This document shows, one piece after another, positions 1 through 64,000 of a DNA stretch of 64,000 nt. Position numbers and translations under genes: made by a program. The notes below the pieces were generated by a model that saw only the letters and a program-made list of their open reading frames with translations, searched no databases and had not been told where the DNA came from. The stretch's first letter is position 1, and each line of letters starts with the position of its first letter. The stretch covers positions 2,108,001 through 2,172,000 of the forward strand of contig NZ_JACCBD010000001.1 in assembly GCF_013409595.1 (NCBI RefSeq). The letters run 5' to 3'. This DNA is from Leucobacter aridicollis (GTDB lineage Bacteria > Actinomycetota > Actinomycetes > Actinomycetales > Microbacteriaceae).

Positions 1-51
1 TTCGTCAACGACGAGCTTCGCAAGCGCGGATGCGTCAGCGTAGACAAGCAT
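1..51 (-). CDS. vapC: PIN-domain toxin, VapC family (5' end only, runs off the window)
   Basis: Only the first 17 codons are inside the window. They read MLVYADASALAKLVVDE, the typical beginning of a PIN-domain ribonuclease: the Asp in the YADASAL segment is the first of the acidic metal ligands of the family. The start ATG shares its A with the stop codon of the antitoxin gene (TGATG), the usual arrangement of a two-gene toxin-antitoxin operon. PIN toxins cleave RNA and are held inactive by the antitoxin. The rest of the gene cannot be checked here. Confidence 0.75.
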   Translation of the reverse strand, partial: MLVYADASALAKLVVDE

Positions 52-404
52 CAGAGCCGCTCCGCGCGAAGCTCCATGAGAATGTCATCGGTACTCAGTG
101 CAGAGTCACCAGCCAGTTCCTCGCCAGGAGGCGCTGTTCGCTGCCATCCGGCCCGCCTGGCCCACAGTTCCGACATGCTCAGACGAGCGGGTTCGAGGGC
201 ACCGGACGCAATGAGGTCGTCGAGGGGCGTCGGCTGGATCGGTACGATTCGCGCGACCGGAACTCCCCGGTCCGTGACCGTCAGCACCGATCCCTTTCGC
301 ACGCGGGCAACAACCTCCGACGCATTTTGCTTCAGCGCGCGGATGCCCACCGCTGGGCCGTCGTCTCGGCCCTGAGCATCAGCACGTTCACCCACAATCG
401 CCAT
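51..404 (-). CDS. Type II antitoxin, Phd/YefM (prevent-host-death) family
   Basis: The core, roughly residues 19-60 from the chosen start, has the Phd/YefM pattern: a short IRALKQNASEVVARV helix, then a LTVTDRGVPVARIVP strand pair. The remaining C-terminal part should be the toxin-neutralising tail. I place the start at the ATG at 404, giving 117 residues; the frame stays open upstream to 506, but the extra residues look unlike the family and run into the gatB terminator hairpin. No strong ribosome site is seen. It overlaps the PIN toxin by one base, so the pair is a Phd-type antitoxin with a VapC-type toxin. Such antitoxins normally repress their own operon. Confidence 0.8.
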   Translation of the reverse strand: MAIVGERADAQGRDDGPAVGIRALKQNASEVVARVRKGSVLTVTDRGVPVARIVPIQPTPLDDLIASGALEPARLSMSELWARRAGWQRTAPPGEELAGDSALSTDDILMELRAERL

Positions 405-485
405 GTTCGACAAGGTAGCACATGCCCCTGACTTGCACAGAAGATCTCTGGCGCGGGCCAGGGCCTGACACTCAAGAGCGACGAC

Positions 486-527
486 AACGGGCGGGGTGAG
501 GATCATGCGATCCTCACCCCGCCCGTT
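486..527. terminator. 19-bp perfect hairpin after the gatCAB operon
   Basis: Bases 486-504 and 509-527 form a perfect 19-bp stem closed by a four-base loop (ATGC). It starts 13 bases past the gatB stop. There is no long T run on the minus-strand side, so it may act as a stable 3' end or a weak intrinsic terminator; on the plus strand it is followed by CTGTTTT. Confidence 0.75.
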
Positions 528-539
528 CTGTTTTCGCGG

Positions 540-2054
540 TTACGCCTGCGCGCGCTCGAGCACGAGCTCGCGGACGCGGGCGGCGTCAGCCTGGCCCTTC
601 ATCGCCTTCATCACCGAGCCGATGATGGCGCCGGCGGCCTGCACCTTGCCGCCACGGATCTTCTCGAGCACGTCGGGCTGCTCGGCAAGGGCAGCGTCGA
701 CCGCCTCGATGAGCGCGCCGTCGTCAGACACGATCGCGAGCCCGCGGGCGTCGACGATCTCCTGCGCGGTGCCCTCGCCGTCGATGATGCCGGCAAGCAC
801 CTGGCGGGCGAGCTTGTCGTTGAGCGTTCCGGCGTCAACGAGCGCGACGACCGATGCGATCTGCTCCGGCGTGATGAGCTCCGCGGGCACGGCCGAGCGC
901 TCGTTCGCGATGCGCGCGATCTCGCCGGTCCACCACTTGCGGGCGGTCTGCGCGGGCACGCCAGCGGCGACGGTCGCCTCGATGTCGTTCACGAGGCCGC
1001 CGTTCACGACGTCACGGAACTCGAGCGGCGAGAAGCCCCACTCGGCGCGCAGCCGGCGGCGGCGCAGCGTCGGGTGCTCGGGCTGCAGGGCGCGCAGCTC
1101 CTCGACGAGCTCGCGCGACGGCGTGAGCGGCGCGAGGTCGGGCTCCGGGAAGTACCGGTAGTCGTCGGCGTCGCTCTTCGGGCGGCCCGGCGAGGTCTCC
1201 CCCGTGTCCTCGTGCCAGTGACGGGTCTCCTGCGTGATCGCGGTGCCCTCGGAGAGCAGCTGCGCCTGGCGCTGGATCTCGAACCTGACGGCGCGCTCGA
1301 TCGAGCGCAGCGAATTCACGTTTTTCGTCTCGGTGCGGGTGCCGAGCACGCTCATGCCGGCGTTCTCGTTCCCGCGGGGCCGCAGCGACACGTTCGCGTC
1401 GCATCGGATGTTACCGCGCTCCATCCGCGCGTCGGAGATGCCGAGCGACACGACAATGTCGCGGATCGTGGAGACGTATGCCGCCGCGATCTCGGGGGTG
1501 TCGGCCTCGCCGCCGAAGATCGGACGGGTCACGATCTCGACGAGCGGCACACCGGCGCGGTTGTAGTCGACGAGCGAGTACTCGGCGCCCTGGATGCGGC
1601 CGGTCGAGCCACCGACGTGGTTGAGCTTGCCGGCGTCCTCCTCCATGTGCGCGCGCTCGATCGGGACGTGAATCACACGACCCGACTCGAGCTCGATCTC
1701 GACGGAGCCGTCGTGCGCGATCGGATCGTCGTACTGCGAGATCTGGTAGTTCTTGCCCATGTCCGGGTAGAAGTAGTTCTTGCGCGCGAACCCGGAGACC
1801 TCGGCGATGTCGCACCCGAGCGCGAGCCCGAGGCGGATCGAGTACTTGACTGCTTCTTCGTTCACGACCGGCAGCGAGCCCGGCAGGCCGAGGCACACCG
1901 GCGCGAGGTTCGTGTTCGGCTCCGAGCCGAAGATGTTCGGCGCGGACGAGAACATCTTCGTCTTGGTGTTGAGCTCGACGTGTACTTCGAGACCGATGAC
2001 CGGTTCGAAGAGTTCGAGCGCCTTGTCGAAGTCCATGAGCTTCGTCTTCGCCAT
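540..2054 (-). CDS. gatB: Aspartyl/glutamyl-tRNA(Asn/Gln) amidotransferase subunit B
   Basis: GatB binds mischarged Asp-tRNA(Asn) or Glu-tRNA(Gln), activates the acyl group with ATP and amidates it with ammonia supplied by GatA. The 504-residue product opens with [20 protein letters not shown] and soon shows the GLEVHVEL signature of the cradle domain. The [19 protein letters not shown] segment and the C-terminal YqeY-like tail ([15 protein letters not shown]) follow, as expected. The frame continues upstream to 2342, but the ATG at 2054 overlaps the gatA stop (TAATG) and has a GGAAAGGCGGC ribosome site, which fixes the start. It is the last gene of a gatC-gatA-gatB operon. Confidence 0.97.
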
Positions 2055-3589
2055 TACGCTGCCGCCTTTCCGGTCTGAGCACCGACAAGGGAGGGGGCCT
2101 GCGCCCAGAAGGGCTTGCCGTCGCGTGCGGTGATGAGCCCCTCGATCGCCGAGGCCGCGCGGTACAGGCGGGCGTCCTCGAACGCGGGAGCCATGAGCTG
2201 CAGGCCGACGGGCAGCCCGTCTTCGCTCGCGGTGCCGATCGGCAGGCTGAGGCCGGGGATGCCTGCGAGGTTCGCGGGGATCGTCGTGGCGTCGTTCAGG
2301 TAGTCCTGCATCGGGTCTTCGTTCACGTGACCGATGTTCCACGCCGTGGTCGGTGCGGTCGGCGACGCGATGACGTCGACCTTGTCGAATGCGGCAGCGA
2401 AGTCACGCTGGATGAGGGTGCGAACCTTCTGCGCGCTGCCGTAGTAGGCGTCGTAGTAGCCCGCCGAGAGCGCGTACGTGCCGAGGATGATACGGCGCTT
2501 CACCTCGGGGCCGAAGCCGGCCCCGCGGGTCGCGCTCATGACGCCCTCGATCGTGCCGCCGCCTTCGGGCTCGACGCGGAGGCCGAAGCGCACGGAGTCG
2601 TACTTTGCCAGGTTCGAGGACGCTTCGGAGGGCAGGATCAGGTAGTACGCGGCGACCGCGTACTCGAAGTGCGGCGCGTCGATCTCGACGACCTCTGCAC
2701 CCTGGGCGGTGAGCAGGGCGACGGTCTCATCGAAGCGAGCCTTCACGCCGGCCTGCATGCCGGGGAGCGCGAGCTGCTTCACGACGCCAACGCGGAGTCC
2801 CTTGAGCGACGCCGGATCGACGCCGTCACGAGCTGCCGCGGCCATCGACGGCCAGGCGTGGTTCAGCGAGGTCGCGTCGTGCCGGTCGTGGCCCGCAACA
2901 ACGTCGTGCAGCAGCGCCGTGTCGAGCACGGTGCGCGCGCAGGGCCCGACCTGATCGAGCGACGATGCGAGGGCGATTGCGCCGTAACGGCTCACGCCGC
3001 CGTAGGTCGGCTTCGCGCCGACCGTGCCGGTGAGGGCGGCCGGCTGACGGATCGAACCGCCGGTGTCGCTGCCGAGCGCGAGCGGCGCCTCGAACGCGCT
3101 CACGGCCGCGGCCGAGCCGCCGCCCGAGCCGCCGGGAACGCGGTCGAGCGCCCACGGGTTGAACGTCGGGCCGTAGGCCGAGTTCTCGGTGGCGGAGCCC
3201 ATGGCGAACTCGTCCATGTTCGTCTTGCCGATGTTGATGAGGCCGGCAGCGCGCGCCTTCGCGACGACCGTCGCGTCGAACGGCGAGCGGTAGCCTTCGA
3301 GGATCTTCGAGCCGGAGGTCGAGGGCATGTCGGTCGTGACGAGCACGTCCTTGATCGCGAGGGGCACGCCGGCGAGCTCGCCGAGGTCCTCGCCGGCGGC
3401 GCGGCGCTCGTCGACGGCGCGAGCGGCGGCAAGCGACGCCTCGCTGTCAGTCGCGAGGAACGCGTGGATGTCGCCGTCGACGGCGGCGATCCTGTCGAGG
3501 TGGGCCTGCGTGGCCTCAACGGCCGAGACTTCGCCTGCGACGAGCTTCGCGGAGAGCTCGGCAGCGGTCAGTGTTGTGAGTTCGCTCAT
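2054..3589 (-). CDS. gatA: Aspartyl/glutamyl-tRNA(Asn/Gln) amidotransferase subunit A (amidase)
   Basis: GatA is the glutaminase/amidase that releases ammonia for GatB. The 511-residue protein has the amidase-signature Ser-cisSer-Lys triad: Lys80 in LAIKDVL, Ser155 in the GGSGGGS loop and Ser179 in [13 protein letters not shown]. Its length is normal for the family. It overlaps gatC upstream and gatB downstream by one base each (TAATG at both junctions), so translation of the three subunits is probably coupled. Organisms with this operon usually lack GlnRS and often AsnRS; that is general knowledge and cannot be checked in this window. Confidence 0.97.
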
Positions 3590-3924
3590 TACTGCTCCTC
3601 CCCCAGAATCGACGACACGCGGAACATGCCGTCTGCGGTTGCCGGCGCGTTCGAGAGCGCCTCCTCGCGGGTGAGGACGTCAGAGACCTCGTCAACGCGG
3701 GTGACGTTGCTCAGCGGGATCGGATGGCTCGTCGCGGGCACGTCGTCAGTCGCGACCTCGCTCACCTTGGCGATGTTCGCGAGGATCGAGTCGAGCTCAG
3801 AAGTGAGCCCCTCGACCTCGGCGTCGGTCAGCGCGATGCGGGCGAGGCCGGCGAGGTGCTTCACGGTGTCGACCGTGATCTCGCTGCCGGGCGCGGCGCT
3901 ACTGGCCGCAGAAGTTTCAGGCAT
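3589..3924 (-). CDS. gatC: Aspartyl/glutamyl-tRNA(Asn/Gln) amidotransferase subunit C
   Basis: GatC is the small belt protein that wraps GatA and GatB and stabilises the heterotrimer. The 111-residue product contains the family core [17 protein letters not shown], then the [16 protein letters not shown] helix and a C-terminal segment with the [14 protein letters not shown] pattern. An ATG at 3924 follows GGAGCAGC. A TATGAT hexamer 13 bases upstream of the start could be a -10 box for the operon, giving a very short leader, but no good -35 is spaced correctly. It is the first gene of gatCAB. Confidence 0.96.
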
Positions 3925-4067
3925 GCTGCTCCATCATAGATTGGGAGTTGATCTCAACCTGTCCAGTCTAGCGAGCGGCGGCCTGTCCGGCAGCCACCGC
4001 GATCGGGGGCGCGCTCCCGCACGCGTGTATCCGTCGGGCCGCGCGGCCGCGGGCGTGGTGGTGAGCG

Positions 4068-5024
4068 CTACGCGGCGGCGAATTCGCCGTTCACCATGCC
4101 GCTGATCGCCATCGTCGCCTGCGGGTCGAACCTCAGCTCGGGCCCGGCCGCGAGATCGAACCTGTCGAGCTTCACCCAGACGACGTTGGGGCTGCTCGTC
4201 GACTCGAAGAAGAACCTACTCGCCGTCAGATCGGCAACAGTGCGCCAGCGCGTCGTCGAGACGTTCGGCCGCACCGGGTCGGCCGTGCCGAACGGCGCCG
4301 AGGCGTTCCGGATGACGCTGAACACGTATGCCGCTGCCTCGCGCTCGTCATCGGTGTTCGGCAACCGGGCAGAGTAGAAGGCGGCGCGCGCAAAGCGGTC
4401 CGGGGAGTCGGTGCCGCCGGGAAGCGGCTCGTCGCCGCCGAGGCCGGCGTACTGGCGCTCAAGTTCGAGCTGCTCGGAATAGGCGGGAGAGTTCGCCATG
4501 ACCGTGTAGGCGCTGCCGTGGTGGACCGAGGTCTTGCCGTCGATAAACTCGACGATCGCGGAGTCGCCCGTGCGGTCGGCCAGCGCGATGTGGCCGGTGC
4601 CAGGCTTGCCACCGATGTCGAGCGGGATGATCTGGACGTTGCTCTCGGTGAGCCACTGCACCGCGGACGCAACATCGGCGAAGCGGTCGAGCAGCGACTG
4701 GATCGCGTACGCAAGGGCGAGCGCCGGGCGCGACGTGTCGCGCTCACCGTAGTCGGACTCGGCAAGGTAGAGCCCGCTTACCTGGAGCCCGGCCTCGTTC
4801 AGTCCGTCGACCGCGATTTCGCCGTACATGAGGGCCACGACGCTGCCGAATTCCGAGGTCCACTCGAACGAGCCGGGATCACCGGGCGCGCTCTGCCGGG
4901 TTGCCCCTCGCGGACGGACGGCGAGAATCGTTCGGGTGTCTTCGAACCAATCCATGCTCCGCCCGACGAGCACGTTGCCGGAGCCGGGAGTACCTGACGA
5001 GGACCAGAGGAAACGAGTGCACAT
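4068..5024 (-). CDS. Choloylglycine hydrolase / penicillin V acylase family Ntn-hydrolase
   Basis: This is an N-terminal-nucleophile amidase acting on linear C-N bonds (bile salt hydrolases, penicillin V acylases, N-acyl amidases). The start is set at the ATG at 5024 because the protein then begins Met-Cys-Thr-Arg: removal of Met exposes Cys2, the obligatory nucleophile. GRSMDW places Arg22 and Asp25 as in the family, and an Asn lies in TVMANSPAY. At 318 residues it has normal length. The upstream frame extension would bury Cys2 and is rejected. It starts two bases after the stop of the 3-methyladenine glycosylase gene, so the two are co-transcribed. The substrate cannot be told from sequence; acyl-homoserine lactones or other N-acyl amides are possible. 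Confidence 0.88.
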   Translation of the reverse strand: MCTRFLWSSSGTPGSGNVLVGRSMDWFEDTRTILAVRPRGATRQSAPGDPGSFEWTSEFGSVVALMYGEIAVDGLNEAGLQVSGLYLAESDYGERDTSRPALALAYAIQSLLDRFADVASAVQWLTESNVQIIPLDIGGKPGTGHIALADRTGDSAIVEFIDGKTSVHHGSAYTVMANSPAYSEQLELERQYAGLGGDEPLPGGTDSPDRFARAAFYSARLPNTDDEREAAAYVFSVIRNASAPFGTADPVRPNVSTTRWRTVADLTASRFFFESTSSPNVVWVKLDRFDLAAGPELRFDPQATMAISGMVNGEFAAA

Positions 5025-5026
5025 AG

Positions 5027-5647
5027 TCACACCATAGCGGCAGACTCCACTGGAGTGCCATCGATATTCCATAGGCCGGAGCAGCCGCGGCGGTGGCTCG
5101 ACACGAGGTGCACATCGACGACGCCAATCGCGCTCATCAGCGCGTACATGGTTGTTGGCCCGACGAACCGAAACCCGCGCTTCTTCAGCGCCTTCGCGAG
5201 CGCCACGGACTCTGGCGATGTCGCTGGCACCTCGTCGTCACGCTCGGGCGCCGGAGAGCGCTCCGGCATGTGGCTCCAAACGAGCTCGCTGAGGGTCTCC
5301 CCCGACTCGTGTAGCGCGAGCATGGCCTGAGCGTTGGCGATCGTCGCTTCGATCTTTGCGCGGTTTCGAATGATGCCCTCGTCGCTGAGCAGGCGCGCAA
5401 CGTCAGCGTCTGAGTATGCGGCGATCGCCGCGACATCGAAGTCGTCAAAGGCGGCTCTGAAGTTCTCGCGCTTGCGCAGGATTGTCAGCCACGACAGCCC
5501 GGACTGGAACGCTTCAAGGGTGAGCCGTTCAAAGACTCCGCGCTCGTCGCGCACGGGCATGCCCCACTCGGTGTCGTAGTACTCGGTGAGCACGGGCGCC
5601 TGCAGGGCCCACGCCGCGCGGGTGGGGGTCGCCTCAGTGTCGGTCAT
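5027..5647 (-). CDS. tag: DNA-3-methyladenine glycosylase I (zinc-ligand-poor variant)
   Basis: Tag excises N3-methyladenine from alkylated DNA. The 206-residue protein matches over its whole length: YDTEWGMPV, LEAFQSGLSWLTILRKRENFR (catalytic pocket) and GFRFVGPTTMYALMSAIGVV. The zinc snap of the family is nearly gone: the RCxW cysteine is Ala11, the YHD histidine is Tyr24, and the cysteine four residues after the retained His180 is Ser184. Fold residues remain, so it may still be an active glycosylase held together without zinc. It precedes the Ntn-hydrolase gene by two bases. Start ATG at 5647 follows GAGAGGAACCACAC. Confidence 0.9.
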   Translation of the reverse strand: MTDTEATPTRAAWALQAPVLTEYYDTEWGMPVRDERGVFERLTLEAFQSGLSWLTILRKRENFRAAFDDFDVAAIAAYSDADVARLLSDEGIIRNRAKIEATIANAQAMLALHESGETLSELVWSHMPERSPAPERDDEVPATSPESVALAKALKKRGFRFVGPTTMYALMSAIGVVDVHLVSSHRRGCSGLWNIDGTPVESAAMV

Positions 5648-5731
5648 GTGTGGTTCCTCTCTGTCCGCGCCGGTCCGGGGTGCACCAAGCGTAACCTCGC
5701 TGAGGCGAGGACTTCGGGGCGGGCCCCAATG

Positions 5732-5740
5732 TGTGGATAA
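5732..5740 (-). other. Isolated DnaA-box-like sequence
   Basis: The minus strand reads TTATCCACA, the consensus DnaA box, once. No cluster of further boxes and no origin genes (dnaA, dnaN) are present, so a chance match or an isolated titration site is more likely than an origin. Confidence 0.25.
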
Positions 5741-5770
5741 CTCACGGGGCCCGAGTCAGCGCTCAAGCCC

Positions 5771-5843
5771 ACCCAATGCGATCTGCAGAACCAATCCCCT
5801 TCCAGCGGGGAGGCGGCCTACGGACTGCAGATCACATTGCTAC
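5771..5843. repeat. Inverted pair of a dispersed intergenic repeat (core CTGCAGATC)
   Basis: CAATGCGATCTGCAG at 5774-5788 faces CTGCAGATCACATTG at 5825-5839, an inverted repeat of 15 bases with one mismatch. The loop holds a smaller CCCC/GGGG hairpin. Read on the minus strand, 5771-5795 matches the repeat at about 17566-17590 in 23 of 25 positions. Related copies lie in the gaps at 17.4-17.8 kb and 60.9 kb. The gap 5648-5954 contains nothing that looks like a gene: it holds this pair, the tandem repeat next to it and an isolated DnaA-like box. Confidence 0.7.
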
Positions 5844-5847
5844 GGGC

Positions 5848-5953
5848 GGTGGCAGGTGGGTGGAGCCTGGTGCCTGGTGGCAGATGGGTGGTGTCTGGCG
5901 GCTGGTGGCAGGTGGGCGGTGGCTGGGGCCTGGCGGCTGGTGCCTGGCGGCCC
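5848..5953 (+). repeat. G-rich 28-bp tandem repeat downstream of ligA
   Basis: Units begin at 5848, 5876 and 5904, each opening with GGTGGCAGRTGGG. The first two are 28 bases; the third has a 7-base insertion, and a partial unit starts at 5939. The array abuts the ligA stop codon. Runs of GGG and GG on one strand could form G-quadruplex structures. No spacers are present, so this is not a CRISPR array. Confidence 0.7.
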
Positions 5954-5954
5954 A

Positions 5955-8315
<2,361 letters not shown>

Positions 8316-8384
8316 CTACGATTCACCGGCGACATTCACCGGTGCAATCGCGCTGGCGCGCCCCGGAGCTCCCGCCGCCGCGGA

Positions 8385-9548
8385 CTACGCAGTGGCGTGC
8401 TGCCGCGCCGATACGGCGCGATCGACGGTGAACTGGCCGAGCACCCGCGTGCCGCGGTACAACACGGCGGTCTGGCCGGGAGCGACGCCCGAGAGCGGCT
8501 CGGTCTGCTCGAGGTTGATGTCGACGACGACCTCGTGCGTCGCGTCCGCTCGGTGGTGCTCGGTCCGCTCGTCTTCCGCGATGGGCACGACGCGTGCCCG
8601 CGCAGGCACGGGGTCGGCATGCGCGCGGATCTGCACGTCACAGTCGAACGTCTCGGTGAGATCGAGTCCGGGGTCGCCAGCCCAGGTGAACCGTCCGCCG
8701 GCGATGCGAGAGATGTCGAGCATCTCCTTCGGACCGACGACGACCTGGTTGGAGACCGGGCGGATCGACAGCACGTAGCGCGGGTTCCCGTCGGCGGCCG
8801 GTGCGCCGAGCTGCAGGCCACGGCGTTGGCCGATCGTGTAGCCGTGCGCGCCGTCGTGTGTGCCGACAACCGTGCCCGACTCGTCGAGGATCTCGCCGGG
8901 CTCACGGTTGAGGTGCTCCGAGAGCCAGCCGCGCGTGTCCCCGTCCGGGATGAAGCAGATATCGTGGCTGTCAGGCTTCTGCGCGATCTGGATCCCGCGG
9001 TCTGCGGCCTCCTCACGGATGAGCGCCTTCGACGGCGTATCGCCAAGCGGGAAGTAGCACTTCTCGAGCTGCGCTCCGGTGAGCACGCCGAGCACGTACG
9101 ACTGATCCTTCGCCCAGGCGCTCGCGCGGTGCAGTTCGGGACCATCTGCCCCGGCGATGAGCGTCGCATAGTGGCCGGTCGCGACGGCATCGAACCCGAG
9201 CGCAATGGCCTTGTCCAGTAGCGCCGCGAACTTGATCTTCTCGTTGCACCGCATGCACGGATTCGGCGTGCGCCCGGCCGCGTACTCGGCGACGAAATCG
9301 TCGACGACGTCGGCCTTGAACCGCTCGCTGAAGTCCCACACGTAGAAGGGGATGTCGAGGAGATTCGCGACGCGGCGCGCGTCCATCGCATCCTCAATCG
9401 TGCAGCAGCCGCGCGAACCGGTGCGCAGCGTTCCGGGCATCCTGCTCAGCGCCAAATGCACACCAACGACCTCGTGCCCGGCGTCAACCGCGCGCGCAGC
9501 GGCGACGGCGGAGTCGACCCCACCACTCATAGCTGCCAAAATCTTCAC
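8385..9548 (-). CDS. mnmA: tRNA-specific 2-thiouridylase
   Basis: MnmA adenylates U34 of tRNA(Lys/Glu/Gln) and replaces its C2 oxygen with sulfur. The 387-residue protein shows the PP-loop SGGVDS at the N terminus, the catalytic [12 protein letters not shown] cysteine, the second active-site cysteine in [14 protein letters not shown] and a C-terminal beta-barrel. Start is GTG at 9548. It lies 64 bases downstream of a cysteine desulfurase gene, which is the usual sulfur donor pairing in Gram-positive bacteria. Confidence 0.96.
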
Positions 9549-9612
9549 CAGAGCAGCTTAATCGTTTCTCGCCCGGCTCGCAGGTCGGCTGGAGGAACCC
9601 TTCAGCGCAAGC

Positions 9613-10803
9613 TCAGCTGAGGCCGGCCGCGCGGGCACGTTCGAGCACTCCCGGCAGCGCCGCGAGCAGCGCGTCGATCTCGCGCTCGGTGCTCGCGCCG
9701 CCGAGCGTGAAGCGGAGCGCGCCGGCGGCCTCCGCCTCGGGCAATCCGATCGCGAGGAGCACGTGCGAGGTCTCTGCGACGCCCGCGCGACATGCCGAGC
9801 CGACGGACACCGATACCCCAGCGGCGTCGAGCAGGAAGACGAGCGAGTCACCCTGGCAGCCGGGGAACGTGAAGTGCGCGTTGCCTGGGAGCCGCTCGTC
9901 GGGGCCGGTCGCACCGCGATAGATCGCCGTCGGGTCGGCCGCGCGAATGCCGGCGACGAGCCGGTCGCGGAGCCCGGCAAGCCGAGCGAGGTGATCAGGA
10001 TCCGGTGCGCTCCCACCCGCGATCAACACCTCATCGAGCGCCGCAGCAAACCCAACCGCCCCCGCGACGTCCTGCGTGCCCGAGCGCCCGCGCTGCTGCG
10101 AGCCCCCGTGGAACAGCGGCTCGAGCTTCGCCCGCCTGCCGACGACGAGGGCGCCGACGCCGACGGGGCCGCCGATCTTGTGCGCCGACACGCTGAGGAA
10201 GTCGGCGCCGACCGCGGCGAAGTCGAGTTCAACCTGGCCGAGCGCTGCCACCGCGTCGACGTGGACCGGGACCCCGGCCGCGTTCGCCACCGCGCACAGC
10301 GCCGCGACGTCCTGCACCGTTCCGATCTCGTTGTTCGCCCAGAGGAACGACACGAGGGCCACGCGCTCGGCGCCGACCTCCGTGAGCGCGCCGCGCAGCG
10401 TCTCGGGCGCGAGCCTGCCCTCGGCGTCCAACGGCAGCCAGCGCACGTCTGCGTGCTGGGTGTCGCGCAGCCACTCGGCGGCCTCGATCGTCGCGTGATG
10501 CTCGCCATCAGCGATGAGGATCACGGGCCGCGCTCCCCCGCCGTAGCGGGCCCAGAAGGCACCCTTCAGCGCGAGGTTGATCGATTCGGTGCCCCCGCCG
10601 GTCAGCACAAGCTCGGCCGTGTCGCAGCCGACCGCCGCGGCGATGCGTTCGCGCGCGCCCTCGAGCACCTCGAGCGCACGCTGACCGTGCCCGTGCGTGG
10701 ACGCCGGGTTGCCGACCTCCCGCAGCGCGCGGGTGTAGGCGTCCAGCACCCCGGCGCTCATCGGCGACGTCGCGGCGTGGTCGAGGTAAGCCTGACCTGT
10801 CAC
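9613..10803 (-). CDS. Cysteine desulfurase (IscS/NifS-type, PLP-dependent), probable sulfur donor to MnmA
   Basis: The enzyme converts cysteine to alanine and carries the sulfur as a persulfide. The 396-residue aminotransferase class V protein has YLDHAATSPMS at the N terminus, TGGGTESINLALKGA, the PLP lysine Lys209 in SAHKIGGPVG and the persulfide cysteine Cys338 in VGSACRAGV. The GSACRAG loop is of the short type-I kind. It sits directly upstream of mnmA and eight bases after the YbbN-like gene. No iscU or other Fe-S scaffold gene is next to it, so tRNA thiolation is its likeliest job. Start is GTG at 10803. Confidence 0.93.
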   Translation of the reverse strand: MTGQAYLDHAATSPMSAGVLDAYTRALREVGNPASTHGHGQRALEVLEGARERIAAAVGCDTAELVLTGGGTESINLALKGAFWARYGGGARPVILIADGEHHATIEAAEWLRDTQHADVRWLPLDAEGRLAPETLRGALTEVGAERVALVSFLWANNEIGTVQDVAALCAVANAAGVPVHVDAVAALGQVELDFAAVGADFLSVSAHKIGGPVGVGALVVGRRAKLEPLFHGGSQQRGRSGTQDVAGAVGFAAALDEVLIAGGSAPDPDHLARLAGLRDRLVAGIRAADPTAIYRGATGPDERLPGNAHFTFPGCQGDSLVFLLDAAGVSVSVGSACRAGVAETSHVLLAIGLPEAEAAGALRFTLGGASTEREIDALLAALPGVLERARAAGLS

Positions 10804-10811
10804 CGCACGGC

Positions 10812-11780
10812 CTAGTACAGAAGGTTGGCGAGCCTACCCCGCGCCGCGATGACGCGCGGGTCGGCAACGCCAACAACCTCGAACAGCTCAAGCAGCCGGC
10901 CGCGGATGAGCGCGCGCGCGTCCTCGTCCGCCGCCGCGAAGAGGTCGAGCAGCCTCAGGAATGCGTCCTCGATGTGGCCGCCTGACAGGTCGAGGTCGGC
11001 GACGCGCATCTGCGCCTCAAGGTCGGCAGGCTTCGCAGCTGCCTCGGCCCGAATATCTTCGAGGGTGTGCCCCTGCAGTCGCTGCAGCAGCTTGGACTGC
11101 GCGAGCGCAGCCTTCGCGTCGGAATCAGCCGGCGACTTCTGCAGCACGGCTTCCCACTCGCGCACGGCCGTGTCGAAGTCGCCGCGCTCGGCAGCCTCGA
11201 ACGCCGCGAGGTGCGCCTCGGGAACCTGCGGCTCCGCGGGGGCCTCGGGCTGCGCCGCACCGCCGTCGGGCGCATTCACGCGGCCGGCGACACCGTTCTC
11301 CTCGGCGAGCTGGATCAGCCGCACGAAGAACTCGCGCACCTCCTGCTCGGGCACCGGGCCCTGGAACAGCGGCACGGGCCGCTCACCGATCATGGCGACG
11401 ACGGTCGGGATCGACTGCGCCTGGAACGCCTGTGCGAGCCCCGGATTCGCATCGACGTCGACGCGCGCAAGCAGCACGCGGCCGTCGAGCTCGCGGGTGA
11501 CCTTTTCAAGGATCGGGCTCAGCGCCTTGCTCGGCTCGCTCCAGTCAGCCCACAGGTCGAAGACGATCGGCACAACCGCCGACAGCGGTGCGATCTGCCC
11601 GAACGCGGCGTCAGTCACGTCGAGGACGAGCGCTGGCACGTCGACAGTCTGCGGCCCACCGGGCTGCGCCGGCGCGCCCGGACCTTGCGCCTGCGCACCA
11701 GCCGGGGCGGCGCCGCGCTGGGCGAGGTGGCTGAGGTCGACTCCCCCGCTGGGGATCCGCTGCGGCATTTCGGTGGCCAT
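10812..11780 (-). CDS. Thioredoxin-fold/tetratricopeptide co-chaperone, YbbN (CnoX)-like
   Basis: The 322-residue protein has a disordered Gly/Pro/Ala-rich N terminus (residues 10-45), a thioredoxin fold (about 50-155, VPIVFDLWADWSEPSKALSP to GERPVPLFQGPV) and a C-terminal TPR-like helical part with repeated AAFEAAERGDFDTAVREWE units. The redox CxxC of thioredoxin is replaced by SEPS, so it cannot act as a disulfide reductase. This fits the YbbN/CnoX group of holdase and co-chaperone proteins. It follows the lipoprotein gene by three bases and precedes the desulfurase by eight. Confidence 0.85.
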   Translation of the reverse strand: MATEMPQRIPSGGVDLSHLAQRGAAPAGAQAQGPGAPAQPGGPQTVDVPALVLDVTDAAFGQIAPLSAVVPIVFDLWADWSEPSKALSPILEKVTRELDGRVLLARVDVDANPGLAQAFQAQSIPTVVAMIGERPVPLFQGPVPEQEVREFFVRLIQLAEENGVAGRVNAPDGGAAQPEAPAEPQVPEAHLAAFEAAERGDFDTAVREWEAVLQKSPADSDAKAALAQSKLLQRLQGHTLEDIRAEAAAKPADLEAQMRVADLDLSGGHIEDAFLRLLDLFAAADEDARALIRGRLLELFEVVGVADPRVIAARGRLANLLY

Positions 11781-11783
11781 GAG

Positions 11784-12878
11784 TTACTTCCCTGCTCCTA
11801 CCAGCTCGCTCGTCACACCGAGGAGCTGAATCTGTGATCCGTCTTCCTTGCTCGGGACAAAGAAGAGCAACTGGTGTGCGACACGGCGCACGATCTTGTC
11901 CTGCTGCCCCTTCAGCCCGGAGAGCGCACTTACGGCGCCCTCGGCCTGCGGCTTGTAGCGGCCGCCGTCAGAATCGACGACCTGCGACTCGATGACTGTC
12001 GTCGCGATCAGCGCGCCGCCGGCACCAGTCGAGAAGCTCACGATGGGCTCCTCCCCCTGTGCGACGCTCACCGAGTACTTCTGCGTCTTGTCCTCAGCGT
12101 CGGACTTCGCCTTCGACTCGTCGACCCAGGCCTTGCCGTAGTGGTCGAGGAGGGGGTCGTCGGTGAGGTCGAACGGAGCAGCCGCTTCGACGTCGGCGCC
12201 GCCCTGCAGGATCGCCGCGTACGCGGTCCCCACGTCAGCCGGCTTGAGCACGAGGCTCTCGATGTCGTCGGACAGCAACGCCGTGCCCTCCTCCGCGGGA
12301 GCGGCCTTCGGCATGTCGAGGCCGCCGCGAAGCGAGATCACGCGCGAGACGCGGAAGTCCGCCTGCGGGATGCGCTGCGTGAGGATCAGCGCGAGCGACG
12401 GCGCATCAGTGACGTTGCCGTCGGCGTCGGTGCCCGCCTCGGAAGCGACCGTGACGAACATCGTGCGCGGCCACACCTCGGTGCTCTGGACGAGCCGGTA
12501 GCCGAGCATCTCGTTGGTGATCTTCGCAGGGACCGATCCGTAGTCGCTGACCTCGCTGCGGATCTTGTAGTTGGCGGTGCGCTGCGCGAGCGCGTCGCCC
12601 TTGAACCGTTCTGCGATGTCGTCAGGGTTCAGGCTCGCATCGCCCTTCTCGGCCGCGCTCGCAACCCTGTCGATGATCTTCTGCGTCTGAGCTTCCGATA
12701 CGGGAACCGGCGCGAGACCGTTCTGCTCCGGGGTGTCGCTCTCGGCGGTCGCCTCGGGGGTCGGCTCGAAGTCCGGCCAGTAGTTAGCCGAGCATCCCGA
12801 CACCGCGAGCGCCGCAGTCAGTCCAAGCCCGGCGAGCAGCGCCCGGGTTGAGGCGTGACGTCGTGTCTTATTCCGCAT
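11784..12878 (-). CDS. Predicted secreted lipoprotein, function unknown
   Basis: The 364-residue product starts MRNKTRRHASTRALLAGLGL and has a lipobox ending AVSGC at about residue 28, so it should be lipid-anchored outside the membrane. The mature part alternates charged helices and strands; I recognise no catalytic motif. The frame is open upstream to 13148, but that part is an out-of-frame reading of the Asp/Glu-rich tail of the preceding gene. The ATG at 12878 lies 11 bases inside the end of that gene, so the two are translationally linked and may act together at the membrane. Confidence 0.8.
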   Translation of the reverse strand: MRNKTRRHASTRALLAGLGLTAALAVSGCSANYWPDFEPTPEATAESDTPEQNGLAPVPVSEAQTQKIIDRVASAAEKGDASLNPDDIAERFKGDALAQRTANYKIRSEVSDYGSVPAKITNEMLGYRLVQSTEVWPRTMFVTVASEAGTDADGNVTDAPSLALILTQRIPQADFRVSRVISLRGGLDMPKAAPAEEGTALLSDDIESLVLKPADVGTAYAAILQGGADVEAAAPFDLTDDPLLDHYGKAWVDESKAKSDAEDKTQKYSVSVAQGEEPIVSFSTGAGGALIATTVIESQVVDSDGGRYKPQAEGAVSALSGLKGQQDKIVRRVAHQLLFFVPSKEDGSQIQLLGVTSELVGAGK

Positions 12879-14046
12879 CGGTGTCCCCCTTCTTCGCAGC
12901 GTCGTCTTCCCCGACGCGGTCAGCGTCCGTCGCCGGTGCCGATTCGTCCTCGGCCTCGGTCGCGTCGGCGTCGGTGGCGTCGGTGTCGGTCGCGTCGGCG
13001 TCGGCGTCAACAGCATCGACGTCAACAGCTTCGACAGCAACAGCTTCGGCGTCGACCGCCTCAGCGTCAGGCACGTCTGCGTCGACAACCTCGGCGTCCA
13101 ACACCTCAGCCACGACCTCGTCGGAGGCGTCCTCGGCGTCGGCCACATCGTCCGGCGCGGGATCCTGATCCTGATCCTGATCCTCCGCGACCACCTCGGC
13201 GGTCACGACCTCCTCGGCATCGGGGCTCTCGGCGTCAGCTCCGCCCGCAGCGACGGCGCCGGCCGCGGCTCCCGCGGCAAGCTCGGGCGCGTTGTCGTTG
13301 CTTCCGCGACGCGGCGCGGCCTCAACCTCGCCCTTGCCGCGCTTGCCCGAGCCCGTGAAGACATTCCGCACGCCAAGCAGCGGGCCCGAACGTCCGCGGC
13401 GGGGGCCGAGGGCGCGCTTGTCGCGATCGAACGCGATGAGGTAGAGCACCGCGCCGATCACGGCGAACAGGCCGCCGGCGGCGAGCAGAGGCCCGGCCCA
13501 CGGCGTCGCGCGATCCTGCACCCAGACGAGAGCGGTCCCCTTCGGGATCGGCTCCGCGCCCGAGCCTGAGATGATGATCGACTGCTCGCCGCCTGGCTCC
13601 ACCGCCATGCGCGAGACGCCCTCTTCGCCCGACCGCTCCTGCAGCCAGAGATCGCTGCCGCGCGGATCGATCGGGACCGCGTTGCCCTCGTCGTCCACGG
13701 CGAGCGCGTCACCGGTGGGGGCCTTGCCCGCGACCGGGCTGCTCACGATCGCCTTCGTTGCGGGATCGACGGTGAGCTCGACATGATCGAACGGCTCAAG
13801 CCATGCATCCGCGTCGCGTGTGTTCGCGAGCGCAGAGAATGCAGCGTTGCCACGCATGACGACGTTCGCCTGGCCCTCGACCTTCGTCAGCTCGGAGACA
13901 TCGAGCACCGCATACGGCGCGTCGGTCTCGGCGGCGATCGGGTAGACGATCTCGGAAGGGCCCGCAAGGAACGTACGCTGGCCTATTCCGAGCAGCAACA
14001 ACACCCCCGAAATGGCCAGCGCCACGATGGCTAGGACGTATCTCAC
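12868..14046 (-). CDS. Bitopic/polytopic membrane protein with a long acidic C-terminal tail, function unknown
   Basis: I choose the GTG at 14046 because GGAGGAACTCG lies just upstream; the frame itself is open to 14163. The 392-residue product has a signal/transmembrane helix at about 4-25 (YVLAIVALAISGVLLLLG), an extracytoplasmic region of about 165 residues, a second membrane helix near 195-215 and a cytoplasmic tail. After a basic patch (RDKRALGPRRGRSG) the last 140 residues are almost entirely Asp, Glu, Ala and Val, with repeated DADATD and EAVDAE runs. Disorder and charge suggest an interaction or scaffolding tail. It is the first gene of the run leading to ligA. I do not recognise the family. 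Confidence 0.75.
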   Translation of the reverse strand: MRYVLAIVALAISGVLLLLGIGQRTFLAGPSEIVYPIAAETDAPYAVLDVSELTKVEGQANVVMRGNAAFSALANTRDADAWLEPFDHVELTVDPATKAIVSSPVAGKAPTGDALAVDDEGNAVPIDPRGSDLWLQERSGEEGVSRMAVEPGGEQSIIISGSGAEPIPKGTALVWVQDRATPWAGPLLAAGGLFAVIGAVLYLIAFDRDKRALGPRRGRSGPLLGVRNVFTGSGKRGKGEVEAAPRRGSNDNAPELAAGAAAGAVAAGGADAESPDAEEVVTAEVVAEDQDQDQDPAPDDVADAEDASDEVVAEVLDAEVVDADVPDAEAVDAEAVAVEAVDVDAVDADADATDTDATDADATEAEDESAPATDADRVGEDDAAKKGDTDAE

Positions 14047-14253
14047 CGAGTTCCTCCACAGGTCTGTTCGGTTGCCGCGCAAGTTCGCGGCATGTATCAA
14101 CCGTATAACGGTACCCGAGCTTCCGGGGTGAGCGCTGGGCAGGTCGCAAATAATGCGCCACACGTGTGAGCGACTATCATTGGAGATATCCGCTTACAGC
14201 CGGGCAGCGCCGACGCACCGTGGCGCGTGCCAGATCATCTCACCGGAGGCTTC

Positions 14254-17175
14254 GTGACCGACTCAGCACAGCAGTTTACTCCTGCATTCCGCGGCTATAA
14301 GCGCGAGGAGGTCGACGAGCGCGTCCGTGCCCTCAGCGGCCACATCGGCACGCTCCAGTCGCACCTTGAGTCGCTGCAGGCCGCGCACCAGCAGTCGGTC
14401 CGCTCCGAACAGGAGCAGCGCCAGCTCATCGCGGATCTTCAGAGCCAGGTCGCCGAGCTCGGCGCCTCGGGCTACTCCGGGCTCGGCCTGCGGGTCGAGA
14501 AAAGCCTGCAGTACGCCGAGCAGCACGCGCAGGGCCTCATGGCGCAGGCAGACCTCGATGCTGACAAGCTGCGCAAGTCGAGCGAAGCCGAGAGCGCCCG
14601 CGTGCTCTCGCAAGCGCAGGCCCGTGCCGACGAGCTGCTGAGCTCGGCGAACGAGCAGGCAGAGATCATGATCCAGAGCGCGCGCACCGACGCAGCGCGC
14701 CAGGGCCACGACCTGAACGCTGAGCGCGAACGACTCATCACGGAGGCACGCACGTCGGCGGAGCAGACGCTGACAAACGCGAAGCTCCAGGTCGAGGCGC
14801 TGCTCGAAAGCTCCGACCGCGACGCCCGCGCCAGGGTCGCGCAGGCCGAGGCCGAGGCGACACGGCTCCTCACCGAGGCTCGGGAAGCTGCAGCCACGCT
14901 GCGCGCCGAGACCGAGACCGCCGCGACGAGTTTCGCACGCCAGAAAGAGGAGTACGAGCGCGAGGCGGAGGCGGAGCGCGCGCGGCTCGAACACGAGACG
15001 ACGCGCAACCGCACCGAGTTCGAGGCGAAGCGCCAGGCCGACGAGGCTGCGCTCGAGGCGAACTACACCGAGCTTGAGCGCAAGCTCACGAGCGAGATCG
15101 ACGCCCAGCGGCGAGCCCACGCGACCGAAATCGAGACGCTGCGCGAGCGCATCGCGCAGGAGCGCGCCGCGCACGACACCGAGCTGCGCGAGGAACGCGA
15201 ACAGCACGAGCGCGCCATCGCTGGGGAGCGCGCGCAGCACGACGCCCGCATCGCCCAGGAGCGCGAGGAGCTCTCCCAGCGCGTCGCGCGTGAGCTCGAA
15301 GAGCAGCACGCCGAGATCGCGACGCTCGCCTCACAGGCCGAGCGGGAGCGCGAGCGGGCCGCCGCCCAGTTCGCGACGGTCCAGGGCCGCGAGCGTGAAA
15401 CCTTCGACGGGCAGCTCGCTCAGGAGCGCGCCGAGCACGACCAGCAGATCACCGACGAGCGCGCCGCCCACGAGGAGCGAATCGCGCGTGAGCGCGTTGA
15501 GCATGACACGCAGCTCGCCCGCGAGCTCGAGCAGCACAACGCCGAGCTCGGCGCCGAGCGCAGCGCTCACGACGAGCGCATCGCCGCCGAGGCTCAGGCT
15601 CACGAGACCCGCATCGCTGATGAGAGCGCAGCGCACCAGGATCGCATCACCGCCGAGAGCACGGAGCACGCCGAGCGGCTCGCGTCCGAGCGGTTCGAGC
15701 ACGACACCCGCATCGCCGAGGAGCAGGAGACGCACGCCGCTCAGCTCGCCGGGGAACGCGAGGCGCACGACACGCAGCTCGCCGCCGAGCGCGAGACCCA
15801 CGACACGACGCTTGCCGCCGAGCGCGAGGCACACGACGCGACCCTCGCCACCGAGCGCGAGGCACACGACACGCAGCTCGCGACCGAGCGCGAGGCACAG
15901 CGTGGCGCGCTCGAGCAGGAGCTCGCCCAGCACACCGCCCAGATCGCCGAGGAACGCGAAACCCACGACGCGCGTATTCGTGCGGAACGTGCGGCGCACG
16001 AGGAGCGGATCCAGAACGAGCTCGGATCCCATCAGGATCGCCTGATCGCCGAGTGGGAGCAGCACCGCGCGCGCGTCGATGCCGAGTCGCTCGAGCAGCA
16101 GGAACTCCTCGCGGCAGCACGAGCCGCCCACGACGACGAGCTTGCCGCGCTGCGCGCAGCCCAAGAGCTCGCACTTTCGGATGAGCGCGCAGCGCACGAC
16201 GCGACGCTCGCCGACGAGGTTACCGTGCAGCAGGAGCGCCTCCGTGCGCAGCTCGCCGCACACGACCAGCGGATCGCAGACGAGACGGCCGCGTTCGAGA
16301 CGAAGCTGCAGATCAACCGCGACGACTCCGCCGAGAAGCTCGCAATCGAGCGCGAGTCGCTCGGCATGCGCATCGACCGGGAGCGCCAGGCCCTCGACGC
16401 CGAGCTGCTCGCGGCCCGCGAAGAGCAGGCACGCCAGCTTGCGACCGCCGCCGAACAGCACGCTGTCGATCTGCAGACCGAGCGCGAGGCTGCCGAAGCG
16501 GCAATCGCCCGCGAGGTCGCCGCGGAACGCGCGGCAGTCGCCGAAGAGACCGCACTGCTCCGCGCAGACACGATCGCCGAACTCGCCGAGCTGCGGGCCG
16601 CGGAGACTGCGAGCCTCGCGAAGCTTCGCTCCGAGACGGACGACGAGGTGCGCGCCAAGCGTGAGGCGCTCGAAGCTGAGACGCTCGAGACGACCACACT
16701 ACTCGCGAACCAGCGCGAGATCACCGAGACCGAGCTGTCGACCAGGCAGCGCGAGGCCGCCGAGACGACCCGCCAGCAGCTCGACGCTGCACGGTCGGAG
16801 CTCTCCGCGCTGCAGTCCCAGCTCACCGACGCCCGCGAAGAGCACCAGCGGCTCGTCAGCCAGGCGCAGCAGGAAGCCGCGCAGATTCGCGCCGACGCCG
16901 AGAGCAAGGCCGGTCAGATCGTGGTCGAGGCCGAGCAGCGCGCCCAGACCACCTGGGTTGAGGCGGAGAACCGGGCGACGAAGGTGCTCGCCGCAGCCGA
17001 GGATCGCATGACCCAGCTCAAGGTCGAACGCGGCGCCGTCGCGCGCTACTTCGAGAGCCTCGGCGAGGTGCTTGGTAACGCGCAGAAGATGAACACCGTC
17101 GCCGAGAACTTCGTGGAGCGCCCGGTCACCTCGGCCGACTCCGGCGACCAGGGACAGCAGCCGAGCGCAAACTAG
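14254..17175 (+). CDS. Very long coiled-coil protein with DivIVA-like N terminus, Scy/FilP-like polarity or cytoskeletal factor
   Basis: The start is taken as GTG at 14254 (GGAGG four bases before it), giving 973 residues; a GTG at 14227 is an alternative. Residues 9-27 (FTPAFRGYKREEVDERVRA) resemble the membrane-targeting segment of DivIVA. Nearly everything after residue 30 is predicted coiled coil rich in Glu, Ala, Arg and Gln. From residue 303 (base 15160) to residue 830 (base 16743) it can be cut into 48 consecutive 11-residue units with no gap, consensus E-R-x-A-H-D-x-x-L/I-A-x. The C terminus returns to ordinary heptads and ends in a short polar tail. Streptomyces Scy and FilP organise polar growth; a similar structural role is inferred. 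Confidence 0.85.
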   Translation: MTDSAQQFTPAFRGYKREEVDERVRALSGHIGTLQSHLESLQAAHQQSVRSEQEQRQLIADLQSQVAELGASGYSGLGLRVEKSLQYAEQHAQGLMAQADLDADKLRKSSEAESARVLSQAQARADELLSSANEQAEIMIQSARTDAARQGHDLNAERERLITEARTSAEQTLTNAKLQVEALLESSDRDARARVAQAEAEATRLLTEAREAAATLRAETETAATSFARQKEEYEREAEAERARLEHETTRNRTEFEAKRQADEAALEANYTELERKLTSEIDAQRRAHATEIETLRERIAQERAAHDTELREEREQHERAIAGERAQHDARIAQEREELSQRVARELEEQHAEIATLASQAERERERAAAQFATVQGRERETFDGQLAQERAEHDQQITDERAAHEERIARERVEHDTQLARELEQHNAELGAERSAHDERIAAEAQAHETRIADESAAHQDRITAESTEHAERLASERFEHDTRIAEEQETHAAQLAGEREAHDTQLAAERETHDTTLAAEREAHDATLATEREAHDTQLATEREAQRGALEQELAQHTAQIAEERETHDARIRAERAAHEERIQNELGSHQDRLIAEWEQHRARVDAESLEQQELLAAARAAHDDELAALRAAQELALSDERAAHDATLADEVTVQQERLRAQLAAHDQRIADETAAFETKLQINRDDSAEKLAIERESLGMRIDRERQALDAELLAAREEQARQLATAAEQHAVDLQTEREAAEAAIAREVAAERAAVAEETALLRADTIAELAELRAAETASLAKLRSETDDEVRAKREALEAETLETTTLLANQREITETELSTRQREAAETTRQQLDAARSELSALQSQLTDAREEHQRLVSQAQQEAAQIRADAESKAGQIVVEAEQRAQTTWVEAENRATKVLAAAEDRMTQLKVERGAVARYFESLGEVLGNAQKMNTVAENFVERPVTSADSGDQGQQPSAN

Positions 17176-17183
17176 CGCGAGCC

Positions 17184-17217
17184 GCAACAGGTGAGCCCGC
17201 TCGGGTGCACCTGTTGT
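17184..17217 (+). terminator. Hairpin after the coiled-coil gene
   Basis: CAACAGGTG at 17185-17193 pairs with CACCTGTTG at 17208-17216, with a smaller CCCG/CGGG hairpin inside. It lies ten bases past the stop codon of the long coiled-coil gene. The T-rich tail is short, so it may be a weak or Rho-assisted terminator. Confidence 0.65.
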
Positions 17218-17829
17218 GCGCTGGGGCTGTTGCGGCTTGGCCTGGGCCTGCTCCCTGGGTTGCCCCTGGGTTGGATTTGGCCTGCCCTCTAATTGCCCCG
17301 ACTTGCCCTTGGGCTGCCCCTGGATTACCCCGGCTTGCCCTCGGCTGTCCGGTCTCCCCGACCGTATGGGATCGGCACATGCACTGCCACGGACACTGCG
17401 GTGGCGGCATTGATACTGCAGAATGCATTCGGACTGACTGGGGGCTTGGCGCAGCGCCGGGGGCCGACACACCAATCTCTCACTGCCCTCCCACCTCGGA
17501 GCTGAGCCCTCGCCCGCAGCACCTGGCATCCGCAGACCCAATGACGTGAACACTGCAATTCAGACATTGATACTGCAGATCGCATTGGGTCTGAAGGGGT
17601 ATTTCGGCGCGAGGTTGGAAAGGCGCATGGAGCCCAAGCCCAAGCACGAGCACAAGCACCAGCACCAGCACCAGCACCAGCACCAGCACCAGCACCAGCA
17701 CCAGCACCAGCACCAGCACCAGCACCAGCACCAGCACCAGCACACCGTATGGGATCGGCAGCAGATCTGGCGGAACCTTAGGTCTGCGGCATTGCTACCG
17801 CAGATCCCAAGGTGACCGGCTGATGGAGG
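17218..17829. repeat. Repeat-rich convergent intergenic region
   Basis: This 650-base gap between two converging genes holds no convincing gene. 17220-17340 is a low-complexity stretch with repeated TGCCCCTGG/CTTGCCC units. A 16-base sequence (CCGTATGGGATCGGCA) occurs exactly at 17362-17377 and 17745-17760. Copies of the dispersed repeat with core CTGCAGATC are at 17408-17432 (diverged), 17565-17590 and 17788-17812, and a weaker one near 17526-17542. Between them is the hexanucleotide array at 17645-17740. Open frames here translate to His-Gln or Val-Leu runs and are artefacts of the repeat. Confidence 0.75.
17645..17740 (+). repeat. Hexanucleotide tandem array, (CACCAG)14 plus two diverged units
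   Basis: Exactly 14 perfect CACCAG units occupy 17657-17740, preceded by CACGAG and CACAAG. Such a perfect short array is prone to slippage and probably varies in length between strains. It is not inside a credible gene. Confidence 0.9.
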
Positions 17830-19113
17830 CTAGGCCCCGCGAGCGTGCCGCACGTCTCCACCGATGACGGTGAGCGTGCACGATCCTTCGCCGCGGGTCA
17901 CGAGGGCGGTCCGCGGGTCCTCCCCCTCGGCAACCTTCACGTCGAAGACCGCGAGGTCTGCCCGCATGCCCTCCCGGAGCGCGCCGATGTCAGTGCGGTC
18001 GAGCACAGCTGCGCCGCCGACGGTCGCTGCGTAGAGGACACGCTCGTGCAGGTCAGCGTCCGCGTACCCCTGCGAGGTCGCGAGTTCGGCGAGCGCCGCG
18101 ACATCCGCGAGCAGGTCGAGTGAGGGCGACGACGACAGCGAGTCGGTCCCCACCGCAATCTCGTGCCCCTCGCGAAGGTAGTCGGCGACCGGCGCAGCCG
18201 CGAGGCCGATCACCCGGTTCGAGCGCGGGCAGAGCGCGACTCGCGTGCCTGAGTCGCGGAGCAGGTCACGATCCGCCCGGTCGAGGTAGATCCCGTGTGC
18301 GAGGTGCGAGTCGGCGCCGAGCAGGTCGATGCTCGCCGCGTACCTCGCGGTCGACAGTCCTGTGCCACCGTTGCGGATCAGCGCGAACTCATCGCGCATG
18401 TCGCCATAGATCTCGAGCACATCGCGGTTGCCGAAATCGTAGAGGCTCGCCTCGACCTCGGACTCCCCCACATGCGAGTGGATGCGCATGCCGCGCGAAC
18501 GCGCGAGCGCGGTGAGCTCCCTGATCACTTCGCCGTCGAGACTGTAAGGCGCGTGCGGCGAGACGCCCACGACGCCAGCGGTCGGCTGATCGAGCCACGC
18601 GGTGAACGCCTCGCGGCCGCCCGCGTTCCAGCGGGTCTCAGTCTCGCCGATTGCCTCGAGGTATTCGATGCCCTGGAGCCCGAACTCTGCGAGGACGCCA
18701 CGCGCTGGCTCGTCGGTGACGATTTCCGCGAAGGCGGTCGTGCCGCTTGCGAGCGCAAGCGCGGCGCCGTCTCGTGCAGCGCGCCCCCACTCGGCCGGAT
18801 CCTGCACCGCGTCGTAGAACACCTCGAACTCTTCCGACCAGTGCTCGAAGCTCGTGTACGAGCCCCGGCCGAGGTCTGCGAAGCCCGTGTACTGCAGGTG
18901 CGTGTGGCCGTTCACGAGCCCCGGGGTGAGCACGCCGGCATGAAGTGCAACCGGCCAGCCGGCGAATTCGCTCGGGAGGCTCTCGAGGCTGCCGACCCAG
19001 GCGATCCTGCCCTCGCGAACCGCGACAGCACCGTGGTGAATCGCGGCGCCCGCAATTGGCAGCACCCACTCCGCCGCAACGATCGAGTCGTTTACCGTCG
19101 GATTACTTCTCAC
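17830..19113 (-). CDS. Amidohydrolase of the deaminase type (MTA/SAH-deaminase, aminofutalosine-deaminase-like)
   Basis: The 427-residue protein has the metal-dependent amidohydrolase pattern: HTH at residues 70-72 (GLVNGHTHLQYTG), SPHAPYS, a histidine with a nearby glutamate in HSHVGESEVE, and a metal aspartate in AVGTDSLSSSPSLDLL. LCPRSNRVIG is typical of the subgroup that deaminates purine-nucleoside derivatives and related aminated heterocycles. It overlaps the upstream permease gene by 11 bases if it starts at GTG 19113; TTG at 19125 is possible. It is the last gene of the operon with two SAH-hydrolase paralogues and a CUT1 transporter, which makes a nucleoside thioether or other purine nucleoside an attractive substrate. 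That assignment is inference. Confidence 0.8.
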   Translation of the reverse strand: MRSNPTVNDSIVAAEWVLPIAGAAIHHGAVAVREGRIAWVGSLESLPSEFAGWPVALHAGVLTPGLVNGHTHLQYTGFADLGRGSYTSFEHWSEEFEVFYDAVQDPAEWGRAARDGAALALASGTTAFAEIVTDEPARGVLAEFGLQGIEYLEAIGETETRWNAGGREAFTAWLDQPTAGVVGVSPHAPYSLDGEVIRELTALARSRGMRIHSHVGESEVEASLYDFGNRDVLEIYGDMRDEFALIRNGGTGLSTARYAASIDLLGADSHLAHGIYLDRADRDLLRDSGTRVALCPRSNRVIGLAAAPVADYLREGHEIAVGTDSLSSSPSLDLLADVAALAELATSQGYADADLHERVLYAATVGGAAVLDRTDIGALREGMRADLAVFDVKVAEGEDPRTALVTRGEGSCTLTVIGGDVRHARGA

Positions 19114-19936
19114 TACCGCCCCCAAAACCCTGCTTCAGCGCCTTCTGCGCGACTGCGAATACGATCAGGGTCGGAAGCAGTGAGACGAGCGCCGCAGCCG
19201 CTTGACCCTGGAGATTGATGTCTTCACGGGTCGTCAGCGTCGTTGCTGCGAGAGTCAGTGTGTAGGAGTCCGTGTTGCTCTGCAGGAGCGTCGACGCGAT
19301 GAGGAGATCGCCGAAGCTCCAGACGAACGTCAGCGCGAGCACCGCGGACAGCGCCGGCATCGCCATCGGGATTCCGACGTAGAAGAAGGCACGGAACACC
19401 CCTGCGCCGTCGAGGGTCGTTGCCTCGATCACCTCGTCCGACAGCGACTGCTGCAGGAACGTATGGACGAAGTAGAAGCCGAACGGCAGCGACGAGACGC
19501 CGCTGATCACGCCCGCGACGAACAGGTTGCCCGTCCACCCGGCCTGCGCCGCGATGACGAACACCGGGATGAGCCAGGCGACCATCGGGATCGCGTAGCC
19601 GGCTCCCAGCAGGAGCCTGAGCGGGCCGGTCCAGCGCTGGCGCGCGACACGGAAGAAGTAGCCGCCCGCCAGCGAGGTCGACCCGCAGACGATGCAGGCC
19701 ACGACGCACATGATGAGCGTGTTGATGAGCGCCCGACCGAGGTCCGCTTCCTGCCAGGATTCGACGATGTGGTCCAGCGTGAAGCTCTTCGGCAGCCCGC
19801 CAGGCGAGGCGACGTAGTCGCTGCGCTCGCGCACGGCCGTCGAGATCAGGAACACGAACGGGACGATGAACGGCACGGTGATGAGCGCCGCGATCGTCGT
19901 GCGGAAGCCTGCTCCGCGATTCACTCGGCTACTCAT
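19103..19936 (-). CDS. ABC transporter permease, carbohydrate (CUT1, MalG-like) type
   Basis: The 277-residue membrane protein has six predicted transmembrane helices and the EAA loop (EATTLDGAGVFRAFFYVGIP) that contacts the ATPase. It overlaps the other permease gene by four bases (ATGA). With the solute-binding lipoprotein it forms a binding-protein-dependent importer. No ATPase gene lies in the operon, which is common for CUT1 systems of actinobacteria that share one MsiK-type ATPase. The substrate is not necessarily a sugar, given the purine-like enzymes alongside. Confidence 0.9.
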   Translation of the reverse strand: MSSRVNRGAGFRTTIAALITVPFIVPFVFLISTAVRERSDYVASPGGLPKSFTLDHIVESWQEADLGRALINTLIMCVVACIVCGSTSLAGGYFFRVARQRWTGPLRLLLGAGYAIPMVAWLIPVFVIAAQAGWTGNLFVAGVISGVSSLPFGFYFVHTFLQQSLSDEVIEATTLDGAGVFRAFFYVGIPMAMPALSAVLALTFVWSFGDLLIASTLLQSNTDSYTLTLAATTLTTREDINLQGQAAAALVSLLPTLIVFAVAQKALKQGFGGGSEK

Positions 19937-20898
19937 GCCGCCACCTTATTTCCGCCGCGCGAGCGGTCCCGGCCGAGCAGCCGCATAACGAGCGCGCCGA
20001 CGCCGGCGCACGCAAGAATCAACAGGACGAGCACGACGGACTGCGCAGCCGCGGTGCCGAAGAACCCGAACCGCATGAACTCCTGGTAGATCGCGAAGTC
20101 CATCGTCGCGCTCGAGAGGCCGGGGCCGCCGCGCGTGAGCACGTAGACCCAGGAGAACATGAACAGGAAGATCGAGATCACCTGGAAGATCATCCAGAGC
20201 ACCACCGCGTTGCGGATGCTCGGAACGGCGATGTGCCAGAACTCTCCCCAGAACCCAACGCCGTCGAGCCGGGCCGCCTCGAAGAGGTGCTTCGGGATCG
20301 CGCTGAGCGCAGAAGAGAAGATGAGCACGCCGGTACCGAATCCGGCCCACAGCACGAGCAGAATGATGACCGGCTTCACCATGGTTTCGTCGCTGAGCCA
20401 GGGACGCGCGAGCGAGCCGAGACCGACCGTCCGCAGCAGCGCGTTGACCGGGCCGTCGACCGACAGCAGCGCACGGAAGACGAGCGCGACGACCGCCGGC
20501 GACATGACCGCGGGCAGGAAGTAGACGGAGCGGAAGAAGCCCGAAGCCTTCACCTTCTCGCGGAGCATGAACGCGACGAGCAGCGGCGCGATCACCCAGA
20601 GTGGCAGGCCCAGCAGGTAGAAGAACTGGTTCCCAACGACCTGCCAGAACGCCGGGTCCGAGAACAGCTCGACATAGTTGTCGACCCCGTTGAACTCGGA
20701 GACGCCGCCCGGCTGCCAGTTAAAGAACGAGCGGTAGGCGATGTAGAGGAGAGGCGCGAAGAGGATCGCGGCTTCCAGCACAATCACGGGAATCAGCAGC
20801 ACCAGCGCAGAGCGCCCGCCGCCGAGCCCCGCCTGTACGCGGGAGTGTTTCTTGGAGCGCCCGCGCCCCTTCGGGGCCGTGCTGGCCGTGGCAGTCAT
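19933..20898 (-). CDS. ABC transporter permease, carbohydrate (CUT1, MalF-like) type
   Basis: The 321-residue protein starts with a basic cytoplasmic segment (GRGRSKKHSRVQ), has about six membrane helices and an EAA loop (EAARLDGVGFWGEFWHIAVP). It is the MalF-like partner of the following MalG-like gene. It starts 24 bases after the binding-protein stop, and its stop overlaps the start of the next gene. Confidence 0.9.
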   Translation of the reverse strand: MTATASTAPKGRGRSKKHSRVQAGLGGGRSALVLLIPVIVLEAAILFAPLLYIAYRSFFNWQPGGVSEFNGVDNYVELFSDPAFWQVVGNQFFYLLGLPLWVIAPLLVAFMLREKVKASGFFRSVYFLPAVMSPAVVALVFRALLSVDGPVNALLRTVGLGSLARPWLSDETMVKPVIILLVLWAGFGTGVLIFSSALSAIPKHLFEAARLDGVGFWGEFWHIAVPSIRNAVVLWMIFQVISIFLFMFSWVYVLTRGGPGLSSATMDFAIYQEFMRFGFFGTAAAQSVVLVLLILACAGVGALVMRLLGRDRSRGGNKVAA

Positions 20899-20922
20899 TC
20901 TCGCCTCTCCCCCCGGTGGCCG

Positions 20923-22227
20923 TTAGGCGCTCTTGTCGAAGGCGCGGATCGCCTGCTCGAGGAACTCGTCGCGGCTCAGCTTCCCGCTGACCAGCGGCCC
21001 GGCGTTGCGCTCGATGACCGCGAGCACCTCGAGCGGGTACGAGGAGAAGCCGGTGTGGTTCTCGTCGTTGACGATGAGCGGCACGAACACCTCTTGCATC
21101 GGGGTCTTCGCCTCGGCCGTGACCGCGTTGTTGTTTGGCACGACGTTCGCGACGTCCCAGAGGATCTGCTGCGCCTCGGCGCCGCCCATGAAGTTCACGA
21201 ACGCGTTCGCGGCCTCGGGCGACTTCGTCCACTTGGTGACGGACCAGCCGGCCTCGGCGCCAGCGTCGATGAGCGACTCGTACTTGGATTCGGGCACCTG
21301 CGGGAGGGGCATCACGGTCGTGCTCGGCTGATCGTTGTAGCCGGTCTCGGCGGTCGCGAGGCCACCGGTGGTGAACATCGCCGCGTCGCCCGCGTAGTAC
21401 TGATTGAACGCGTCGTCGTACATAGCGCGCCCGAGGCCCTCTTCGCCACCGAAGCAGCCGGCCTCGTTCATCTCGAGGATGCGGTCGACCGCCTGCCCGA
21501 AGAGCGGGTCGTCCATCTTCAGCTCGCCCTGGGTCCACTTCACGAGCGTCTGCTCATCCATCTGCTGGCTCGTGATCATGTACATAAGGGTTTCCATGAG
21601 GATCCCGTCCTGCCAGCCCGTCGCGAACGGCAGGATGCCCTTCGCGTCGAGCGCGGTGCAGGCGCCGAGGAGGCCGTCCCAGGTGGCGATGCTCTGCGGG
21701 TCGACGCCGCCCGCGGCGAACAGGTCCTGGTTCACGAGCAGGGCGTAGCCGTACGCGCCGGTCGGGAGGATGTAGAGGTTGCCATCGCTCGAGTAGTTGT
21801 CCTCGAGGTAGCGCAGGTCGCCCTCGATTGCGGGATCGATCGCGTCCTGCAGCGGGAAGAGCGAGTTGCGGTAGCTGTACGCCTGCGCGCCGCCGTACAT
21901 GGTGACGACGTCTGGGCCGCTCTTGGAAACGCCCGAGTTGCGCAGCTGGTCCCAGTACGTGCCGTACGGCATCGTGGTGAGCTCGATTTCGACCTGCGGG
22001 TACTGCTCATTGAACGCATCAATGATCTGGTCGTACGCCTTGTCGCCGTTCTCGTAGTTGTCGGGCAGGAACGTCCACACCTTGAGCGAGGTGTCTTCCT
22101 TCGGCACCTCCGAGAAGGTGAGGGTGTTTGCGGTGTCCGCGCCCCCGGCCTGGCAGCCGGTGAGCGCAATTGCCGCTGCAGCGAGGGCAGCAGCCCCGCC
22201 GAGCACGCGTGAACGAGTCGTTGTCAT
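20923..22227 (-). CDS. ABC transporter solute-binding lipoprotein (CUT1 type)
   Basis: The start is the ATG at 22227 (434 residues), because it gives a proper lipoprotein signal: MTTTRSRVLGG, a hydrophobic run and the lipobox ALTGC. The longer open frame upstream crosses into the preceding gene and is rejected. The mature part has the extracellular solute-binding protein family 1 layout (LKVWTFLPDNYENG, PDVVTMYGGAQAYSY, a central WQDGILMETL region and NAFVNFMGGAEAQQIL). It lies 19 bases after the second SAH-hydrolase-like gene. Ligand unknown. Confidence 0.92.
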   Translation of the reverse strand: MTTTRSRVLGGAAALAAAAIALTGCQAGGADTANTLTFSEVPKEDTSLKVWTFLPDNYENGDKAYDQIIDAFNEQYPQVEIELTTMPYGTYWDQLRNSGVSKSGPDVVTMYGGAQAYSYRNSLFPLQDAIDPAIEGDLRYLEDNYSSDGNLYILPTGAYGYALLVNQDLFAAGGVDPQSIATWDGLLGACTALDAKGILPFATGWQDGILMETLMYMITSQQMDEQTLVKWTQGELKMDDPLFGQAVDRILEMNEAGCFGGEEGLGRAMYDDAFNQYYAGDAAMFTTGGLATAETGYNDQPSTTVMPLPQVPESKYESLIDAGAEAGWSVTKWTKSPEAANAFVNFMGGAEAQQILWDVANVVPNNNAVTAEAKTPMQEVFVPLIVNDENHTGFSSYPLEVLAVIERNAGPLVSGKLSRDEFLEQAIRAFDKSA

Positions 22228-22246
22228 GAGTGTGGTGTCCTTTGTC

Positions 22247-23464
22247 TTACCAGGCACGCGCGGCTTCGCGCTGCCGATCTGTGAGGGATTCGAGGCTGCC
22301 GCCTGCGGCCTCGAGACGAATACGGGCGACTTCCTGCTCAATGTCTTCGGGCAGGTCGTAGACTCCCGGCTCCCAGTCCTTCGCGCCGGCGGCGAGCCGC
22401 TCGACCGCGAGAGCCTGGAGCGAGAGCGAGAGATCCATCACTTCGATGGGGTTTCCCTCGGCGTCGGCACAGTTCAGGCAGTCTCCCTCGGAAATGAGGT
22501 TGACAGTCCGGCCGGCGCGCGACGTGTAGGCGGTGACTGCGTGGCGCACGTGGCGCGCATCGCCGAGCCCGTGGAGGTAGTCCATCGGCATCTCGAAGTC
22601 GCCGCCGCCTGCGGTGCACAGGAACGCGCCCTCCGGCAGCAGCTCGACGTGCTCGGCGGTGACGGCGTCGGCGAGGCCAGTGCAGCTGAACACGACCTCG
22701 GCGGTCGCGGCAGCCTCGCGGAAGGCCGTCACCTCGTAGCCGTCGTGCAGCGCGCGCAGGGCGCGGATCGGGTCGATCTCGGAGACGATCACGCGGGCGC
22801 CGAGCGCCGCTGCGTACTTCGCGACCCCCATGCCGACCCAGCCATAGCCGACCACGACGACCCGGCGGCCGGCGAGCTGCAGATTCGTGATGTCGACGAA
22901 TGCCATGACGCAGGACTGGCCGGTGCCGTAGATGTTGTCGAAGAGGTACTTCGCGGCGGAGTCGTTGACGGCGATGACGGGAAGCTTAAGTTCGCCCTCC
23001 TCGTGCATCACGCGGAGGGGGCGGACGCCACTCGTCGTCTCCTCGGCTGCGCCGATCATCTTCGCGACAAGCTCGGGGTACTCGCGGTGCGCGAGTCGGG
23101 TCACCGAGGCGCCGTCGTCGATGAGGATGTCGAGGCCGGTCTCGAGGAAGTCGCGCGCGAGCTGCAGCTCCTCTGCCTCGGTCGCCTGGCTGTCAGCGAA
23201 CACGCTGAATCCCTGCTCGCGCAACGCCTCGACGACCTGCTGGTCGGTCGAGGACGCGTTGCAGTAGACGACGACCTCGGCGCCCGCGTCCCGGAGCGCG
23301 AGGGCGAGATTCGCGGTCTTCGGCTCGAGCACGAGGCTCACGCCGACGCGAAGCCCAGCGAGCGTCCCGGCACGCTTCACGCGCTCCGCGATCGCGCGCA
23401 GCACCGGCATGCTGCGGGCCGCCCAAATGATGCGCTCTGCGCCAGATCCGGTGGTGTCGATCAT
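22247..23464 (-). CDS. S-adenosylhomocysteinase-like protein lacking three family histidines
   Basis: The 405-residue protein is a Thermotoga/archaeal-type SAH hydrolase by length and by its C terminus (LTDRQREAARAW). The NAD fold is intact (GYGWVGMG near 207), and Lys172, Asp176 and Asn177 of the KYLFDN motif remain. However, the three histidines that in human SAHH are His55, His301 and His353 are replaced: Val45 in LVLEPKT, Gly287 in TAGGGD and Asn338 in EGNPIEVMD. Ordinary SAH hydrolysis is therefore doubtful. It overlaps the first paralogue by four bases (ATGA), so the two are made together and may form a mixed oligomer, or it acts on a different nucleoside. Confidence 0.85.
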   Translation of the reverse strand: MIDTTGSGAERIIWAARSMPVLRAIAERVKRAGTLAGLRVGVSLVLEPKTANLALALRDAGAEVVVYCNASSTDQQVVEALREQGFSVFADSQATEAEELQLARDFLETGLDILIDDGASVTRLAHREYPELVAKMIGAAEETTSGVRPLRVMHEEGELKLPVIAVNDSAAKYLFDNIYGTGQSCVMAFVDITNLQLAGRRVVVVGYGWVGMGVAKYAAALGARVIVSEIDPIRALRALHDGYEVTAFREAAATAEVVFSCTGLADAVTAEHVELLPEGAFLCTAGGGDFEMPMDYLHGLGDARHVRHAVTAYTSRAGRTVNLISEGDCLNCADAEGNPIEVMDLSLSLQALAVERLAAGAKDWEPGVYDLPEDIEQEVARIRLEAAGGSLESLTDRQREAARAW

Positions 23465-24738
23465 GCTGCGCCCCCCTCTTCCATGCGTGCGGTGTGATCG
23501 TCGCGCTGGTCGGCGCGGAGCTCGTCGAGGGTGATCCCGTACGAGGCAAGCTTTGCGATGGCGATCGAGTCGTCGAGTGCCTTCGGCAGGATGTGCACGC
23601 CAGGCTCGAGTTCCGTCGACGCGAGGTGGTGCACGCCCAGTCCCTGGACGGCGAACGTCAGATCCATCACCTCGACCGGGTGGCCGCTGCCGCCCGCGAT
23701 GTTCACGAGCGCGCCGCCGGCCAGGACGTGAAGGTCCCGATCCCCGACCGTGTAGCTCGTGATGCCCGGGCGCGACTCGAACACGTTGGAGGCCGCGGCC
23801 GCGAGGGCCTCGGTGTCGACCTCGAGGTCGTGGTGCCCGGCGTTGCCGAGTACGACGTCGTGCGCGAGGTACTGGATGTCTGCCTCGCCGATCGCGCGCA
23901 TGCCGCCGGTCGCGGTGATGATCGCCTCGGCCTGCGGGAAGATCTCCGCGCGGGATCCAACAGTGTGCCCGTCGGTGTGCGCTTCAAGCGCGCGCACCGG
24001 ATCGACTTCCGCGACAAACGTTCGCGCGCCCATCGCCTTCGCGTACAGCGCGAGGCCCTTGCCAACGTAGCCGTAGCCGACCACGGCGATCCGCGCGCCA
24101 GCGATCTGACGGTTCGTGAGGCGCAGCAGAGCCTGCAACGTGGTCTGCCCGGTCGCGTAGCGGTTGTCGAACAGGTGCTTGCAGCGCGCGTCGTTCGCGG
24201 TGAGCGCGGGGAACGGCAGGTTGCCGGCAGCCGACATCGCCTGCAGGCGCGCGGTTCCGGTCGTCGTCTCCTCCGAGACGCCCTTGAGCTTCGCGAACAC
24301 ATCTGGCCGGTGCTCCGCGGTACGCATGGTGAGCTCGGCGCCGTCGTCGATGATGTAGTCGGGCTCGCAGTCCGCGGCGGCCTTGAGCTCGAGCTCCCAG
24401 CTGTCGTAGTCTCCCCCGGCGTCCGCGACGACTGTCATGCCGCGCTCACGAAGCGCGGCGACGACCGACGCGTCGGTGGTGCGCGGGTTGCTTCCGGCCG
24501 CGATGACCTCGGCGCCCGCGTCGGCGAGTACCGTCGCGAGGAATGCGGTCTTCGCCTCGAGATGCACGACAACGGCGACGCGCTTGCCGCGCAACGAACC
24601 GTCGTTCACCGCTTCCCGCACGTACCCGTCGAGGACCGGCGAGTGCGTGCGCACCCACTCGATTCGGGCGGCGCCGTCGCGCGCGAGCGCAGCGGTCCTG
24701 TCCTCTGCGTCAGCTGTCTGATTCGCCTCTTGCGCCAT
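23461..24738 (-). CDS. ahcY-like: S-adenosylhomocysteinase (or S-inosylhomocysteinase)-like, Thermotoga/archaeal type
   Basis: SAH hydrolases use bound NAD to split nucleosidyl-homocysteine into homocysteine and the nucleoside. In this 425-residue paralogue the key residues are present: His59 in VVHLEAKT, Asp131/132 in IIDDG, EETTTG at 156-161, Lys187/Asp191/Asn192, the NAD loop GYGYVGKG, His302 in NAGHHD and His353 in GHPVEVMD. The SNPxSTQDD substrate loop is altered to SNPRTTDAS. In methanogens an enzyme of this type prefers S-inosylhomocysteine made by a deaminase; a deaminase-like amidohydrolase is in the same operon. First gene of the operon, behind a LacI-type operator. Confidence 0.85.
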   Translation of the reverse strand: MAQEANQTADAEDRTAALARDGAARIEWVRTHSPVLDGYVREAVNDGSLRGKRVAVVVHLEAKTAFLATVLADAGAEVIAAGSNPRTTDASVVAALRERGMTVVADAGGDYDSWELELKAAADCEPDYIIDDGAELTMRTAEHRPDVFAKLKGVSEETTTGTARLQAMSAAGNLPFPALTANDARCKHLFDNRYATGQTTLQALLRLTNRQIAGARIAVVGYGYVGKGLALYAKAMGARTFVAEVDPVRALEAHTDGHTVGSRAEIFPQAEAIITATGGMRAIGEADIQYLAHDVVLGNAGHHDLEVDTEALAAAASNVFESRPGITSYTVGDRDLHVLAGGALVNIAGGSGHPVEVMDLTFAVQGLGVHHLASTELEPGVHILPKALDDSIAIAKLASYGITLDELRADQRDDHTARMEEGGAA

Positions 24739-24783
24739 ACGTCCCCCAACCCTCCGGCCATCCGAAGATCGTCAACGAAAAGT

Positions 24784-24811
24784 ATCTTAGCGCTTAGATC
24801 GTTGTCGTCAA
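24784..24811 (-). promoter_or_regulatory. Promoter with overlapping LacI-type operator for the SAH-hydrolase/ABC operon
   Basis: On the minus strand TTGACG (24811-24806) and TAAGAT (24789-24784) are separated by 16 bases, a good housekeeping promoter. The palindrome ATCTTAGCGCTTAGAT at 24784-24799 (plus strand), with one symmetric mismatch pair and the AGCGCT centre typical of LacI-family operators, covers the -10 box and part of the spacer. A repressor bound here would block polymerase. The first gene begins 46 bases downstream. Confidence 0.75.
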
Positions 24812-24897
24812 AGGCAAGTGACGTCGCGTGACGTGTGCTACACGCCGCCGAGAGTCGACGGGGCGGAGCGAGGATCCACGGCCGGCCCGCGCCGAAA

Positions 24898-25941
24898 CTA
24901 GCTGGCCGCGGCCTCCGGGATCGGGCAGCCGCACGTCTCCCCGACGACGAGCTCGCCCGCAAACACGAGGTGCGCGCCCTGCGGCCCCGGCGCGTCGCCG
25001 CCGGCCTGGGACGCCGTGCCGATCTCTTCCAGCATGTCAAAAGCCCGCTCGGCGAGCCGCTCCATCGGCACCCTGACCGTCGTGAGTCGCACCCTGCCGA
25101 GCAGCGCCTCGCGGATCCCGTCGAACCCGACAAGGGCGAGATCCTCAGGGATCCGCGCGCCCACCGCCGCGGCCGCCCGCAGCACGGCGAGCGCCTGCTC
25201 GTCGGTCGTCGCAAAGATCGCCTCGGGCCAGTCACCGCCCTCGAGGATCTCGCGCACGTCTGCTTCGACCTGCACCCTGTCGAACGAGCTGCGGTAGACG
25301 CGGCCCTCGGTCGGCAAGCCAGCCTCGGTCATGGCCTGTTCCCAGCCCTGCACGCGGAGGCTCGCCGGGTCCCCGGCGTGGGTGCCAGCAAGGCACAGGA
25401 TGTCGGTGAATCCGTGGCCGATGAGGTGCTCGACCGCGAGCTTCGCGCCGGCGTGATCGTCGAATCGCACGCTCGGGGCCGTCACACCCTCAGGCACTGA
25501 GTGGATGAAGACGAACGGCACGTCGGCGGGAATCTCGTCGCCCTGCGCGACGCTCATCGTGAAGATGCCGCGCGCCCGCAGATCGGAGAAGCCCGAGATG
25601 TAGTGGGCGGAGATCTCGCCGTCGTACCCCGTGTTTCCGAGCATCGTCAGGAAGCCACGCTTCCGCCCCTCCGCCTCGAAGCAGCGTGAGAGTTCGCCGA
25701 AGAAGCCGTTCGCGGTGTCGGGCACGATCAACCCGACGAGGTTCGAGCGCCCGGCGCTCAACGCCCCCGCGATCGGGTTGCGCCGGTACCCCAGCTCCTC
25801 GATCGCCTTCTCAACGCGCTCGCGCGTCGCCGGCGCCACAGCCCGCGGCCCGTTGTTCACGACGTAGCTGACGACCGCGGTCGAGGTGCCCGCCTTCGCT
25901 GCTACGTCGGCGAGCGTCGGGCGGCGTGAAGAGGAACCCAT
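24898..25941 (-). CDS. LacI-family transcriptional regulator
   Basis: The N-terminal helix-turn-helix (PTLADVAAKAGTSTAVVSYVVNN) and hinge (ELGYRRNPIAGALSAGRSNLVGLIVPD) are standard, followed by a periplasmic-binding-protein-like effector domain with GFDG near the end. About 347 residues from the ATG at 25941; a GTG at 25947 would add two. The C terminus is unusual in carrying a Cys-x-Cys pair (GETCGCPIPEA). It lies immediately upstream of the SAH-hydrolase/ABC operon in the same orientation, and the palindrome in the gap between them is its most likely binding site. Effector unknown, probably the imported compound or a product of it. Confidence 0.92.
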   Translation of the reverse strand: MGSSSRRPTLADVAAKAGTSTAVVSYVVNNGPRAVAPATRERVEKAIEELGYRRNPIAGALSAGRSNLVGLIVPDTANGFFGELSRCFEAEGRKRGFLTMLGNTGYDGEISAHYISGFSDLRARGIFTMSVAQGDEIPADVPFVFIHSVPEGVTAPSVRFDDHAGAKLAVEHLIGHGFTDILCLAGTHAGDPASLRVQGWEQAMTEAGLPTEGRVYRSSFDRVQVEADVREILEGGDWPEAIFATTDEQALAVLRAAAAVGARIPEDLALVGFDGIREALLGRVRLTTVRVPMERLAERAFDMLEEIGTASQAGGDAPGPQGAHLVFAGELVVGETCGCPIPEAAAS

Positions 25942-26040
25942 GGTCACTCATTGTAGGGGTGCCTGCCGCCGCCACGCCCGCCTGCCCGGACACGCGGGCG
26001 ACGACGCGAATCCCCGGCAAGGCCTGGCAAGATTGTAGGC

Positions 26041-26571
26041 ATGACACTTACCGCTGCAGCAGATGGTTCGGCACTCGGCAACCCAGGACCCGCAGGCTGG
26101 GCATGGGTGATCGACGAGGATCGCTGGCGGGCCGGCGGCTGGCCGCGCGCGACGAACAACCAGGGCGAGCTCATGGCGGTGCTTGACCTGCTGCACGCGA
26201 CGGCGGAGGTGACCGAGCCGCTGCTGGTGCAGTGCGACAGCCAGTACGTCATCAACTCGGTGACGCAGTGGATGCCGGGGTGGAAGCGTCGCGGGTGGCG
26301 CAAGGCCGACGGTAAGCCAGTGCTCAATCGCGAGCTCCTCGAGGCGCTCGACGCGGCGCTCGTCGGGCGCGACGTGAAGTTCGAGTGGGTGAAGGGGCAC
26401 GCCGGGCACCCGCTGAACGAAGCCGCGGACGACCGGGCGCGCTGGGCCGCGGAGGCGTACCAGCGCGGCGTCGAGCCGGATCGCGGACCCGGGTTCACGG
26501 GTGCCGGCCCCACCCCCGAAGTGCAGGTGCAGAGCGCCGCGGCGAAGCAGGCGCCCCCGACGCTCTTCTAG
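26041..26571 (+). CDS. rnhA: Ribonuclease HI
   Basis: RNase HI cuts RNA in RNA-DNA hybrids. The four metal-binding acids are visible: Asp8 (AAADGSALGNPGPAGW), Glu43 (NNQGELMAVLDLL), Asp66 (VQCDSQYVINSV) and Asp130 (HPLNEAADDRAR); the basic WKRRGWRKADGKPVLNRELLEAL handle region is also present. The 176-residue length includes a C-terminal extension of about 35 polar residues. Start ATG at 26041. Divergent from the LacI-type regulator. Confidence 0.95.
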   Translation: MTLTAAADGSALGNPGPAGWAWVIDEDRWRAGGWPRATNNQGELMAVLDLLHATAEVTEPLLVQCDSQYVINSVTQWMPGWKRRGWRKADGKPVLNRELLEALDAALVGRDVKFEWVKGHAGHPLNEAADDRARWAAEAYQRGVEPDRGPGFTGAGPTPEVQVQSAAAKQAPPTLF

Positions 26572-26577
26572 CCGCCG

Positions 26578-26610
26578 TGGGCAGGAGGTACCTTCGGGTA
26601 CCTTTGCCCT
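26578..26610. terminator. Bidirectional terminator hairpin with UUCG tetraloop
   Basis: GGTACC at 26587-26592 and 26597-26602 flank TTCG, giving a C(UUCG)G tetraloop, one of the most stable RNA loops. Outer GGGCA and TGCCC extend the stem past an internal mismatch. It lies between the converging rnhA and zinc-ribbon genes and can serve both. Confidence 0.75.
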
Positions 26611-26616
26611 GCGCGG

Positions 26617-26913
26617 CTAGCGCCCGCGCCAGCAGTGCGCGTGGATGTGACGCCTGTCGCGTACGGCGACCTCGTCGCCAAACAGGTGATCGGCAGGCCA
26701 CGCGACGACGTGCGCCTGCCCAACGGGTACGTCAGTGCCGCATTCCGGGCAACGATACGCCTTCTCGGCGCGGTGCGCGGGGATATCGCGCACGAACCAT
26801 TCACGTCCGCCAACGAACTCTTTGCGGGCGCCGCCGTACGCGAGCCTGGTCACGTCGCGCTGTGGCGACTGGGCGGCTCGCTGATACTTATTCGGTCCGC
26901 GACTGCGCGCCAC
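26617..26913 (-). CDS. Small conserved actinobacterial zinc-ribbon protein (often labelled ATP/GTP-binding)
   Basis: The 98-residue basic protein has a CPECG pair at about residues 55-58 and a second ligand set HIHAHCW near the C terminus, so it probably binds one zinc ion. The N terminus is rich in Arg and Lys. There is no P-loop, so the usual database label of ATP/GTP-binding is not supported by the sequence. GTG start at 26913, three bases after the stop of the secreted protein gene. Function unknown. Confidence 0.75.
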   Translation of the reverse strand: MARSRGPNKYQRAAQSPQRDVTRLAYGGARKEFVGGREWFVRDIPAHRAEKAYRCPECGTDVPVGQAHVVAWPADHLFGDEVAVRDRRHIHAHCWRGR

Positions 26914-26916
26914 CGG

Positions 26917-27537
26917 TTACCACCAGTGGTTGGCTGTCCAGAACTCGTACGCGCCAGCCCAGCTTCCGTACCGATCGGTTGCGTAGCCGTTCGCCCAGCG
27001 GAGGTTATCGACGGGGTTGTAGCCGCTGCCGGGAACCTTGCTGCACGGCAGCGCCTGGATCAGACCGCACGCTCCCGATGACGGGTTCGTCGCGTTCGGG
27101 TTCCAGCCGCTCTCCTTCTGCGCGATGAAGTCCACGTAGCTCCAGTCGCTTTCCGCGATACCGGCCGCGGCCATCCACTCGGCCGGCGACCCGCCGCCCT
27201 CGAAGCGCGGAAGTGCTGCCGGGGCCTGCACCGCGTCCTGCGCGGTATCGGTTCCGGTGTCAGTCTTTTCTGGCTCCGGCTTGGGTTCGGGCTTCGGGTC
27301 CGGCAGCTTCTCGATCGGCACCTCGGGCAGGACGAAATCGTCAGCCGGGTTATCGTTCGGCACGAACTCCTGGTACAGCCGCTCGTTCAGGGCGGCCGGA
27401 ATAACCTCGGCGTTCGCGTCAGTCAGAGTCATCGGCGCAACAGCGGCGCCGCCGAGGAGTACAGCGACGGCAGCGACCGCAAGCGGCGCTCGCATGCGCA
27501 TCCAGGGACGGGTGGGGCGTGTTGTCTGAGTACTCAC
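26917..27537 (-). CDS. Secreted lytic-transglycosylase-like protein (aggregation-promoting-factor/Rpf-like C terminus)
   Basis: The 206-residue protein has a basic start, a hydrophobic signal segment (APLAVAAVAVLLGGAAVAP) and a likely signal peptidase site after ANA. A Pro/Glu/Lys-rich linker (PKPEPKPEPEKTD) leads to a lysozyme-like domain of about 75 residues: FIAQKESGWNPNATNPSSG, with Glu as the probable catalytic residue, CGLIQALPC and a terminal WANGYATDRYGSW segment ending NHWW. It should act on peptidoglycan outside the membrane. A GTG start lies just downstream of TATAAG, so the message may have little or no leader. Confidence 0.85.
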   Translation of the reverse strand: MSTQTTRPTRPWMRMRAPLAVAAVAVLLGGAAVAPMTLTDANAEVIPAALNERLYQEFVPNDNPADDFVLPEVPIEKLPDPKPEPKPEPEKTDTGTDTAQDAVQAPAALPRFEGGGSPAEWMAAAGIAESDWSYVDFIAQKESGWNPNATNPSSGACGLIQALPCSKVPGSGYNPVDNLRWANGYATDRYGSWAGAYEFWTANHWW

Positions 27538-27595
27538 AATGTAACGATCTTATATCAGGGCTGCTGGGAAGCCAAGGACGAACAAATCGGGGGGG

Positions 27596-28162
27596 TCAGC
27601 GCGTGGACAGAATGATGTCGACGAGCGAGTCAAGTAGCGCATCGACCTGCGCCTCGTCGTAGCCGCGCCACTCGGGGTGGAAGACGACCTCGCGCACCTC
27701 GCCGGGCGTCACCGAGATCTCACGGTTTGCAAACATCGCACCGATGCGGTCGAGGAAGGCGTCGACCTGTGAGCGCCGGTACCCGAGCGCGAAGATCCCG
27801 CGCCGACGGAACCGCTTTCCGCGCGGGCGACCGATCCGGCCCCGGACGTCGGATAGCAGGCTCCGCGCCTCGCGCCACCACTCATCCTCGCCCTGTTCGC
27901 GAACGACGGCCCGCCGCTCACGCTCGAAGAAGACGTCCTCAAGGCGATCCAACGCGGCATCGACGTGCCGGGGCGAGTATCCCTTACGCTGCATCTTGAA
28001 CGCGAGACTGCGCACGTCATCTGCGGTGAGGCTCGGAGCCCCGCCCTCCTCGTAGGCTGAACGCGCGCGGTCGAGGAACTCATCGACCTGCTGCGGCTTG
28101 TAGCCGCGCTCGCGCCCCGAGGTCAGCGGGAACGGGCTTTCATTCTCTGCACCGTGACTCAC
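27596..28162 (-). CDS. Small DivIVA-like protein with four GY-x4-VD-x2-LD motifs
   Basis: The 188-residue protein repeats the DivIVA membrane-binding motif four times: RGYKPQQVDEFLDRA, KGYSPRHVDAALDRL, LGYRRSQVDAFLDRI and RGYDEAQVDALLDSL. DivIVA proteins normally have this motif once, followed by a long coiled coil; here there is almost no coiled coil, and a basic linker (RGRIGRPRGKRFRRR) splits the two pairs. The repeated motif could let one molecule contact several membrane patches or partners. It overlaps cdsA by four bases (GTGA), linking it to phospholipid synthesis. Confidence 0.8.
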   Translation of the reverse strand: MSHGAENESPFPLTSGRERGYKPQQVDEFLDRARSAYEEGGAPSLTADDVRSLAFKMQRKGYSPRHVDAALDRLEDVFFERERRAVVREQGEDEWWREARSLLSDVRGRIGRPRGKRFRRRGIFALGYRRSQVDAFLDRIGAMFANREISVTPGEVREVVFHPEWRGYDEAQVDALLDSLVDIILSTR

Positions 28163-29103
28163 GACAGTACTCCCAACGCCAGTGCAAGGCCGTAGGCAAC
28201 AACAGTGGACGGCAGCAACGAATCGAGCCGGTCGAGCAGTCCGCCGTGGCCCGGGATCCAGTTACTCATGTCTTTCACATTCAGATCGCGCTTGATGAGC
28301 GACTCGGTGAGGTCTCCCCCGGTCGCCGTCAGCAGTACCAGCGCGCCGAAGATGAGCCCCACCCACCAGGGCTGGTCGAGCGCGGCCACGGTGATCCCGA
28401 CGCCGGCGACCATTGCGGCGACGGCCGCCCCGGCGAACCCCTCCCAGGTCTTGTTCGGGCTGATGCGCGGCGTCATCTTGTGCTTGCCAAGCGTGACACC
28501 CGCAGCGTATGCACCGATGTCGACGGACACCGCGACGAGCACGAGGGCGAACACCCACCACTGCCCGTTCGGGACGGCCAGGAGGAGCACCGCGAAGCTT
28601 CCGAGGAAGGGCACGTAGACGAGTGTGAACAGGCCCGAGAAGATGTCACGAATGAGCGTCTTCGGTTCGACGGGGGTGCGAGCGGCGAGGCCCTCAACGA
28701 CCCGCCAGATGGTGAGGAGAGCGGAGGCGGCGAACAGGCTCAGCAGGAGCCCCTCGGCTCCATAGAAGTACGCTGCCGCGACCATGCTCAGGCCGCTCAC
28801 GACCACGCCGATGCGCGGGACGCGGCGACCGGCTACCCGAAACGCCGTCGCCAGCTCGACGACAGCGACGCCGACGAGCAGTGCGATGAACCAGACGAAC
28901 AGGATGCCGTCGAAGAACAGCAGGCTGCCGAGGAACACCCCGGCGAGCAAGAGGCCGACGCCGATGGCGAGGAAGAGATTCCTGCCGGCCTTCTTCTCAA
29001 TCCTCGCGTTCGTCGCCTCGAGCTGGGCCCGAGTTGCCTCGAGCTGGGCGCGAGTCGAATCGAGATGTGCTCGAATCTCCTCGCGCCGCCCTCCCCCTGA
29101 CAT
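28159..29103 (-). CDS. cdsA: Phosphatidate cytidylyltransferase
   Basis: CdsA makes CDP-diacylglycerol from phosphatidate and CTP, the branch point for membrane phospholipids. The family signature is complete near the C terminus: SLIKRDLNVKD followed by PGHGGLLDRLDS. About eight membrane helices precede it. The N terminus carries an extra short coiled coil in which RAQLEAT is repeated, absent from E. coli CdsA. At 314 residues it is slightly longer than usual. It begins five bases after frr and overlaps the DivIVA-like gene. Confidence 0.95.
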   Translation of the reverse strand: MSGGGRREEIRAHLDSTRAQLEATRAQLEATNARIEKKAGRNLFLAIGVGLLLAGVFLGSLLFFDGILFVWFIALLVGVAVVELATAFRVAGRRVPRIGVVVSGLSMVAAAYFYGAEGLLLSLFAASALLTIWRVVEGLAARTPVEPKTLIRDIFSGLFTLVYVPFLGSFAVLLLAVPNGQWWVFALVLVAVSVDIGAYAAGVTLGKHKMTPRISPNKTWEGFAGAAVAAMVAGVGITVAALDQPWWVGLIFGALVLLTATGGDLTESLIKRDLNVKDMSNWIPGHGGLLDRLDSLLPSTVVAYGLALALGVLS

Positions 29104-29108
29104 ACAGA

Positions 29109-29663
29109 TCAGACTTCCAGAAGCTCAGCTTCTTTACGCTTGAAGGCCTCATCCACCTGATCGGTGAACTGCTTGGTGAGTGCCTCAAGCTCCTTCTCCG
29201 CGCGTGCGACGTCGTCCTCGCCGATCTCGCTCTTCAGCGCGTCGAGGTCGTCCTTAGCGCTGCGACGCACGTTGCGGACCGCCACGCGCGCGTCCTCGGC
29301 GCGGGTCTTCACGATCTTCACGAACTCCTTGCGGCGTTCCTGCGTCAGCTCGGGGAGCGTCACGCGGATCACGTTACCGTCGTTCGTCGGGTTCGCGCCG
29401 AGGTTGTGCATGTCGCGGATGCCCTGCTCGATCGCCTTCATCGCGCCCTTGTCGTAGGGTGTGATGATGAGGCTGCGCGCATCCTGATTCGCGACGGACG
29501 CCAGCTGCGGCAGCGGCGTCGGCGTCCCGTAGTAGTCGACCATCAGGTTCTGGAGCAGCGCGGGATTTGCACGCCCAGTACGCACAGTCGCGAACGACTC
29601 CTTTGCGGCTTCAACCGCCTTGGTCATTCGTTCCTTTGCGTCTGCAAAGACTTCTTCAATCAC
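29109..29663 (-). CDS. frr: Ribosome-recycling factor
   Basis: RRF splits post-termination ribosomes together with EF-G. The 184-residue product has the invariant [26 protein letters not shown] and [20 protein letters not shown] segments. The start is the GTG at 29663, preceded by GGAGGAG at seven bases; the longer open frame upstream to 29708 is unlike the family. It is part of the conserved rpsB-tsf-pyrH-frr-cdsA block. Confidence 0.97.
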
Positions 29664-29732
29664 GCTGCGTCTCCTCCACGACTCCTTGCTGACCCGTCCG
29701 GCCAACAATCGGTTTTCTGCAATAGTTCGAGT

Positions 29733-30452
29733 TTAGCGGTGTACCAGCGTGCCGAGCTTCTCGCCACGGAGTGCAGCGGTGACATTCCCCGCGGGCTCCA
29801 TGCCAAAGACGCGCATCGGCATGCCGTTATCCATGCACAGGCTGAAGGCTGTCGAGTCGACAACCTTGAGGCCCTGCACGAGCGCCTCGTTGTACGTGAT
29901 GTCGGTGATGAGGGTCGCGTTCGGGTCGACCGCCGGGTCTGCGGTGTAGACGCCATCGACGCCGTTCTTCGCGACGAGCACCTCGTCGGCCTCGATCTCG
30001 AGCGCTCGCTGCGCCGAGACCGTGTCCGTGGAAAAGTACGGAAGCCCGGCGCCTGCGCCGAAGATCACAACGCGGCCCTTCTCCAGGTGACGGATCGCAC
30101 GAAGCGGGATGTAGGTCTCGGCGACCTGCGTCATCGTGATCGCCGACTGCACGCGAGTTTCAACGCCTGCCTGCTCGAGGAAGTCCTGCAGCGCGAGCGC
30201 GTTCATCACCGTGCCGAGCATGCCCATGTAGTCCGCGCGTGCGCGATCCATGCCGCGCTGCGACAGCTCCGCGCCGCGGAAGAAGTTGCCGCCACCGACG
30301 ACGATCGCGACCTCGGTCTGATCCATTGACGCAGCGATCTCGCGCGCGATCTGGCTGACGACGTCGGGGTTCACACCGAGCGTTCCCCCACCGAACGCCT
30401 CGCCCGACAGCTTCAGCAGTACCCTGCGCTTACGATTGCTCTGATCGGACAT
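29733..30452 (-). CDS. pyrH: Uridylate (UMP) kinase
   Basis: PyrH phosphorylates UMP to UDP for RNA, cell wall and pyrimidine supply. The 239-residue amino-acid-kinase fold protein shows [45 protein letters not shown] and [16 protein letters not shown]. The start ATG at 30452 has AGGAGACGC upstream. It stands between tsf and frr, as in most bacteria. Confidence 0.97.
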
Positions 30453-30564
30453 GCGTCTCCTTCATTAAATCTTTCGCCGGTGTCCCGGCACTCTCTTCCG
30501 GGTCCAGGACCCAGATTCGCGGCGCCAGCCTGCTCAACTCAACAGCCTACCGTCCGCACAGCAC

Positions 30565-30593
30565 AAAACCCGGGCCAGAACGGCCCGGGTTTT
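30565..30593 (-). terminator. Intrinsic terminator after tsf
   Basis: AAAACCCGGGCC at 30565-30576 pairs perfectly with GGCCCGGGTTTT at 30582-30593 over a five-base loop. On the minus strand the stem ends in a T run directly downstream of tsf. pyrH-frr-cdsA may therefore have its own promoter or depend on read-through. Confidence 0.9.
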
Positions 30594-30605
30594 GTCCTGA
30601 AGGTG

Positions 30606-31436
30606 TTAGGCGCCGACCTTGCAGCGGCTGAAGCCGGTCACCTTGATGCCGGCTGCCTCAGCAACCTTTGCAACGTCGCGCTTCTCAGCGTCGAGTGCGT
30701 GGACCTGCTCGTTGAGCACGACCTGCTTGAAGAACGCGTTCAGGCGGCCCTCGATGATCTTCGGGAGCGCAGCCTCAGGCTTGCCCTCGTTCTTCGAGAT
30801 CTCGGTGACGATGTCGCGCTCCTTGTCGACGTCGGCCTCGGGGACCTCGTCGCGGTTCACGAACAGCGGCTCTGCGAACGAGATGTGCTGAGCAATGCTG
30901 AGCGCAGCCTTCTCGTCGCCACCCTCGAATCCAACAACAACGCCGATCTGCGGGGGCAGATCCTTCGACGTGCGGTGGAGGTAGACGGCGGTGCCGGGAG
31001 CCTCGATGCGCTCGACGCGGCGGAGCTCGATGCGCTCACCGATGATCGCGGCCTCATCGGTGATGAGGTCAGCAACGGTCTTGTCGCCTGCGGGGGCTGC
31101 GAGGCCCTCCTCAGCGTTCTTTGCGCCTGCGGCGACGAGTGCGTCGAGCACCTGCTCCGAGAGCGCGAGGAACTTCTCGTTCTTCGCGACGAAGTCGGTC
31201 TCGCAGACGAGCTCGATCATCGTTGCAGCGCCTTCGCTCTGCTTTGCAGCGACGAGGCCCTCGCTCGCCTCGCGGTCGCCGCGCTTCGCGACGCCCTTGA
31301 GGCCCTTGAGACGAAGGATCTCGATCGCCTTCTCGATGTCGCCCTCGGCTTCAACGAGAGCGTTCTTGCTGTCGACCATGCCAGCGCCGAGGCGCTCGCG
31401 CAGCTCCTTCACAGCGGCCATGCTTACTGCAGCCAT
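30606..31436 (-). CDS. tsf: Elongation factor Ts
   Basis: EF-Ts recharges EF-Tu with GTP. The 276-residue protein has the N-terminal UBA-like MAAVKELRERLGAGMVDSKNALVEA and the core motif IELVCETDFVAKNEKF. The ATG at 31436 has AAGGAG six bases upstream; a second ATG at 31421 is less likely. It follows rpsB across a gap containing a 15-bp hairpin and is followed by an intrinsic terminator. Confidence 0.97.
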   Translation of the reverse strand: MAAVSMAAVKELRERLGAGMVDSKNALVEAEGDIEKAIEILRLKGLKGVAKRGDREASEGLVAAKQSEGAATMIELVCETDFVAKNEKFLALSEQVLDALVAAGAKNAEEGLAAPAGDKTVADLITDEAAIIGERIELRRVERIEAPGTAVYLHRTSKDLPPQIGVVVGFEGGDEKAALSIAQHISFAEPLFVNRDEVPEADVDKERDIVTEISKNEGKPEAALPKIIEGRLNAFFKQVVLNEQVHALDAEKRDVAKVAEAAGIKVTGFSRCKVGA

Positions 31437-31456
31437 GTGTGACTCCTTGGGGTTTG

Positions 31457-31489
31457 GATCCGGGTCGGGCGTTGCGCCCGACCCGGATC
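31457..31489 (-). promoter_or_regulatory. Strong hairpin between rpsB and tsf (attenuator-like)
   Basis: Bases 31457-31471 and 31475-31489 form a perfect 15-bp G+C-rich stem with a three-base loop. There is no T run after it on the minus strand, so it is probably a partial attenuator or RNA-stability element that sets the S2 to EF-Ts ratio, ending 20 bases before the tsf start. Confidence 0.7.
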
Positions 31490-31508
31490 AATGACTATGA
31501 GAGAAAAA

Positions 31509-32375
31509 TTACTCGGCTGCGGGAGCCTCAGCTGCGTCAGCAGCGGGGGCCTCGGTCGCCTCTGCGGCCTCGGCTGCGGGAGCCTCGGTCGCCTCTGCAG
31601 CGGGTGCCTCAGCCTTGTCGGCGTTGAGGAGCTCAACCTCCCACTCAGCGAGCGGCTCAGCAGCGGTCTCGCCCTCAGCAGGCTTCTGGTGGCGCTCCAT
31701 GAGGCCCTCAGCAGCTGCGTCAGCGATCACGCGGGTGAGCAGTGCTACCGAGCGGATTGCGTCGTCGTTACCCGGGATCGGGTAGGTGACCTCGTCGGGA
31801 TCGCAGTTGGTGTCGAGGATGCCAATGACGGGGATGCCCAGCTTCTTCGCCTCGTCGATCGCGAGGTGCTCCTTCTTGGTGTCAACAACCCAGAGAGCCG
31901 AAGGCGTCTTGGTCATGTTGCGGATACCACCGAGGGTCTTCTGCAGCTTGTCGAGCTCGCGCTTCTTGAGGAGGAGCTCCTTCTTGGTGAAGCCGCTGGT
32001 GCCACCCTCGAAGTCGAGCTGCTCGAGCTCCTTCATGCGCTCCAGACGGCCGGTCACGGTCTGGAAGTTGGTGAGGAGGCCGCCGAGCCAGCGCTGGTTC
32101 ACGTAGGGCTGGTTCACGCGAGTCGACTGCTCAGCAATCGCCTCCTGAGCCTGCTTCTTGGTGCCAACGAAGAGGATGGTGCCGCCACGAGCAACAGTGT
32201 TCTTCACGAACTCGTATGCCGAGTCGATGTAGGTGAGCGACTGCTGCAGGTCGATGATGTAGATGCCCGAACGCTCGGTGAAGATGAAGCGCTTCATCTT
32301 CGGGTTCCAGCGGCGGGTCTGGTGTCCGAAGTGGACGCCGCTGTCGAGCAGCTGGCGCATGGTTACAACGGCCAT
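31509..32375 (-). CDS. rpsB: 30S ribosomal protein S2
   Basis: The 288-residue protein starts [32 protein letters not shown], the universal S2 opening, and has [25 protein letters not shown] and [27 protein letters not shown]. The last 45 residues are an Ala/Glu-rich tail with repeated EAPAAEA units, common in actinobacteria. RBS AGGAGA precedes the ATG. A small CGCGCG/CGCGCG hairpin lies 10-30 bases upstream in the leader. Confidence 0.98.
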
Positions 32376-32715
32376 TGCCGTCTCCTGTTCTCGCGCGTAA
32401 CGCGCGACTGTTTGGTTTGTTCGGCCGCGGGCGCGACCTTGTCCTAGTGCCCCCGGGTTTCACCACCCCTTGCGGGGACCAACGGCAAAACTCCGGTGAG
32501 TGGGCACGCGAAGTCACCTCTTGCGAGGCGCAATAGAAGAGTCTATCACTGGATCGACCCCCAGGTGAGCCAGCTCCGGCGTGTTTTTTGCTTCGTCCAC
32601 AGCAGGCGCGATGTCAGTCCCGCCCAGCGTTCTGTCCACATTTCCCGGCCGCCTCCCCACGCCCACCGAGCTTCCGGGAAAACTGGGGCCCCACCGAGAC
32701 GAACGGAGCACCCCG
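32376..32715. other. Divergent regulatory region between rpsB and yraN
   Basis: This 340-base gap carries the rpsB leader (a 6-bp CGCGCG hairpin at about 32394-32409 beside its ribosome site) and, towards the other side, the yraN promoter listed separately. No small gene is supported; the open frames crossing it show no family resemblance until the YraN core. I cannot place the rpsB -35/-10 with confidence. Confidence 0.5.
32521..32549 (+). promoter_or_regulatory. Predicted promoter of yraN-comM-dprA
   Basis: TTGCGA at 32521-32526 and TATCAC at 32544-32549 are 17 bases apart, a good match to a housekeeping promoter. The predicted transcript would have a leader of about 160 bases before the yraN start. 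Confidence 0.55.
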
Positions 32716-33189
32716 ATGGCGAGCGCACCCGGCCAGGCACCACACCCAGATTCCCCACATTCGGGCCCCATTCAGCCAGGGCCCCCACTCCCCGACCGGC
32801 AGCACGGCGGCCAGGGCCGGGCTACCCCCGCCGTGTTCAAACGAGAGCTCGGCGCTCGCGGCGAGCGCATCGCCGCCGACTATCTCGCCTCCCGCGGCTT
32901 TGCACTCATCGCGCGCAACTGGCGCTGCCGATACGGCGAGCTCGATCTGGTGATGCGCGACGGCGCCGCTTTTGTTGCCGTCGAGGTGAAGACCCGCAGC
33001 GGTACCGGCTACGGCGACCCGCTCGAGTCGATCACCGCGCGCAAGGCCGCCAGGCTCCGGCGGGTCCTGCTCGAGTGGGGCTCGACCACCGGGCACCGCG
33101 GCGCCCGGCTGCGCGTCGACGCCGTCGGCATCACGCTTCGACCGGGCGAGGCCAGCCCACGCATCCAGCACCTGCGGGCCGTCGCATGA
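32716..33189 (+). CDS. yraN: YraN / UPF0102 family nuclease-like protein
   Basis: The 157-residue product has the Holliday-junction-resolvase-like fold of the family: RELGARGERIAADYLASRGFALIARNWRCRYGELDLVMRD and AFVAVEVKTRSG contain the Glu, Asp, Glu and Lys expected for metal-dependent nuclease activity. The start is set at the ATG at 32716, with GGAG seven bases upstream; residues 1-40 are Pro/Gly-rich and not conserved. The stop overlaps the comM start (ATGA). Its biological role is poorly established in any species. Confidence 0.9.
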   Translation: MASAPGQAPHPDSPHSGPIQPGPPLPDRQHGGQGRATPAVFKRELGARGERIAADYLASRGFALIARNWRCRYGELDLVMRDGAAFVAVEVKTRSGTGYGDPLESITARKAARLRRVLLEWGSTTGHRGARLRVDAVGITLRPGEASPRIQHLRAVA

Positions 33190-34733
33190 GCCGCGGGGTG
33201 CGCCGGGCGGCCGCGGTCGCCCTCACTGGCCTGCAGGGCACGCGCGTGATGGTCGAGGCCGCGGTATCCCACCAGCTCCCCGGCATGACAATCATCGGCC
33301 TTCCCGATGCCGCGCTTGCCGAAGCCAAGCAGCGCGTCCGCACCGCGTCAGCGCAGGTCGGTCTGCCAATCTCGGATCGGTTCGTCACCGTGAATCTCGC
33401 GCCGGCATCGCTGCCGAAGCAGGGCTCGGGGTTCGATCTCGCGATCGCCCTCGCCGTGCTTTCGGCGTCCGAGCATGTCCCGACGGCGAAGCTCGCGGAG
33501 ACCGCGCACATCGGCGAGCTCGGGCTTGATGGGAGCCTGCGCCGCCCGGTGGGCCTGCTCGGCGCGGTGATCGCGGCGCGGGAGCTCAGCTTCTCCCGCG
33601 TCATGGTGCCGCTCGAAGCCGCCGCCGAAGCGCGACTTGTCCCCGGCATCGAAGTGGTGGCCGCTGACACGCTCCTCGACGCGATTGCCTGGCACCGCGG
33701 CGAGGGGCCGCCTGCAGATCAGGATCGGGCCGCGGCGCGGAGCCCGCGGCCACCGGCCCCGCAGCCCGACAGCGACGCCGATATGTCCGACGTCGTCGGG
33801 CAGGAGGAGGCGGTCGAGGCGATGGTCGTCGCCGCGGCAGGGCGGCACCATGTCTCTCTCATCGGGCCACCAGGGTCGGGCAAGACACTGCTTGCGACGC
33901 GGCTCGCGGGCATTCTGCCCGATCTGTCGCCGCCGGAGTCGCTCGTCGCGAGCAGCATCGCGTCGCTGAGCGATGTCGCGCTCGACACGCTTGTCACACG
34001 GCCGCCCTTCGAAAGCCCCCACCACACCGCCTCCTCCGCGGCCGTCATCAGCACCGGAGACGCTCGCGGCATCCGTCCGGGCTCGATCTCGCGGGCGAGT
34101 TACGGCGTGCTCTTCATGGACGAGGCACCAGAGTTTGGCCGCGTGATCCTCGACGACCTCCGCGAGCCACTCGAGTCGGGAACCGTCACAATCTCGCGCG
34201 CCCGGATCCACGCCAGCCTCCCGGCCAAGCTTCAACTCGTGCTCGCCGCGAACCCCTGCCCGTGCGGCAACGCCGGCTCCCCCGAGACCGCGCTGTCGTG
34301 CACCTGCACGCCGCACACTCGGATGCGCTACCTCGGGCGACTCTCGGGCCCCCTCACTGACCGCATCGACCTGCGCCTCACCGTGCGTCGCGTAAGCAGT
34401 CTCGCCGCGACCTCCGCCGGCAGATCCCCGACAAGCGCCGACCTCCGCGAGCGGGTCATCGCGGCCCGGGCCAGGGCGTCAGCGCGGCTCCGGGGCACCC
34501 CGTGGACGCTCAATGGTGAGGTGCCCGGCGAGTGGCTGCGCGGCGAGTCGATGAGGCTCCCCCACTCGGCAACCACGACAATCGACCGCGCGTTGGCTCT
34601 TGGAGCGCTTACGGTGCGCGGCTACGACAGGATCCTCCGCGTGGCATGGTCGATCTCCGACCTCGCTGGCGCAGCGCGTCCCGGACGCAGCGAGGTCGCG
34701 CAGGCGCTCGCACTGCGGGGCGGTGCAACATGA
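33186..34733 (+). CDS. comM: YifB/ComM family Mg-chelatase-like AAA+ ATPase
   Basis: ComM is a hexameric helicase that drives branch migration during natural transformation in Gram-negative bacteria. The 515-residue protein has the Lon-protease-like N-terminal domain (MTIIGLPDAALAEAKQRVRTA), Walker A GPPGSGKT, Walker B VLFMDEAPEF, a four-Cys zinc site (CPCGN, then CTC) and a C-terminal helical domain. It overlaps yraN by four bases and dprA by four bases, an operon order seen in many bacteria. Confidence 0.94.
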   Translation: MSRGVRRAAAVALTGLQGTRVMVEAAVSHQLPGMTIIGLPDAALAEAKQRVRTASAQVGLPISDRFVTVNLAPASLPKQGSGFDLAIALAVLSASEHVPTAKLAETAHIGELGLDGSLRRPVGLLGAVIAARELSFSRVMVPLEAAAEARLVPGIEVVAADTLLDAIAWHRGEGPPADQDRAAARSPRPPAPQPDSDADMSDVVGQEEAVEAMVVAAAGRHHVSLIGPPGSGKTLLATRLAGILPDLSPPESLVASSIASLSDVALDTLVTRPPFESPHHTASSAAVISTGDARGIRPGSISRASYGVLFMDEAPEFGRVILDDLREPLESGTVTISRARIHASLPAKLQLVLAANPCPCGNAGSPETALSCTCTPHTRMRYLGRLSGPLTDRIDLRLTVRRVSSLAATSAGRSPTSADLRERVIAARARASARLRGTPWTLNGEVPGEWLRGESMRLPHSATTTIDRALALGALTVRGYDRILRVAWSISDLAGAARPGRSEVAQALALRGGAT

Positions 34734-36160
34734 ACGGCGAGCAGGGCGGCTGGCCAGCGGCGCACACACTGCGCCCCGCTCACGACGGCACCGGGCCCCG
34801 GCCCCCAGGAGCCGTTCGCCCTGACCCGGAGACCGCCCCGCTCCTCTCCGCGGTCGATCCCCAAGGCTCGGAGCGGCGGGGAGATCACGAGACGCTCCTC
34901 GCGCGCGTTGTCTGGTCGCGCGTCACCGAGCCCGGCGACGCGACGGCGGGTGCGCTCGTTGCCGCGCTCGGCCCGCTGCTCGCGCTCGACCTTCTGACAA
35001 GTCGCGACCCTGCGCGCGCGTTCGCCGGAACGCTCCGGGACCGCGGCGGGAGCGGCCGAGCGGGCGAGGCAGGCACGGTCGGTCCGGATCCGGATGCACT
35101 CTCCCCGCGACGCCTCCGCGCGGGAGTGAAGCGGTGGCTACCACGTCTTAGCCGGGCCGATTCGTTCAAAGACCTCTCCACCGCTGCCGCGCTGCAGCTG
35201 CGGGTGGTCACTCCGGAGTCGCACATCTGGCCCGCACAACTGAACGGTCTCGGCCCTCATTCGCCGCACGCCCTGTGGGTGCGAGGCGATCCGCGCGCCG
35301 TCGCGCCGCCGTCGCTCGCCGTCGTGGGCGCCCGGGCGAGCACGACGTATGGTGGCCAGGTGACGATGGATCTCGCGGGCGAGGCCTGCGACGCCGGCTT
35401 CACGATCGTGTCCGGGGCGGCGTACGGGATTGACGCGGTGGCCCATCGCACCGCCCTCGCGGCAGGGACCCCCACGGTTGCGGTCCTCGCCGGGGGCGTC
35501 GACCGCCCCTACCCCGCCGCGCACGACAGGCTGCTGAGTCACGTCGCTGACCAGGGCGCCGTCTGCGCAGAGCTACCCCCGGGGGCCGCCCCAACCAGGT
35601 GGCGGTTCCTCCAGCGCAACCGGATCATCGCCGCGCTCTCCCGAGGCGTCCTCGTCACGGAGGCCGGCGTGCGGTCCGGCACGCTGAACACGGCGGGCCA
35701 CGCGGCCGAGCTCGGGCGGGCGCTCGGCGCAGTGCCCGGGCCGATCACGTCCCCCGCTTCGGCCGGTTGCCACAGGCTCGTCCGCGAGTACGGGGCGATG
35801 CTCGTCACGACCCGAGCCGAGGTCCGCGAGCTCCTCGGAGCACCCGATGCTGCGGCGAGCGCTGGCTTCGAGACGGCCTCGCCCGCGGATGCGGAGGGCG
35901 CGCAGCCAGTCCACGACGACCCCCCTCCGCCCGCGGGCGCGGCATGGCGGGAGCCCCCGTTCCATAGCCGAGTGCTCGACGCGCTCCCGCTATCAGGCAG
36001 TCGCTCCTCCTCCGATGTCGCGCGGGCAGCGGGCCTGAGCCAGGAGGAGACGAGGGACGCGCTCGCCGAGCTCGAACTGCTCGGCCGTGTCGCCCGCACC
36101 CCGAGCGGCGATGGCGGCCCGCTCCTGTGGCGCCTCGAGCGGCGGAGCCGCTTTGGCTAG
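34730..36160 (+). CDS. dprA: DNA-processing protein DprA
   Basis: DprA binds incoming single-stranded DNA and loads RecA. The 476-residue protein has a variable N-terminal region, the Rossmann-like core (LAVVGARASTTYGGQVTMDLA, GFTIVSGAAYGIDAVAHRTAL, TVAVLAGGVDRPYPAAHD, FLQRNRIIAALSRGVLVTEAG) and a C-terminal winged helix of the DprA_WH type (LSGSRSSSDVARAAGLSQEETRDALAELELLG). The ATG at 34730 overlaps the comM stop. With yraN and comM it suggests DNA uptake or recombination capacity, but uptake genes are not in this window. Confidence 0.95.
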   Translation: MNGEQGGWPAAHTLRPAHDGTGPRPPGAVRPDPETAPLLSAVDPQGSERRGDHETLLARVVWSRVTEPGDATAGALVAALGPLLALDLLTSRDPARAFAGTLRDRGGSGRAGEAGTVGPDPDALSPRRLRAGVKRWLPRLSRADSFKDLSTAAALQLRVVTPESHIWPAQLNGLGPHSPHALWVRGDPRAVAPPSLAVVGARASTTYGGQVTMDLAGEACDAGFTIVSGAAYGIDAVAHRTALAAGTPTVAVLAGGVDRPYPAAHDRLLSHVADQGAVCAELPPGAAPTRWRFLQRNRIIAALSRGVLVTEAGVRSGTLNTAGHAAELGRALGAVPGPITSPASAGCHRLVREYGAMLVTTRAEVRELLGAPDAAASAGFETASPADAEGAQPVHDDPPPPAGAAWREPPFHSRVLDALPLSGSRSSSDVARAAGLSQEETRDALAELELLGRVARTPSGDGGPLLWRLERRSRFG

Positions 36161-36187
36161 GCCGCCCGCAGCGCCCGCGGTGTGCGC

Positions 36188-37573
36188 TCAGAGGGAGACG
36201 AGCAGCATGGAAAGGGCCATCACCGCACCGGCGCCGAGAAACGTTACCGAGGTGTATCCCAAAATGTCCCGCATTTTCAGACCCGCGATCGCCAAGATTG
36301 GGAGGGCCCAGAATGGCTGAAGCATGTTCGTCCACTGGTCTCCATAGGCGACTGCCATCACCGCGATGGCCGGATCGACTCCCAGCTGGTTCGCCGCGTC
36401 CAGCATGATCGGGCCTTGCACAGCAAACTGGCCACCGCCCGATGGCACGAAGAAATTCACGAGGCCAGCGGACAGCAGTGCGAGCAATCCAAAGGTAGTC
36501 GGGTTCGCAATCGACACGAACGCGTCGGAGAACACGACAATGAGACCGGTCGAAGCCATGATCCCGAGAATGCCCGCGTACAGCGGGAACTGCAGCAAGA
36601 TCTCCCCAACGTTGGAGGCAGCCTGCTTGGTGAGATGGATGAGCTCGAACGGGCTTCGCACGAGTAGGAATATCAGTGCGAGAAAGGACCAGTTGACTGT
36701 GTTGAGCGTGAGGGTGCCTCCCTGAACAAAGTGCGCAACCAGGTAGACCACCAGCCCAACACCCACGATGAACGTCAGCACACGGGAGGCATCGACTCTG
36801 TCCGCAGGCGTCACAACCTCTTCAGCGGCCGCTTCGAATGGTTGAGAAACCACACCGGTCGGGAGTTCGCGCACAGGCGCGCCCTTCCTCGGCGCGATGG
36901 CGAGGAAGAGCAGCGAGCACACCACGATCACCCCAGCGGCGGTGAGCATGTTCCAGGCCGAGAACGTCGTTGCTGTCACCGGCAGCGGCTCGCCATTGAG
37001 CGACTCCGTCAAGAACGATCCCGCGGTCGCCGCTGTCAACGGCCCTGATCCCGAATACCCCATATGCCAGACGACCATCCCCGAGTAGCCTGCCGCCACG
37101 AGCAGGGGGAAGTGTATGTTCATTCCGCGTTCCCGCCCCTGCACCGCGATCTCACGGGCCAGCAGGGCGCCAACGACGAGCCCGAGCCCCCAGGTCACGA
37201 GATTGGCGAGTGACGCGATAACGAAGACAAAGACGTAGGCGAATGTTGCGCTTCGAGGAACTCGGGCGAGCTTTGTGAGCAGAGCCCGCACAACCGTCGT
37301 GTTCGCGAGCATGTGCCCGAGGAGCAAGATCAGTGACATCTGCGCCATGAACTCCAGCAGCTCACTGAGGCCAGCGCCCCAGCCCGTCACGACTGCGATC
37401 GGGCCCGCGTCAGTGAGGATCACGGCAAGCACTGCAACGACAAGCGTCAGCACGATCGCGAAGGTCAACGCTGATGGCACCCACCGCTCAAGGGTCCGAA
37501 CGAACGGACGCATGATCCGCTGGATCATCCCCGCTCCGGCGTCGACTGACCCGCTGGACTTTCGCGGTTGCAT
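36188..37573 (-). CDS. atoE-like: Short-chain fatty acid transporter, AtoE family
   Basis: The 461-residue membrane protein has about a dozen hydrophobic segments and the family-typical GYSGMVVWHMGYSGSGPLTAAT and NFFVPSGGGQFAVQGPIM motifs. Start ATG at 37573 has GGAGG four bases upstream. AtoE transports acetoacetate or short-chain fatty acids. It sits between dprA and xerC, genes often adjacent in related bacteria, so it looks inserted. The 3-oxoacid CoA transferase and thiolase genes 3-7 kb away could metabolise its substrate, but it is not part of their operon. Confidence 0.9.
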   Translation of the reverse strand: MQPRKSSGSVDAGAGMIQRIMRPFVRTLERWVPSALTFAIVLTLVVAVLAVILTDAGPIAVVTGWGAGLSELLEFMAQMSLILLLGHMLANTTVVRALLTKLARVPRSATFAYVFVFVIASLANLVTWGLGLVVGALLAREIAVQGRERGMNIHFPLLVAAGYSGMVVWHMGYSGSGPLTAATAGSFLTESLNGEPLPVTATTFSAWNMLTAAGVIVVCSLLFLAIAPRKGAPVRELPTGVVSQPFEAAAEEVVTPADRVDASRVLTFIVGVGLVVYLVAHFVQGGTLTLNTVNWSFLALIFLLVRSPFELIHLTKQAASNVGEILLQFPLYAGILGIMASTGLIVVFSDAFVSIANPTTFGLLALLSAGLVNFFVPSGGGQFAVQGPIMLDAANQLGVDPAIAVMAVAYGDQWTNMLQPFWALPILAIAGLKMRDILGYTSVTFLGAGAVMALSMLLVSL

Positions 37574-37745
37574 GTGGCCTCCACTCAAAGACGAAAGGGA
37601 AAATCTTTCCGCATTCAAACACGCAACACGAGCAAATTAAAGCAACAAACGATAACGATGTGGGCGCCTTTGCGTTCCCGCACGGCCACACCAAGTTGCG
37701 CGAATCACCGCCAAATACACCGCGCTTCAGGCTCACTCAGCCAAG

Positions 37746-38699
37746 ATGGGTGTCATGAACCTCGATGCCGCCACGTCAGCATTCCTTGATGCGGCGCGTC
37801 TCGAGTTCGGCTATTCGGAGCACACGATCCGGTCGTACCGACGCGACCTGTTGGGCTTCACCGAGTTCGCTGGCGAGCAGGGCGTGACGTCCCTCGCCGA
37901 CGCCGACCTCGAGCTCATGCGCTCGTGGCTGTGGGAGCGCCAACAGGCCGGCCTTGCCGCGTCGACAATTGCGCGCAACGTCGCTACGCTCAAGTCGTTC
38001 GGCTCCTGGCTCGAGGCCCGTAACCTGCTCCCCGGGAATCCGGCGTCCCGGCTCCGAACGCCGCGCGCACCGAAAGCGCTGCCGAGGGTCCTCACGCAGG
38101 ATCAGATGGCGCGGGTGCTCGCGCGCGCCGAGCAGCGGGCAGCCTCTGGCGACCCCGAGCAGGTGCGCAATAGCGCGATCCTCGAGCTGCTGTATTCCTC
38201 CGCGCTCCGAGTCTCCGAGCTGGTCTCACTCACGACCGACGGGTTCGACAGGCGCGAACGCAGCGTCCGCGTCATCGGTAAGGGTGACAAGGAACGCGTC
38301 GTCCCCCTCGGCGCCCCGGCCGCCCGCGCGCTTGAGCGTTACCTCTCCGCGGCCAGGCCCGCGCTGCTTGCACGCAGCGCCGACGGCCGCCCCGACGGCG
38401 CACCGACACGGCCCGCCGAGCGCGCCCTGTTCATCGGCAACCGGCACGGCGCGGCGATCAACACCGGCGCCGTCTACCGGCTGGTCTCGAGAGAACTTGA
38501 GCAGGAGCCGGGCGGCGGCCCGAGCGGCCCGCACACGTTCAGGCACACCGCCGCAACCCATCTGCTTGATGGCGGCGCCGACCTTCGAGTCGTGCAGGAG
38601 ATGCTCGGCCACTCGAGCCTGTCGAGCACGCAGGTGTACACGCACGTGTCGATGGAGCGGCTCGCGGCAACCTACCGCCAGGCGCACCCCAGGGCGTAG
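37746..38699 (+). CDS. xerC: Tyrosine recombinase XerC-like
   Basis: Xer recombinases resolve chromosome dimers at dif. The 317-residue protein has a SAM-like core-binding N terminus (residues 8-90) and a catalytic domain with Arg in SALRVSELVSL, Lys in GKGDKERVVPL, HTFRHTAATHL, LGHSSLSSTQ and the nucleophile Tyr in QVYTHVS. Length and position near dprA fit the chromosomal XerC rather than an integrase; no phage genes are nearby. Start either ATG 37746 or ATG 37755. Confidence 0.92.
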   Translation: MGVMNLDAATSAFLDAARLEFGYSEHTIRSYRRDLLGFTEFAGEQGVTSLADADLELMRSWLWERQQAGLAASTIARNVATLKSFGSWLEARNLLPGNPASRLRTPRAPKALPRVLTQDQMARVLARAEQRAASGDPEQVRNSAILELLYSSALRVSELVSLTTDGFDRRERSVRVIGKGDKERVVPLGAPAARALERYLSAARPALLARSADGRPDGAPTRPAERALFIGNRHGAAINTGAVYRLVSRELEQEPGGGPSGPHTFRHTAATHLLDGGADLRVVQEMLGHSSLSSTQVYTHVSMERLAATYRQAHPRA

Positions 38700-38700
38700 G

Positions 38701-38775
38701 CCCACAGCAATGAGCGCCACAGCCACAGGCCCCACAGCAACGAGCCCCACAGTCACAGGCCCCACAGCCACAGGG
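38701..38775 (+). repeat. 30-bp tandem repeat between xerC and the M23 peptidase gene
   Basis: Two 30-base units, 38701-38730 and 38731-38760, differ at only three or four positions; a half unit follows to 38775. All begin CCCACAGC. They fill the convergent gap and end just before the stop codon of the peptidase gene. Confidence 0.75.
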
Positions 38776-38777
38776 GC

Positions 38778-39365
38778 TCACCAGGGCAGCAGCACTGGTT
38801 TGCCGAGGAAGTAGCGCAGCGGGTTCACGTACTCGTCGTCGACACGCACCCCAAGGTGCAGGCATTCGTCCAGGCAGTGGCCGCCCTCCGCAACGATCCC
38901 GAGTGGCTGCCGCGGCAGCACCTGCGCCCCCTCGGTGAGCGCAGCGTCGGCCTGCTCGATCGGCTCGAACGACACCACCGTGCGACTGTCGACGCGCACC
39001 GAGAGCACGTGCCTGTCGGCCACCTGTCCCACGAAGCTCACGACCCCTCCGACGGGCGCGTGCACGAGTTCCCCCGGCGCGGCCGGAAGGTCGATTCCGC
39101 GATGCCCGGAGGCATACGGCGTGGGCGGCGGCCGGTACGGACCCGAGACTTCGAGCGGCGTTCCGAGCGGCGGCAGCCAGTAGGGCGAGTCCGCGGGCGG
39201 CAGCGTTGGCGTCCCAGGCTCAAGACCTACAGACCACACGGAACCAGCGCGCGAGACCAGTGAAAGAAGCACCAACAGCACCAACGCAGTGCGCGTTTGC
39301 CACCGTTTAAGAGGGGTCTGGCCTGTCAGCGAGATCTGTGGGTAGGGAAAAAGAGTCACACTCAC
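38778..39365 (-). CDS. M23 family (LytM-like) peptidase, membrane-anchored
   Basis: The 195-residue protein has one N-terminal hydrophobic helix (ALVLLVLLSLVS) and an extracellular M23 domain. The first zinc pair is in GHRGIDL; the usual final HxH is CLHLGV, a form seen in many actinobacterial homologues, so the enzyme may be a degenerate hydrolase or a regulator of one. GTG start at 39365 is tentative. In related genomes an M23 gene lies near rpsB and xerC. Confidence 0.85.
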   Translation of the reverse strand: MSVTLFPYPQISLTGQTPLKRWQTRTALVLLVLLSLVSRAGSVWSVGLEPGTPTLPPADSPYWLPPLGTPLEVSGPYRPPPTPYASGHRGIDLPAAPGELVHAPVGGVVSFVGQVADRHVLSVRVDSRTVVSFEPIEQADAALTEGAQVLPRQPLGIVAEGGHCLDECLHLGVRVDDEYVNPLRYFLGKPVLLPW

Positions 39366-39477
39366 AGTGTTCGTGGTTATCGAATCGCTCGCTGTCTGTG
39401 GGTGTTGTTGGTGGACAGCTTGCTTGCGCAGGAAACTCTTCGTCGGTGTGGACGAACCAGTTTGCTCATTGGAAGAG

Positions 39478-40263
39478 CTACTTACCTAGCATCTCCAGAT
39501 CTGCCTCAATCTCGCGCGCGGTCTCGAGTAGCTTGGGCAGATGGCTTTCGATGAGCATCTCCACAGGTCCTGCGCTCGCACTTGTAGAGACGTTAACTGC
39601 TACGACTACGCGGCCATCGCGTCCCCGCACACCGGTCGCGATAGAACGCAGACCGATCTCAAGTTCCCCGTCGACAAGCGCCCAGCCCTGATCTCGCACG
39701 CGCTCGAGCTCGGCGTTCAGTTCGGCCGGGGACGTCAGCGTACGTTCCGTGAGACGTGCAAGGTCGGCGCCTGCTAGAAGCCGGTCACGTTCCCGGGAAG
39801 GCAAGTCACTGACCAGCACACGACCCATGCTCGTCGCGTGCGCTGGGAACCGGGTACCGATCGTGATGCCGACAGTCATAATGCGCCGTGTTGGCACGCG
39901 CGCAACGTAGACGATGTCTGCGTCAGAGAGCACTGCGGCCGACACTGATTCTTCGAGTGCGTGCGACAGTTTCTCAAGGTGCGGCTGCATCATTTCGGGC
40001 AGCGAGAGCGCAGACAGGTAGCTGAAGCCGAGTTCGAGCACGCGTGGAGTGAGCGCAAACAACCGCCCATCTGTGCGGACGTAGCCGAGGGTCTGCAGTG
40101 TTCTCAGGAAACGCCGAGACGCAGCCGCGGGGATGCCGACTCGCTTCGATACCTCGGTGAGCGTCAGCTCGGGGTTCTCGGCATCGAACGCTCGAATGAC
40201 GGCCAGGCCACGTGCAAAGGACTGGACGTAGTCGCTGCCCTCGGCCGAGTCTTCGTTACTCAT
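39478..40263 (-). CDS. IclR-family regulator (PcaR/PobR-like)
   Basis: The 261-residue product has an N-terminal winged helix (SFARGLAVIRAFDAENPELTLTEVSKRVGIPAAASRRFLRTL) and the IclR effector domain. The Q-SFARGLAVI opening and the overall pattern are those of the PcaR/PobR branch that controls the beta-ketoadipate pathway. It lies 31 bases after the thiolase gene and so closes the catabolic operon. Start ATG at 40263; the longer frame upstream overlaps the thiolase and is rejected. Confidence 0.9.
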   Translation of the reverse strand: MSNEDSAEGSDYVQSFARGLAVIRAFDAENPELTLTEVSKRVGIPAAASRRFLRTLQTLGYVRTDGRLFALTPRVLELGFSYLSALSLPEMMQPHLEKLSHALEESVSAAVLSDADIVYVARVPTRRIMTVGITIGTRFPAHATSMGRVLVSDLPSRERDRLLAGADLARLTERTLTSPAELNAELERVRDQGWALVDGELEIGLRSIATGVRGRDGRVVVAVNVSTSASAGPVEMLIESHLPKLLETAREIEADLEMLGK

Positions 40264-40294
40264 ACCCCCATTCTGCCGGTCTGTCGTGAAGATT

Positions 40295-41464
40295 TCAGCG
40301 TTCAAGCACAACTGCGAGCCCCTGGCCAACTCCGATGCAGATCGCGACGACGGCGACGCCGCTGCCACGGCGAGCAAGTTCGTGTGCCGCACGCGCGACG
40401 ATACGGCCGCCCGACGCGCCAAGTGGGTGTCCGATTGCGAGCGCACCGCCGTGTACGTTGAGGCGTGCCGGATCGAGGTCTGGCCAGCCCGCGAGACACG
40501 CGAGCGCCTGGGAAGCAAAGGCCTCGTTGAGTTCAACAAAGTCGACATCTGCCCACGACCTGCCCGCGCGAGCGAGCGCCCGGTTCGCCGCTTCGATGGG
40601 GGCGGTCGGAAAGTCCTGTGGGTCGACGCCGTGCACCGCCCGCGCGGTAATCCGTGCGAGCGGTTCGGCGTCGACCGCGCCCTCGCGCCCGAGCAGCAAG
40701 GCGGAGGCACCGTCGTTGATCGATGACGAATTCCCAGCGGTCACGCTGCCGTCGGATGCGAACAACGGGCGGAGCATCGCGAGCTTCTCGGCTGAAGTGT
40801 CGTCACGGATCCCCTCATCACGAATGAGCTCGTATCCGGGTACCTGGACAATCTCGCGATCGAACGCGCCGCCTGCCCACCCGGCCGCGGCGAGGGCGTG
40901 CGACCGAGCTGCGAACGCATCTTGCGCTTCCCTGCTGATGCCCCACTCCCGCGCTGTCCGCTCAGCGGCTTCACCATTTGAGATCGTCCACTCGTCCGGG
41001 AACCTCGGGTTCACCATCCGCCAACCGATGCTCGTATTCCAGGCTGTCTGGTTACCAACGGCGGGCCAGGGCTTCGCTGATTTCTCAATCACGAATGGCG
41101 CGCGACTCATCGACTCAACCCCGCCAGTGAGCACGAGCTCAGCGTCGCCGCATTCAATTGCGCGTGACCCTTGAATCACGGCCTCAAGCGAGGACGCGCA
41201 GAGCCTGTTCACAGTGACGCCTGTGACAGTCGTCGGAAATCCCGCGAGCAGCGCGCCGAAGCGCGCGACGTTGCGGTTGTCTTCCCCCGCCTGATTCGCG
41301 TCGCCGAAGACGACGTCGGCGACCCGGGCGGGGTCGACGCCAGCTCTGTCAACGATCGCACGCATCACGACCGCAGCGAGGTCATCGGGTCGGACCCCAG
41401 AGAGCCCGCCACCTGCGCGGCCAAACGGGGTGCGTACGGCGTCAAAGATGTGAGTTGTTTCCAT
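40295..41464 (-). CDS. pcaF-like: Thiolase, 3-oxoadipyl-CoA thiolase (PcaF)-like
   Basis: The 389-residue product starts METTHIFDAVRTPFGR (ATG at 41464 with AGGAA upstream; ATG 41482 is possible). The nucleophile Cys is in NRLCASSLEAV, the His in GGALAIGHPLGASGGRI and the second Cys in ICIGVGQGLAV. GDANQAGEDNRNVARF is characteristic of PcaF/PaaJ enzymes that cleave 3-oxoadipyl-CoA to succinyl-CoA and acetyl-CoA. It follows the CoA transferase genes by 73 bases. Confidence 0.9.
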   Translation of the reverse strand: METTHIFDAVRTPFGRAGGGLSGVRPDDLAAVVMRAIVDRAGVDPARVADVVFGDANQAGEDNRNVARFGALLAGFPTTVTGVTVNRLCASSLEAVIQGSRAIECGDAELVLTGGVESMSRAPFVIEKSAKPWPAVGNQTAWNTSIGWRMVNPRFPDEWTISNGEAAERTAREWGISREAQDAFAARSHALAAAGWAGGAFDREIVQVPGYELIRDEGIRDDTSAEKLAMLRPLFASDGSVTAGNSSSINDGASALLLGREGAVDAEPLARITARAVHGVDPQDFPTAPIEAANRALARAGRSWADVDFVELNEAFASQALACLAGWPDLDPARLNVHGGALAIGHPLGASGGRIVARAAHELARRGSGVAVVAICIGVGQGLAVVLER

Positions 41465-41537
41465 CTGCTGCGTTCCTGTCATTGGTGGGAGCGCGAGCCG
41501 AGCATCGGCACCACTCGCGGTATTCGTTGAGCTGCGG

Positions 41538-42179
41538 CTAAACCGTCACGAGGTCCAGTCCGGTGAGTTCTGCGAGCCCCGTGACGGTGTTGTCCCCGAA
41601 CAGCTCGCGCACCGCGAATCCCGCCACTGTGACGTCGAACACGGCGTGGTCGGTGTACACCCGGGTCACGCACCCGACCCCGGTCAGTGGGTAGTCGCAG
41701 TTCTGCACAAGTTTCGGGGTGCCCTGCTTCGTCAACAGGTCGGTCATGACGTAGACAGATTTCGCGCCAATCGCGAGGTCCATCGCGCCACCGATCGCGG
41801 GGATCGCGTCGGGCGCGCCCGTCGACCAGTTCGCAAGGTCACCGTTCTCGGCAACCTGGAACGCGCCAAGCACGCACACGTCGAGGTGACCGCCGCGCAT
41901 CATCGCGAAGGAGTCAGCGTGATGGAAATACGAGGCGCCTGGCACCGCCGTAACGGGCTGCTTCCCCGCGTTGATGAGGTCAGGGTCGATGCGTGCTGGC
42001 TCCGGCGCTCCGCCCATCCCGAGCATTCCGTTCTCGGTGTGCAGGATAATCTCGCGGTCCCTCGGCAGGTAGTTCGCGACGAGCGTTGGCGCGCCGATCC
42101 CGAGGTTCACGTATGCGCCGTCGGGGATGTCAAGGGCAATCTTTGCGGCAAGGTCTTGCCGGCTAATTCGCGAGTACAT
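41538..42179 (-). CDS. pcaJ-like: 3-oxoacid (3-oxoadipate) CoA-transferase subunit B
   Basis: The 213-residue product contains the catalytic glutamate in LHTENGMLGMGG, the site of the glutamyl-CoA thioester. Start ATG at 42179 lies 17 bases inside the end of the subunit A gene. Together the subunits move CoA from succinyl-CoA to a 3-oxo acid. The longer frame upstream is not family-like. Confidence 0.92.
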   Translation of the reverse strand: MYSRISRQDLAAKIALDIPDGAYVNLGIGAPTLVANYLPRDREIILHTENGMLGMGGAPEPARIDPDLINAGKQPVTAVPGASYFHHADSFAMMRGGHLDVCVLGAFQVAENGDLANWSTGAPDAIPAIGGAMDLAIGAKSVYVMTDLLTKQGTPKLVQNCDYPLTGVGCVTRVYTDHAVFDVTVAGFAVRELFGDNTVTGLAELTGLDLVTV

Positions 42180-42936
42180 CTGCGGGCTCCTTCGTGTCGT
42201 GTCCGGGCGAGGGAAGCGGGACCCCGTCGATGTCGACGCCACCGGCGAACTCGCCGTCGCGCAGCCACTCGCGTTCGCCGAGCGCGACGACCCGGTCAAC
42301 GAAGATTCCCGGCGTCACAACCGCTTCCGGGTCGAGCGCGCCCAAGGGCACAATCTCATCGACCTGAGCGATCGACACGGTTGCAGCAGCAGCCATGATC
42401 GGGCCGAAGTTTCGTGCGGTCTCACGGTAGACAACGTTGCCCCAGCGGTCAGCTGACAAGCCACTGATGAGCGCGAAATCAGCACGGATTGGGTATTCAA
42501 GCAAGTATGTTCGGCCTCCGATCTCACGGGTTTCCCGGCCCTCGGCGAGCTCGGTGCCAACCGCTGTTGGCGAGTAGAACGCTCCCACCCCCGCGCCGGC
42601 CGCACGGATACGCTCAGCGAGATTGCCCTGCGGCACGAGTTCGAGCTCAAGCTCACCTGACCGGTAGAGCCTGTCAAAGACCCACGAGTCGTGCTGCCGC
42701 GGGAACGAGCAGATGATCTTCCGTACCCGCCCTGTTGCAAGAAGCGCGGCGAGCCCAACGTCGCCGTTCCCCGCGTTGTTGTTCACAACGGTAAGGTCTT
42801 TCGCCCCCTGATCAATGAGGGCGTCGATGAGTTCTACGGGCTGCCCAGCTCGGCCGAAGCCGCCAATCATCACCGTTGCACCGTCAAAGATGCCAGCGAC
42901 CGCGTCGGCAAGCGTAGGTACTGTTTTGTTAATCAT
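42163..42936 (-). CDS. pcaI-like: 3-oxoacid (3-oxoadipate) CoA-transferase subunit A
   Basis: The 257-residue subunit has the glycine-rich VMIGGFGRAGQPVELIDALI opening, NNAGNGDVGLAALL, SFPRQHDSWVFDRLYRSG and ADRWGNVVYRETARNFGPIMA, which are those of PcaI rather than of acetoacetate-type AtoD. Its ATG overlaps the stop of the M81-GNAT gene by four bases, placing it firmly in the long operon. Confidence 0.92.
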   Translation of the reverse strand: MINKTVPTLADAVAGIFDGATVMIGGFGRAGQPVELIDALIDQGAKDLTVVNNNAGNGDVGLAALLATGRVRKIICSFPRQHDSWVFDRLYRSGELELELVPQGNLAERIRAAGAGVGAFYSPTAVGTELAEGRETREIGGRTYLLEYPIRADFALISGLSADRWGNVVYRETARNFGPIMAAAATVSIAQVDEIVPLGALDPEAVVTPGIFVDRVVALGEREWLRDGEFAGGVDIDGVPLPSPGHDTKEPADVLAN

Positions 42937-45029
42937 CGCGCACCCCTCACCACTCGAATGTCATCAACTCGGCTCTCTTCGTCGGGGCGGCGGTCGTCAG
43001 TCGGTTCGAAGCCGACCTTCCTGTAAAACTCAAACGCTCGTGCGTTCCCGTCGACGACCCAGGCAAACGCGGGCTCGTCACCGAGCAGCCGGTCGATGAG
43101 TACAGTAGCGAGCCCGGTGCCGCGTGCCTCCGGTGTGAGGTTGAGCGTGTGCAGCTCGAGGCCGAGCGGCCCCGCGTCGTCGTGCCGGTGTGCCGACCCG
43201 AACCCGAGGAACACGCCGGAGGCGGAGTGCGCGACCAGAACTTGGTAGCCGGGCGCCCGTTCAAGCGCGCCTTCCCACTCCGGGAGCCGCCGTTCGGCGG
43301 TGAGGGCGCGGAGGAAGTCAGCGTCCATGAGCCCCGCGTACGCTTCTTGCCAGACGGCGACGTGAAACTCGGCAATGTCGGGCAGGTCTTCGTGCGTCGC
43401 AGGGCGAATCGTAAACGGCCGCACGGCTCCGGCGAGGGGCTCGTAAGCAGTGAGATCGCCGAGTTCACGGTCGCCGTCAAACGGCCAGGCAGTAGTGTCG
43501 GTGTGATGGAACCTCAGTGCGGTGAAATCTGTTTGCGCGGGTCCAGGGGCATCAACAGGAATGATGCGCCCAACGACGGGCTCGAATGCCGCACGGAAGT
43601 GGTTCTTCACTTTCCAGGCGAGCACGTCGTACGCCGTCGGATCGACGCCAAGGTAGCGGTACAGCGCCGGGTCGTTCGCGGTGATCGGGCGGCCCGTGAC
43701 AACGACGTCGACTGTGGCCGAGACTGGGTGCCCGTCGACGGTGCGCAGCCGTAGCCACGCGGCGCCGCCGGTATCGACAGAGAGCCCCGCGTTGAACGGC
43801 CCATCGTTCACGTAGACGCCATCGGTCGCCGCAAGTACCTTTGCCTTGACGGTGAGCGGCGCACCGAACTCCGTGGAAGCCTTCCCCGCGAGTTGCGTTT
43901 CGAGCACGGCCCCGACACCGGCCGAACGGGCCGCGCGAACCACGTCGTCGTCACAGATCGCCGACATCAGCACGGTGCCGAGATCTGCCGCGAACACCTC
44001 ATGGAGTAGCACCGTAGTGTCTGCGCTACCGCCCGACTGGGGGTTATCGGCGACATCGGCGAGCACGACCGGAGTCTCCCCCACAGCGATTGCCTCACGC
44101 GCGGCCGCGAGCGCCTCAGGGATGGCCGCGACGTCGACCTGGTAGCGCTCGCGCTGCGCCCAGAAGTACTCGGCCACTTCTTGGGCGACACGTTCGGCCT
44201 CGGATGGGTCAGCCGCAACGACGCTCACAGCGGCGCCCGAGCAGCGGGTGTCAGCGTAGGGAAACCCGGCGTGCGGGCTGACCGCGCGCACGCCGCCGGT
44301 CTCGCGCGCCCGTGCGAACCCCACGACGTCGGCCATGGGCCCTTCGGCTGTTCGCATGTTGATGCTGCGCAGCAGCATCGGAAGCCGCACGGTGCGCACC
44401 GTGAGCGGCTCCCCCGCGAGCGCGTCAAGCAGGGCGTTCGCGGCCCGCACGCCCTGATCGTACATGTCGATGTGCGGGTAGGTCTGGTAGCCGAAGATCA
44501 GCGCTCCGCACTCCGCCGGCGTGCCGCTGACGTTGGCGTGGAGGTCGAAGGTCACCGCGATCTGTGCGTCGGCGCCGAGGATCGCGCGGGCGAGTTCGAT
44601 GATCGCGCCCTCGGGATCTTGCTCTGTCTCAGACACCATGGAGCCATGCAACGCGAGCAGCAGGCCATCGAGCGGGTTGTCGGCGACCGCGCGCCGAAGT
44701 GCGAGCTCGAATTCTCGCAACAGCGTCGCGTAAGCCGCAGTCGTGACGGTGCCAGCGGGCATCGCTGCTGCTGCTGTGAGCGGCACCGGAGTCGCCCCGC
44801 GGGCGCCGAGCACGTCGAGGAATCCACCGAGTTCTGTCTGTGTCCCCGAGTAGACGTCGATGAGGCGGTCGCCCTCGTGATGATCCTCGGCTTCGAACGC
44901 CGCGAGGTCAGTCGCGACCGGGCTAAACGAGTGTGACTCGTGATAGAAGAAGGCGACCCCAATGCGCGGGGCACTCGCGGACTGCTGCCCGCTGCCTGAT
45001 GCTGTCATCTGTTCCATGATCTGCGTCAC
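42933..45029 (-). CDS. M81-family metallopeptidase (MlrC-like) fused to a GNAT acetyltransferase
   Basis: Residues about 20-520 are an M81 peptidase: FYHESHSFSP, LHGSMVSE, FDLHANVSG, HIDMYDQG and SPHAGFPYADTRCSGA carry the expected metal and substrate residues. M81 includes MlrC, which cleaves linearised microcystin. Residues 539-698 are a GNAT N-acetyltransferase (FTIRPATHEDLPDIAEFHV, acetyl-CoA loop EARGTGLATVLI, then ARAFEFYRKVGFEP). The reading frame is continuous, so this appears to be a genuine two-domain fusion of 698 residues. GTG 45029 is used as start; ATGs at 45017 and 45008 are alternatives. The fusion suggests linked hydrolysis and N-acetylation of an amino compound. Confidence 0.85.
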   Translation of the reverse strand: MTQIMEQMTASGSGQQSASAPRIGVAFFYHESHSFSPVATDLAAFEAEDHHEGDRLIDVYSGTQTELGGFLDVLGARGATPVPLTAAAAMPAGTVTTAAYATLLREFELALRRAVADNPLDGLLLALHGSMVSETEQDPEGAIIELARAILGADAQIAVTFDLHANVSGTPAECGALIFGYQTYPHIDMYDQGVRAANALLDALAGEPLTVRTVRLPMLLRSINMRTAEGPMADVVGFARARETGGVRAVSPHAGFPYADTRCSGAAVSVVAADPSEAERVAQEVAEYFWAQRERYQVDVAAIPEALAAAREAIAVGETPVVLADVADNPQSGGSADTTVLLHEVFAADLGTVLMSAICDDDVVRAARSAGVGAVLETQLAGKASTEFGAPLTVKAKVLAATDGVYVNDGPFNAGLSVDTGGAAWLRLRTVDGHPVSATVDVVVTGRPITANDPALYRYLGVDPTAYDVLAWKVKNHFRAAFEPVVGRIIPVDAPGPAQTDFTALRFHHTDTTAWPFDGDRELGDLTAYEPLAGAVRPFTIRPATHEDLPDIAEFHVAVWQEAYAGLMDADFLRALTAERRLPEWEGALERAPGYQVLVAHSASGVFLGFGSAHRHDDAGPLGLELHTLNLTPEARGTGLATVLIDRLLGDEPAFAWVVDGNARAFEFYRKVGFEPTDDRRPDEESRVDDIRVVRGAR

Positions 45030-45052
45030 TCTGCTGTATCAGCGAAGCGCTG

Positions 45053-46291
45053 TTACGGCAGAGGTGCCTCCTGTCGCTGGTTGAAGAGGGCCGCGATCTC
45101 GTCGTGGCCCCGCTGGATGGCGGGCTCGAAGGTGAACTCGCTGTCGGCGCGCAGTTGGCGCAGTTCGCCGAGCTCCGCTTCCCGCGTCTTGAACGGGTGA
45201 TTCCTGAGGGTTGCGAGAATCTCGCCCGCGACGATCTCTCCCTGTTTCAGTGAGACTTTCGCGCTTTCGACGCCGACAGTGTTTCCCGCCAGGAAGAGGC
45301 CAGGCAGCGCGGTCGCGCCCGTCGCCGAGTGCACAGGCACCTTCGCTCCGACGGAGTCGCTCGTGACGAATTCGAGCCCGAGAGAGGCGCTGAGGTCGTT
45401 GAGTGGCACGAGTCCGTTTGAGAGGCAGACCGAGTCCGTGCTAATGACGCGTCGGCTGCCGGGCACGGCGTCGCCGTTTGCACGCACCGTCTCGACCTCC
45501 GCACCCGTGACGCGGTCGTCACCGACGATGCGGACAAGGCGGGTGGTGAGACGCAGCGGGATCCCCCACAATGGGAGCGAGCGTGGGAGCACCCTCGCGG
45601 CGATCGCGGCGAGACCGGGGATCGCCATGAGCGCGCCACCAAGTCGCATATAGAAATACGGCGCAAGTTTGCTCAGCCCACCGAGTCGCTTCAGGGTGCT
45701 CTGCGGGTCACTATCGGGAACTGGCTGGGGCGGGAGCACAATTGAGTCGACGTCAACCCCACCAAGCTTCATTGCGCGCGCAATCGTGAGCGAGAGCGGG
45801 TCGACGCCGACGACAACGCTTCGCGCACCGGGCCGCACCCTGTGCGTGTTGGTGAGGATCTGCGCACCGCCGATGGTGAACACACCGGGCAGTGTCCACC
45901 CCGCGACTGGCATCGGCTTCTCGACCGCCCCGGTCGCGATCAGTACCGCTCGGGTCCGGATCTCGGCGGCGTCGCCGCCGCGTGACGACGTGGTGCGAAC
46001 CACCCATCCGGGTTCAATGGCCCAGGCAACGGTGTCGGTAAAGATCCGCACGCCTGCGCGCTCGGCTCGAGCGAGCAGGTCATTCGCGAGCGTCCAGCCA
46101 ATCCACCACTCGCCATCGTTCTCCTGATGGAGCTGACCGCGCAGCTTGCCTCCGGTCTGGTGGTTCTCTTCGATAAGAACGACAGTCAGACCATCTTCGG
46201 CAGCACGCGCTGCCGCGGAGAGCCCCGCGGGCCCCCCACCGACGACAACGAGGTCGACGCTGTCTCCGCTTTCGATGGTTCTCCCGTTCAC
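45053..46291 (-). CDS. FAD/NAD(P)-binding oxidoreductase, alpha subunit of an opine/HcnB-type amine dehydrogenase
   Basis: The 412-residue protein has the dinucleotide-binding VVVGGGPAGLSAAARAAEDG near residue 15, an ATG-type motif LIATGAVEKPMPVAGW and a C-terminal LFLAGNTVGVESAKVSLKQGEIV. This is the HcnB/OoxA/hydroxyproline-dehydrogenase alpha group, which works with a DAO-like subunit and small 2Fe-2S proteins to oxidise secondary or primary amines. GTG start overlaps the 2Fe-2S gene by four bases (GTGA). Confidence 0.85.
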   Translation of the reverse strand: MNGRTIESGDSVDLVVVGGGPAGLSAAARAAEDGLTVVLIEENHQTGGKLRGQLHQENDGEWWIGWTLANDLLARAERAGVRIFTDTVAWAIEPGWVVRTTSSRGGDAAEIRTRAVLIATGAVEKPMPVAGWTLPGVFTIGGAQILTNTHRVRPGARSVVVGVDPLSLTIARAMKLGGVDVDSIVLPPQPVPDSDPQSTLKRLGGLSKLAPYFYMRLGGALMAIPGLAAIAARVLPRSLPLWGIPLRLTTRLVRIVGDDRVTGAEVETVRANGDAVPGSRRVISTDSVCLSNGLVPLNDLSASLGLEFVTSDSVGAKVPVHSATGATALPGLFLAGNTVGVESAKVSLKQGEIVAGEILATLRNHPFKTREAELGELRQLRADSEFTFEPAIQRGHDEIAALFNQRQEAPLP

Positions 46292-46608
46292 GAGTCACTC
46301 CCCCGCGTCGAACGGTAGGTGTCACCGTCGCTGAGCGGCGCCTGGCACCCGCGCACTCGCTCCGCTGTCTCTTCATTAGGTCCGAGCCAGAGTCGGCACT
46401 CGTAGCAGTGCCCGATCCCGCAATAGAGCCCGCGAGGCTCACCCGCGACGGGCGACGTGCGCAGCTCGCGCACGCCCGCCGCAAGCAGGGCTGCCGCAAT
46501 TGGTTCGCCTGTGCGACCTGTGTACGACTCGCCATTAAACGTGAAGTTCGCCTCGTCCGCCGCGGGCGGCTCTGGGAGTACCGGATGGTTCTCGATCCGC
46601 TCGGTCAT
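46288..46608 (-). CDS. 2Fe-2S ferredoxin-like subunit (HcnA/SoxA type)
   Basis: The 106-residue protein carries a plant-type 2Fe-2S site: C-x4-C-x2-C in YCGIGHCYEC, and a fourth Cys in RVRGCQAPL. Such small subunits pass electrons in heteromeric amine oxidoreductases. It overlaps both neighbours by four bases. Confidence 0.88.
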   Translation of the reverse strand: MTERIENHPVLPEPPAADEANFTFNGESYTGRTGEPIAAALLAAGVRELRTSPVAGEPRGLYCGIGHCYECRLWLGPNEETAERVRGCQAPLSDGDTYRSTRGSDS

Positions 46609-46886
46609 GCTGCGCCCGCTTCCTGGGCCGCCGACTCCGCCAGGTCTCCGAGCGCGGTCGGACGTACTGGTAGGCGGACCGTCATCGAGCTGCCTCCCAC
46701 TTCGGGCGCGATACCGGCCTGTCCGAGAAGCTCCTCGATCGCGGGGCGGCAGACGCGGCCCTGGCAGAAGCCCATGCCAGCGCGGGTGTGAAACTTCACT
46801 TCCTGAGCGGTGCAGACGCCCGCCTCCACAGCGTCAGCGATGTCTTGCGCGGTGACGTCTTCGCACCGGCACACAGTGTGGTTCAT
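46605..46886 (-). CDS. BFD-like 2Fe-2S protein
   Basis: The 93-residue product has a C-x-C pair (VCRCEDV) and CQGRVC, the four ligands of a bacterioferritin-associated-ferredoxin type 2Fe-2S cluster; in many relatives this domain is fused to the FAD subunit. ATG 46886 with AAGGAG six bases upstream is chosen over TTG 46901. Stop overlaps the next start (ATGA). Confidence 0.88.
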   Translation of the reverse strand: MNHTVCRCEDVTAQDIADAVEAGVCTAQEVKFHTRAGMGFCQGRVCRPAIEELLGQAGIAPEVGGSSMTVRLPVRPTALGDLAESAAQEAGAA

Positions 46887-46897
46887 GCTGCTCTCCT

Positions 46898-48151
46898 TCA
46901 ATTCTTCGCAAAGCGCCCGGGCGCATAGTCAGTGAGGGCGTCCCGCAGGGCCGCCGGGGTCTCGGTGCCGCGTACCTCGTGTTTGAGGAGCTCGGTAAAC
47001 ATGCGACCCGCGGCAGCTGACAGGCCGAAACCGTGGCCGTTGTAGCCGGCGCTCACCCAGAGACCGGGCACTCCCGGCACCTTGCCGAGGAGCGGGTAGT
47101 GGTCGGGGGTGAGCTCAACAGTCCCAGCGAAAGCACGGATGATCGGAACGCGCGAAAGCCCAGGGAACATCTCTGTCATATACGTGCCGTAGACGTCGAG
47201 CGCCTGCCTGGTTGTGGTCGTGTGGAATCCGTTCTCTTCCCACGGCCCGCCGCCCCCGATGAGGATGTTGTCGGCGTGGGTCTGCCTGGCATACACCCGG
47301 TTTCCAGAGACGAATGGGAAATCACCCTTCACCGGCAGTCGCTCCGTCGCGGTGAGTTGTGAGCGGCGCGGCCGCACGGGCAGCTCAGCCCCAACCTGCC
47401 GCCCGAGCTCCGTCGTCCACGGGCCCGCGGCGATGAGCACGACATCCGCCTCGTATGTGGTGTCCGCGGTCGACACACCAGCGACCCTTCCCTCGCGCTC
47501 GATGAGCCGCTCGACGTGCGCGAACGTCTCGACCTTGCCGCCTCGGCTGACGACAGCCTTGCGCAGCGACGTGGTCGCGGTGAACGGGTATCCCTGGCCA
47601 TCGTGCGGGGAGAACAGCGCGCCCGCGATGCCGGGGTTGACGAGTGGCAGCTCTGCGACGGCTTCGCTCCCTTCACGCAGCTCGATCGGCACGCCAGCCC
47701 GCTCATAGATGTCGCGCGCTCGCTGCAACAGAGACAGCTCGGTGCCGTTCATCGCGACGATCGTGTGGCCCTTGCGCCGGAACTTCACATCGAGCCCGCG
47801 CTCACCGAGTTCCTCCCAGAGGTCCATCGAGACCCGGGCGAGGGCGACCTCGCCGATATCACGGCCGTTTGCGTAGATGCCGCCGGCGTTACGGCCCGAG
47901 GCGGCGCCCCCGAGGGCGCGTGACTCGAGCACTGTGACATCGGCTCCGGCCTCGCTCGCGTAGTACGCAGACATGAGGCCGACGATCCCCCCGCCAACAA
48001 TCAGGACGCTGAGCCCGTCGAGCCCCTCGAGCGGGGCACCGCGAAGGGCCTCGCTCACGGCTTGGTAATCGCGTAGCGCGCGGTCACCCTGCTCGAGGTC
48101 GGTGTTCAGGGGGTCGAGGGTGAGCAGCGTCATGCGGTTTTCTTCGGTCAT
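46898..48151 (-). CDS. FAD-dependent amine/amino-acid oxidoreductase (DAO family, beta subunit)
   Basis: The 417-residue protein has the GxGxxG-type LIVGGGIVGLMSAYYASEAGADV, GGAASGRNAGGI (flavin ring contact) and a C-terminal PDHYPLLGKVPGVPGLWVSAGYNGHGF. This DAO fold is the amine-oxidising subunit of opine, hydroxyproline, sarcosine and glycine oxidases. The ATG at 48151 shares a base with the aldehyde dehydrogenase stop and has GGAG upstream; GTG 48154 is possible. With the next three genes it forms a complete oxidoreductase; the product would be an imine hydrolysing to an aldehyde or keto acid. Confidence 0.87.
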   Translation of the reverse strand: MTEENRMTLLTLDPLNTDLEQGDRALRDYQAVSEALRGAPLEGLDGLSVLIVGGGIVGLMSAYYASEAGADVTVLESRALGGAASGRNAGGIYANGRDIGEVALARVSMDLWEELGERGLDVKFRRKGHTIVAMNGTELSLLQRARDIYERAGVPIELREGSEAVAELPLVNPGIAGALFSPHDGQGYPFTATTSLRKAVVSRGGKVETFAHVERLIEREGRVAGVSTADTTYEADVVLIAAGPWTTELGRQVGAELPVRPRRSQLTATERLPVKGDFPFVSGNRVYARQTHADNILIGGGGPWEENGFHTTTTRQALDVYGTYMTEMFPGLSRVPIIRAFAGTVELTPDHYPLLGKVPGVPGLWVSAGYNGHGFGLSAAAGRMFTELLKHEVRGTETPAALRDALTDYAPGRFAKN

Positions 48152-49614
48152 CACTGCTCCATGTTCTGCGGGTCGATGTAGACGGATACGAGCTCGGTCA
48201 TGAATTCAAAGCCGTGCTCAGAGACCTCGCGGTGCCCGTTGCCCGACATCCCGGTGCCACCGAAGGGAACGCCGAGCTCGGCCGAGCTCGTGCCGCGGTT
48301 CACATAGATGAGGCCGCTATCGATGTCATCGAGCGCGGTAAAGGTCGCACCAAGGCTGCGCGTGAACACCGACGTCGAGAGACCGTAGTCGGTGTCGTTC
48401 GCAACTGTGAAGGCTTCTGTGGCATCAGCGACCCTGATCACCGCGATCACCGGGCCGAAGACCTCCCTTCGCGCGATCGCGTGCTCGCGAGTTACGCCGT
48501 CAAGCAGCGTCGGCAGGTAGAAGAAGCCTTCTGCGGGCAGGCCGTCGGGCCGTGCGCCGCCGGCGACGACGCTCGCCCCGTCCGAGACAGCGTCCCTCAC
48601 GGCGCTCTCCACGCCCGCGAGTTGCGCGGCAGTGGCAACGGGGCCCATATCGACCGCCGCATCGGCGCCGTCGCCCACGGTGAGCGCGCGGATTCCATCG
48701 GCAACGCGCGCAATCAGCTCGTCAGCGACCTCAGCGACGACCACGATCCTGCTCGTCGCGGTGCAGCGCTGACCGCTCGTGAGGAACCCGCTGCGCACGA
48801 TTTCTCGCGCGGCGAGGTCGAGGTCAGCGTCCGCAAGCACCACGGCCGCGTTCTTCCCACCGAGTTCGAGTGAGCACGGGGTGAGCGTCGAAGCGACGCG
48901 CTGCGAAATCTGCGTGCCAACCTCAGTGGACCCAGTGAACGAGACGGCGTCAACGCGCTCGTCCCCGACCGCCTCCGACGCGAGCGCCCCGGTGCAGGCG
49001 CCGAGCAGCGCGAAGGCGTCACCGATGCCGGCCCGCTCGAAGGCCTCGGTCACGAGTACCGCCGTGCCGTTCACCTGCTGAGCGGGCTTCCAGAGCACGA
49101 CGTTACCGACGGCGAGCGCCGCGAAGATCTTGTAGCCTGCGAGCGCGATCGGGAAGTTCCATGGAGTGATGCACGCCACAACACCGATCGGTTTTCTCCG
49201 TGTGTGGATGAAGCGCGTGCCGTCGGCCGACGGGAGCACTTGCCCGAGCGAACGGCCGGCCTCGTGTGCGAACCACCTACAGGTGCTCGCGAACACTCCG
49301 ACCTCACCGCGGGACTCAGCGAGCGTTTTCCCCATCTCGAGGGTCATCTGCCGCGCGATCCGCTCACCGTCACGCTCGATCTCAGCTGCGACCTGCTCCA
49401 GCACCCGCTGGCGCTCCTTGAGCGGGAGGCGCTGCCACGGGGCCACCGCGTCACGGAGGGTGTCGAGCGCGAGCCCAAGATCCTCCCTGCCCGCTTGTTT
49501 GTACGCCGCGAGCTGCATGCCCGTCGCAGGGTTCACGGTCTCGGTCGTGCCCTCACCGGTTCCCGGATGCCAGGCGCCGCCCCTGAACTGCGTGTTCACG
49601 GTGACCCCGCTCAT
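48151..49614 (-). CDS. NAD(P)-dependent aldehyde dehydrogenase (semialdehyde type)
   Basis: The 487-residue enzyme has the catalytic Glu in [12 protein letters not shown], the Cys in [13 protein letters not shown] and [20 protein letters not shown] for NAD binding. Overall it resembles alpha-ketoglutarate-semialdehyde and succinate-semialdehyde dehydrogenases. In the operon it would oxidise the aldehyde made by the FAD amine dehydrogenase. Start ATG overlaps the ABC ATPase stop by four bases. Confidence 0.9.
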
Positions 49615-50360
49615 GCGACGTGCCTGAGGAAGGACTGCAGCTTGCTGCTCTTCGGGTGATCGAAGAGCTCGGAGGGGACGCCCTCTTCCTCGACGACGCC
49701 GTCGGCCATGAATACCACACGGTCGGCGACGTCGCGGGCAAACGACATCTCGTGCGTGACGATGAGCATCGTCATCCCCGCGCTCGCGAGGTCCTTCATG
49801 ACCTTCAACACCTCGCCACGCAGCTCGGGGTCGAGCGCGCTCGTGGGCTCATCAAAAAGCATTGCCTGCGGGTTCATCGCGAGCGCCCGCGCGATCGCGA
49901 CGCGCTGCTGCTGCCCGCCTGAGAGCTTGTGCGGGTAGACGCCCGCCTTTTCAGCGAGCCCGACCCGCTCAAGAAGCACGAGGGCCTGCTCCGTCGCGGC
50001 CGCCTTCTTGACGCCCAGCACCTGCATCGGCGCTTCGATAACGTTTTCAAGCACGGTCTTATGTGGAAACAGGTTGAACTGTTGGAACACCATGCCGACG
50101 GTGCGGCGCACCCTGAGGATGTTCTCGGTCTTCCCGTCAACGGGCTGGCCGAGTACCGAGATGACACCGGATGTGGGCTCCTCGAGGTGGTTGGTGCACC
50201 GCAGGAGTGTGCTCTTGCCCGAGCCGGATGCCCCGATGAGCGCGACGACCTCGCCCCGCCGTACCTGCAGGCTCACGCCCTTGAGCACTTCCAGGTCGCC
50301 AAAGCACTTGTGAATATCTTGCATGTCGATCATGCAGTCGGTTGTTGCTGTCGTGGTCAT
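49611..50360 (-). CDS. Polar amino-acid ABC transporter ATP-binding protein (GlnQ-type)
   Basis: The 249-residue ATPase shows Walker [10 protein letters not shown], the signature [15 protein letters not shown], Walker [15 protein letters not shown] and the switch His in [32 protein letters not shown] is typical of the polar amino-acid uptake group. It overlaps the permease gene upstream and the dehydrogenase downstream by four bases each. Confidence 0.94.
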
Positions 50361-51010
50361 CGGTCTGACACCGCCATTCGCTTCTCGAGCCGGGTGAGGA
50401 ACATTGACATCACGGTGGTGAGGACCAGGTAGATTGCAGCCACAGTGAGGTAGAACTCCATGAACGCGAAGTTCGAGGCGGCAAAGCGCTGCGCCACCAT
50501 CATGAGCTCGCTGACGGTGACGAGCGAGGCAAGTGACGAGTCCTTGATCATCGACACAGCCTGGTTGCCGAGCGCGGGCACACTAATGCGGAATGCCTGC
50601 GGGAGTACGATGCGCCAGAGCACCTTCGGTCGGGTCATACCGAGCGACGATGCCGCCTCAAGCTGTCCCTTCGGCACGGCTTGCAGACCGCCGCGCAGGA
50701 TCTCGGCGATGTACGCGCCCGCGTTGATGCCGAGGCCAAGGATCGAGGAGAGGAACGCTCCGAGCTCGATACCCAGCTGGGGCAGGCCGAAGTAGATCAG
50801 GAAGAGCTGCACAAGTACGGGTGTGCCCCGGAATACCCAGACGTACAGGTCGACAAGCCAGACAAGCGGTTTGATACCGCTGAGTTTCATTACCGCAGCC
50901 ACGAGGCCGAGGATCAAGCCAAGCGCGAGCGACAGGATCGAGATAAGGATCGTGATCCATGCTGCCTGCGCGAGAAACCCCAGATACGGGGCGACAAGCG
51001 TGAAGTCCAT
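50357..51010 (-). CDS. Amino-acid ABC transporter permease (HisM/GlnP type)
   Basis: The 217-residue membrane protein has five to six helices and the EAA motif [25 protein letters not shown] single permease gene suggests a homodimeric pore. It lies 38 bases after the binding-protein gene and overlaps the ATPase. Confidence 0.93.
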
Positions 51011-51048
51011 TCTTCGTTTGCTCTCTGTTCGTGACTAGCGTGATGGGA

Positions 51049-51834
51049 CTAGCGGATGTCCGCACCGAACCACTTGGTGCTGATCTCCTCGTACGTGCCG
51101 TCCTCCTGCATGTCTGCAAGCGCGGCATTAACTGCACCGAGAAGTTGCTCTTGGTTCTTATCGACGGCGATGCCCGCAGCCGGGTTACTGATTCGCTCGC
51201 CAACGGTGACGATGCCGTAGCCGCGAGCAGAAACGATAGCGAGCCCGACAGGGCCATCGGTGATGACGCCGTCGATGCGGCCGTTCGACAGGTCCTCCAT
51301 CGCGAGCTGGTCAGACTTGTAGGTCGTGACCTGCGCGCCGCGTTCGAGCGCCATATCCTCAAACGTCGTGCCGAGAGTGACACCGATGTTCAGCCCGGCG
51401 AGGTCGTCGGTGCTCGCGATCGTGTTGCCTTCTGGCGCGAAGATCTGCGTGCCCGTGTGGTAGTACGGGTCACTGAAGTCAACCTTCTGAGACCGCTCGT
51501 CGGTAATGGTGAGGCTCGAGATCACGATCTCGTATTTGCCAGCATTCAGACCGCCAATGATGCTGTCCCATGGCGTCGGCACGAACTCGGTCTTCGCGTC
51601 GAGCCGCTCAGCGATCGCGTTGCTGATGTCGACGTCGAACCCGACGAGTTCGTTCTTCGAATCAAACGAGTTGAACGGAGGGTAGGCTCCCTCGATGCCG
51701 ACCCTCAGTGTGCCGCTGGACTCGACGCGCTCAAGCGCGTCTTTACTGCCACCGGCGCTACAGCCCGCGAGCAGCGCCGCCACGGAGATCATGCCGATGA
51801 GTCCGAGGACCTTGGTTTTCTTGTTCAGGAACAT
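51049..51834 (-). CDS. Polar amino-acid ABC transporter substrate-binding lipoprotein
   Basis: The ATG at 51834 (AGGAG nine bases before) gives 261 residues with a lipoprotein signal (MFLNKKTKVLGLIGMISVAA, lipobox LLAGC) and the family 3 binding fold: GTLRVGIEGAYPPFNSFD, LVGFDVDISNAIAERL, PYYHTGTQIFAPEG, DLAGLNIGVTLGTTFE. It would deliver a polar, probably amino-group-bearing compound. The longer frame upstream reads through the preceding gap and is rejected. Confidence 0.93.
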   Translation of the reverse strand: MFLNKKTKVLGLIGMISVAALLAGCSAGGSKDALERVESSGTLRVGIEGAYPPFNSFDSKNELVGFDVDISNAIAERLDAKTEFVPTPWDSIIGGLNAGKYEIVISSLTITDERSQKVDFSDPYYHTGTQIFAPEGNTIASTDDLAGLNIGVTLGTTFEDMALERGAQVTTYKSDQLAMEDLSNGRIDGVITDGPVGLAIVSARGYGIVTVGERISNPAAGIAVDKNQEQLLGAVNAALADMQEDGTYEEISTKWFGADIR

Positions 51835-51958
51835 ACTTCGTTTCTCCTTTGATGCGTCGGTAAGTTCAGATGATGCGTGGTGAAAATGGCGCGCCGCATG
51901 ACGCTCACGGGGCTCGCCCCGCGCTCGAACGGCGCCTGGTGTGAGGGTGAGTCGGGTG

Positions 51959-53254
51959 TTAGTCGGTGTGGGCGCGCAGTGCTCCGTCAAGCCGGGAGAG
52001 CAGCTCTGCGATCTCCGCGGGTGTGGCGGTGAGCGGTGGAGCAACGAGGAGGTGCGGGACGACGGTCGCGTTTCCGCGGCTATCCGCACGCGTTGAGGCG
52101 CCAGGGTAGAGCACGAGTCCCCGGGCCATCGCCGCTCGATTGAGGGCATTCGCGCCGCCTCGGGCTGTAAGCGCGGGCGAGAGTTCGAGCGCGAGCAATA
52201 GCCCGGCACCTCGAACGTCAGTGATGGCACTCGGGTAGCGCGCCGCGAGGCTCTCGAGTCCTGAGCGCAGCTCTGCTCCCCGCAGGGCAACGTTCTCGAG
52301 CACGTCGCGTTCCGCATAGAACCGCAGCGCTGCAGCCGCCGCAGCGACCGCGACCGGGTGTCCGCTGTAGGTGTACCCGTGATGGAACACGCCGCCCGAG
52401 TCGCGGACTGCCTGCACGATAGGATCCGAGACGATCACACCAGACAGTGGCGCGTAACCGCCAGTGACGCCCTTCCCGAAGGTGATGAGATCGGGCACGA
52501 TGCCCGAACGCTCGACGGCGAAATTCGTGCCGCAGCGCCCGAAGCCAGTCATTACTTCGTCGGCGATCAGCACGATGCCGTGCGTGCGGCAGATCTTCGC
52601 GATCTTCCGCAGCGCCTCGTGTTCGGGCTCGAACGCACCGAGCTGACTTCCAACGAGCGGCTCAAGGATGAGCGCTGAGATGTTCTCCGCGCCCTCGCTG
52701 CGCACGAGCTTCTCAAGCGCAGCAACGGGGGCCATCGCGTCGGCGCTGTCGCGCCAGCTCGGCAGCCTGAGAGTGCGCGGCAGCATTGGGGCATAGTGCT
52801 GCCGGCGCGATGCGTCTCCCCCGACCGCGAGGGCCCCGAGCGTGTTGCCGTGGTAGTTATCCCACATGCCGACAACGAGGTGGCGACTGCTCTCGCCGCG
52901 ACTCAGGTGGTACTGCCGCGCGAGCTTGAACGCCGATTCGTTCGCTTCGGAGCCTCCGCTTGCGAAGAAAACGCGGGTGAACCCCTCGGGTGCGAGACTC
53001 TGGATACGTGCCGCGGCGTCGTGAAGCGCAGCGGTCTCGAAACGAAGCGTGTGCGCAAACCCAACCCGCAGCGCCTGCTCGCGCATAGCGTCGGCGATCT
53101 CGGTAACCCCGTGGCCGAGATTCGCGGCGACCGCTCCCGAGCTCCCGTCGAGGTACTCCGTGCCATCTTCAGCGTAGAGATAGCTTCCCTGCGCGCTGAC
53201 GATCAGCGGGTAGTCGGCGCCGAAGTCACGGTGAAAAACCGCACTGCCGCTCAT
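51959..53254 (-). CDS. Class III (omega/beta-amino acid) aminotransferase
   Basis: The 431-residue PLP enzyme has FFASGGSEANESAFKLARQYH, MWDNYHGNTLGALAVGG, LIADEVMTGFGRCG with the cofactor Asp, and the Schiff-base Lys in ITFGKGVTGGYAPLSG. Class III enzymes transfer amino groups that are not alpha, typically from omega-amino or beta-amino acids or from diamines. Start ATG 53254 is chosen over the longer frame. First gene of the catabolic operon, behind a good promoter; 124 bases separate it from the binding-protein gene. Confidence 0.92.
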   Translation of the reverse strand: MSGSAVFHRDFGADYPLIVSAQGSYLYAEDGTEYLDGSSGAVAANLGHGVTEIADAMREQALRVGFAHTLRFETAALHDAAARIQSLAPEGFTRVFFASGGSEANESAFKLARQYHLSRGESSRHLVVGMWDNYHGNTLGALAVGGDASRRQHYAPMLPRTLRLPSWRDSADAMAPVAALEKLVRSEGAENISALILEPLVGSQLGAFEPEHEALRKIAKICRTHGIVLIADEVMTGFGRCGTNFAVERSGIVPDLITFGKGVTGGYAPLSGVIVSDPIVQAVRDSGGVFHHGYTYSGHPVAVAAAAAALRFYAERDVLENVALRGAELRSGLESLAARYPSAITDVRGAGLLLALELSPALTARGGANALNRAAMARGLVLYPGASTRADSRGNATVVPHLLVAPPLTATPAEIAELLSRLDGALRAHTD

Positions 53255-53364
53255 CCGCGGGCCGCCCGGAATGGCGAGGGCGCCACGCCACACTCGTCGC
53301 TACAGATCATCATCAACAACACTCCCTCGTGTTCGTTCTGTGAAACCTTTTTCTCTCTGCGAAT

Positions 53365-53393
53365 ATCTTGCAGCGCTGAAGAGCGGTTGTCAA
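53365..53393 (-). promoter_or_regulatory. Predicted promoter of the 39-53 kb catabolic operon
   Basis: On the minus strand TTGACA (53393-53388) and CAAGAT (53370-53365) are 17 bases apart. The spacer contains the palindrome CAGCGCTG with flanking CTT/AAG, a possible operator. The transcript would begin about 100 bases before the aminotransferase start. Confidence 0.6.
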
Positions 53394-53454
53394 CCCGAAC
53401 AACAGGCTGCCCCTTCAAGGGCTCTCCAGCACAAGGCCCCCATGGGCAGCACAA

Positions 53455-53486
53455 AGCCCCGACACCTCACAAAAGGCGCCGGGGCT
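53455..53486 (-). terminator. Intrinsic terminator of the DUF5703 gene
   Basis: 53455-53467 pairs with 53474-53486 as a 13-bp stem (two G-U pairs in the minus-strand RNA), loop of six, followed by TTTGTG. It begins about 50 bases past the stop of the DUF5703 gene and separates it from the catabolic operon promoter. Confidence 0.75.
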
Positions 53487-53538
53487 GCGCCCAGCAAACA
53501 CCGCCGCTAATCAGTCACGGTGCAGAACGCACGGCGCG

Positions 53539-53862
53539 CTAGTCGTCGATCGACAGTTCCTGCGGCAGCTTCAGCTCGCGGGTCGAGAGTTCCTCAACGT
53601 TGACGTCCTTGAACGTGAGCACGCGCACCGACTTCACGAAGCGGTCGGAACGGTAGACGTCCCACACCCACACGTCACCCATGGTGAGTTCGAAGTAGAA
53701 ATCGTTGCCCGCGTCGTTCCGCTTGAGATCCACCTCGTTTGCGAGGTAGAAGCGGCGCTCGGTCTCGACTACGTATCGGAACTGACTCGCAATGTCGCGA
53801 TATTCGCGAAACAGCGCCAGCTCTGCATCGCGTTCGTATTCCTCAAGATCGTCCTCATTCAT
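53539..53862 (-). CDS. DUF5703 family protein, function unknown
   Basis: A 107-residue acidic protein (MNEDDLEEYERDAELALFRE, then SQFRYVVETERRFYLANEVDL and DVWVWDVYRSDRFVKSVRVLTFKDVNVEEL). It looks like a single small alpha/beta domain without membrane or signal segments. GGAGGGG abuts the ATG at 53862; a start at 53871 is also possible. It is divergent from imuA', with the LexA palindrome about 60 bases upstream, so it might also be damage-responsive. Widespread in actinobacteria, uncharacterised. Confidence 0.8.
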   Translation of the reverse strand: MNEDDLEEYERDAELALFREYRDIASQFRYVVETERRFYLANEVDLKRNDAGNDFYFELTMGDVWVWDVYRSDRFVKSVRVLTFKDVNVEELSTRELKLPQELSIDD

Positions 53863-53913
53863 CCCCTCCATCCTATGCCGGTTCGCCGACACGCGGGCAC
53901 CGCGAAGCCCAGC

Positions 53914-53942
53914 TTGACCTATTCGAACATATGTTCGAATAT
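53914..53942 (+). promoter_or_regulatory. SOS promoter with perfect LexA palindrome upstream of imuA'
   Basis: ATTCGAACATATGTTCGAAT at 53921-53940 is a perfect 20-bp palindrome containing the actinobacterial LexA site TCGAAC-N4-GTTCGA. It fills the spacer between TTGACC (53914-53919) and GAATAT (53937-53942), which are 17 bases apart. Transcription should start about seven bases after the -10, at the ATG 53949 itself. Confidence 0.9.
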
Positions 53943-53948
53943 GGTCGC

Positions 53949-54617
53949 ATGAGTTCCGCGGCATCGCTCCCAGATCTGCGGCAGCGCATCAGCGAGATGC
54001 AGCCGCTGCGGATCGACGAGCGCGCACTCCCCACAGCGCCCGGGCTGCGGGCGCTGCTGCCGGGCGGCGCCCTGCGCGCGGGGTCCGCGTATTCGGTGCA
54101 GGGGTCATGGCAGCTCGCGCTCTCGTTCCTCGCGGAGGCGTCCCAGGGCGGCGCGTGGTGCGGCGTGCTCGGCTGCCCCGCGTTCGGCGCCGAGGCCGCG
54201 GTCTCCCTGGGCATCGCGCTCGATCGATGTGTGCTCATCCCCGATCCGGGCCGGCACGCGCTCACCCTCGCCGGCACGCTCAGCGAGACGCTCTCGGTCG
54301 TCGTCGCGCGCTTCGACAGCCGCGTCTCCCCCGCCGACATCGAGCGCCTCGGCGCCCGGCTCCGCGAGCACGGCTCCGCGCTCGTCGTGATGGGCGATTG
54401 GGCGCGAAGCGAGTCGCGCTTGACGGTGCTCTCCTCCCGCTGGGCTGGGCTCGGCGCCGGGCACGGCGCACTCACCACGCGGGAACTGACCGTACAGTCG
54501 GAGGACCGCCGGGGCACGAAGCGCCACGCCGTCAGGTTCGAGCGGGGCTGCCTGGCCAGCGACCGGGCCCCAGCGCCGCACACGACGCATCCCGGCCGCG
54601 CGCTCAGGGCGGTCTGA
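53949..54617 (+). CDS. imuA': ImuA' (RecA-like accessory protein of the mutasome)
   Basis: The 222-residue protein (MSSAASLPDLRQRI start) has a degenerate RecA-like core: PGLRALLPGGALRAGSAYSVQGSWQLALSFLAEASQGG where a P-loop would be, and a WCGVLGCPAFGAEAA segment. ImuA' binds ImuB and RecA and is needed for DnaE2-dependent mutagenesis in mycobacteria. Its ATG appears leaderless. It ends one base before imuB. Confidence 0.85.
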   Translation: MSSAASLPDLRQRISEMQPLRIDERALPTAPGLRALLPGGALRAGSAYSVQGSWQLALSFLAEASQGGAWCGVLGCPAFGAEAAVSLGIALDRCVLIPDPGRHALTLAGTLSETLSVVVARFDSRVSPADIERLGARLREHGSALVVMGDWARSESRLTVLSSRWAGLGAGHGALTTRELTVQSEDRRGTKRHAVRFERGCLASDRAPAPHTTHPGRALRAV

Positions 54618-54618
54618 C

Positions 54619-56079
54619 ATGCCTCCCGAACGCGTCGTCACGCTGCACCTCGTCGACTGGCCGCGCGAGGATCCCCGGGCGGGGTCCGCTGCGGCCAGAG
54701 GCGCCGACCCCGAGGAGGCCCCGCCCGATTTCGCGCCCGTCTTCGCGAAGCTCACCGACCTTGTGCCCGCGATCGAGGAGCTTCGCCCCGGCCTCGTCGC
54801 GATGCGAGCGCGCGGCCCCGTGCGCTATTACGGCGGCGAGCGCGCGGTCGCGGAGGCGCTGCTGGAGTTCGCGCGCGCGGAGGGGCTTGGGCACGCGCGC
54901 GTCGGGATCGCTGACGGCAGGTTCGCGGCGGAGTTGGCGGCGAGCGCGGATCCGGATCCCGTCGATGGCATTCGAATCGTCGAGCCCGGCGGCGGCGCCG
55001 CGTTTCTCAGCGAGCTCCCCGTCGCGTGGGCGACGGACGAGAAGCTGGGGCAGCTGCTGCCCGGCCTCGGCATCTACACGCTCGGGGCGTTCGCCGCACT
55101 TCCCGAGGACGCGGTGCGGGCACGATTCGGGCCCGCCGGCGTGCTCGCGCACCGGCACGCGCGCGGCGAGGACGGCGAGCGTGGCGAGCCCGTGCGGGCG
55201 CAGCAGGCGGCGCGGGACTTCGCGCTCTCCCTCGATTTCGAGCCGCCCATCGCTGGCACCGAACAGCTCACGTTCGCCTGCAGCTCGCTTGTTGAACGCT
55301 TCATCGGCGCGCTCACCGAGGAGCGGCTCGTATGCACCTCGCTGCGGGTGACGCTCACCGACGACATCGGGATCCGTCACGAGCGCGACTGGGCGCACCC
55401 GAGGTTCTTCTCCCCGCAGGACGCGTTGGCGCGGCTGCGCTGGCAGTCCGAGAGCCTCGTGGCGGGGTTCACGGGCGCCGAGGAGCGCGCGGGTGCGGGG
55501 ATCGCGACGGTGCGGATCGCCCCCGTGCGGACCGACAGGATCGCCTCGCACGAGCCCGGGCTCTGGACGAGCGGGCCGGACGAGCGCGTGCATCACCACC
55601 TGAGCCGGGCGCAGGGGCTGCTCGGTCCCGGCGGGGTCGGCACGGTGTCGCTCGACGGCGGCAGGCTGCTGCTCGAGCGGCAGCGGTTCACGCACTGGGG
55701 GTCCGCGCCGAAACGCGACCGGGCGCCCGGGCCGTGGCCGGGCGCGCTTTCCGCGCCGCTCCCGACGCTCGTGTTCTCCCCGCCGTTGCGGGCCCGGCTG
55801 CTCGACGAGGCTGGCAGCGTCGTCGGCGTCGACGCTGAGGATCTGCTCGCGGCCACGCCGTACGCGCTGCGCGTGGAGGGGCACCGGTCGCCGGGTGCTG
55901 TGCGGGGGTGGTCGAAGCCGTGGCCGATCCGCGAGCACTGGTGGGACGGCAGGCCGGAGCGGTTCAGGCTGCAGCTTGAGCTCGACACGGGCGACAGCTG
56001 GCTGCTGCTCGCACGCGTGCGCCCTGGTGAGTCGGACGGGGCGACGGCGACCTGGTTCGCGGAGGGCAAATATGACTAG
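54619..56079 (+). CDS. imuB: ImuB, catalytically inactive Y-family polymerase homologue
   Basis: The 486-residue protein has a Y-family polymerase fold (palm/little-finger region GLGIYTLGAFAALPEDAVRARFG, then a long C-terminal part) but lacks the MDAFFASVE-type acidic active site at the N terminus, as expected of ImuB, which is a hub linking DnaE2, ImuA' and the sliding clamp. The C terminus ends WRxxW-like in SKPWPIREHWWDGRPERFRL. Its stop lies inside the first codons of dnaE2. Confidence 0.9.
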   Translation: MPPERVVTLHLVDWPREDPRAGSAAARGADPEEAPPDFAPVFAKLTDLVPAIEELRPGLVAMRARGPVRYYGGERAVAEALLEFARAEGLGHARVGIADGRFAAELAASADPDPVDGIRIVEPGGGAAFLSELPVAWATDEKLGQLLPGLGIYTLGAFAALPEDAVRARFGPAGVLAHRHARGEDGERGEPVRAQQAARDFALSLDFEPPIAGTEQLTFACSSLVERFIGALTEERLVCTSLRVTLTDDIGIRHERDWAHPRFFSPQDALARLRWQSESLVAGFTGAEERAGAGIATVRIAPVRTDRIASHEPGLWTSGPDERVHHHLSRAQGLLGPGGVGTVSLDGGRLLLERQRFTHWGSAPKRDRAPGPWPGALSAPLPTLVFSPPLRARLLDEAGSVVGVDAEDLLAATPYALRVEGHRSPGAVRGWSKPWPIREHWWDGRPERFRLQLELDTGDSWLLLARVRPGESDGATATWFAEGKYD

Positions 56080-59000
56080 CCCGACCGGCGCGTCCGACAC
56101 CCCACAGTACGCGGAGCTCCACGCGCACTCGCACTACAGCTTTCTCGACGGCGCCTCCTCCCCCGAGCAGCTCGTCGCCGAGGCGCAGCGGCTCGGCCTC
56201 GCGGGGCTCGCGCTCACCGATCACGACGGCTTCTACGGGGCGCCACGGTTCGCGGAGGCAGCGCTGCCGACCCCGGAGTTTCTCACCGTCTACGGGGCGG
56301 AGCTCACGCTCGGGCTGGAGGCCCCGCAGCTTGGCGCGGCCGACCCCGCGGGAAGCCACCTGCTGCTGCTCGCGCGCGGCACCGCTGGCTACCACCGGCT
56401 CGCCTCCGCCATCACTGAGGGCCAGCTCGCCGGCGGCGAGAAGGGGCGTCCCGTCTACGACCTTGCGGAGCTCGCCGCCGCGGGCGAGGGCGAGTGGGCG
56501 GTGCTCACCGGGTGCCGCAAGGGCGAGGTGCGGCGTGCGCTTGAGCGCGACGGTCGAGCGGCGGCGGGCGTGGCGCTCGAGCGGCTCACGTCGCTGTTCG
56601 GGCGCGACAACGTCTACGTCGAGCTCACGCATCACGGGCATCCCGGCGACGACGCCCGCAATGCGGCGCTCGCCGAGCTCGCCACGGCTGCGGGTCTGCC
56701 GACGCTCGCGACGGGCGCGGTGCACGCCGCGACCAGGCCGGCGACACGCACCGCCGAGGCGATGGCCGCGGTGCGGGCGCGGCGCAGCCTCGCCGAGCTC
56801 GATCCGCATCTCCCCGCCGCCGGCGCGGCGCACCTCCGAAGCGCCGAGGCCATGCTCCGGCACTTCTCCCGCCACCCCGATGCCGTCGCGCGGACCGTGC
56901 CGCTCGCGCGCGAGCTCGCGTTCTCGCTCAGGGAGGCGACCCCGCGGCTGCCGAAACTCGACCTCCCTGCGGGGCACACGCAGATGAGCTGGCTGCGGGA
57001 GCTCGTGTGGCAGGGCGCCGCCGAACGCTACGGCGCGGGCCGGGACACCCTCGACGCCCCGCGGCGCGAGCGCATCGAACGCGAGCTCGACGTGATTGAG
57101 CAGCTCGACTTCCCCGGCTACTTCCTCATCGTGCACGACATTGTGCGGGAGGCGCGCGCACGCGGGATCCTCTGCCAGGGCCGGGGGTCCGCGGCGAACT
57201 CGGCGATCTGTTACCTGCTGAAGGTCACCTCGGTCGATTCGATCTTCTACGGTCTCCCGTTCGAGCGTTTCCTTTCGAGTCTGCGCGAGGAGGAGCCAGA
57301 CATTGACGTCGACTTCGACTCCGAGCGGCGCGAGGAGATGATCCAATACGTCTACGAGAAGTACGGCAGGCGCAACGCGGCCCAGGTCGCGAACGTCATC
57401 ACCTACCGCCCGAAGGCGGCGATCCGGGACGCCGCGAAGGCGCTCGGCTACAGCGTCGCCGAGCAGCGCGCGTGGACGCGCAGCATCAGCCACCACGACG
57501 CGTTCCCCGCCGAGCAGTCGAGCACTGCTGCGGGGGCTGAGCCCGAGGACCCCCCGGCGAACGCCCGCGAGCGCTCCCGCCGGAGGCCACGCGCGGCCGC
57601 GGCGGCCGACGCGCACTCGCCATACGCCGCGATCCCGGAACCGGTGCTGCGGCTCGCGAACGCGTTCAAGGGGGCGCCCAGGCACCTCGGCATCCACTCG
57701 GGCGGGATGGTGCTCACCGAGCGTCCCGTCGGCGAGGTCTGCCCGATCGAGCACGCGCGCATGGAGAAGCGCACCGTGCTGCAGTGGGACAAGGACGACT
57801 GCGCGGCGATGCGGCTCGTGAAGTTCGACCTGCTCGGCCTTGGCATGCTGAGCGCGATCGACAAGACGCTGCGTATGGTCGCGGCGGCGACGGGTGAGGA
57901 GTGGACGTTCGACTCGATCCCGAAGGAGGAGTCGGGGGTCTACGACATGCTCTGCCGGGGCGACGCGATCGGCGTGTTCCAGGTTGAGAGCCGCGCCCAG
58001 CTCAACACCCTGCCGCGGCTGCGCCCGCGGAGCTTCTACGACCTTGTCATCGAGATCGCGCTCATCCGCCCGGGCCCCATCCAGGGCGGCGCCGTGCACC
58101 CGTATCTGCGCCGGCGCGCCGGCAAGGAGGAGATCACCTATTCGCATCCGAGCCTCGAGCCCGTGCTCGCTCGGACCCTCGGGATCCCGCTCTTCCAGGA
58201 GCAGCTCATGCAGATCGCGACGACGGTCGGCGGGTGCACCGGTGAGGACGCCGACCTGCTCAGGCGCTCGATGGGTTCCAAGCGCGGCAAGGAGCGAATG
58301 GATTCGCTCCGGGAGAAGATCTTCGCCGGGATGCGCGCGAACGGGATCGACGGCGAACAGGCGCAGCTCGTGTACACGCAGCTCGAGTCGTTCGCCGACT
58401 TCGGGTTCGCGGAAAGCCATTCGATCAGCTTTGCGCTCATCGTCTACGTCAGCTCGTGGATCAAGCTGCACTACCCCGCCGTGTTCCTCGCCGGGCTGCT
58501 GCAGTCGCAGCCAATGGGGTTCTACTCGCCGCGCAGCCTCGCCGAGGACGCGAAGCGGCACGGCGTCGTCGTGCGCCCGCCAGACGTGCAGTTCTCCGCC
58601 GTGCACGCGGGCGTCGAGCCGCTCACGCTGGGCGCCGCGGCGGAGACCGGGCCGGGCCCTGCGTCCGTCCCAGACGTCGCCCCCTCGCAGCTCGCACCCA
58701 CCGGGCTGCCCGAGTGCGCGGCGGGCGACCATCCGCCCGTCGGGCCGTTCGACGAGACCGCCCCGGACACGAGCGGCAAGCACCGCAGGGACGGGCGGTT
58801 CGCGGTCAGGCTCGGGCTCTCCGAAGTGCGCGGGATCGGCGTGAAGATCGCCGAGCGCATCGTGGCGGCGCGCGCCGCCGGGCCGTTCGCTGACCTCGCG
58901 GATCTCGCCAGGCGTGCGGATCTCGACCGCGAGCAGCTCGAGGCGCTCGCGTCGTCGGGCGCCTGCGCCGGCCTTGGGCTCTCGCGACGCGACGCGCTCT

Positions 59001-59500
59001 GGGGCGCCGGGCCGGCCGCAGATAACCGGGATCGATACCTGCCGGGCATCGCCGTCCACGTGCAGCCGCCGCTGCTTCCCGTGCTGACCGACGCCGAGCA
59101 GACCTCGCTCGACCTGTGGACGACTGGGGTGGCGACCGGAACGCATCCGCTCGCGCTGCTTCGGGACTCGCTCGATGCGCGCGGCATCATCCGCTCCGAC
59201 CTCGCCCGGCGGTCGCAGAACGGCTCAACTGTTCAGGTCGCCGGCCTCGTCACCCACCGCCAGCGGCCGGGCACGGCCGCCGGAGTGACCTTCCTCACGC
59301 TTGAGGATGAGAGCGGCACCGTCAACGTCGTCGTGTGGGCGAAGGTGTGGCAGGCGCATCGGCTCGTCGCGCAGTCGGCGCCGGCGATGATCGTTCGCGG
59401 CGTCGCCGACAGATCCCCCGAGGGAGTCTTCAACGTCATCGCGCACGGCTTCGAGCCGCTTCCGGCGCCGCAGGCTGTCGCGTCGAGGGACTTCCGTTAG
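56072..59500 (+). CDS. dnaE2: Error-prone DNA polymerase III alpha subunit DnaE2
   Basis: DnaE2 performs translesion synthesis in the SOS response. The 1142-residue protein has an N-terminal PHP domain (ELHAHSHYSFLDGASSPEQL), the polymerase core with GRGSAANSAICYLL and the catalytic acids in EPDIDVDFDSERREE, fingers and helix-hairpin-helix region, and a C-terminal OB fold (VAGLVTHRQRPGTAAGVTFLTLEDE). A Pro/Ala/Arg-rich insertion lies near residue 490-515 and another near 860-890. ATG 56072 overlaps imuB by eight bases. Confidence 0.95.
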   Translation: MTSPTGASDTPQYAELHAHSHYSFLDGASSPEQLVAEAQRLGLAGLALTDHDGFYGAPRFAEAALPTPEFLTVYGAELTLGLEAPQLGAADPAGSHLLLLARGTAGYHRLASAITEGQLAGGEKGRPVYDLAELAAAGEGEWAVLTGCRKGEVRRALERDGRAAAGVALERLTSLFGRDNVYVELTHHGHPGDDARNAALAELATAAGLPTLATGAVHAATRPATRTAEAMAAVRARRSLAELDPHLPAAGAAHLRSAEAMLRHFSRHPDAVARTVPLARELAFSLREATPRLPKLDLPAGHTQMSWLRELVWQGAAERYGAGRDTLDAPRRERIERELDVIEQLDFPGYFLIVHDIVREARARGILCQGRGSAANSAICYLLKVTSVDSIFYGLPFERFLSSLREEEPDIDVDFDSERREEMIQYVYEKYGRRNAAQVANVITYRPKAAIRDAAKALGYSVAEQRAWTRSISHHDAFPAEQSSTAAGAEPEDPPANARERSRRRPRAAAAADAHSPYAAIPEPVLRLANAFKGAPRHLGIHSGGMVLTERPVGEVCPIEHARMEKRTVLQWDKDDCAAMRLVKFDLLGLGMLSAIDKTLRMVAAATGEEWTFDSIPKEESGVYDMLCRGDAIGVFQVESRAQLNTLPRLRPRSFYDLVIEIALIRPGPIQGGAVHPYLRRRAGKEEITYSHPSLEPVLARTLGIPLFQEQLMQIATTVGGCTGEDADLLRRSMGSKRGKERMDSLREKIFAGMRANGIDGEQAQLVYTQLESFADFGFAESHSISFALIVYVSSWIKLHYPAVFLAGLLQSQPMGFYSPRSLAEDAKRHGVVVRPPDVQFSAVHAGVEPLTLGAAAETGPGPASVPDVAPSQLAPTGLPECAAGDHPPVGPFDETAPDTSGKHRRDGRFAVRLGLSEVRGIGVKIAERIVAARAAGPFADLADLARRADLDREQLEALASSGACAGLGLSRRDALWGAGPAADNRDRYLPGIAVHVQPPLLPVLTDAEQTSLDLWTTGVATGTHPLALLRDSLDARGIIRSDLARRSQNGSTVQVAGLVTHRQRPGTAAGVTFLTLEDESGTVNVVVWAKVWQAHRLVAQSAPAMIVRGVADRSPEGVFNVIAHGFEPLPAPQAVASRDFR

Positions 59501-59501
59501 C

Positions 59502-59507
59502 TATGCT
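59502..59507 (+). promoter_or_regulatory. -10 box of a leaderless pncB promoter
   Basis: TATGCT lies seven bases before the GTG start at 59514 and two bases after the dnaE2 stop, so the message would begin at the initiation codon. No clear -35 is seen. Confidence 0.5.
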
Positions 59508-59513
59508 GGCGAG

Positions 59514-60836
59514 GTGCACACCTCTACTGCTTTGCTCACCGATCACTACGAGCTGACTATGGTCGACGCCGCGCTAAAGGCCGGCACCGCGAACCGCAAC
59601 AGCGTCTTCGAGCTCTTCGCTCGCAGGCTCTCGGGAGCACGTCGCTACGGTGTTGTCGCCGGAACCGGCCGACTCCTCGAAGCGGTCACGAACTTCCGCT
59701 TCGGTGACGCCGAACTCGACTTCCTCCGCGCAAACAACGTCGTGAGCGCCGAAACGATCGACTGGCTGGCGAACTACCGCTTCACCGGAGACATCTGGGG
59801 CTACCCGGAGGGCGAGGTGTTCTTCCCGGGCTCCCCGCTCATCACGGTCGAAGCGAGCTTCGCCGAGGGCGTCATCCTTGAGACGCTCGCGCTCAGCATC
59901 ATGAACTACGACTCCGCCGTCGCGACCGCCGCATCCCGCATGGTCTACGCCGCGAACGGCAAGCCGCTTGCCGAGATGGGCTCGCGTCGCACCAGCGAGC
60001 GCAGCGCGGTCGCCGCGGCACGAGCCGCCTACATTGCGGGCTTCAGCGCCACGTCGAACCTCGAGGCTGGTCGCAGCTACGGGATCCCCACCATGGGCAC
60101 CGCAGCGCACTCGTTCACGCTGCTCCACGACTCCGAGCGCGAAGCCTTCGAGGCGCAGATCGCAGCATTCGGCCCGGACACGACGCTGCTCGTGGACACG
60201 TACGACACCGAGCAGGGCGTCCGCACCGCCGTCGAGGTCGCCGGCACCGGGCTTGGGGCCGTGCGCATCGACTCTGGCGACCTGCCCGTCGTCGTCGTCG
60301 AGGTCCGCGAACTGCTCGACTCGCTCGGCGCCACGAACACGCGCATCACCGTGACCAACGACCTCGACGAGCACACCGTCGCCGCGCTCGCGGCCTCACC
60401 GGTCGACTCGTTCGGCGTCGGCACTTCGGTCGTTGTCGGCTCGGGCAGCCCCACGATGGGCATGGTCTACAAGCTCGTCGCACGCGAGGACGACAACGGC
60501 GAGTGGGTGTCCGTCGCGAAGAAGAGCACCGACAAGGCCTCGGTCGGCGGCCGCAAGAGCGTCCGCCGTCTGCACAACGCACGCGGCGCGGCACGTGCAG
60601 AACTCATCTACCTCGGCGACGGCCCAGGTGGCGCAGACGAGGGAGCCGAGGTCGCGGACTCGAGTCGTGAGGTGCTCGAGCACCTGGTGATCGGCGGCGA
60701 GATTCAGCCGCAGTATGTCGGCGCCGACGGTATCGAGCTGGCGCGCGAGCGGCACCGCACGAGCGTGGCCGAGCTCCCCCGCGTCGCGATGAGCCTCACT
60801 CGCGGCGACCCCGCGATCCCGACCGAGTACCGCTAG
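59514..60836 (+). CDS. pncB: Nicotinate phosphoribosyltransferase
   Basis: PncB converts nicotinate and PRPP to nicotinate mononucleotide in NAD salvage. The 440-residue protein has STALLTDHYELTMVDAALKAG, EGEVFFPGSPLITVEA, the PRPP/nicotinate site [43 protein letters not shown] and RIDSGDLPVVVVEVRELLD. Start is GTG at 59514, probably leaderless. NAD supply links it loosely to ligA and the SAH hydrolases. Confidence 0.95.
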   Translation: MHTSTALLTDHYELTMVDAALKAGTANRNSVFELFARRLSGARRYGVVAGTGRLLEAVTNFRFGDAELDFLRANNVVSAETIDWLANYRFTGDIWGYPEGEVFFPGSPLITVEASFAEGVILETLALSIMNYDSAVATAASRMVYAANGKPLAEMGSRRTSERSAVAAARAAYIAGFSATSNLEAGRSYGIPTMGTAAHSFTLLHDSEREAFEAQIAAFGPDTTLLVDTYDTEQGVRTAVEVAGTGLGAVRIDSGDLPVVVVEVRELLDSLGATNTRITVTNDLDEHTVAALAASPVDSFGVGTSVVVGSGSPTMGMVYKLVAREDDNGEWVSVAKKSTDKASVGGRKSVRRLHNARGAARAELIYLGDGPGGADEGAEVADSSREVLEHLVIGGEIQPQYVGADGIELARERHRTSVAELPRVAMSLTRGDPAIPTEYR

Positions 60837-61024
60837 GCCCAGTCCTGGGGTTTGGGGCCCCAGATCTGAGCACTCACCCGCAGGCACCACCGGTACATCT
60901 GGGATCTGCGATGCTAATGCCCGTCACCCGCCTGCGCGGACATTGGTGCTGCAGATCACAGGCGAACCGGCCGACAGGTGATCCGGCCGACAGGCGAGGC
61001 GGCCAACAGCCGGTGTAGGAACCC
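60837..61024. repeat. Intergenic repeats between pncB and the DUF3039 gene
   Basis: 60901-60922 (minus orientation) and 60941-60963 (plus) are two facing copies of the dispersed repeat with core (C)TGCAGATC; the first resembles 17788-17812 most closely. At 60965-61012 three 16-base units, each containing CGGCC-ACAG, are tandemly repeated. A CCCAG/CTGGG hairpin follows the pncB stop at once and could act as its terminator. No gene is seen. Confidence 0.65.
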
Positions 61025-61297
61025 CTACTTCTTCATCCGCTCGTAGACCTTCTTGCAGTCCGGGCAGACCGGGAAGCGCTCGGGGTCGCGCGACGGCGTC
61101 CACTTCTTGCCGCACAGCGCGCGGACCGGCTTGCCGGTGACCGCCGACTCGACAATCTTGTCCTTCGGAACGTAGTGCGAGAACCGCTCGTGGTCGCCGT
61201 CCTCGATCTGTGAATCCTCGAGCAGCTTTTCGAGCTCGCGGTCCATAACGTCGAGGCCGCCGCCGGTGTCAGGAGTGTCGCGCGTGAAGATACCCAT
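61025..61297 (-). CDS. DUF3039 domain protein
   Basis: A 90-residue protein with two CxxC-like ligand sites (ALCGKKW and PVCPDCKK), probably one zinc ion. It begins MGIFTRDTPDTGGG and is widely conserved in actinobacteria, function unknown. The FSHYVPKDKIVESAVTGKPVRALCG block is diagnostic of the family. Confidence 0.9.
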   Translation of the reverse strand: MGIFTRDTPDTGGGLDVMDRELEKLLEDSQIEDGDHERFSHYVPKDKIVESAVTGKPVRALCGKKWTPSRDPERFPVCPDCKKVYERMKK

Positions 61298-61342
61298 ACC
61301 GGCATTCTACTCGCTCGCGGCGCCAGCGAACTGGCAACTTCG

Positions 61343-62914
61343 TTAGTCGAAGATCTGGGTGACGGCCAGGATCTCAGGACCCTGCTTGTCGAAGATACGA
61401 CCCCCGATTGCGACCCCTGCAAGCAGCACGATGAGGCCGAACCCGACGCCGAAGAGCAGCGCGAAGATGTTCCCCATGAACGACGGGTCCGCGATCGCCG
61501 CAGCCGAAATCCACACGGGAGCGACCGAGAGCACGAGGGCGACAACCATGGAGACGGTCTGCGACGTGCCCGATCCTGATCCCGACCACTGCGGCTGGAC
61601 GAACGGGCTGTCGCCTGGGCGCGTCGCGGGGTACGGCATGAGCGCAGAGAACACGCTCGCGACGCCCGTCGCGATGAGCAGCACGCCAACGTTCATGCCG
61701 ATCACCGCGGGCAACACCCGCCAGTCCCCCATGAAGGTGACCGTGAGGCTCGAGCCGATCACCGCAACGGGCACGCCAAACATGAGGGCGGGGGCGAGCC
61801 TGCCCGCGCGATCGGCCCAGCCGCGGATGCCGCTCGCCACGTGCTCCCAGATCGCCGTCGAGTCCATTGCAATGTCGTTGTGCTGCGACCAGCCAAGGAG
61901 CAGCATGAAGATCGGCAGCGGCAGCGCCGCGGCCAGCGCGACGTCGGCGCCTGCGATGAGGAACGCGGCGACAACGGCGATGGGGGCGATCGGCAGCGCG
62001 ATGAGCGCGATGCGGTACCGGGGGTCGCGCTGCCAGTAGGTCAGCTGCCGCGCGGCAATCACGGGGGCGGGCTTCGCGGGGAAGCGCTCGAACCAGCCGA
62101 GGCCACGGCGGGCGCTCAGGATGTCGCGCGGGCGCTCAATCGAGGTGAGCGACTTCGCCGCGATGCCAAACCATGCGATCGCGAGCACGATGATGGTGCC
62201 GGCGAGCACACCGAGGCGCAGGGTCGCGGTCGAGTCGTCGCCAGCGATGGCATCCCCGATCGCGGCGAACGGTGCGCCGAATGGCGTCCAGCCGAGCACG
62301 CCAGCGGCGTCGACGAGCACCTGGTTGGTATCCGAGCGCAGGCTCTCCGCGACGACGAACACGAGCAGCGGCAGGACGGCGATGCACAGGATCCCGCCGG
62401 TGAGGCGCAGGCCCCCGGCATACCTGTCACCAATCGCGAGCTGCGAGAGGCCCGAGCCGAAGCGCACCGCGACAATCGCGAGCAGCGCGGCGAGCACGAG
62501 CGCGACCGGGCCGATCCAGCCCGCCGCATGCCACTCGGGGCGCGCAAACCAGAGCGCGACGAGCCAGACGAGCATCACCAAGAACGGCCACGACACGATC
62601 GTCGTGACGAGCATCGACAGCGCGACCGACCCCGACTTCGCGGGGAACTGGCCGAACTGCCGCGGCACGAGGTTTCGGCGGCTGTCGAACAGCGGGACCA
62701 GCAGCGCAAGGGCGAGCACGACCGCGCCGATCGTCACGTCAAGCACGTTCCGGATCCCGCCGGGCTCCGTGAACCAGGAGATCGCGAAGGGCGAGACCGC
62801 GGCGACGCCGAGGCATAGCACGAGCAGCAGGGCGACGCGTGCGGCGCGCACAACCGAGCCGCGGAACAGGCCCCCGGCGAGCGCTACTCGGAGTCGGAAG
62901 AGCCGTGCAACCAC
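61343..62914 (-). CDS. ABC exporter membrane protein
   Basis: The 523-residue protein has about twelve hydrophobic segments and no periplasmic-type domain, the layout of a fused ABC-2-like exporter permease. The ATPase gene overlaps it by 31 bases. GTG 62914 with GGGG five bases upstream is the start. Substrate unknown. Confidence 0.82.
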   Translation of the reverse strand: MVARLFRLRVALAGGLFRGSVVRAARVALLLVLCLGVAAVSPFAISWFTEPGGIRNVLDVTIGAVVLALALLVPLFDSRRNLVPRQFGQFPAKSGSVALSMLVTTIVSWPFLVMLVWLVALWFARPEWHAAGWIGPVALVLAALLAIVAVRFGSGLSQLAIGDRYAGGLRLTGGILCIAVLPLLVFVVAESLRSDTNQVLVDAAGVLGWTPFGAPFAAIGDAIAGDDSTATLRLGVLAGTIIVLAIAWFGIAAKSLTSIERPRDILSARRGLGWFERFPAKPAPVIAARQLTYWQRDPRYRIALIALPIAPIAVVAAFLIAGADVALAAALPLPIFMLLLGWSQHNDIAMDSTAIWEHVASGIRGWADRAGRLAPALMFGVPVAVIGSSLTVTFMGDWRVLPAVIGMNVGVLLIATGVASVFSALMPYPATRPGDSPFVQPQWSGSGSGTSQTVSMVVALVLSVAPVWISAAAIADPSFMGNIFALLFGVGFGLIVLLAGVAIGGRIFDKQGPEILAVTQIFD

Positions 62915-63993
62915 TGCAGCCCCTTCTGCGACTCGTCGATACCGGTAAGCGCCCGGAATCGATCTTCGAGACTCACGCCGTCACGCACCTCGTCAACGGT
63001 GCCCTGCGCGATGACGGAACCGTCGACGATGATGACGACGTGATCGCAGACGCGCTGAATGAGCTCGAGGCTGTGGCTCGACATAACGACGCTGCCGCCG
63101 CCGGCGACGTACTTCTCGAGAATGTCGGTCACGTTCGCCGCAGACACGGGATCGATCGCCTCGAACGGCTCGTCGAGCACGAGCACCTCGGGCGCGTGGA
63201 TCATCGAGCAGGCCAGCGCGATCTTCTTCTGCATGCCAGCGGAGTAGTCAGAGACGAGCCTGTCGAGCGCGGACTCGAGCCCGAAGGCTTCGGCGAGTTC
63301 GGCGCTCCGCTTGGCGACCTCGGCCTCGGCGACGCCGTGAAGAACGCCCGAGTAGTAGAGGAGCTGACCGCCGGTGAGGCGGTCGAAGAGCCGCAGGCGG
63401 TCGGGCAGGGTTCCGATGAGGCGTTTGGCGGCGGCGCCATCAGCCCAGACGTCGACGTCACCAACGGCGACGCGGCCGGAGCTCGGGCGCAGCAGCCCGC
63501 TGATCATCGAGAGCGTGGTGGTCTTGCCTGCGCCGTTCGGGCCGACGACGCCGGTGAGCGAGCCGCCGTGCACCTCGAACGAGACTTCGTTCGCCGCGAC
63601 CGTCGAGCCGAACACCTTGGTCAGCATCTCGGTGCGCAGAACGACAGGGTTCTGCTCGGCAACGCGGCCACGCTCGCGCGCACGGACGACCGAGGGCGTC
63701 GGCACCTCGATGCGGTTGCGTGCGGGGGCCTCAGCCGATGTCGCTGCGTCCGCCGGGCGGGTCCGGCGCGCGCGCGGCGCGGCGGCGGGAGCCGCGGCAC
63801 CGGCGGCAGCGTCTGAGCGCGCGGGCGTTGCCTCGGCGGCGCCGGTCTCTTCGGGAGCTGGCGTCGCCGCTGCGGACTCGGAAGTCGTCACCGCGGGAGC
63901 TGGCGTCGTCACCGCGGGAGCTGGCGTCGTCGCCGCGGGCCGGGCCGATACTGGCGGGGCGACGGCGGGCTCTTCGGCGCCGGCGCTCGGCAT
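62884..63993 (-). CDS. ABC exporter ATP-binding protein with long Ala/Pro/Thr-rich N terminus
   Basis: The ATPase core starts near residue 118: Walker A GPNGAGKTT, signature DYSAGMQKKIALACSM, Walker B EVLVLDEPFEAIDP and switch His in SSHSLEL. The N-terminal 100 residues are low-complexity (PAVTTPAPAVTT repeats, made by a 21-base DNA repeat at 63885-63926). The ATG at 63993 is seven bases from the window edge, so the true start could lie outside or further inside. Partner of the downstream membrane gene. Confidence 0.85.
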   Translation of the reverse strand: MPSAGAEEPAVAPPVSARPAATTPAPAVTTPAPAVTTSESAAATPAPEETGAAEATPARSDAAAGAAAPAAAPRARRTRPADAATSAEAPARNRIEVPTPSVVRARERGRVAEQNPVVLRTEMLTKVFGSTVAANEVSFEVHGGSLTGVVGPNGAGKTTTLSMISGLLRPSSGRVAVGDVDVWADGAAAKRLIGTLPDRLRLFDRLTGGQLLYYSGVLHGVAEAEVAKRSAELAEAFGLESALDRLVSDYSAGMQKKIALACSMIHAPEVLVLDEPFEAIDPVSAANVTDILEKYVAGGGSVVMSSHSLELIQRVCDHVVIIVDGSVIAQGTVDEVRDGVSLEDRFRALTGIDESQKGLQWLHGSSDSE

Positions 63994-64000
63994 ATCCGCG

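Follow-up and report, generated by a model that had tools for sequence, protein, structure and literature searches.

We propose that fourteen genes of Leucobacter aridicollis form a catabolic operon through which a diamino acid with a beta-amino group would be degraded, beta-lysine or one of its derivatives being the likeliest substrate, to 3-oxoadipate and from there to succinyl-CoA and acetyl-CoA, a reading to which we assign a probability of roughly 45%. Import of a lysine-like beta-amino acid would thus probably be followed by the terminal steps of aromatic degradation. The end point (that is, 3-oxoadipate) is likely, and the last three steps of the route are the best supported, whereas the site of acetylation and the target of the dehydrogenase are the least supported parts. 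We infer every reaction and substrate from gene content, homology, signature residues and conserved neighbourhoods.

Operon structure and conservation

Within the window (that is, the whole 64,000-nucleotide stretch analysed), the operon occupies positions 39478–53254 of the minus strand, and all fourteen genes of a preliminary description are present at the coordinates given there:

53332..53393, minus: candidate promoter and imperfect dyad (predicted) upstream of the aminotransferase; TTGACA from 53393, dyad 53363–53332
51959..53254, minus: class III aminotransferase (AT3), putative 3-aminoadipate (beta-amino acid) transaminase; PF00202, E 1.8e-82
51049..51834, minus: substrate-binding protein of an amino-acid ABC importer; PF00497 (SBP_bac_3)
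50357..51010, minus: ABC importer permease; PF00528, TIGR01726 above cut-off
49611..50360, minus: ABC importer ATPase; PF00005, 67% identity to Bacillales locus L005
48151..49614, minus: putative semialdehyde dehydrogenase (ALDH); PF00171, alpha-ketoglutaric-semialdehyde type by best model, motif not of GabD type
46898..48154, minus: DAO-family FAD subunit of a putative amine/imino dehydrogenase; PF01266, best solved relative 1y56_B
46605..46886 (open reading frame opens at 46901), minus: BFD-like [2Fe-2S] subunit; PF04324, SO_alpha_A3
46288..46608, minus: Fer2_4 [2Fe-2S] subunit; PF13510
45053..46291, minus: pyridine-nucleotide-disulphide-type FAD subunit; PF07992, best solved relatives 2gag_A and 1y56_A
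42933..45029, minus: M81/MlrC metallohydrolase–GNAT fusion, putative deacetylase and acetyltransferase; PF07364, PF07171, PF00583
42163..42936, minus: 3-oxoacid (3-oxoadipate) CoA-transferase subunit A, PcaI/ScoA family; TIGR02429, 360.3 (cut-off 128.5)
41538..42179, minus: 3-oxoacid (3-oxoadipate) CoA-transferase subunit B, PcaJ/ScoB family; TIGR02428, 280 (cut-off 243.55)
40295..41482, minus: 3-oxoadipyl-CoA-type thiolase, by signature residues and tree
39478..40263, minus: IclR regulator, PcaR/PcaU/PobR family; TIGR02431, 316.6 (cut-off 284.75)

Neighbouring genes overlap at seven of the 13 junctions (4 bp at six of them, 17 bp at the seventh), no gap exceeds 124 bp, and two congeners (G019 and G003) keep all fourteen genes in identical order and strand with 91–100% protein identity; the array is a real operon, and a chance array is excluded. 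The candidate promoter and dyad are conserved in both congeners in a three-sequence alignment. Two proteins at the head of the operon stay under the cut-offs of their best models: AT3 (PRK07483 in NCBIfam, 369 bits against 485; 48% identity to its counterpart in the Bacillales core of L005) and the substrate-binding protein (cystine and Lys/Arg/Orn models).

Proposed pathway

Beta-lysine or a derivative would enter through the ABC importer and be acetylated on its 3-amino group by the GNAT domain, after which the four-part FAD/2Fe-2S dehydrogenase would oxidise the end amine and the ALDH the resulting aldehyde, yielding N-acetyl-3-aminoadipate. The M81 domain would then take off the acetyl group and the aminotransferase would convert 3-aminoadipate to 3-oxoadipate, which PcaIJ-type CoA transfer and PcaF-type thiolysis would turn into succinyl-CoA and acetyl-CoA, and the PcaR-family IclR protein may sense 3-oxoadipate. 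In its fullest form, the proposal is that the beta-ketoadipate pathway can be entered from a non-aromatic compound: beta-lysine, carrying an acetyl group that a single fused protein both attaches (GNAT) and detaches (M81, which would give the microcystinase family a deacetylase role), would reach 3-oxoadipate via 3-aminoadipate, and the KamA-linked genes of related Bacillales sets would gain a catabolic purpose; we offer this fuller version tentatively, as a somewhat doubtful conjecture. Of the overall route from a diamino acid to 3-oxoadipate suggested in the preliminary description, the end point and the link to beta-lysine gained support, whereas KamA (lysine 2,3-aminomutase) is missing from the genome. 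Literature searches returned, among the matches listed, no title or abstract opening joining beta-lysine with 3-oxoadipate; 3-aminoadipate was absent among those listed for beta-lysine/3-aminoadipate, as was beta-lysine among those listed for beta-lysine with oxo-, keto- or aminoadipate.

A probable 3-oxoadipate end point

The thiolase was compared at 23 residues that are common to four 3-oxoadipyl-CoA thiolases (PaaJ, two PcaF and one hydroxyquinol-cluster thiolase) and absent from Escherichia coli AtoB and FadA. It holds 18 of them, the charged PcaF-type covering loop included; in a leave-one-out control it kept 19/25, 20/27, 20/30 and 25/50 residues, against 23/25, 23/27, 23/30 and 23/50 for the left-out reference. 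According to the paper on solved PcaF, the acyl tail is contacted by T143–G146 and R148, and degradative thiolases are described there as broad in substrate (PMC7337054). Both of the best models for the operon thiolase describe 3-oxoadipyl-CoA thiolases, although it stays below the cut-off of each (421.5 bits against 605 and 414.5 against 597), and the missed cut-off of the second, the pcaF equivalog TIGR02430, is not telling because the hydroxyquinol-cluster thiolase (415.9 bits) scores within 2 bits and is also under it. The CoA-transferase subunits share 69/72% identity with the hydroxyquinol-cluster pair (69/72/58% for the whole set).

Searches of the whole genome gave no match to intradiol dioxygenase (PF00775) or to PaaA/PaaC (PF05138), each of which matched in 4 of 14 control genomes. 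Together with the thiolase residues and the PcaR-family regulator, this lends support to the earlier suggestion that 3-oxoadipate is supplied from a non-aromatic source. The operon resembles the lower branch of the beta-ketoadipate pathway (PcaIJ, PcaF and PcaR) in its CoA-transferase, thiolase type and regulator family, but here 3-oxoadipate would derive from an amino acid. In Vogesella (L016), M81 occurs together with a thiolase above the pcaF cut-off and a regulator above the PcaR cut-off.

The proposed link to beta-lysine

Homologues of the aminotransferase, ALDH, M81 protein and acetyltransferase form a core in Bacillales, which lysine 2,3-aminomutase adjoins in 12 of 19 loci. This neighbourhood favours beta-lysine as the substrate, as first suggested, whereas KamA has no match in the Leucobacter genome itself; imported beta-lysine would make it unnecessary. 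Across the 21 genomes searched, KamA was found in 20, all of which had been picked for holding the aminotransferase, and Vogesella is the exception; on this count we rejected a general absence of KamA from genomes that carry the dehydrogenase unit. Three genomes (G545, G750 and G781) have one KamA copy each, away from the core. What KamA does physiologically in B. subtilis is still to be determined, according to a 2019 survey (PMC6522883).

The three Bacillales core thiolases in the signature table hold only 2–3 of the 23 residues each, and in a tree of eight Bacillales core loci and L152 (the core thiolase of L148, with matches in two pieces, was omitted) all eight group with AtoB (94/93). 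The genes linked to beta-lysine and those linked to 3-oxoadipate thus belong to different sets, and in Bacillales the known N6-acetyl route, which ends at GABA, could apply.

The M81–GNAT fusion

In the M81 alignment, the zinc ligands of microcystinase MlrC (E39/D167/H169/H191) correspond to E31/D162/H164/H186, and both Pfam domains are present. The operon protein thus resembles MlrC in fold family, by sequence, and in its four zinc ligands, but differs from it by the GNAT fusion and by a glycine at the position of the general base E70 (hand count of the alignment), near which lies the nearly invariant E66. We propose that the M81 domain, to which the preliminary description had assigned no role, may act as an amide hydrolase/deacetylase. 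The M81 tree has GNAT fusions at three places, and the GNAT partners come from two different subfamilies in different lineages, which suggests acetyl protection and deprotection; the fusion possibly adds and removes an acetyl protecting group.

The importer and dehydrogenase unit

Heteromeric FAD/2Fe-2S amino-acid dehydrogenases include PDH1, Hcn, Oox/Nox and Lhp. The DAO, Pyr_redox_2, Fer2_4 and Fer2_BFD parts of such an enzyme all lie within this one operon. Heterotetrameric sarcosine oxidase and 1y56 combine the same parts, and the operon enzyme differs from them in being four separate polypeptides and in the N-terminal extension of its DAO protein (about 45 residues; the 1y56_B match begins at residue 47). 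Importer and dehydrogenase make up a seven-gene unit that stands alone in G900 and L124, and that in G545, G750 and G781 accompanies a core without adjoining KamA.

The dehydrogenase occurs in at least 5 of 397 Bacillales genomes, all five within the 16 that hold the aminotransferase (chance 5e-8, relatedness ignored), these counts being lower bounds with up to four candidates scored per genome. In four of the five, it shares a locus with a second aminotransferase, AT3b, an arrangement that fits poorly with both carrying out one and the same step; a simple replacement of AT3b by the dehydrogenase is a weak explanation, given that Bacillales with the dehydrogenase retain AT3b. In the phylum, at least 42 of 396 genomes had a match at 1e-30, with no match above 36% identity besides the operon's own gene among the matches listed. 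At 1e-60, at least 1 of 398 family genomes matched (that is, its own); G003 and G019, both operon holders, are perhaps outside the 398. In the plasmid collection, no match above 35% was found among the best 25 of 1,478.

Alternative explanations

The known aerobic route via N6-acetylation of beta-lysine, also named in the preliminary description and reportedly worked out in Pseudomonas by Bozler and co-workers, would assign the genes differently: GNAT would acetylate N6, the aminotransferase would give 3-oxo-6-acetamidohexanoate, CoA-transferase and thiolase 4-acetamidobutyrate, and M81 GABA, which would be taken to succinate by the ALDH and a GABA transaminase encoded in the genome. This route has a single task for every Bacillales core gene, KamA among them, and the long, uncharged covering loop of the Bacillales thiolases may suit an acetamide tail; moreover, the Leucobacter genome encodes a GABA transaminase (L157; TIGR00700, 594.1 against 506.65) that would explain the missing AT3b. 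With this route and the B. subtilis kamA–yod genes, the operon shares a class III aminotransferase, a CoA-transferase and an acetyltransferase with a hydrolase, but has M81 for the YodQ-type hydrolase, another GNAT, an extra dehydrogenase and ALDH, a PcaF-type thiolase and no KamA. We consider the N6-acetyl route unlikely in Leucobacter, where the thiolase carries the charged PcaF loop, the regulator belongs to the PcaR family and the dehydrogenase would be left without a clear task. The ALDH, for which none of the best 25 models listed reaches its cut-off, scores better as KGSADH (408.9 bits, cut-off 770) than as SSADH (338.4 and 327.5, cut-offs 521 and 646) and has SGQRC in place of the GabD motif FRNAGQTC (FRNxGQTC), which is absent. 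The fusion matched only MlrC and PRK10514 in NCBIfam (1e-3), and no beta-lysine acetyltransferase (AblB/YodP-type) model, if NCBIfam includes one.

A different substrate, opine-like (that is, N-alkylated) or cyclic (for example, pyrrolidine-2-acetate), might instead be imported and oxidised by the dehydrogenase to release beta-lysine or 3-amino-6-oxohexanoate, with later steps as in either scheme. The seven-gene unit on its own or beside cores without KamA, and the secondary-amine enzymes among its best solved relatives (sarcosine oxidase subunits and 1y56), speak for this, but KamA lies elsewhere in the genomes of G545, G750 and G781, and we think it distinctly improbable. More improbable still, the terminal enzymes might use acetoacetate or another 3-oxoacid, the operon degrading a different amine: the PcaI/PcaJ families hold acetoacetate enzymes as well, the closest thiolase (Cnuibacter, 80% identity) has biotin-carboxylase genes for neighbours, along with an IclR protein that is just 30% alike, and an AtoE-like transporter gene of the TIGR00366 family (under the model cut-off) lies nearby at 36188–37618. 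The thiolase signature and tree, and the identities to the hydroxyquinol-cluster set, argue against it. Several observations run counter to the beta-lysine to 3-oxoadipate reading: Vogesella, the bearer of the clearest PcaF, is without KamA, the Leucobacter genome lacks KamA and has the GABA transaminase that the N6-acetyl route needs, three Bacillales core thiolases carry few of the signature residues, AT3b accompanies the dehydrogenase in Bacillales, the Cnuibacter thiolase stands in another gene context, and degradative thiolases are described as broad in substrate.

Implications

If the proposed route is true, the beta-ketoadipate pathway serves more than aromatics, an amino-acid route gains 3-oxoadipate, an intermediate relevant to making adipate, and the M81 family acquires a metabolic role beyond microcystin. 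The KamA-linked Bacillales clusters are a testable gene set for the neighbouring question of KamA function. As a post hoc observation, which we do not count as evidence, six aminotransferase columns are common to the operon, the two congeners and L152 and distinguish them from 12 Bacillales cores.

Operon structure and distribution

The window genome (3.57 Mb, one contig) carries, on the minus strand from 53254 to 39478, the 14-gene operon of the preliminary description, the genes, order, strand and span of which were borne out. In order, these genes encode:

class III aminotransferase
three-part amino-acid importer
aldehyde dehydrogenase (ALDH)
four-part FAD/2Fe-2S dehydrogenase
M81 (MlrC-type) metallopeptidase–GNAT acetyltransferase fusion
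PcaIJ-type CoA-transferase
thiolase
IclR regulator

Neighbouring genes overlap by 4 bp at 6 of the 13 junctions and by 17 bp at one of the 13. All 14 genes recur in the same order in two congeners, G019 and G003 (91–100% protein identity), and the full-length M81–GNAT protein was found in these two and the window genome itself, that is, in 3 of 120 relatives; a homologue with 69% identity carries the name Leucobacter sp. Near the operon lies a TIGR00366-family transporter gene (36188–37618; 393.3 bits, below the cut-off of 575.75), which we take to be AtoE-like, and a DUF2469 gene (53539–53964) adjoins the 5′ end of the operon and is present in both congeners as well. The window genome also has a further CoA-transferase pair (L031, G000:C1:2394380-2395668; 46/50% identity to the operon pair) and a further M81 gene in a different neighbourhood (L065, G000:C1:3315885-3317324; 33% to the operon M81).

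Association with lysine 2,3-aminomutase in Bacillales

A genome scan with the M81–GNAT protein as query gave 26 loci, among them five from Bacillaceae (L005–L008 and L010) in which M81 neighbours a CoA-transferase, a thiolase, two class III aminotransferases (the second being AT3b), an ALDH, a short GNAT and lysine 2,3-aminomutase (KamA; 631 against a cut-off of 525.4 in L005). The aminotransferase had matches in at least 16 of 397 genomes of the same order (E up to 1e-140), which together with four other named genomes made a set of 20. As KamA is encoded somewhere in all 20, its mere presence says little. Within the stretch fetched from one genome, G578, no M81, ALDH or GNAT gene was seen, leaving 19 loci with the core (that is, aminotransferase, ALDH, M81 and acetyltransferase). 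KamA adjoins the core in 12 of these, lies 11–15 kb away in two (G583 and G539) and is not beside it in three (G545, G750 and G781); the other two cores (G863 and G588) lie at contig ends. Some cores (L149, L150 and L151) lack a nearby thiolase or CoA-transferase. Upstream of the L005 CoA-transferase is a DUF3870 gene (2768–3097; PF12986), with look-alikes by eye in L121–L123, L142 and L148.

The importer and dehydrogenase genes form a seven-gene unit, the DAO subunit of which occurs in at least 5 of the 397 genomes; all five belong to the 16 aminotransferase-bearing genomes (probability by chance 5e-8, without regard to relatedness). This unit directly precedes the core in G545, G750 and G781, stands beside it together with KamA in G511, and occupies a separate locus in G900. 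The importer is the part best conserved relative to L005 (49/58/67% identity), which suggests a substrate common to the two systems. For the window dehydrogenase, our preferred substrate is acetylated beta-lysine, oxidised at its end amine, because AT3b is absent from the operon; however, in four of five Bacillales genomes AT3b shares a locus with the unit, and this speaks against the one simply replacing the other.

The M81–GNAT fusion

Pathway M81 proteins form a single clade in a quick tree (35 rows, SH-aLRT 96), with the Vogesella M81 just outside on a very long branch. The zinc ligands of MlrC are given as E39, D167, H169 and H191, with H196 printed in one place (PMC9982164); the window residues E31, D162, H164 and H186 match the former four and are invariant across 25 aligned proteins. 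By our own count in a pairwise alignment, the MlrC general base E70 aligns with a glycine, close to which E66 is nearly invariant. The window and Bacillales GNAT domains align with 24% identity over 71 residues (E 0.048) and belong to separate subfamilies; of the 120 homologues listed, 11 have M81 fused to the former and 3 to the latter. That an acetyltransferase and an amide hydrolase have been joined repeatedly, beside a diamine pathway, suggests acetyl protection and deprotection, with activity and site inferred.

Thiolase and the proposed 3-oxoadipate end

We defined a signature of 23 residues common to four reference thiolases expected to act on 3-oxoadipyl-CoA (E. coli PaaJ, plasmid pcaF, Vogesella PcaF and the P. 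chlorophenolicus pACHL02 thiolase, whose cluster includes maleylacetate reductase and is read as a hydroxyquinol cluster) and found in neither AtoB nor FadA of E. coli. The window and Cnuibacter plasmid thiolases keep 18 of 23, those of G060 and L152 (a locus in G578) 21, and three Bacillales core thiolases 2, 2 and 3. In a leave-one-out control the window thiolase kept 19/25, 20/27, 20/30 and 25/50, and the left-out reference 23/25, 23/27, 23/30 and 23/50, respectively. The PcaF structure has a covering loop (residues 143–163), acyl-tail contacts from T143–G146 and R148, and an R65 that differs in the biosynthetic enzyme (PMC7337054); the window thiolase retains counterparts of T143, G146, R148 and R65 (PaaJ numbering). 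As the same source describes degradative thiolases as broad in substrate (PMC7337054), these residues are no proof of 3-oxoadipyl-CoA activity.

Phylogenetically, the window thiolase groups with those of Cnuibacter, G060 and the hydroxyquinol cluster (support 100/100), this group adjoins PaaJ/PcaF (93/88, below the tool's star), and eight Bacillales core thiolases cluster with AtoB (94/93). Both the window (414.5) and hydroxyquinol (415.9) thiolases score below the pcaF cut-off of 597. The operon CoA-transferase pair is closer to that of Cnuibacter (75/78% identity for the two subunits) than to the hydroxyquinol one (69/72%), and the IclR regulator exceeds the PcaR/PcaU/PobR cut-off. The nearest thiolase, that of Cnuibacter, nevertheless adjoins biotin-carboxylase genes, which calls for caution in reading the end point as 3-oxoadipate. 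In that plasmid cluster (L072, 6477–13161), biotin carboxylase genes and BioY stand together with the CoA-transferase and the thiolase.

Two candidate routes

The N6-acetyl-beta-lysine route ends at GABA and succinate, and by gene bookkeeping both it and a 3-oxoadipate route use every Bacillales core gene once. In Bacillales the thiolase type indicates an end point other than 3-oxoadipate, and the GABA route may operate there. In the window operon, thiolase, PcaR-family regulator and ALDH type point to 3-oxoadipate; the GABA route is less likely there, though the genome encodes a GabT, as that route needs. The window ALDH scores higher with the alpha-ketoglutaric-semialdehyde than with the succinic-semialdehyde model, all models shown being below cut-off, and the GabD motif FRNAGQTC is absent from it and from the Bacillales ALDHs. 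Neither PF00775 nor PF05138 had a match in the whole window genome, so the genome lacks the usual aromatic supplies of 3-oxoadipate. The earlier proposal of a conversion of beta-lysine to 3-oxoadipate is partly supported, and extended: thiolase signature, regulator and missing aromatic sources speak for its end, and KamA beside the Bacillales core for its start, whereas a search of the window genome for KamA found none.

Related clusters elsewhere

The Vogesella oryzae locus L016 combines M81, aminotransferases, ALDH, a two-gene CoA-transferase, PcaF (650.8 against 597) and a PcaR-family regulator (331.4 against 284.75); no KamA was found in this genome. Its CoA-transferase pair matched no NCBIfam model at 1e-30 and by eye resembles the glutaconate/CatIJ type. 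An AstE/AspA-like deacylase gene (12898–14019; PF24827) adjoins the PcaF, PcaR and M81 genes there. No ring genes were recognised within the fetched stretches of L016 and L152. In L152, an aminotransferase-family gene (52% to L005) accompanies the CoA-transferase, the thiolase and hydantoinase A/B. These lie in a single run (4475–12364), the thiolase being of 3-oxoadipyl type, and a lactam (homopyroglutamate) route to 3-oxoadipate is possible for it.
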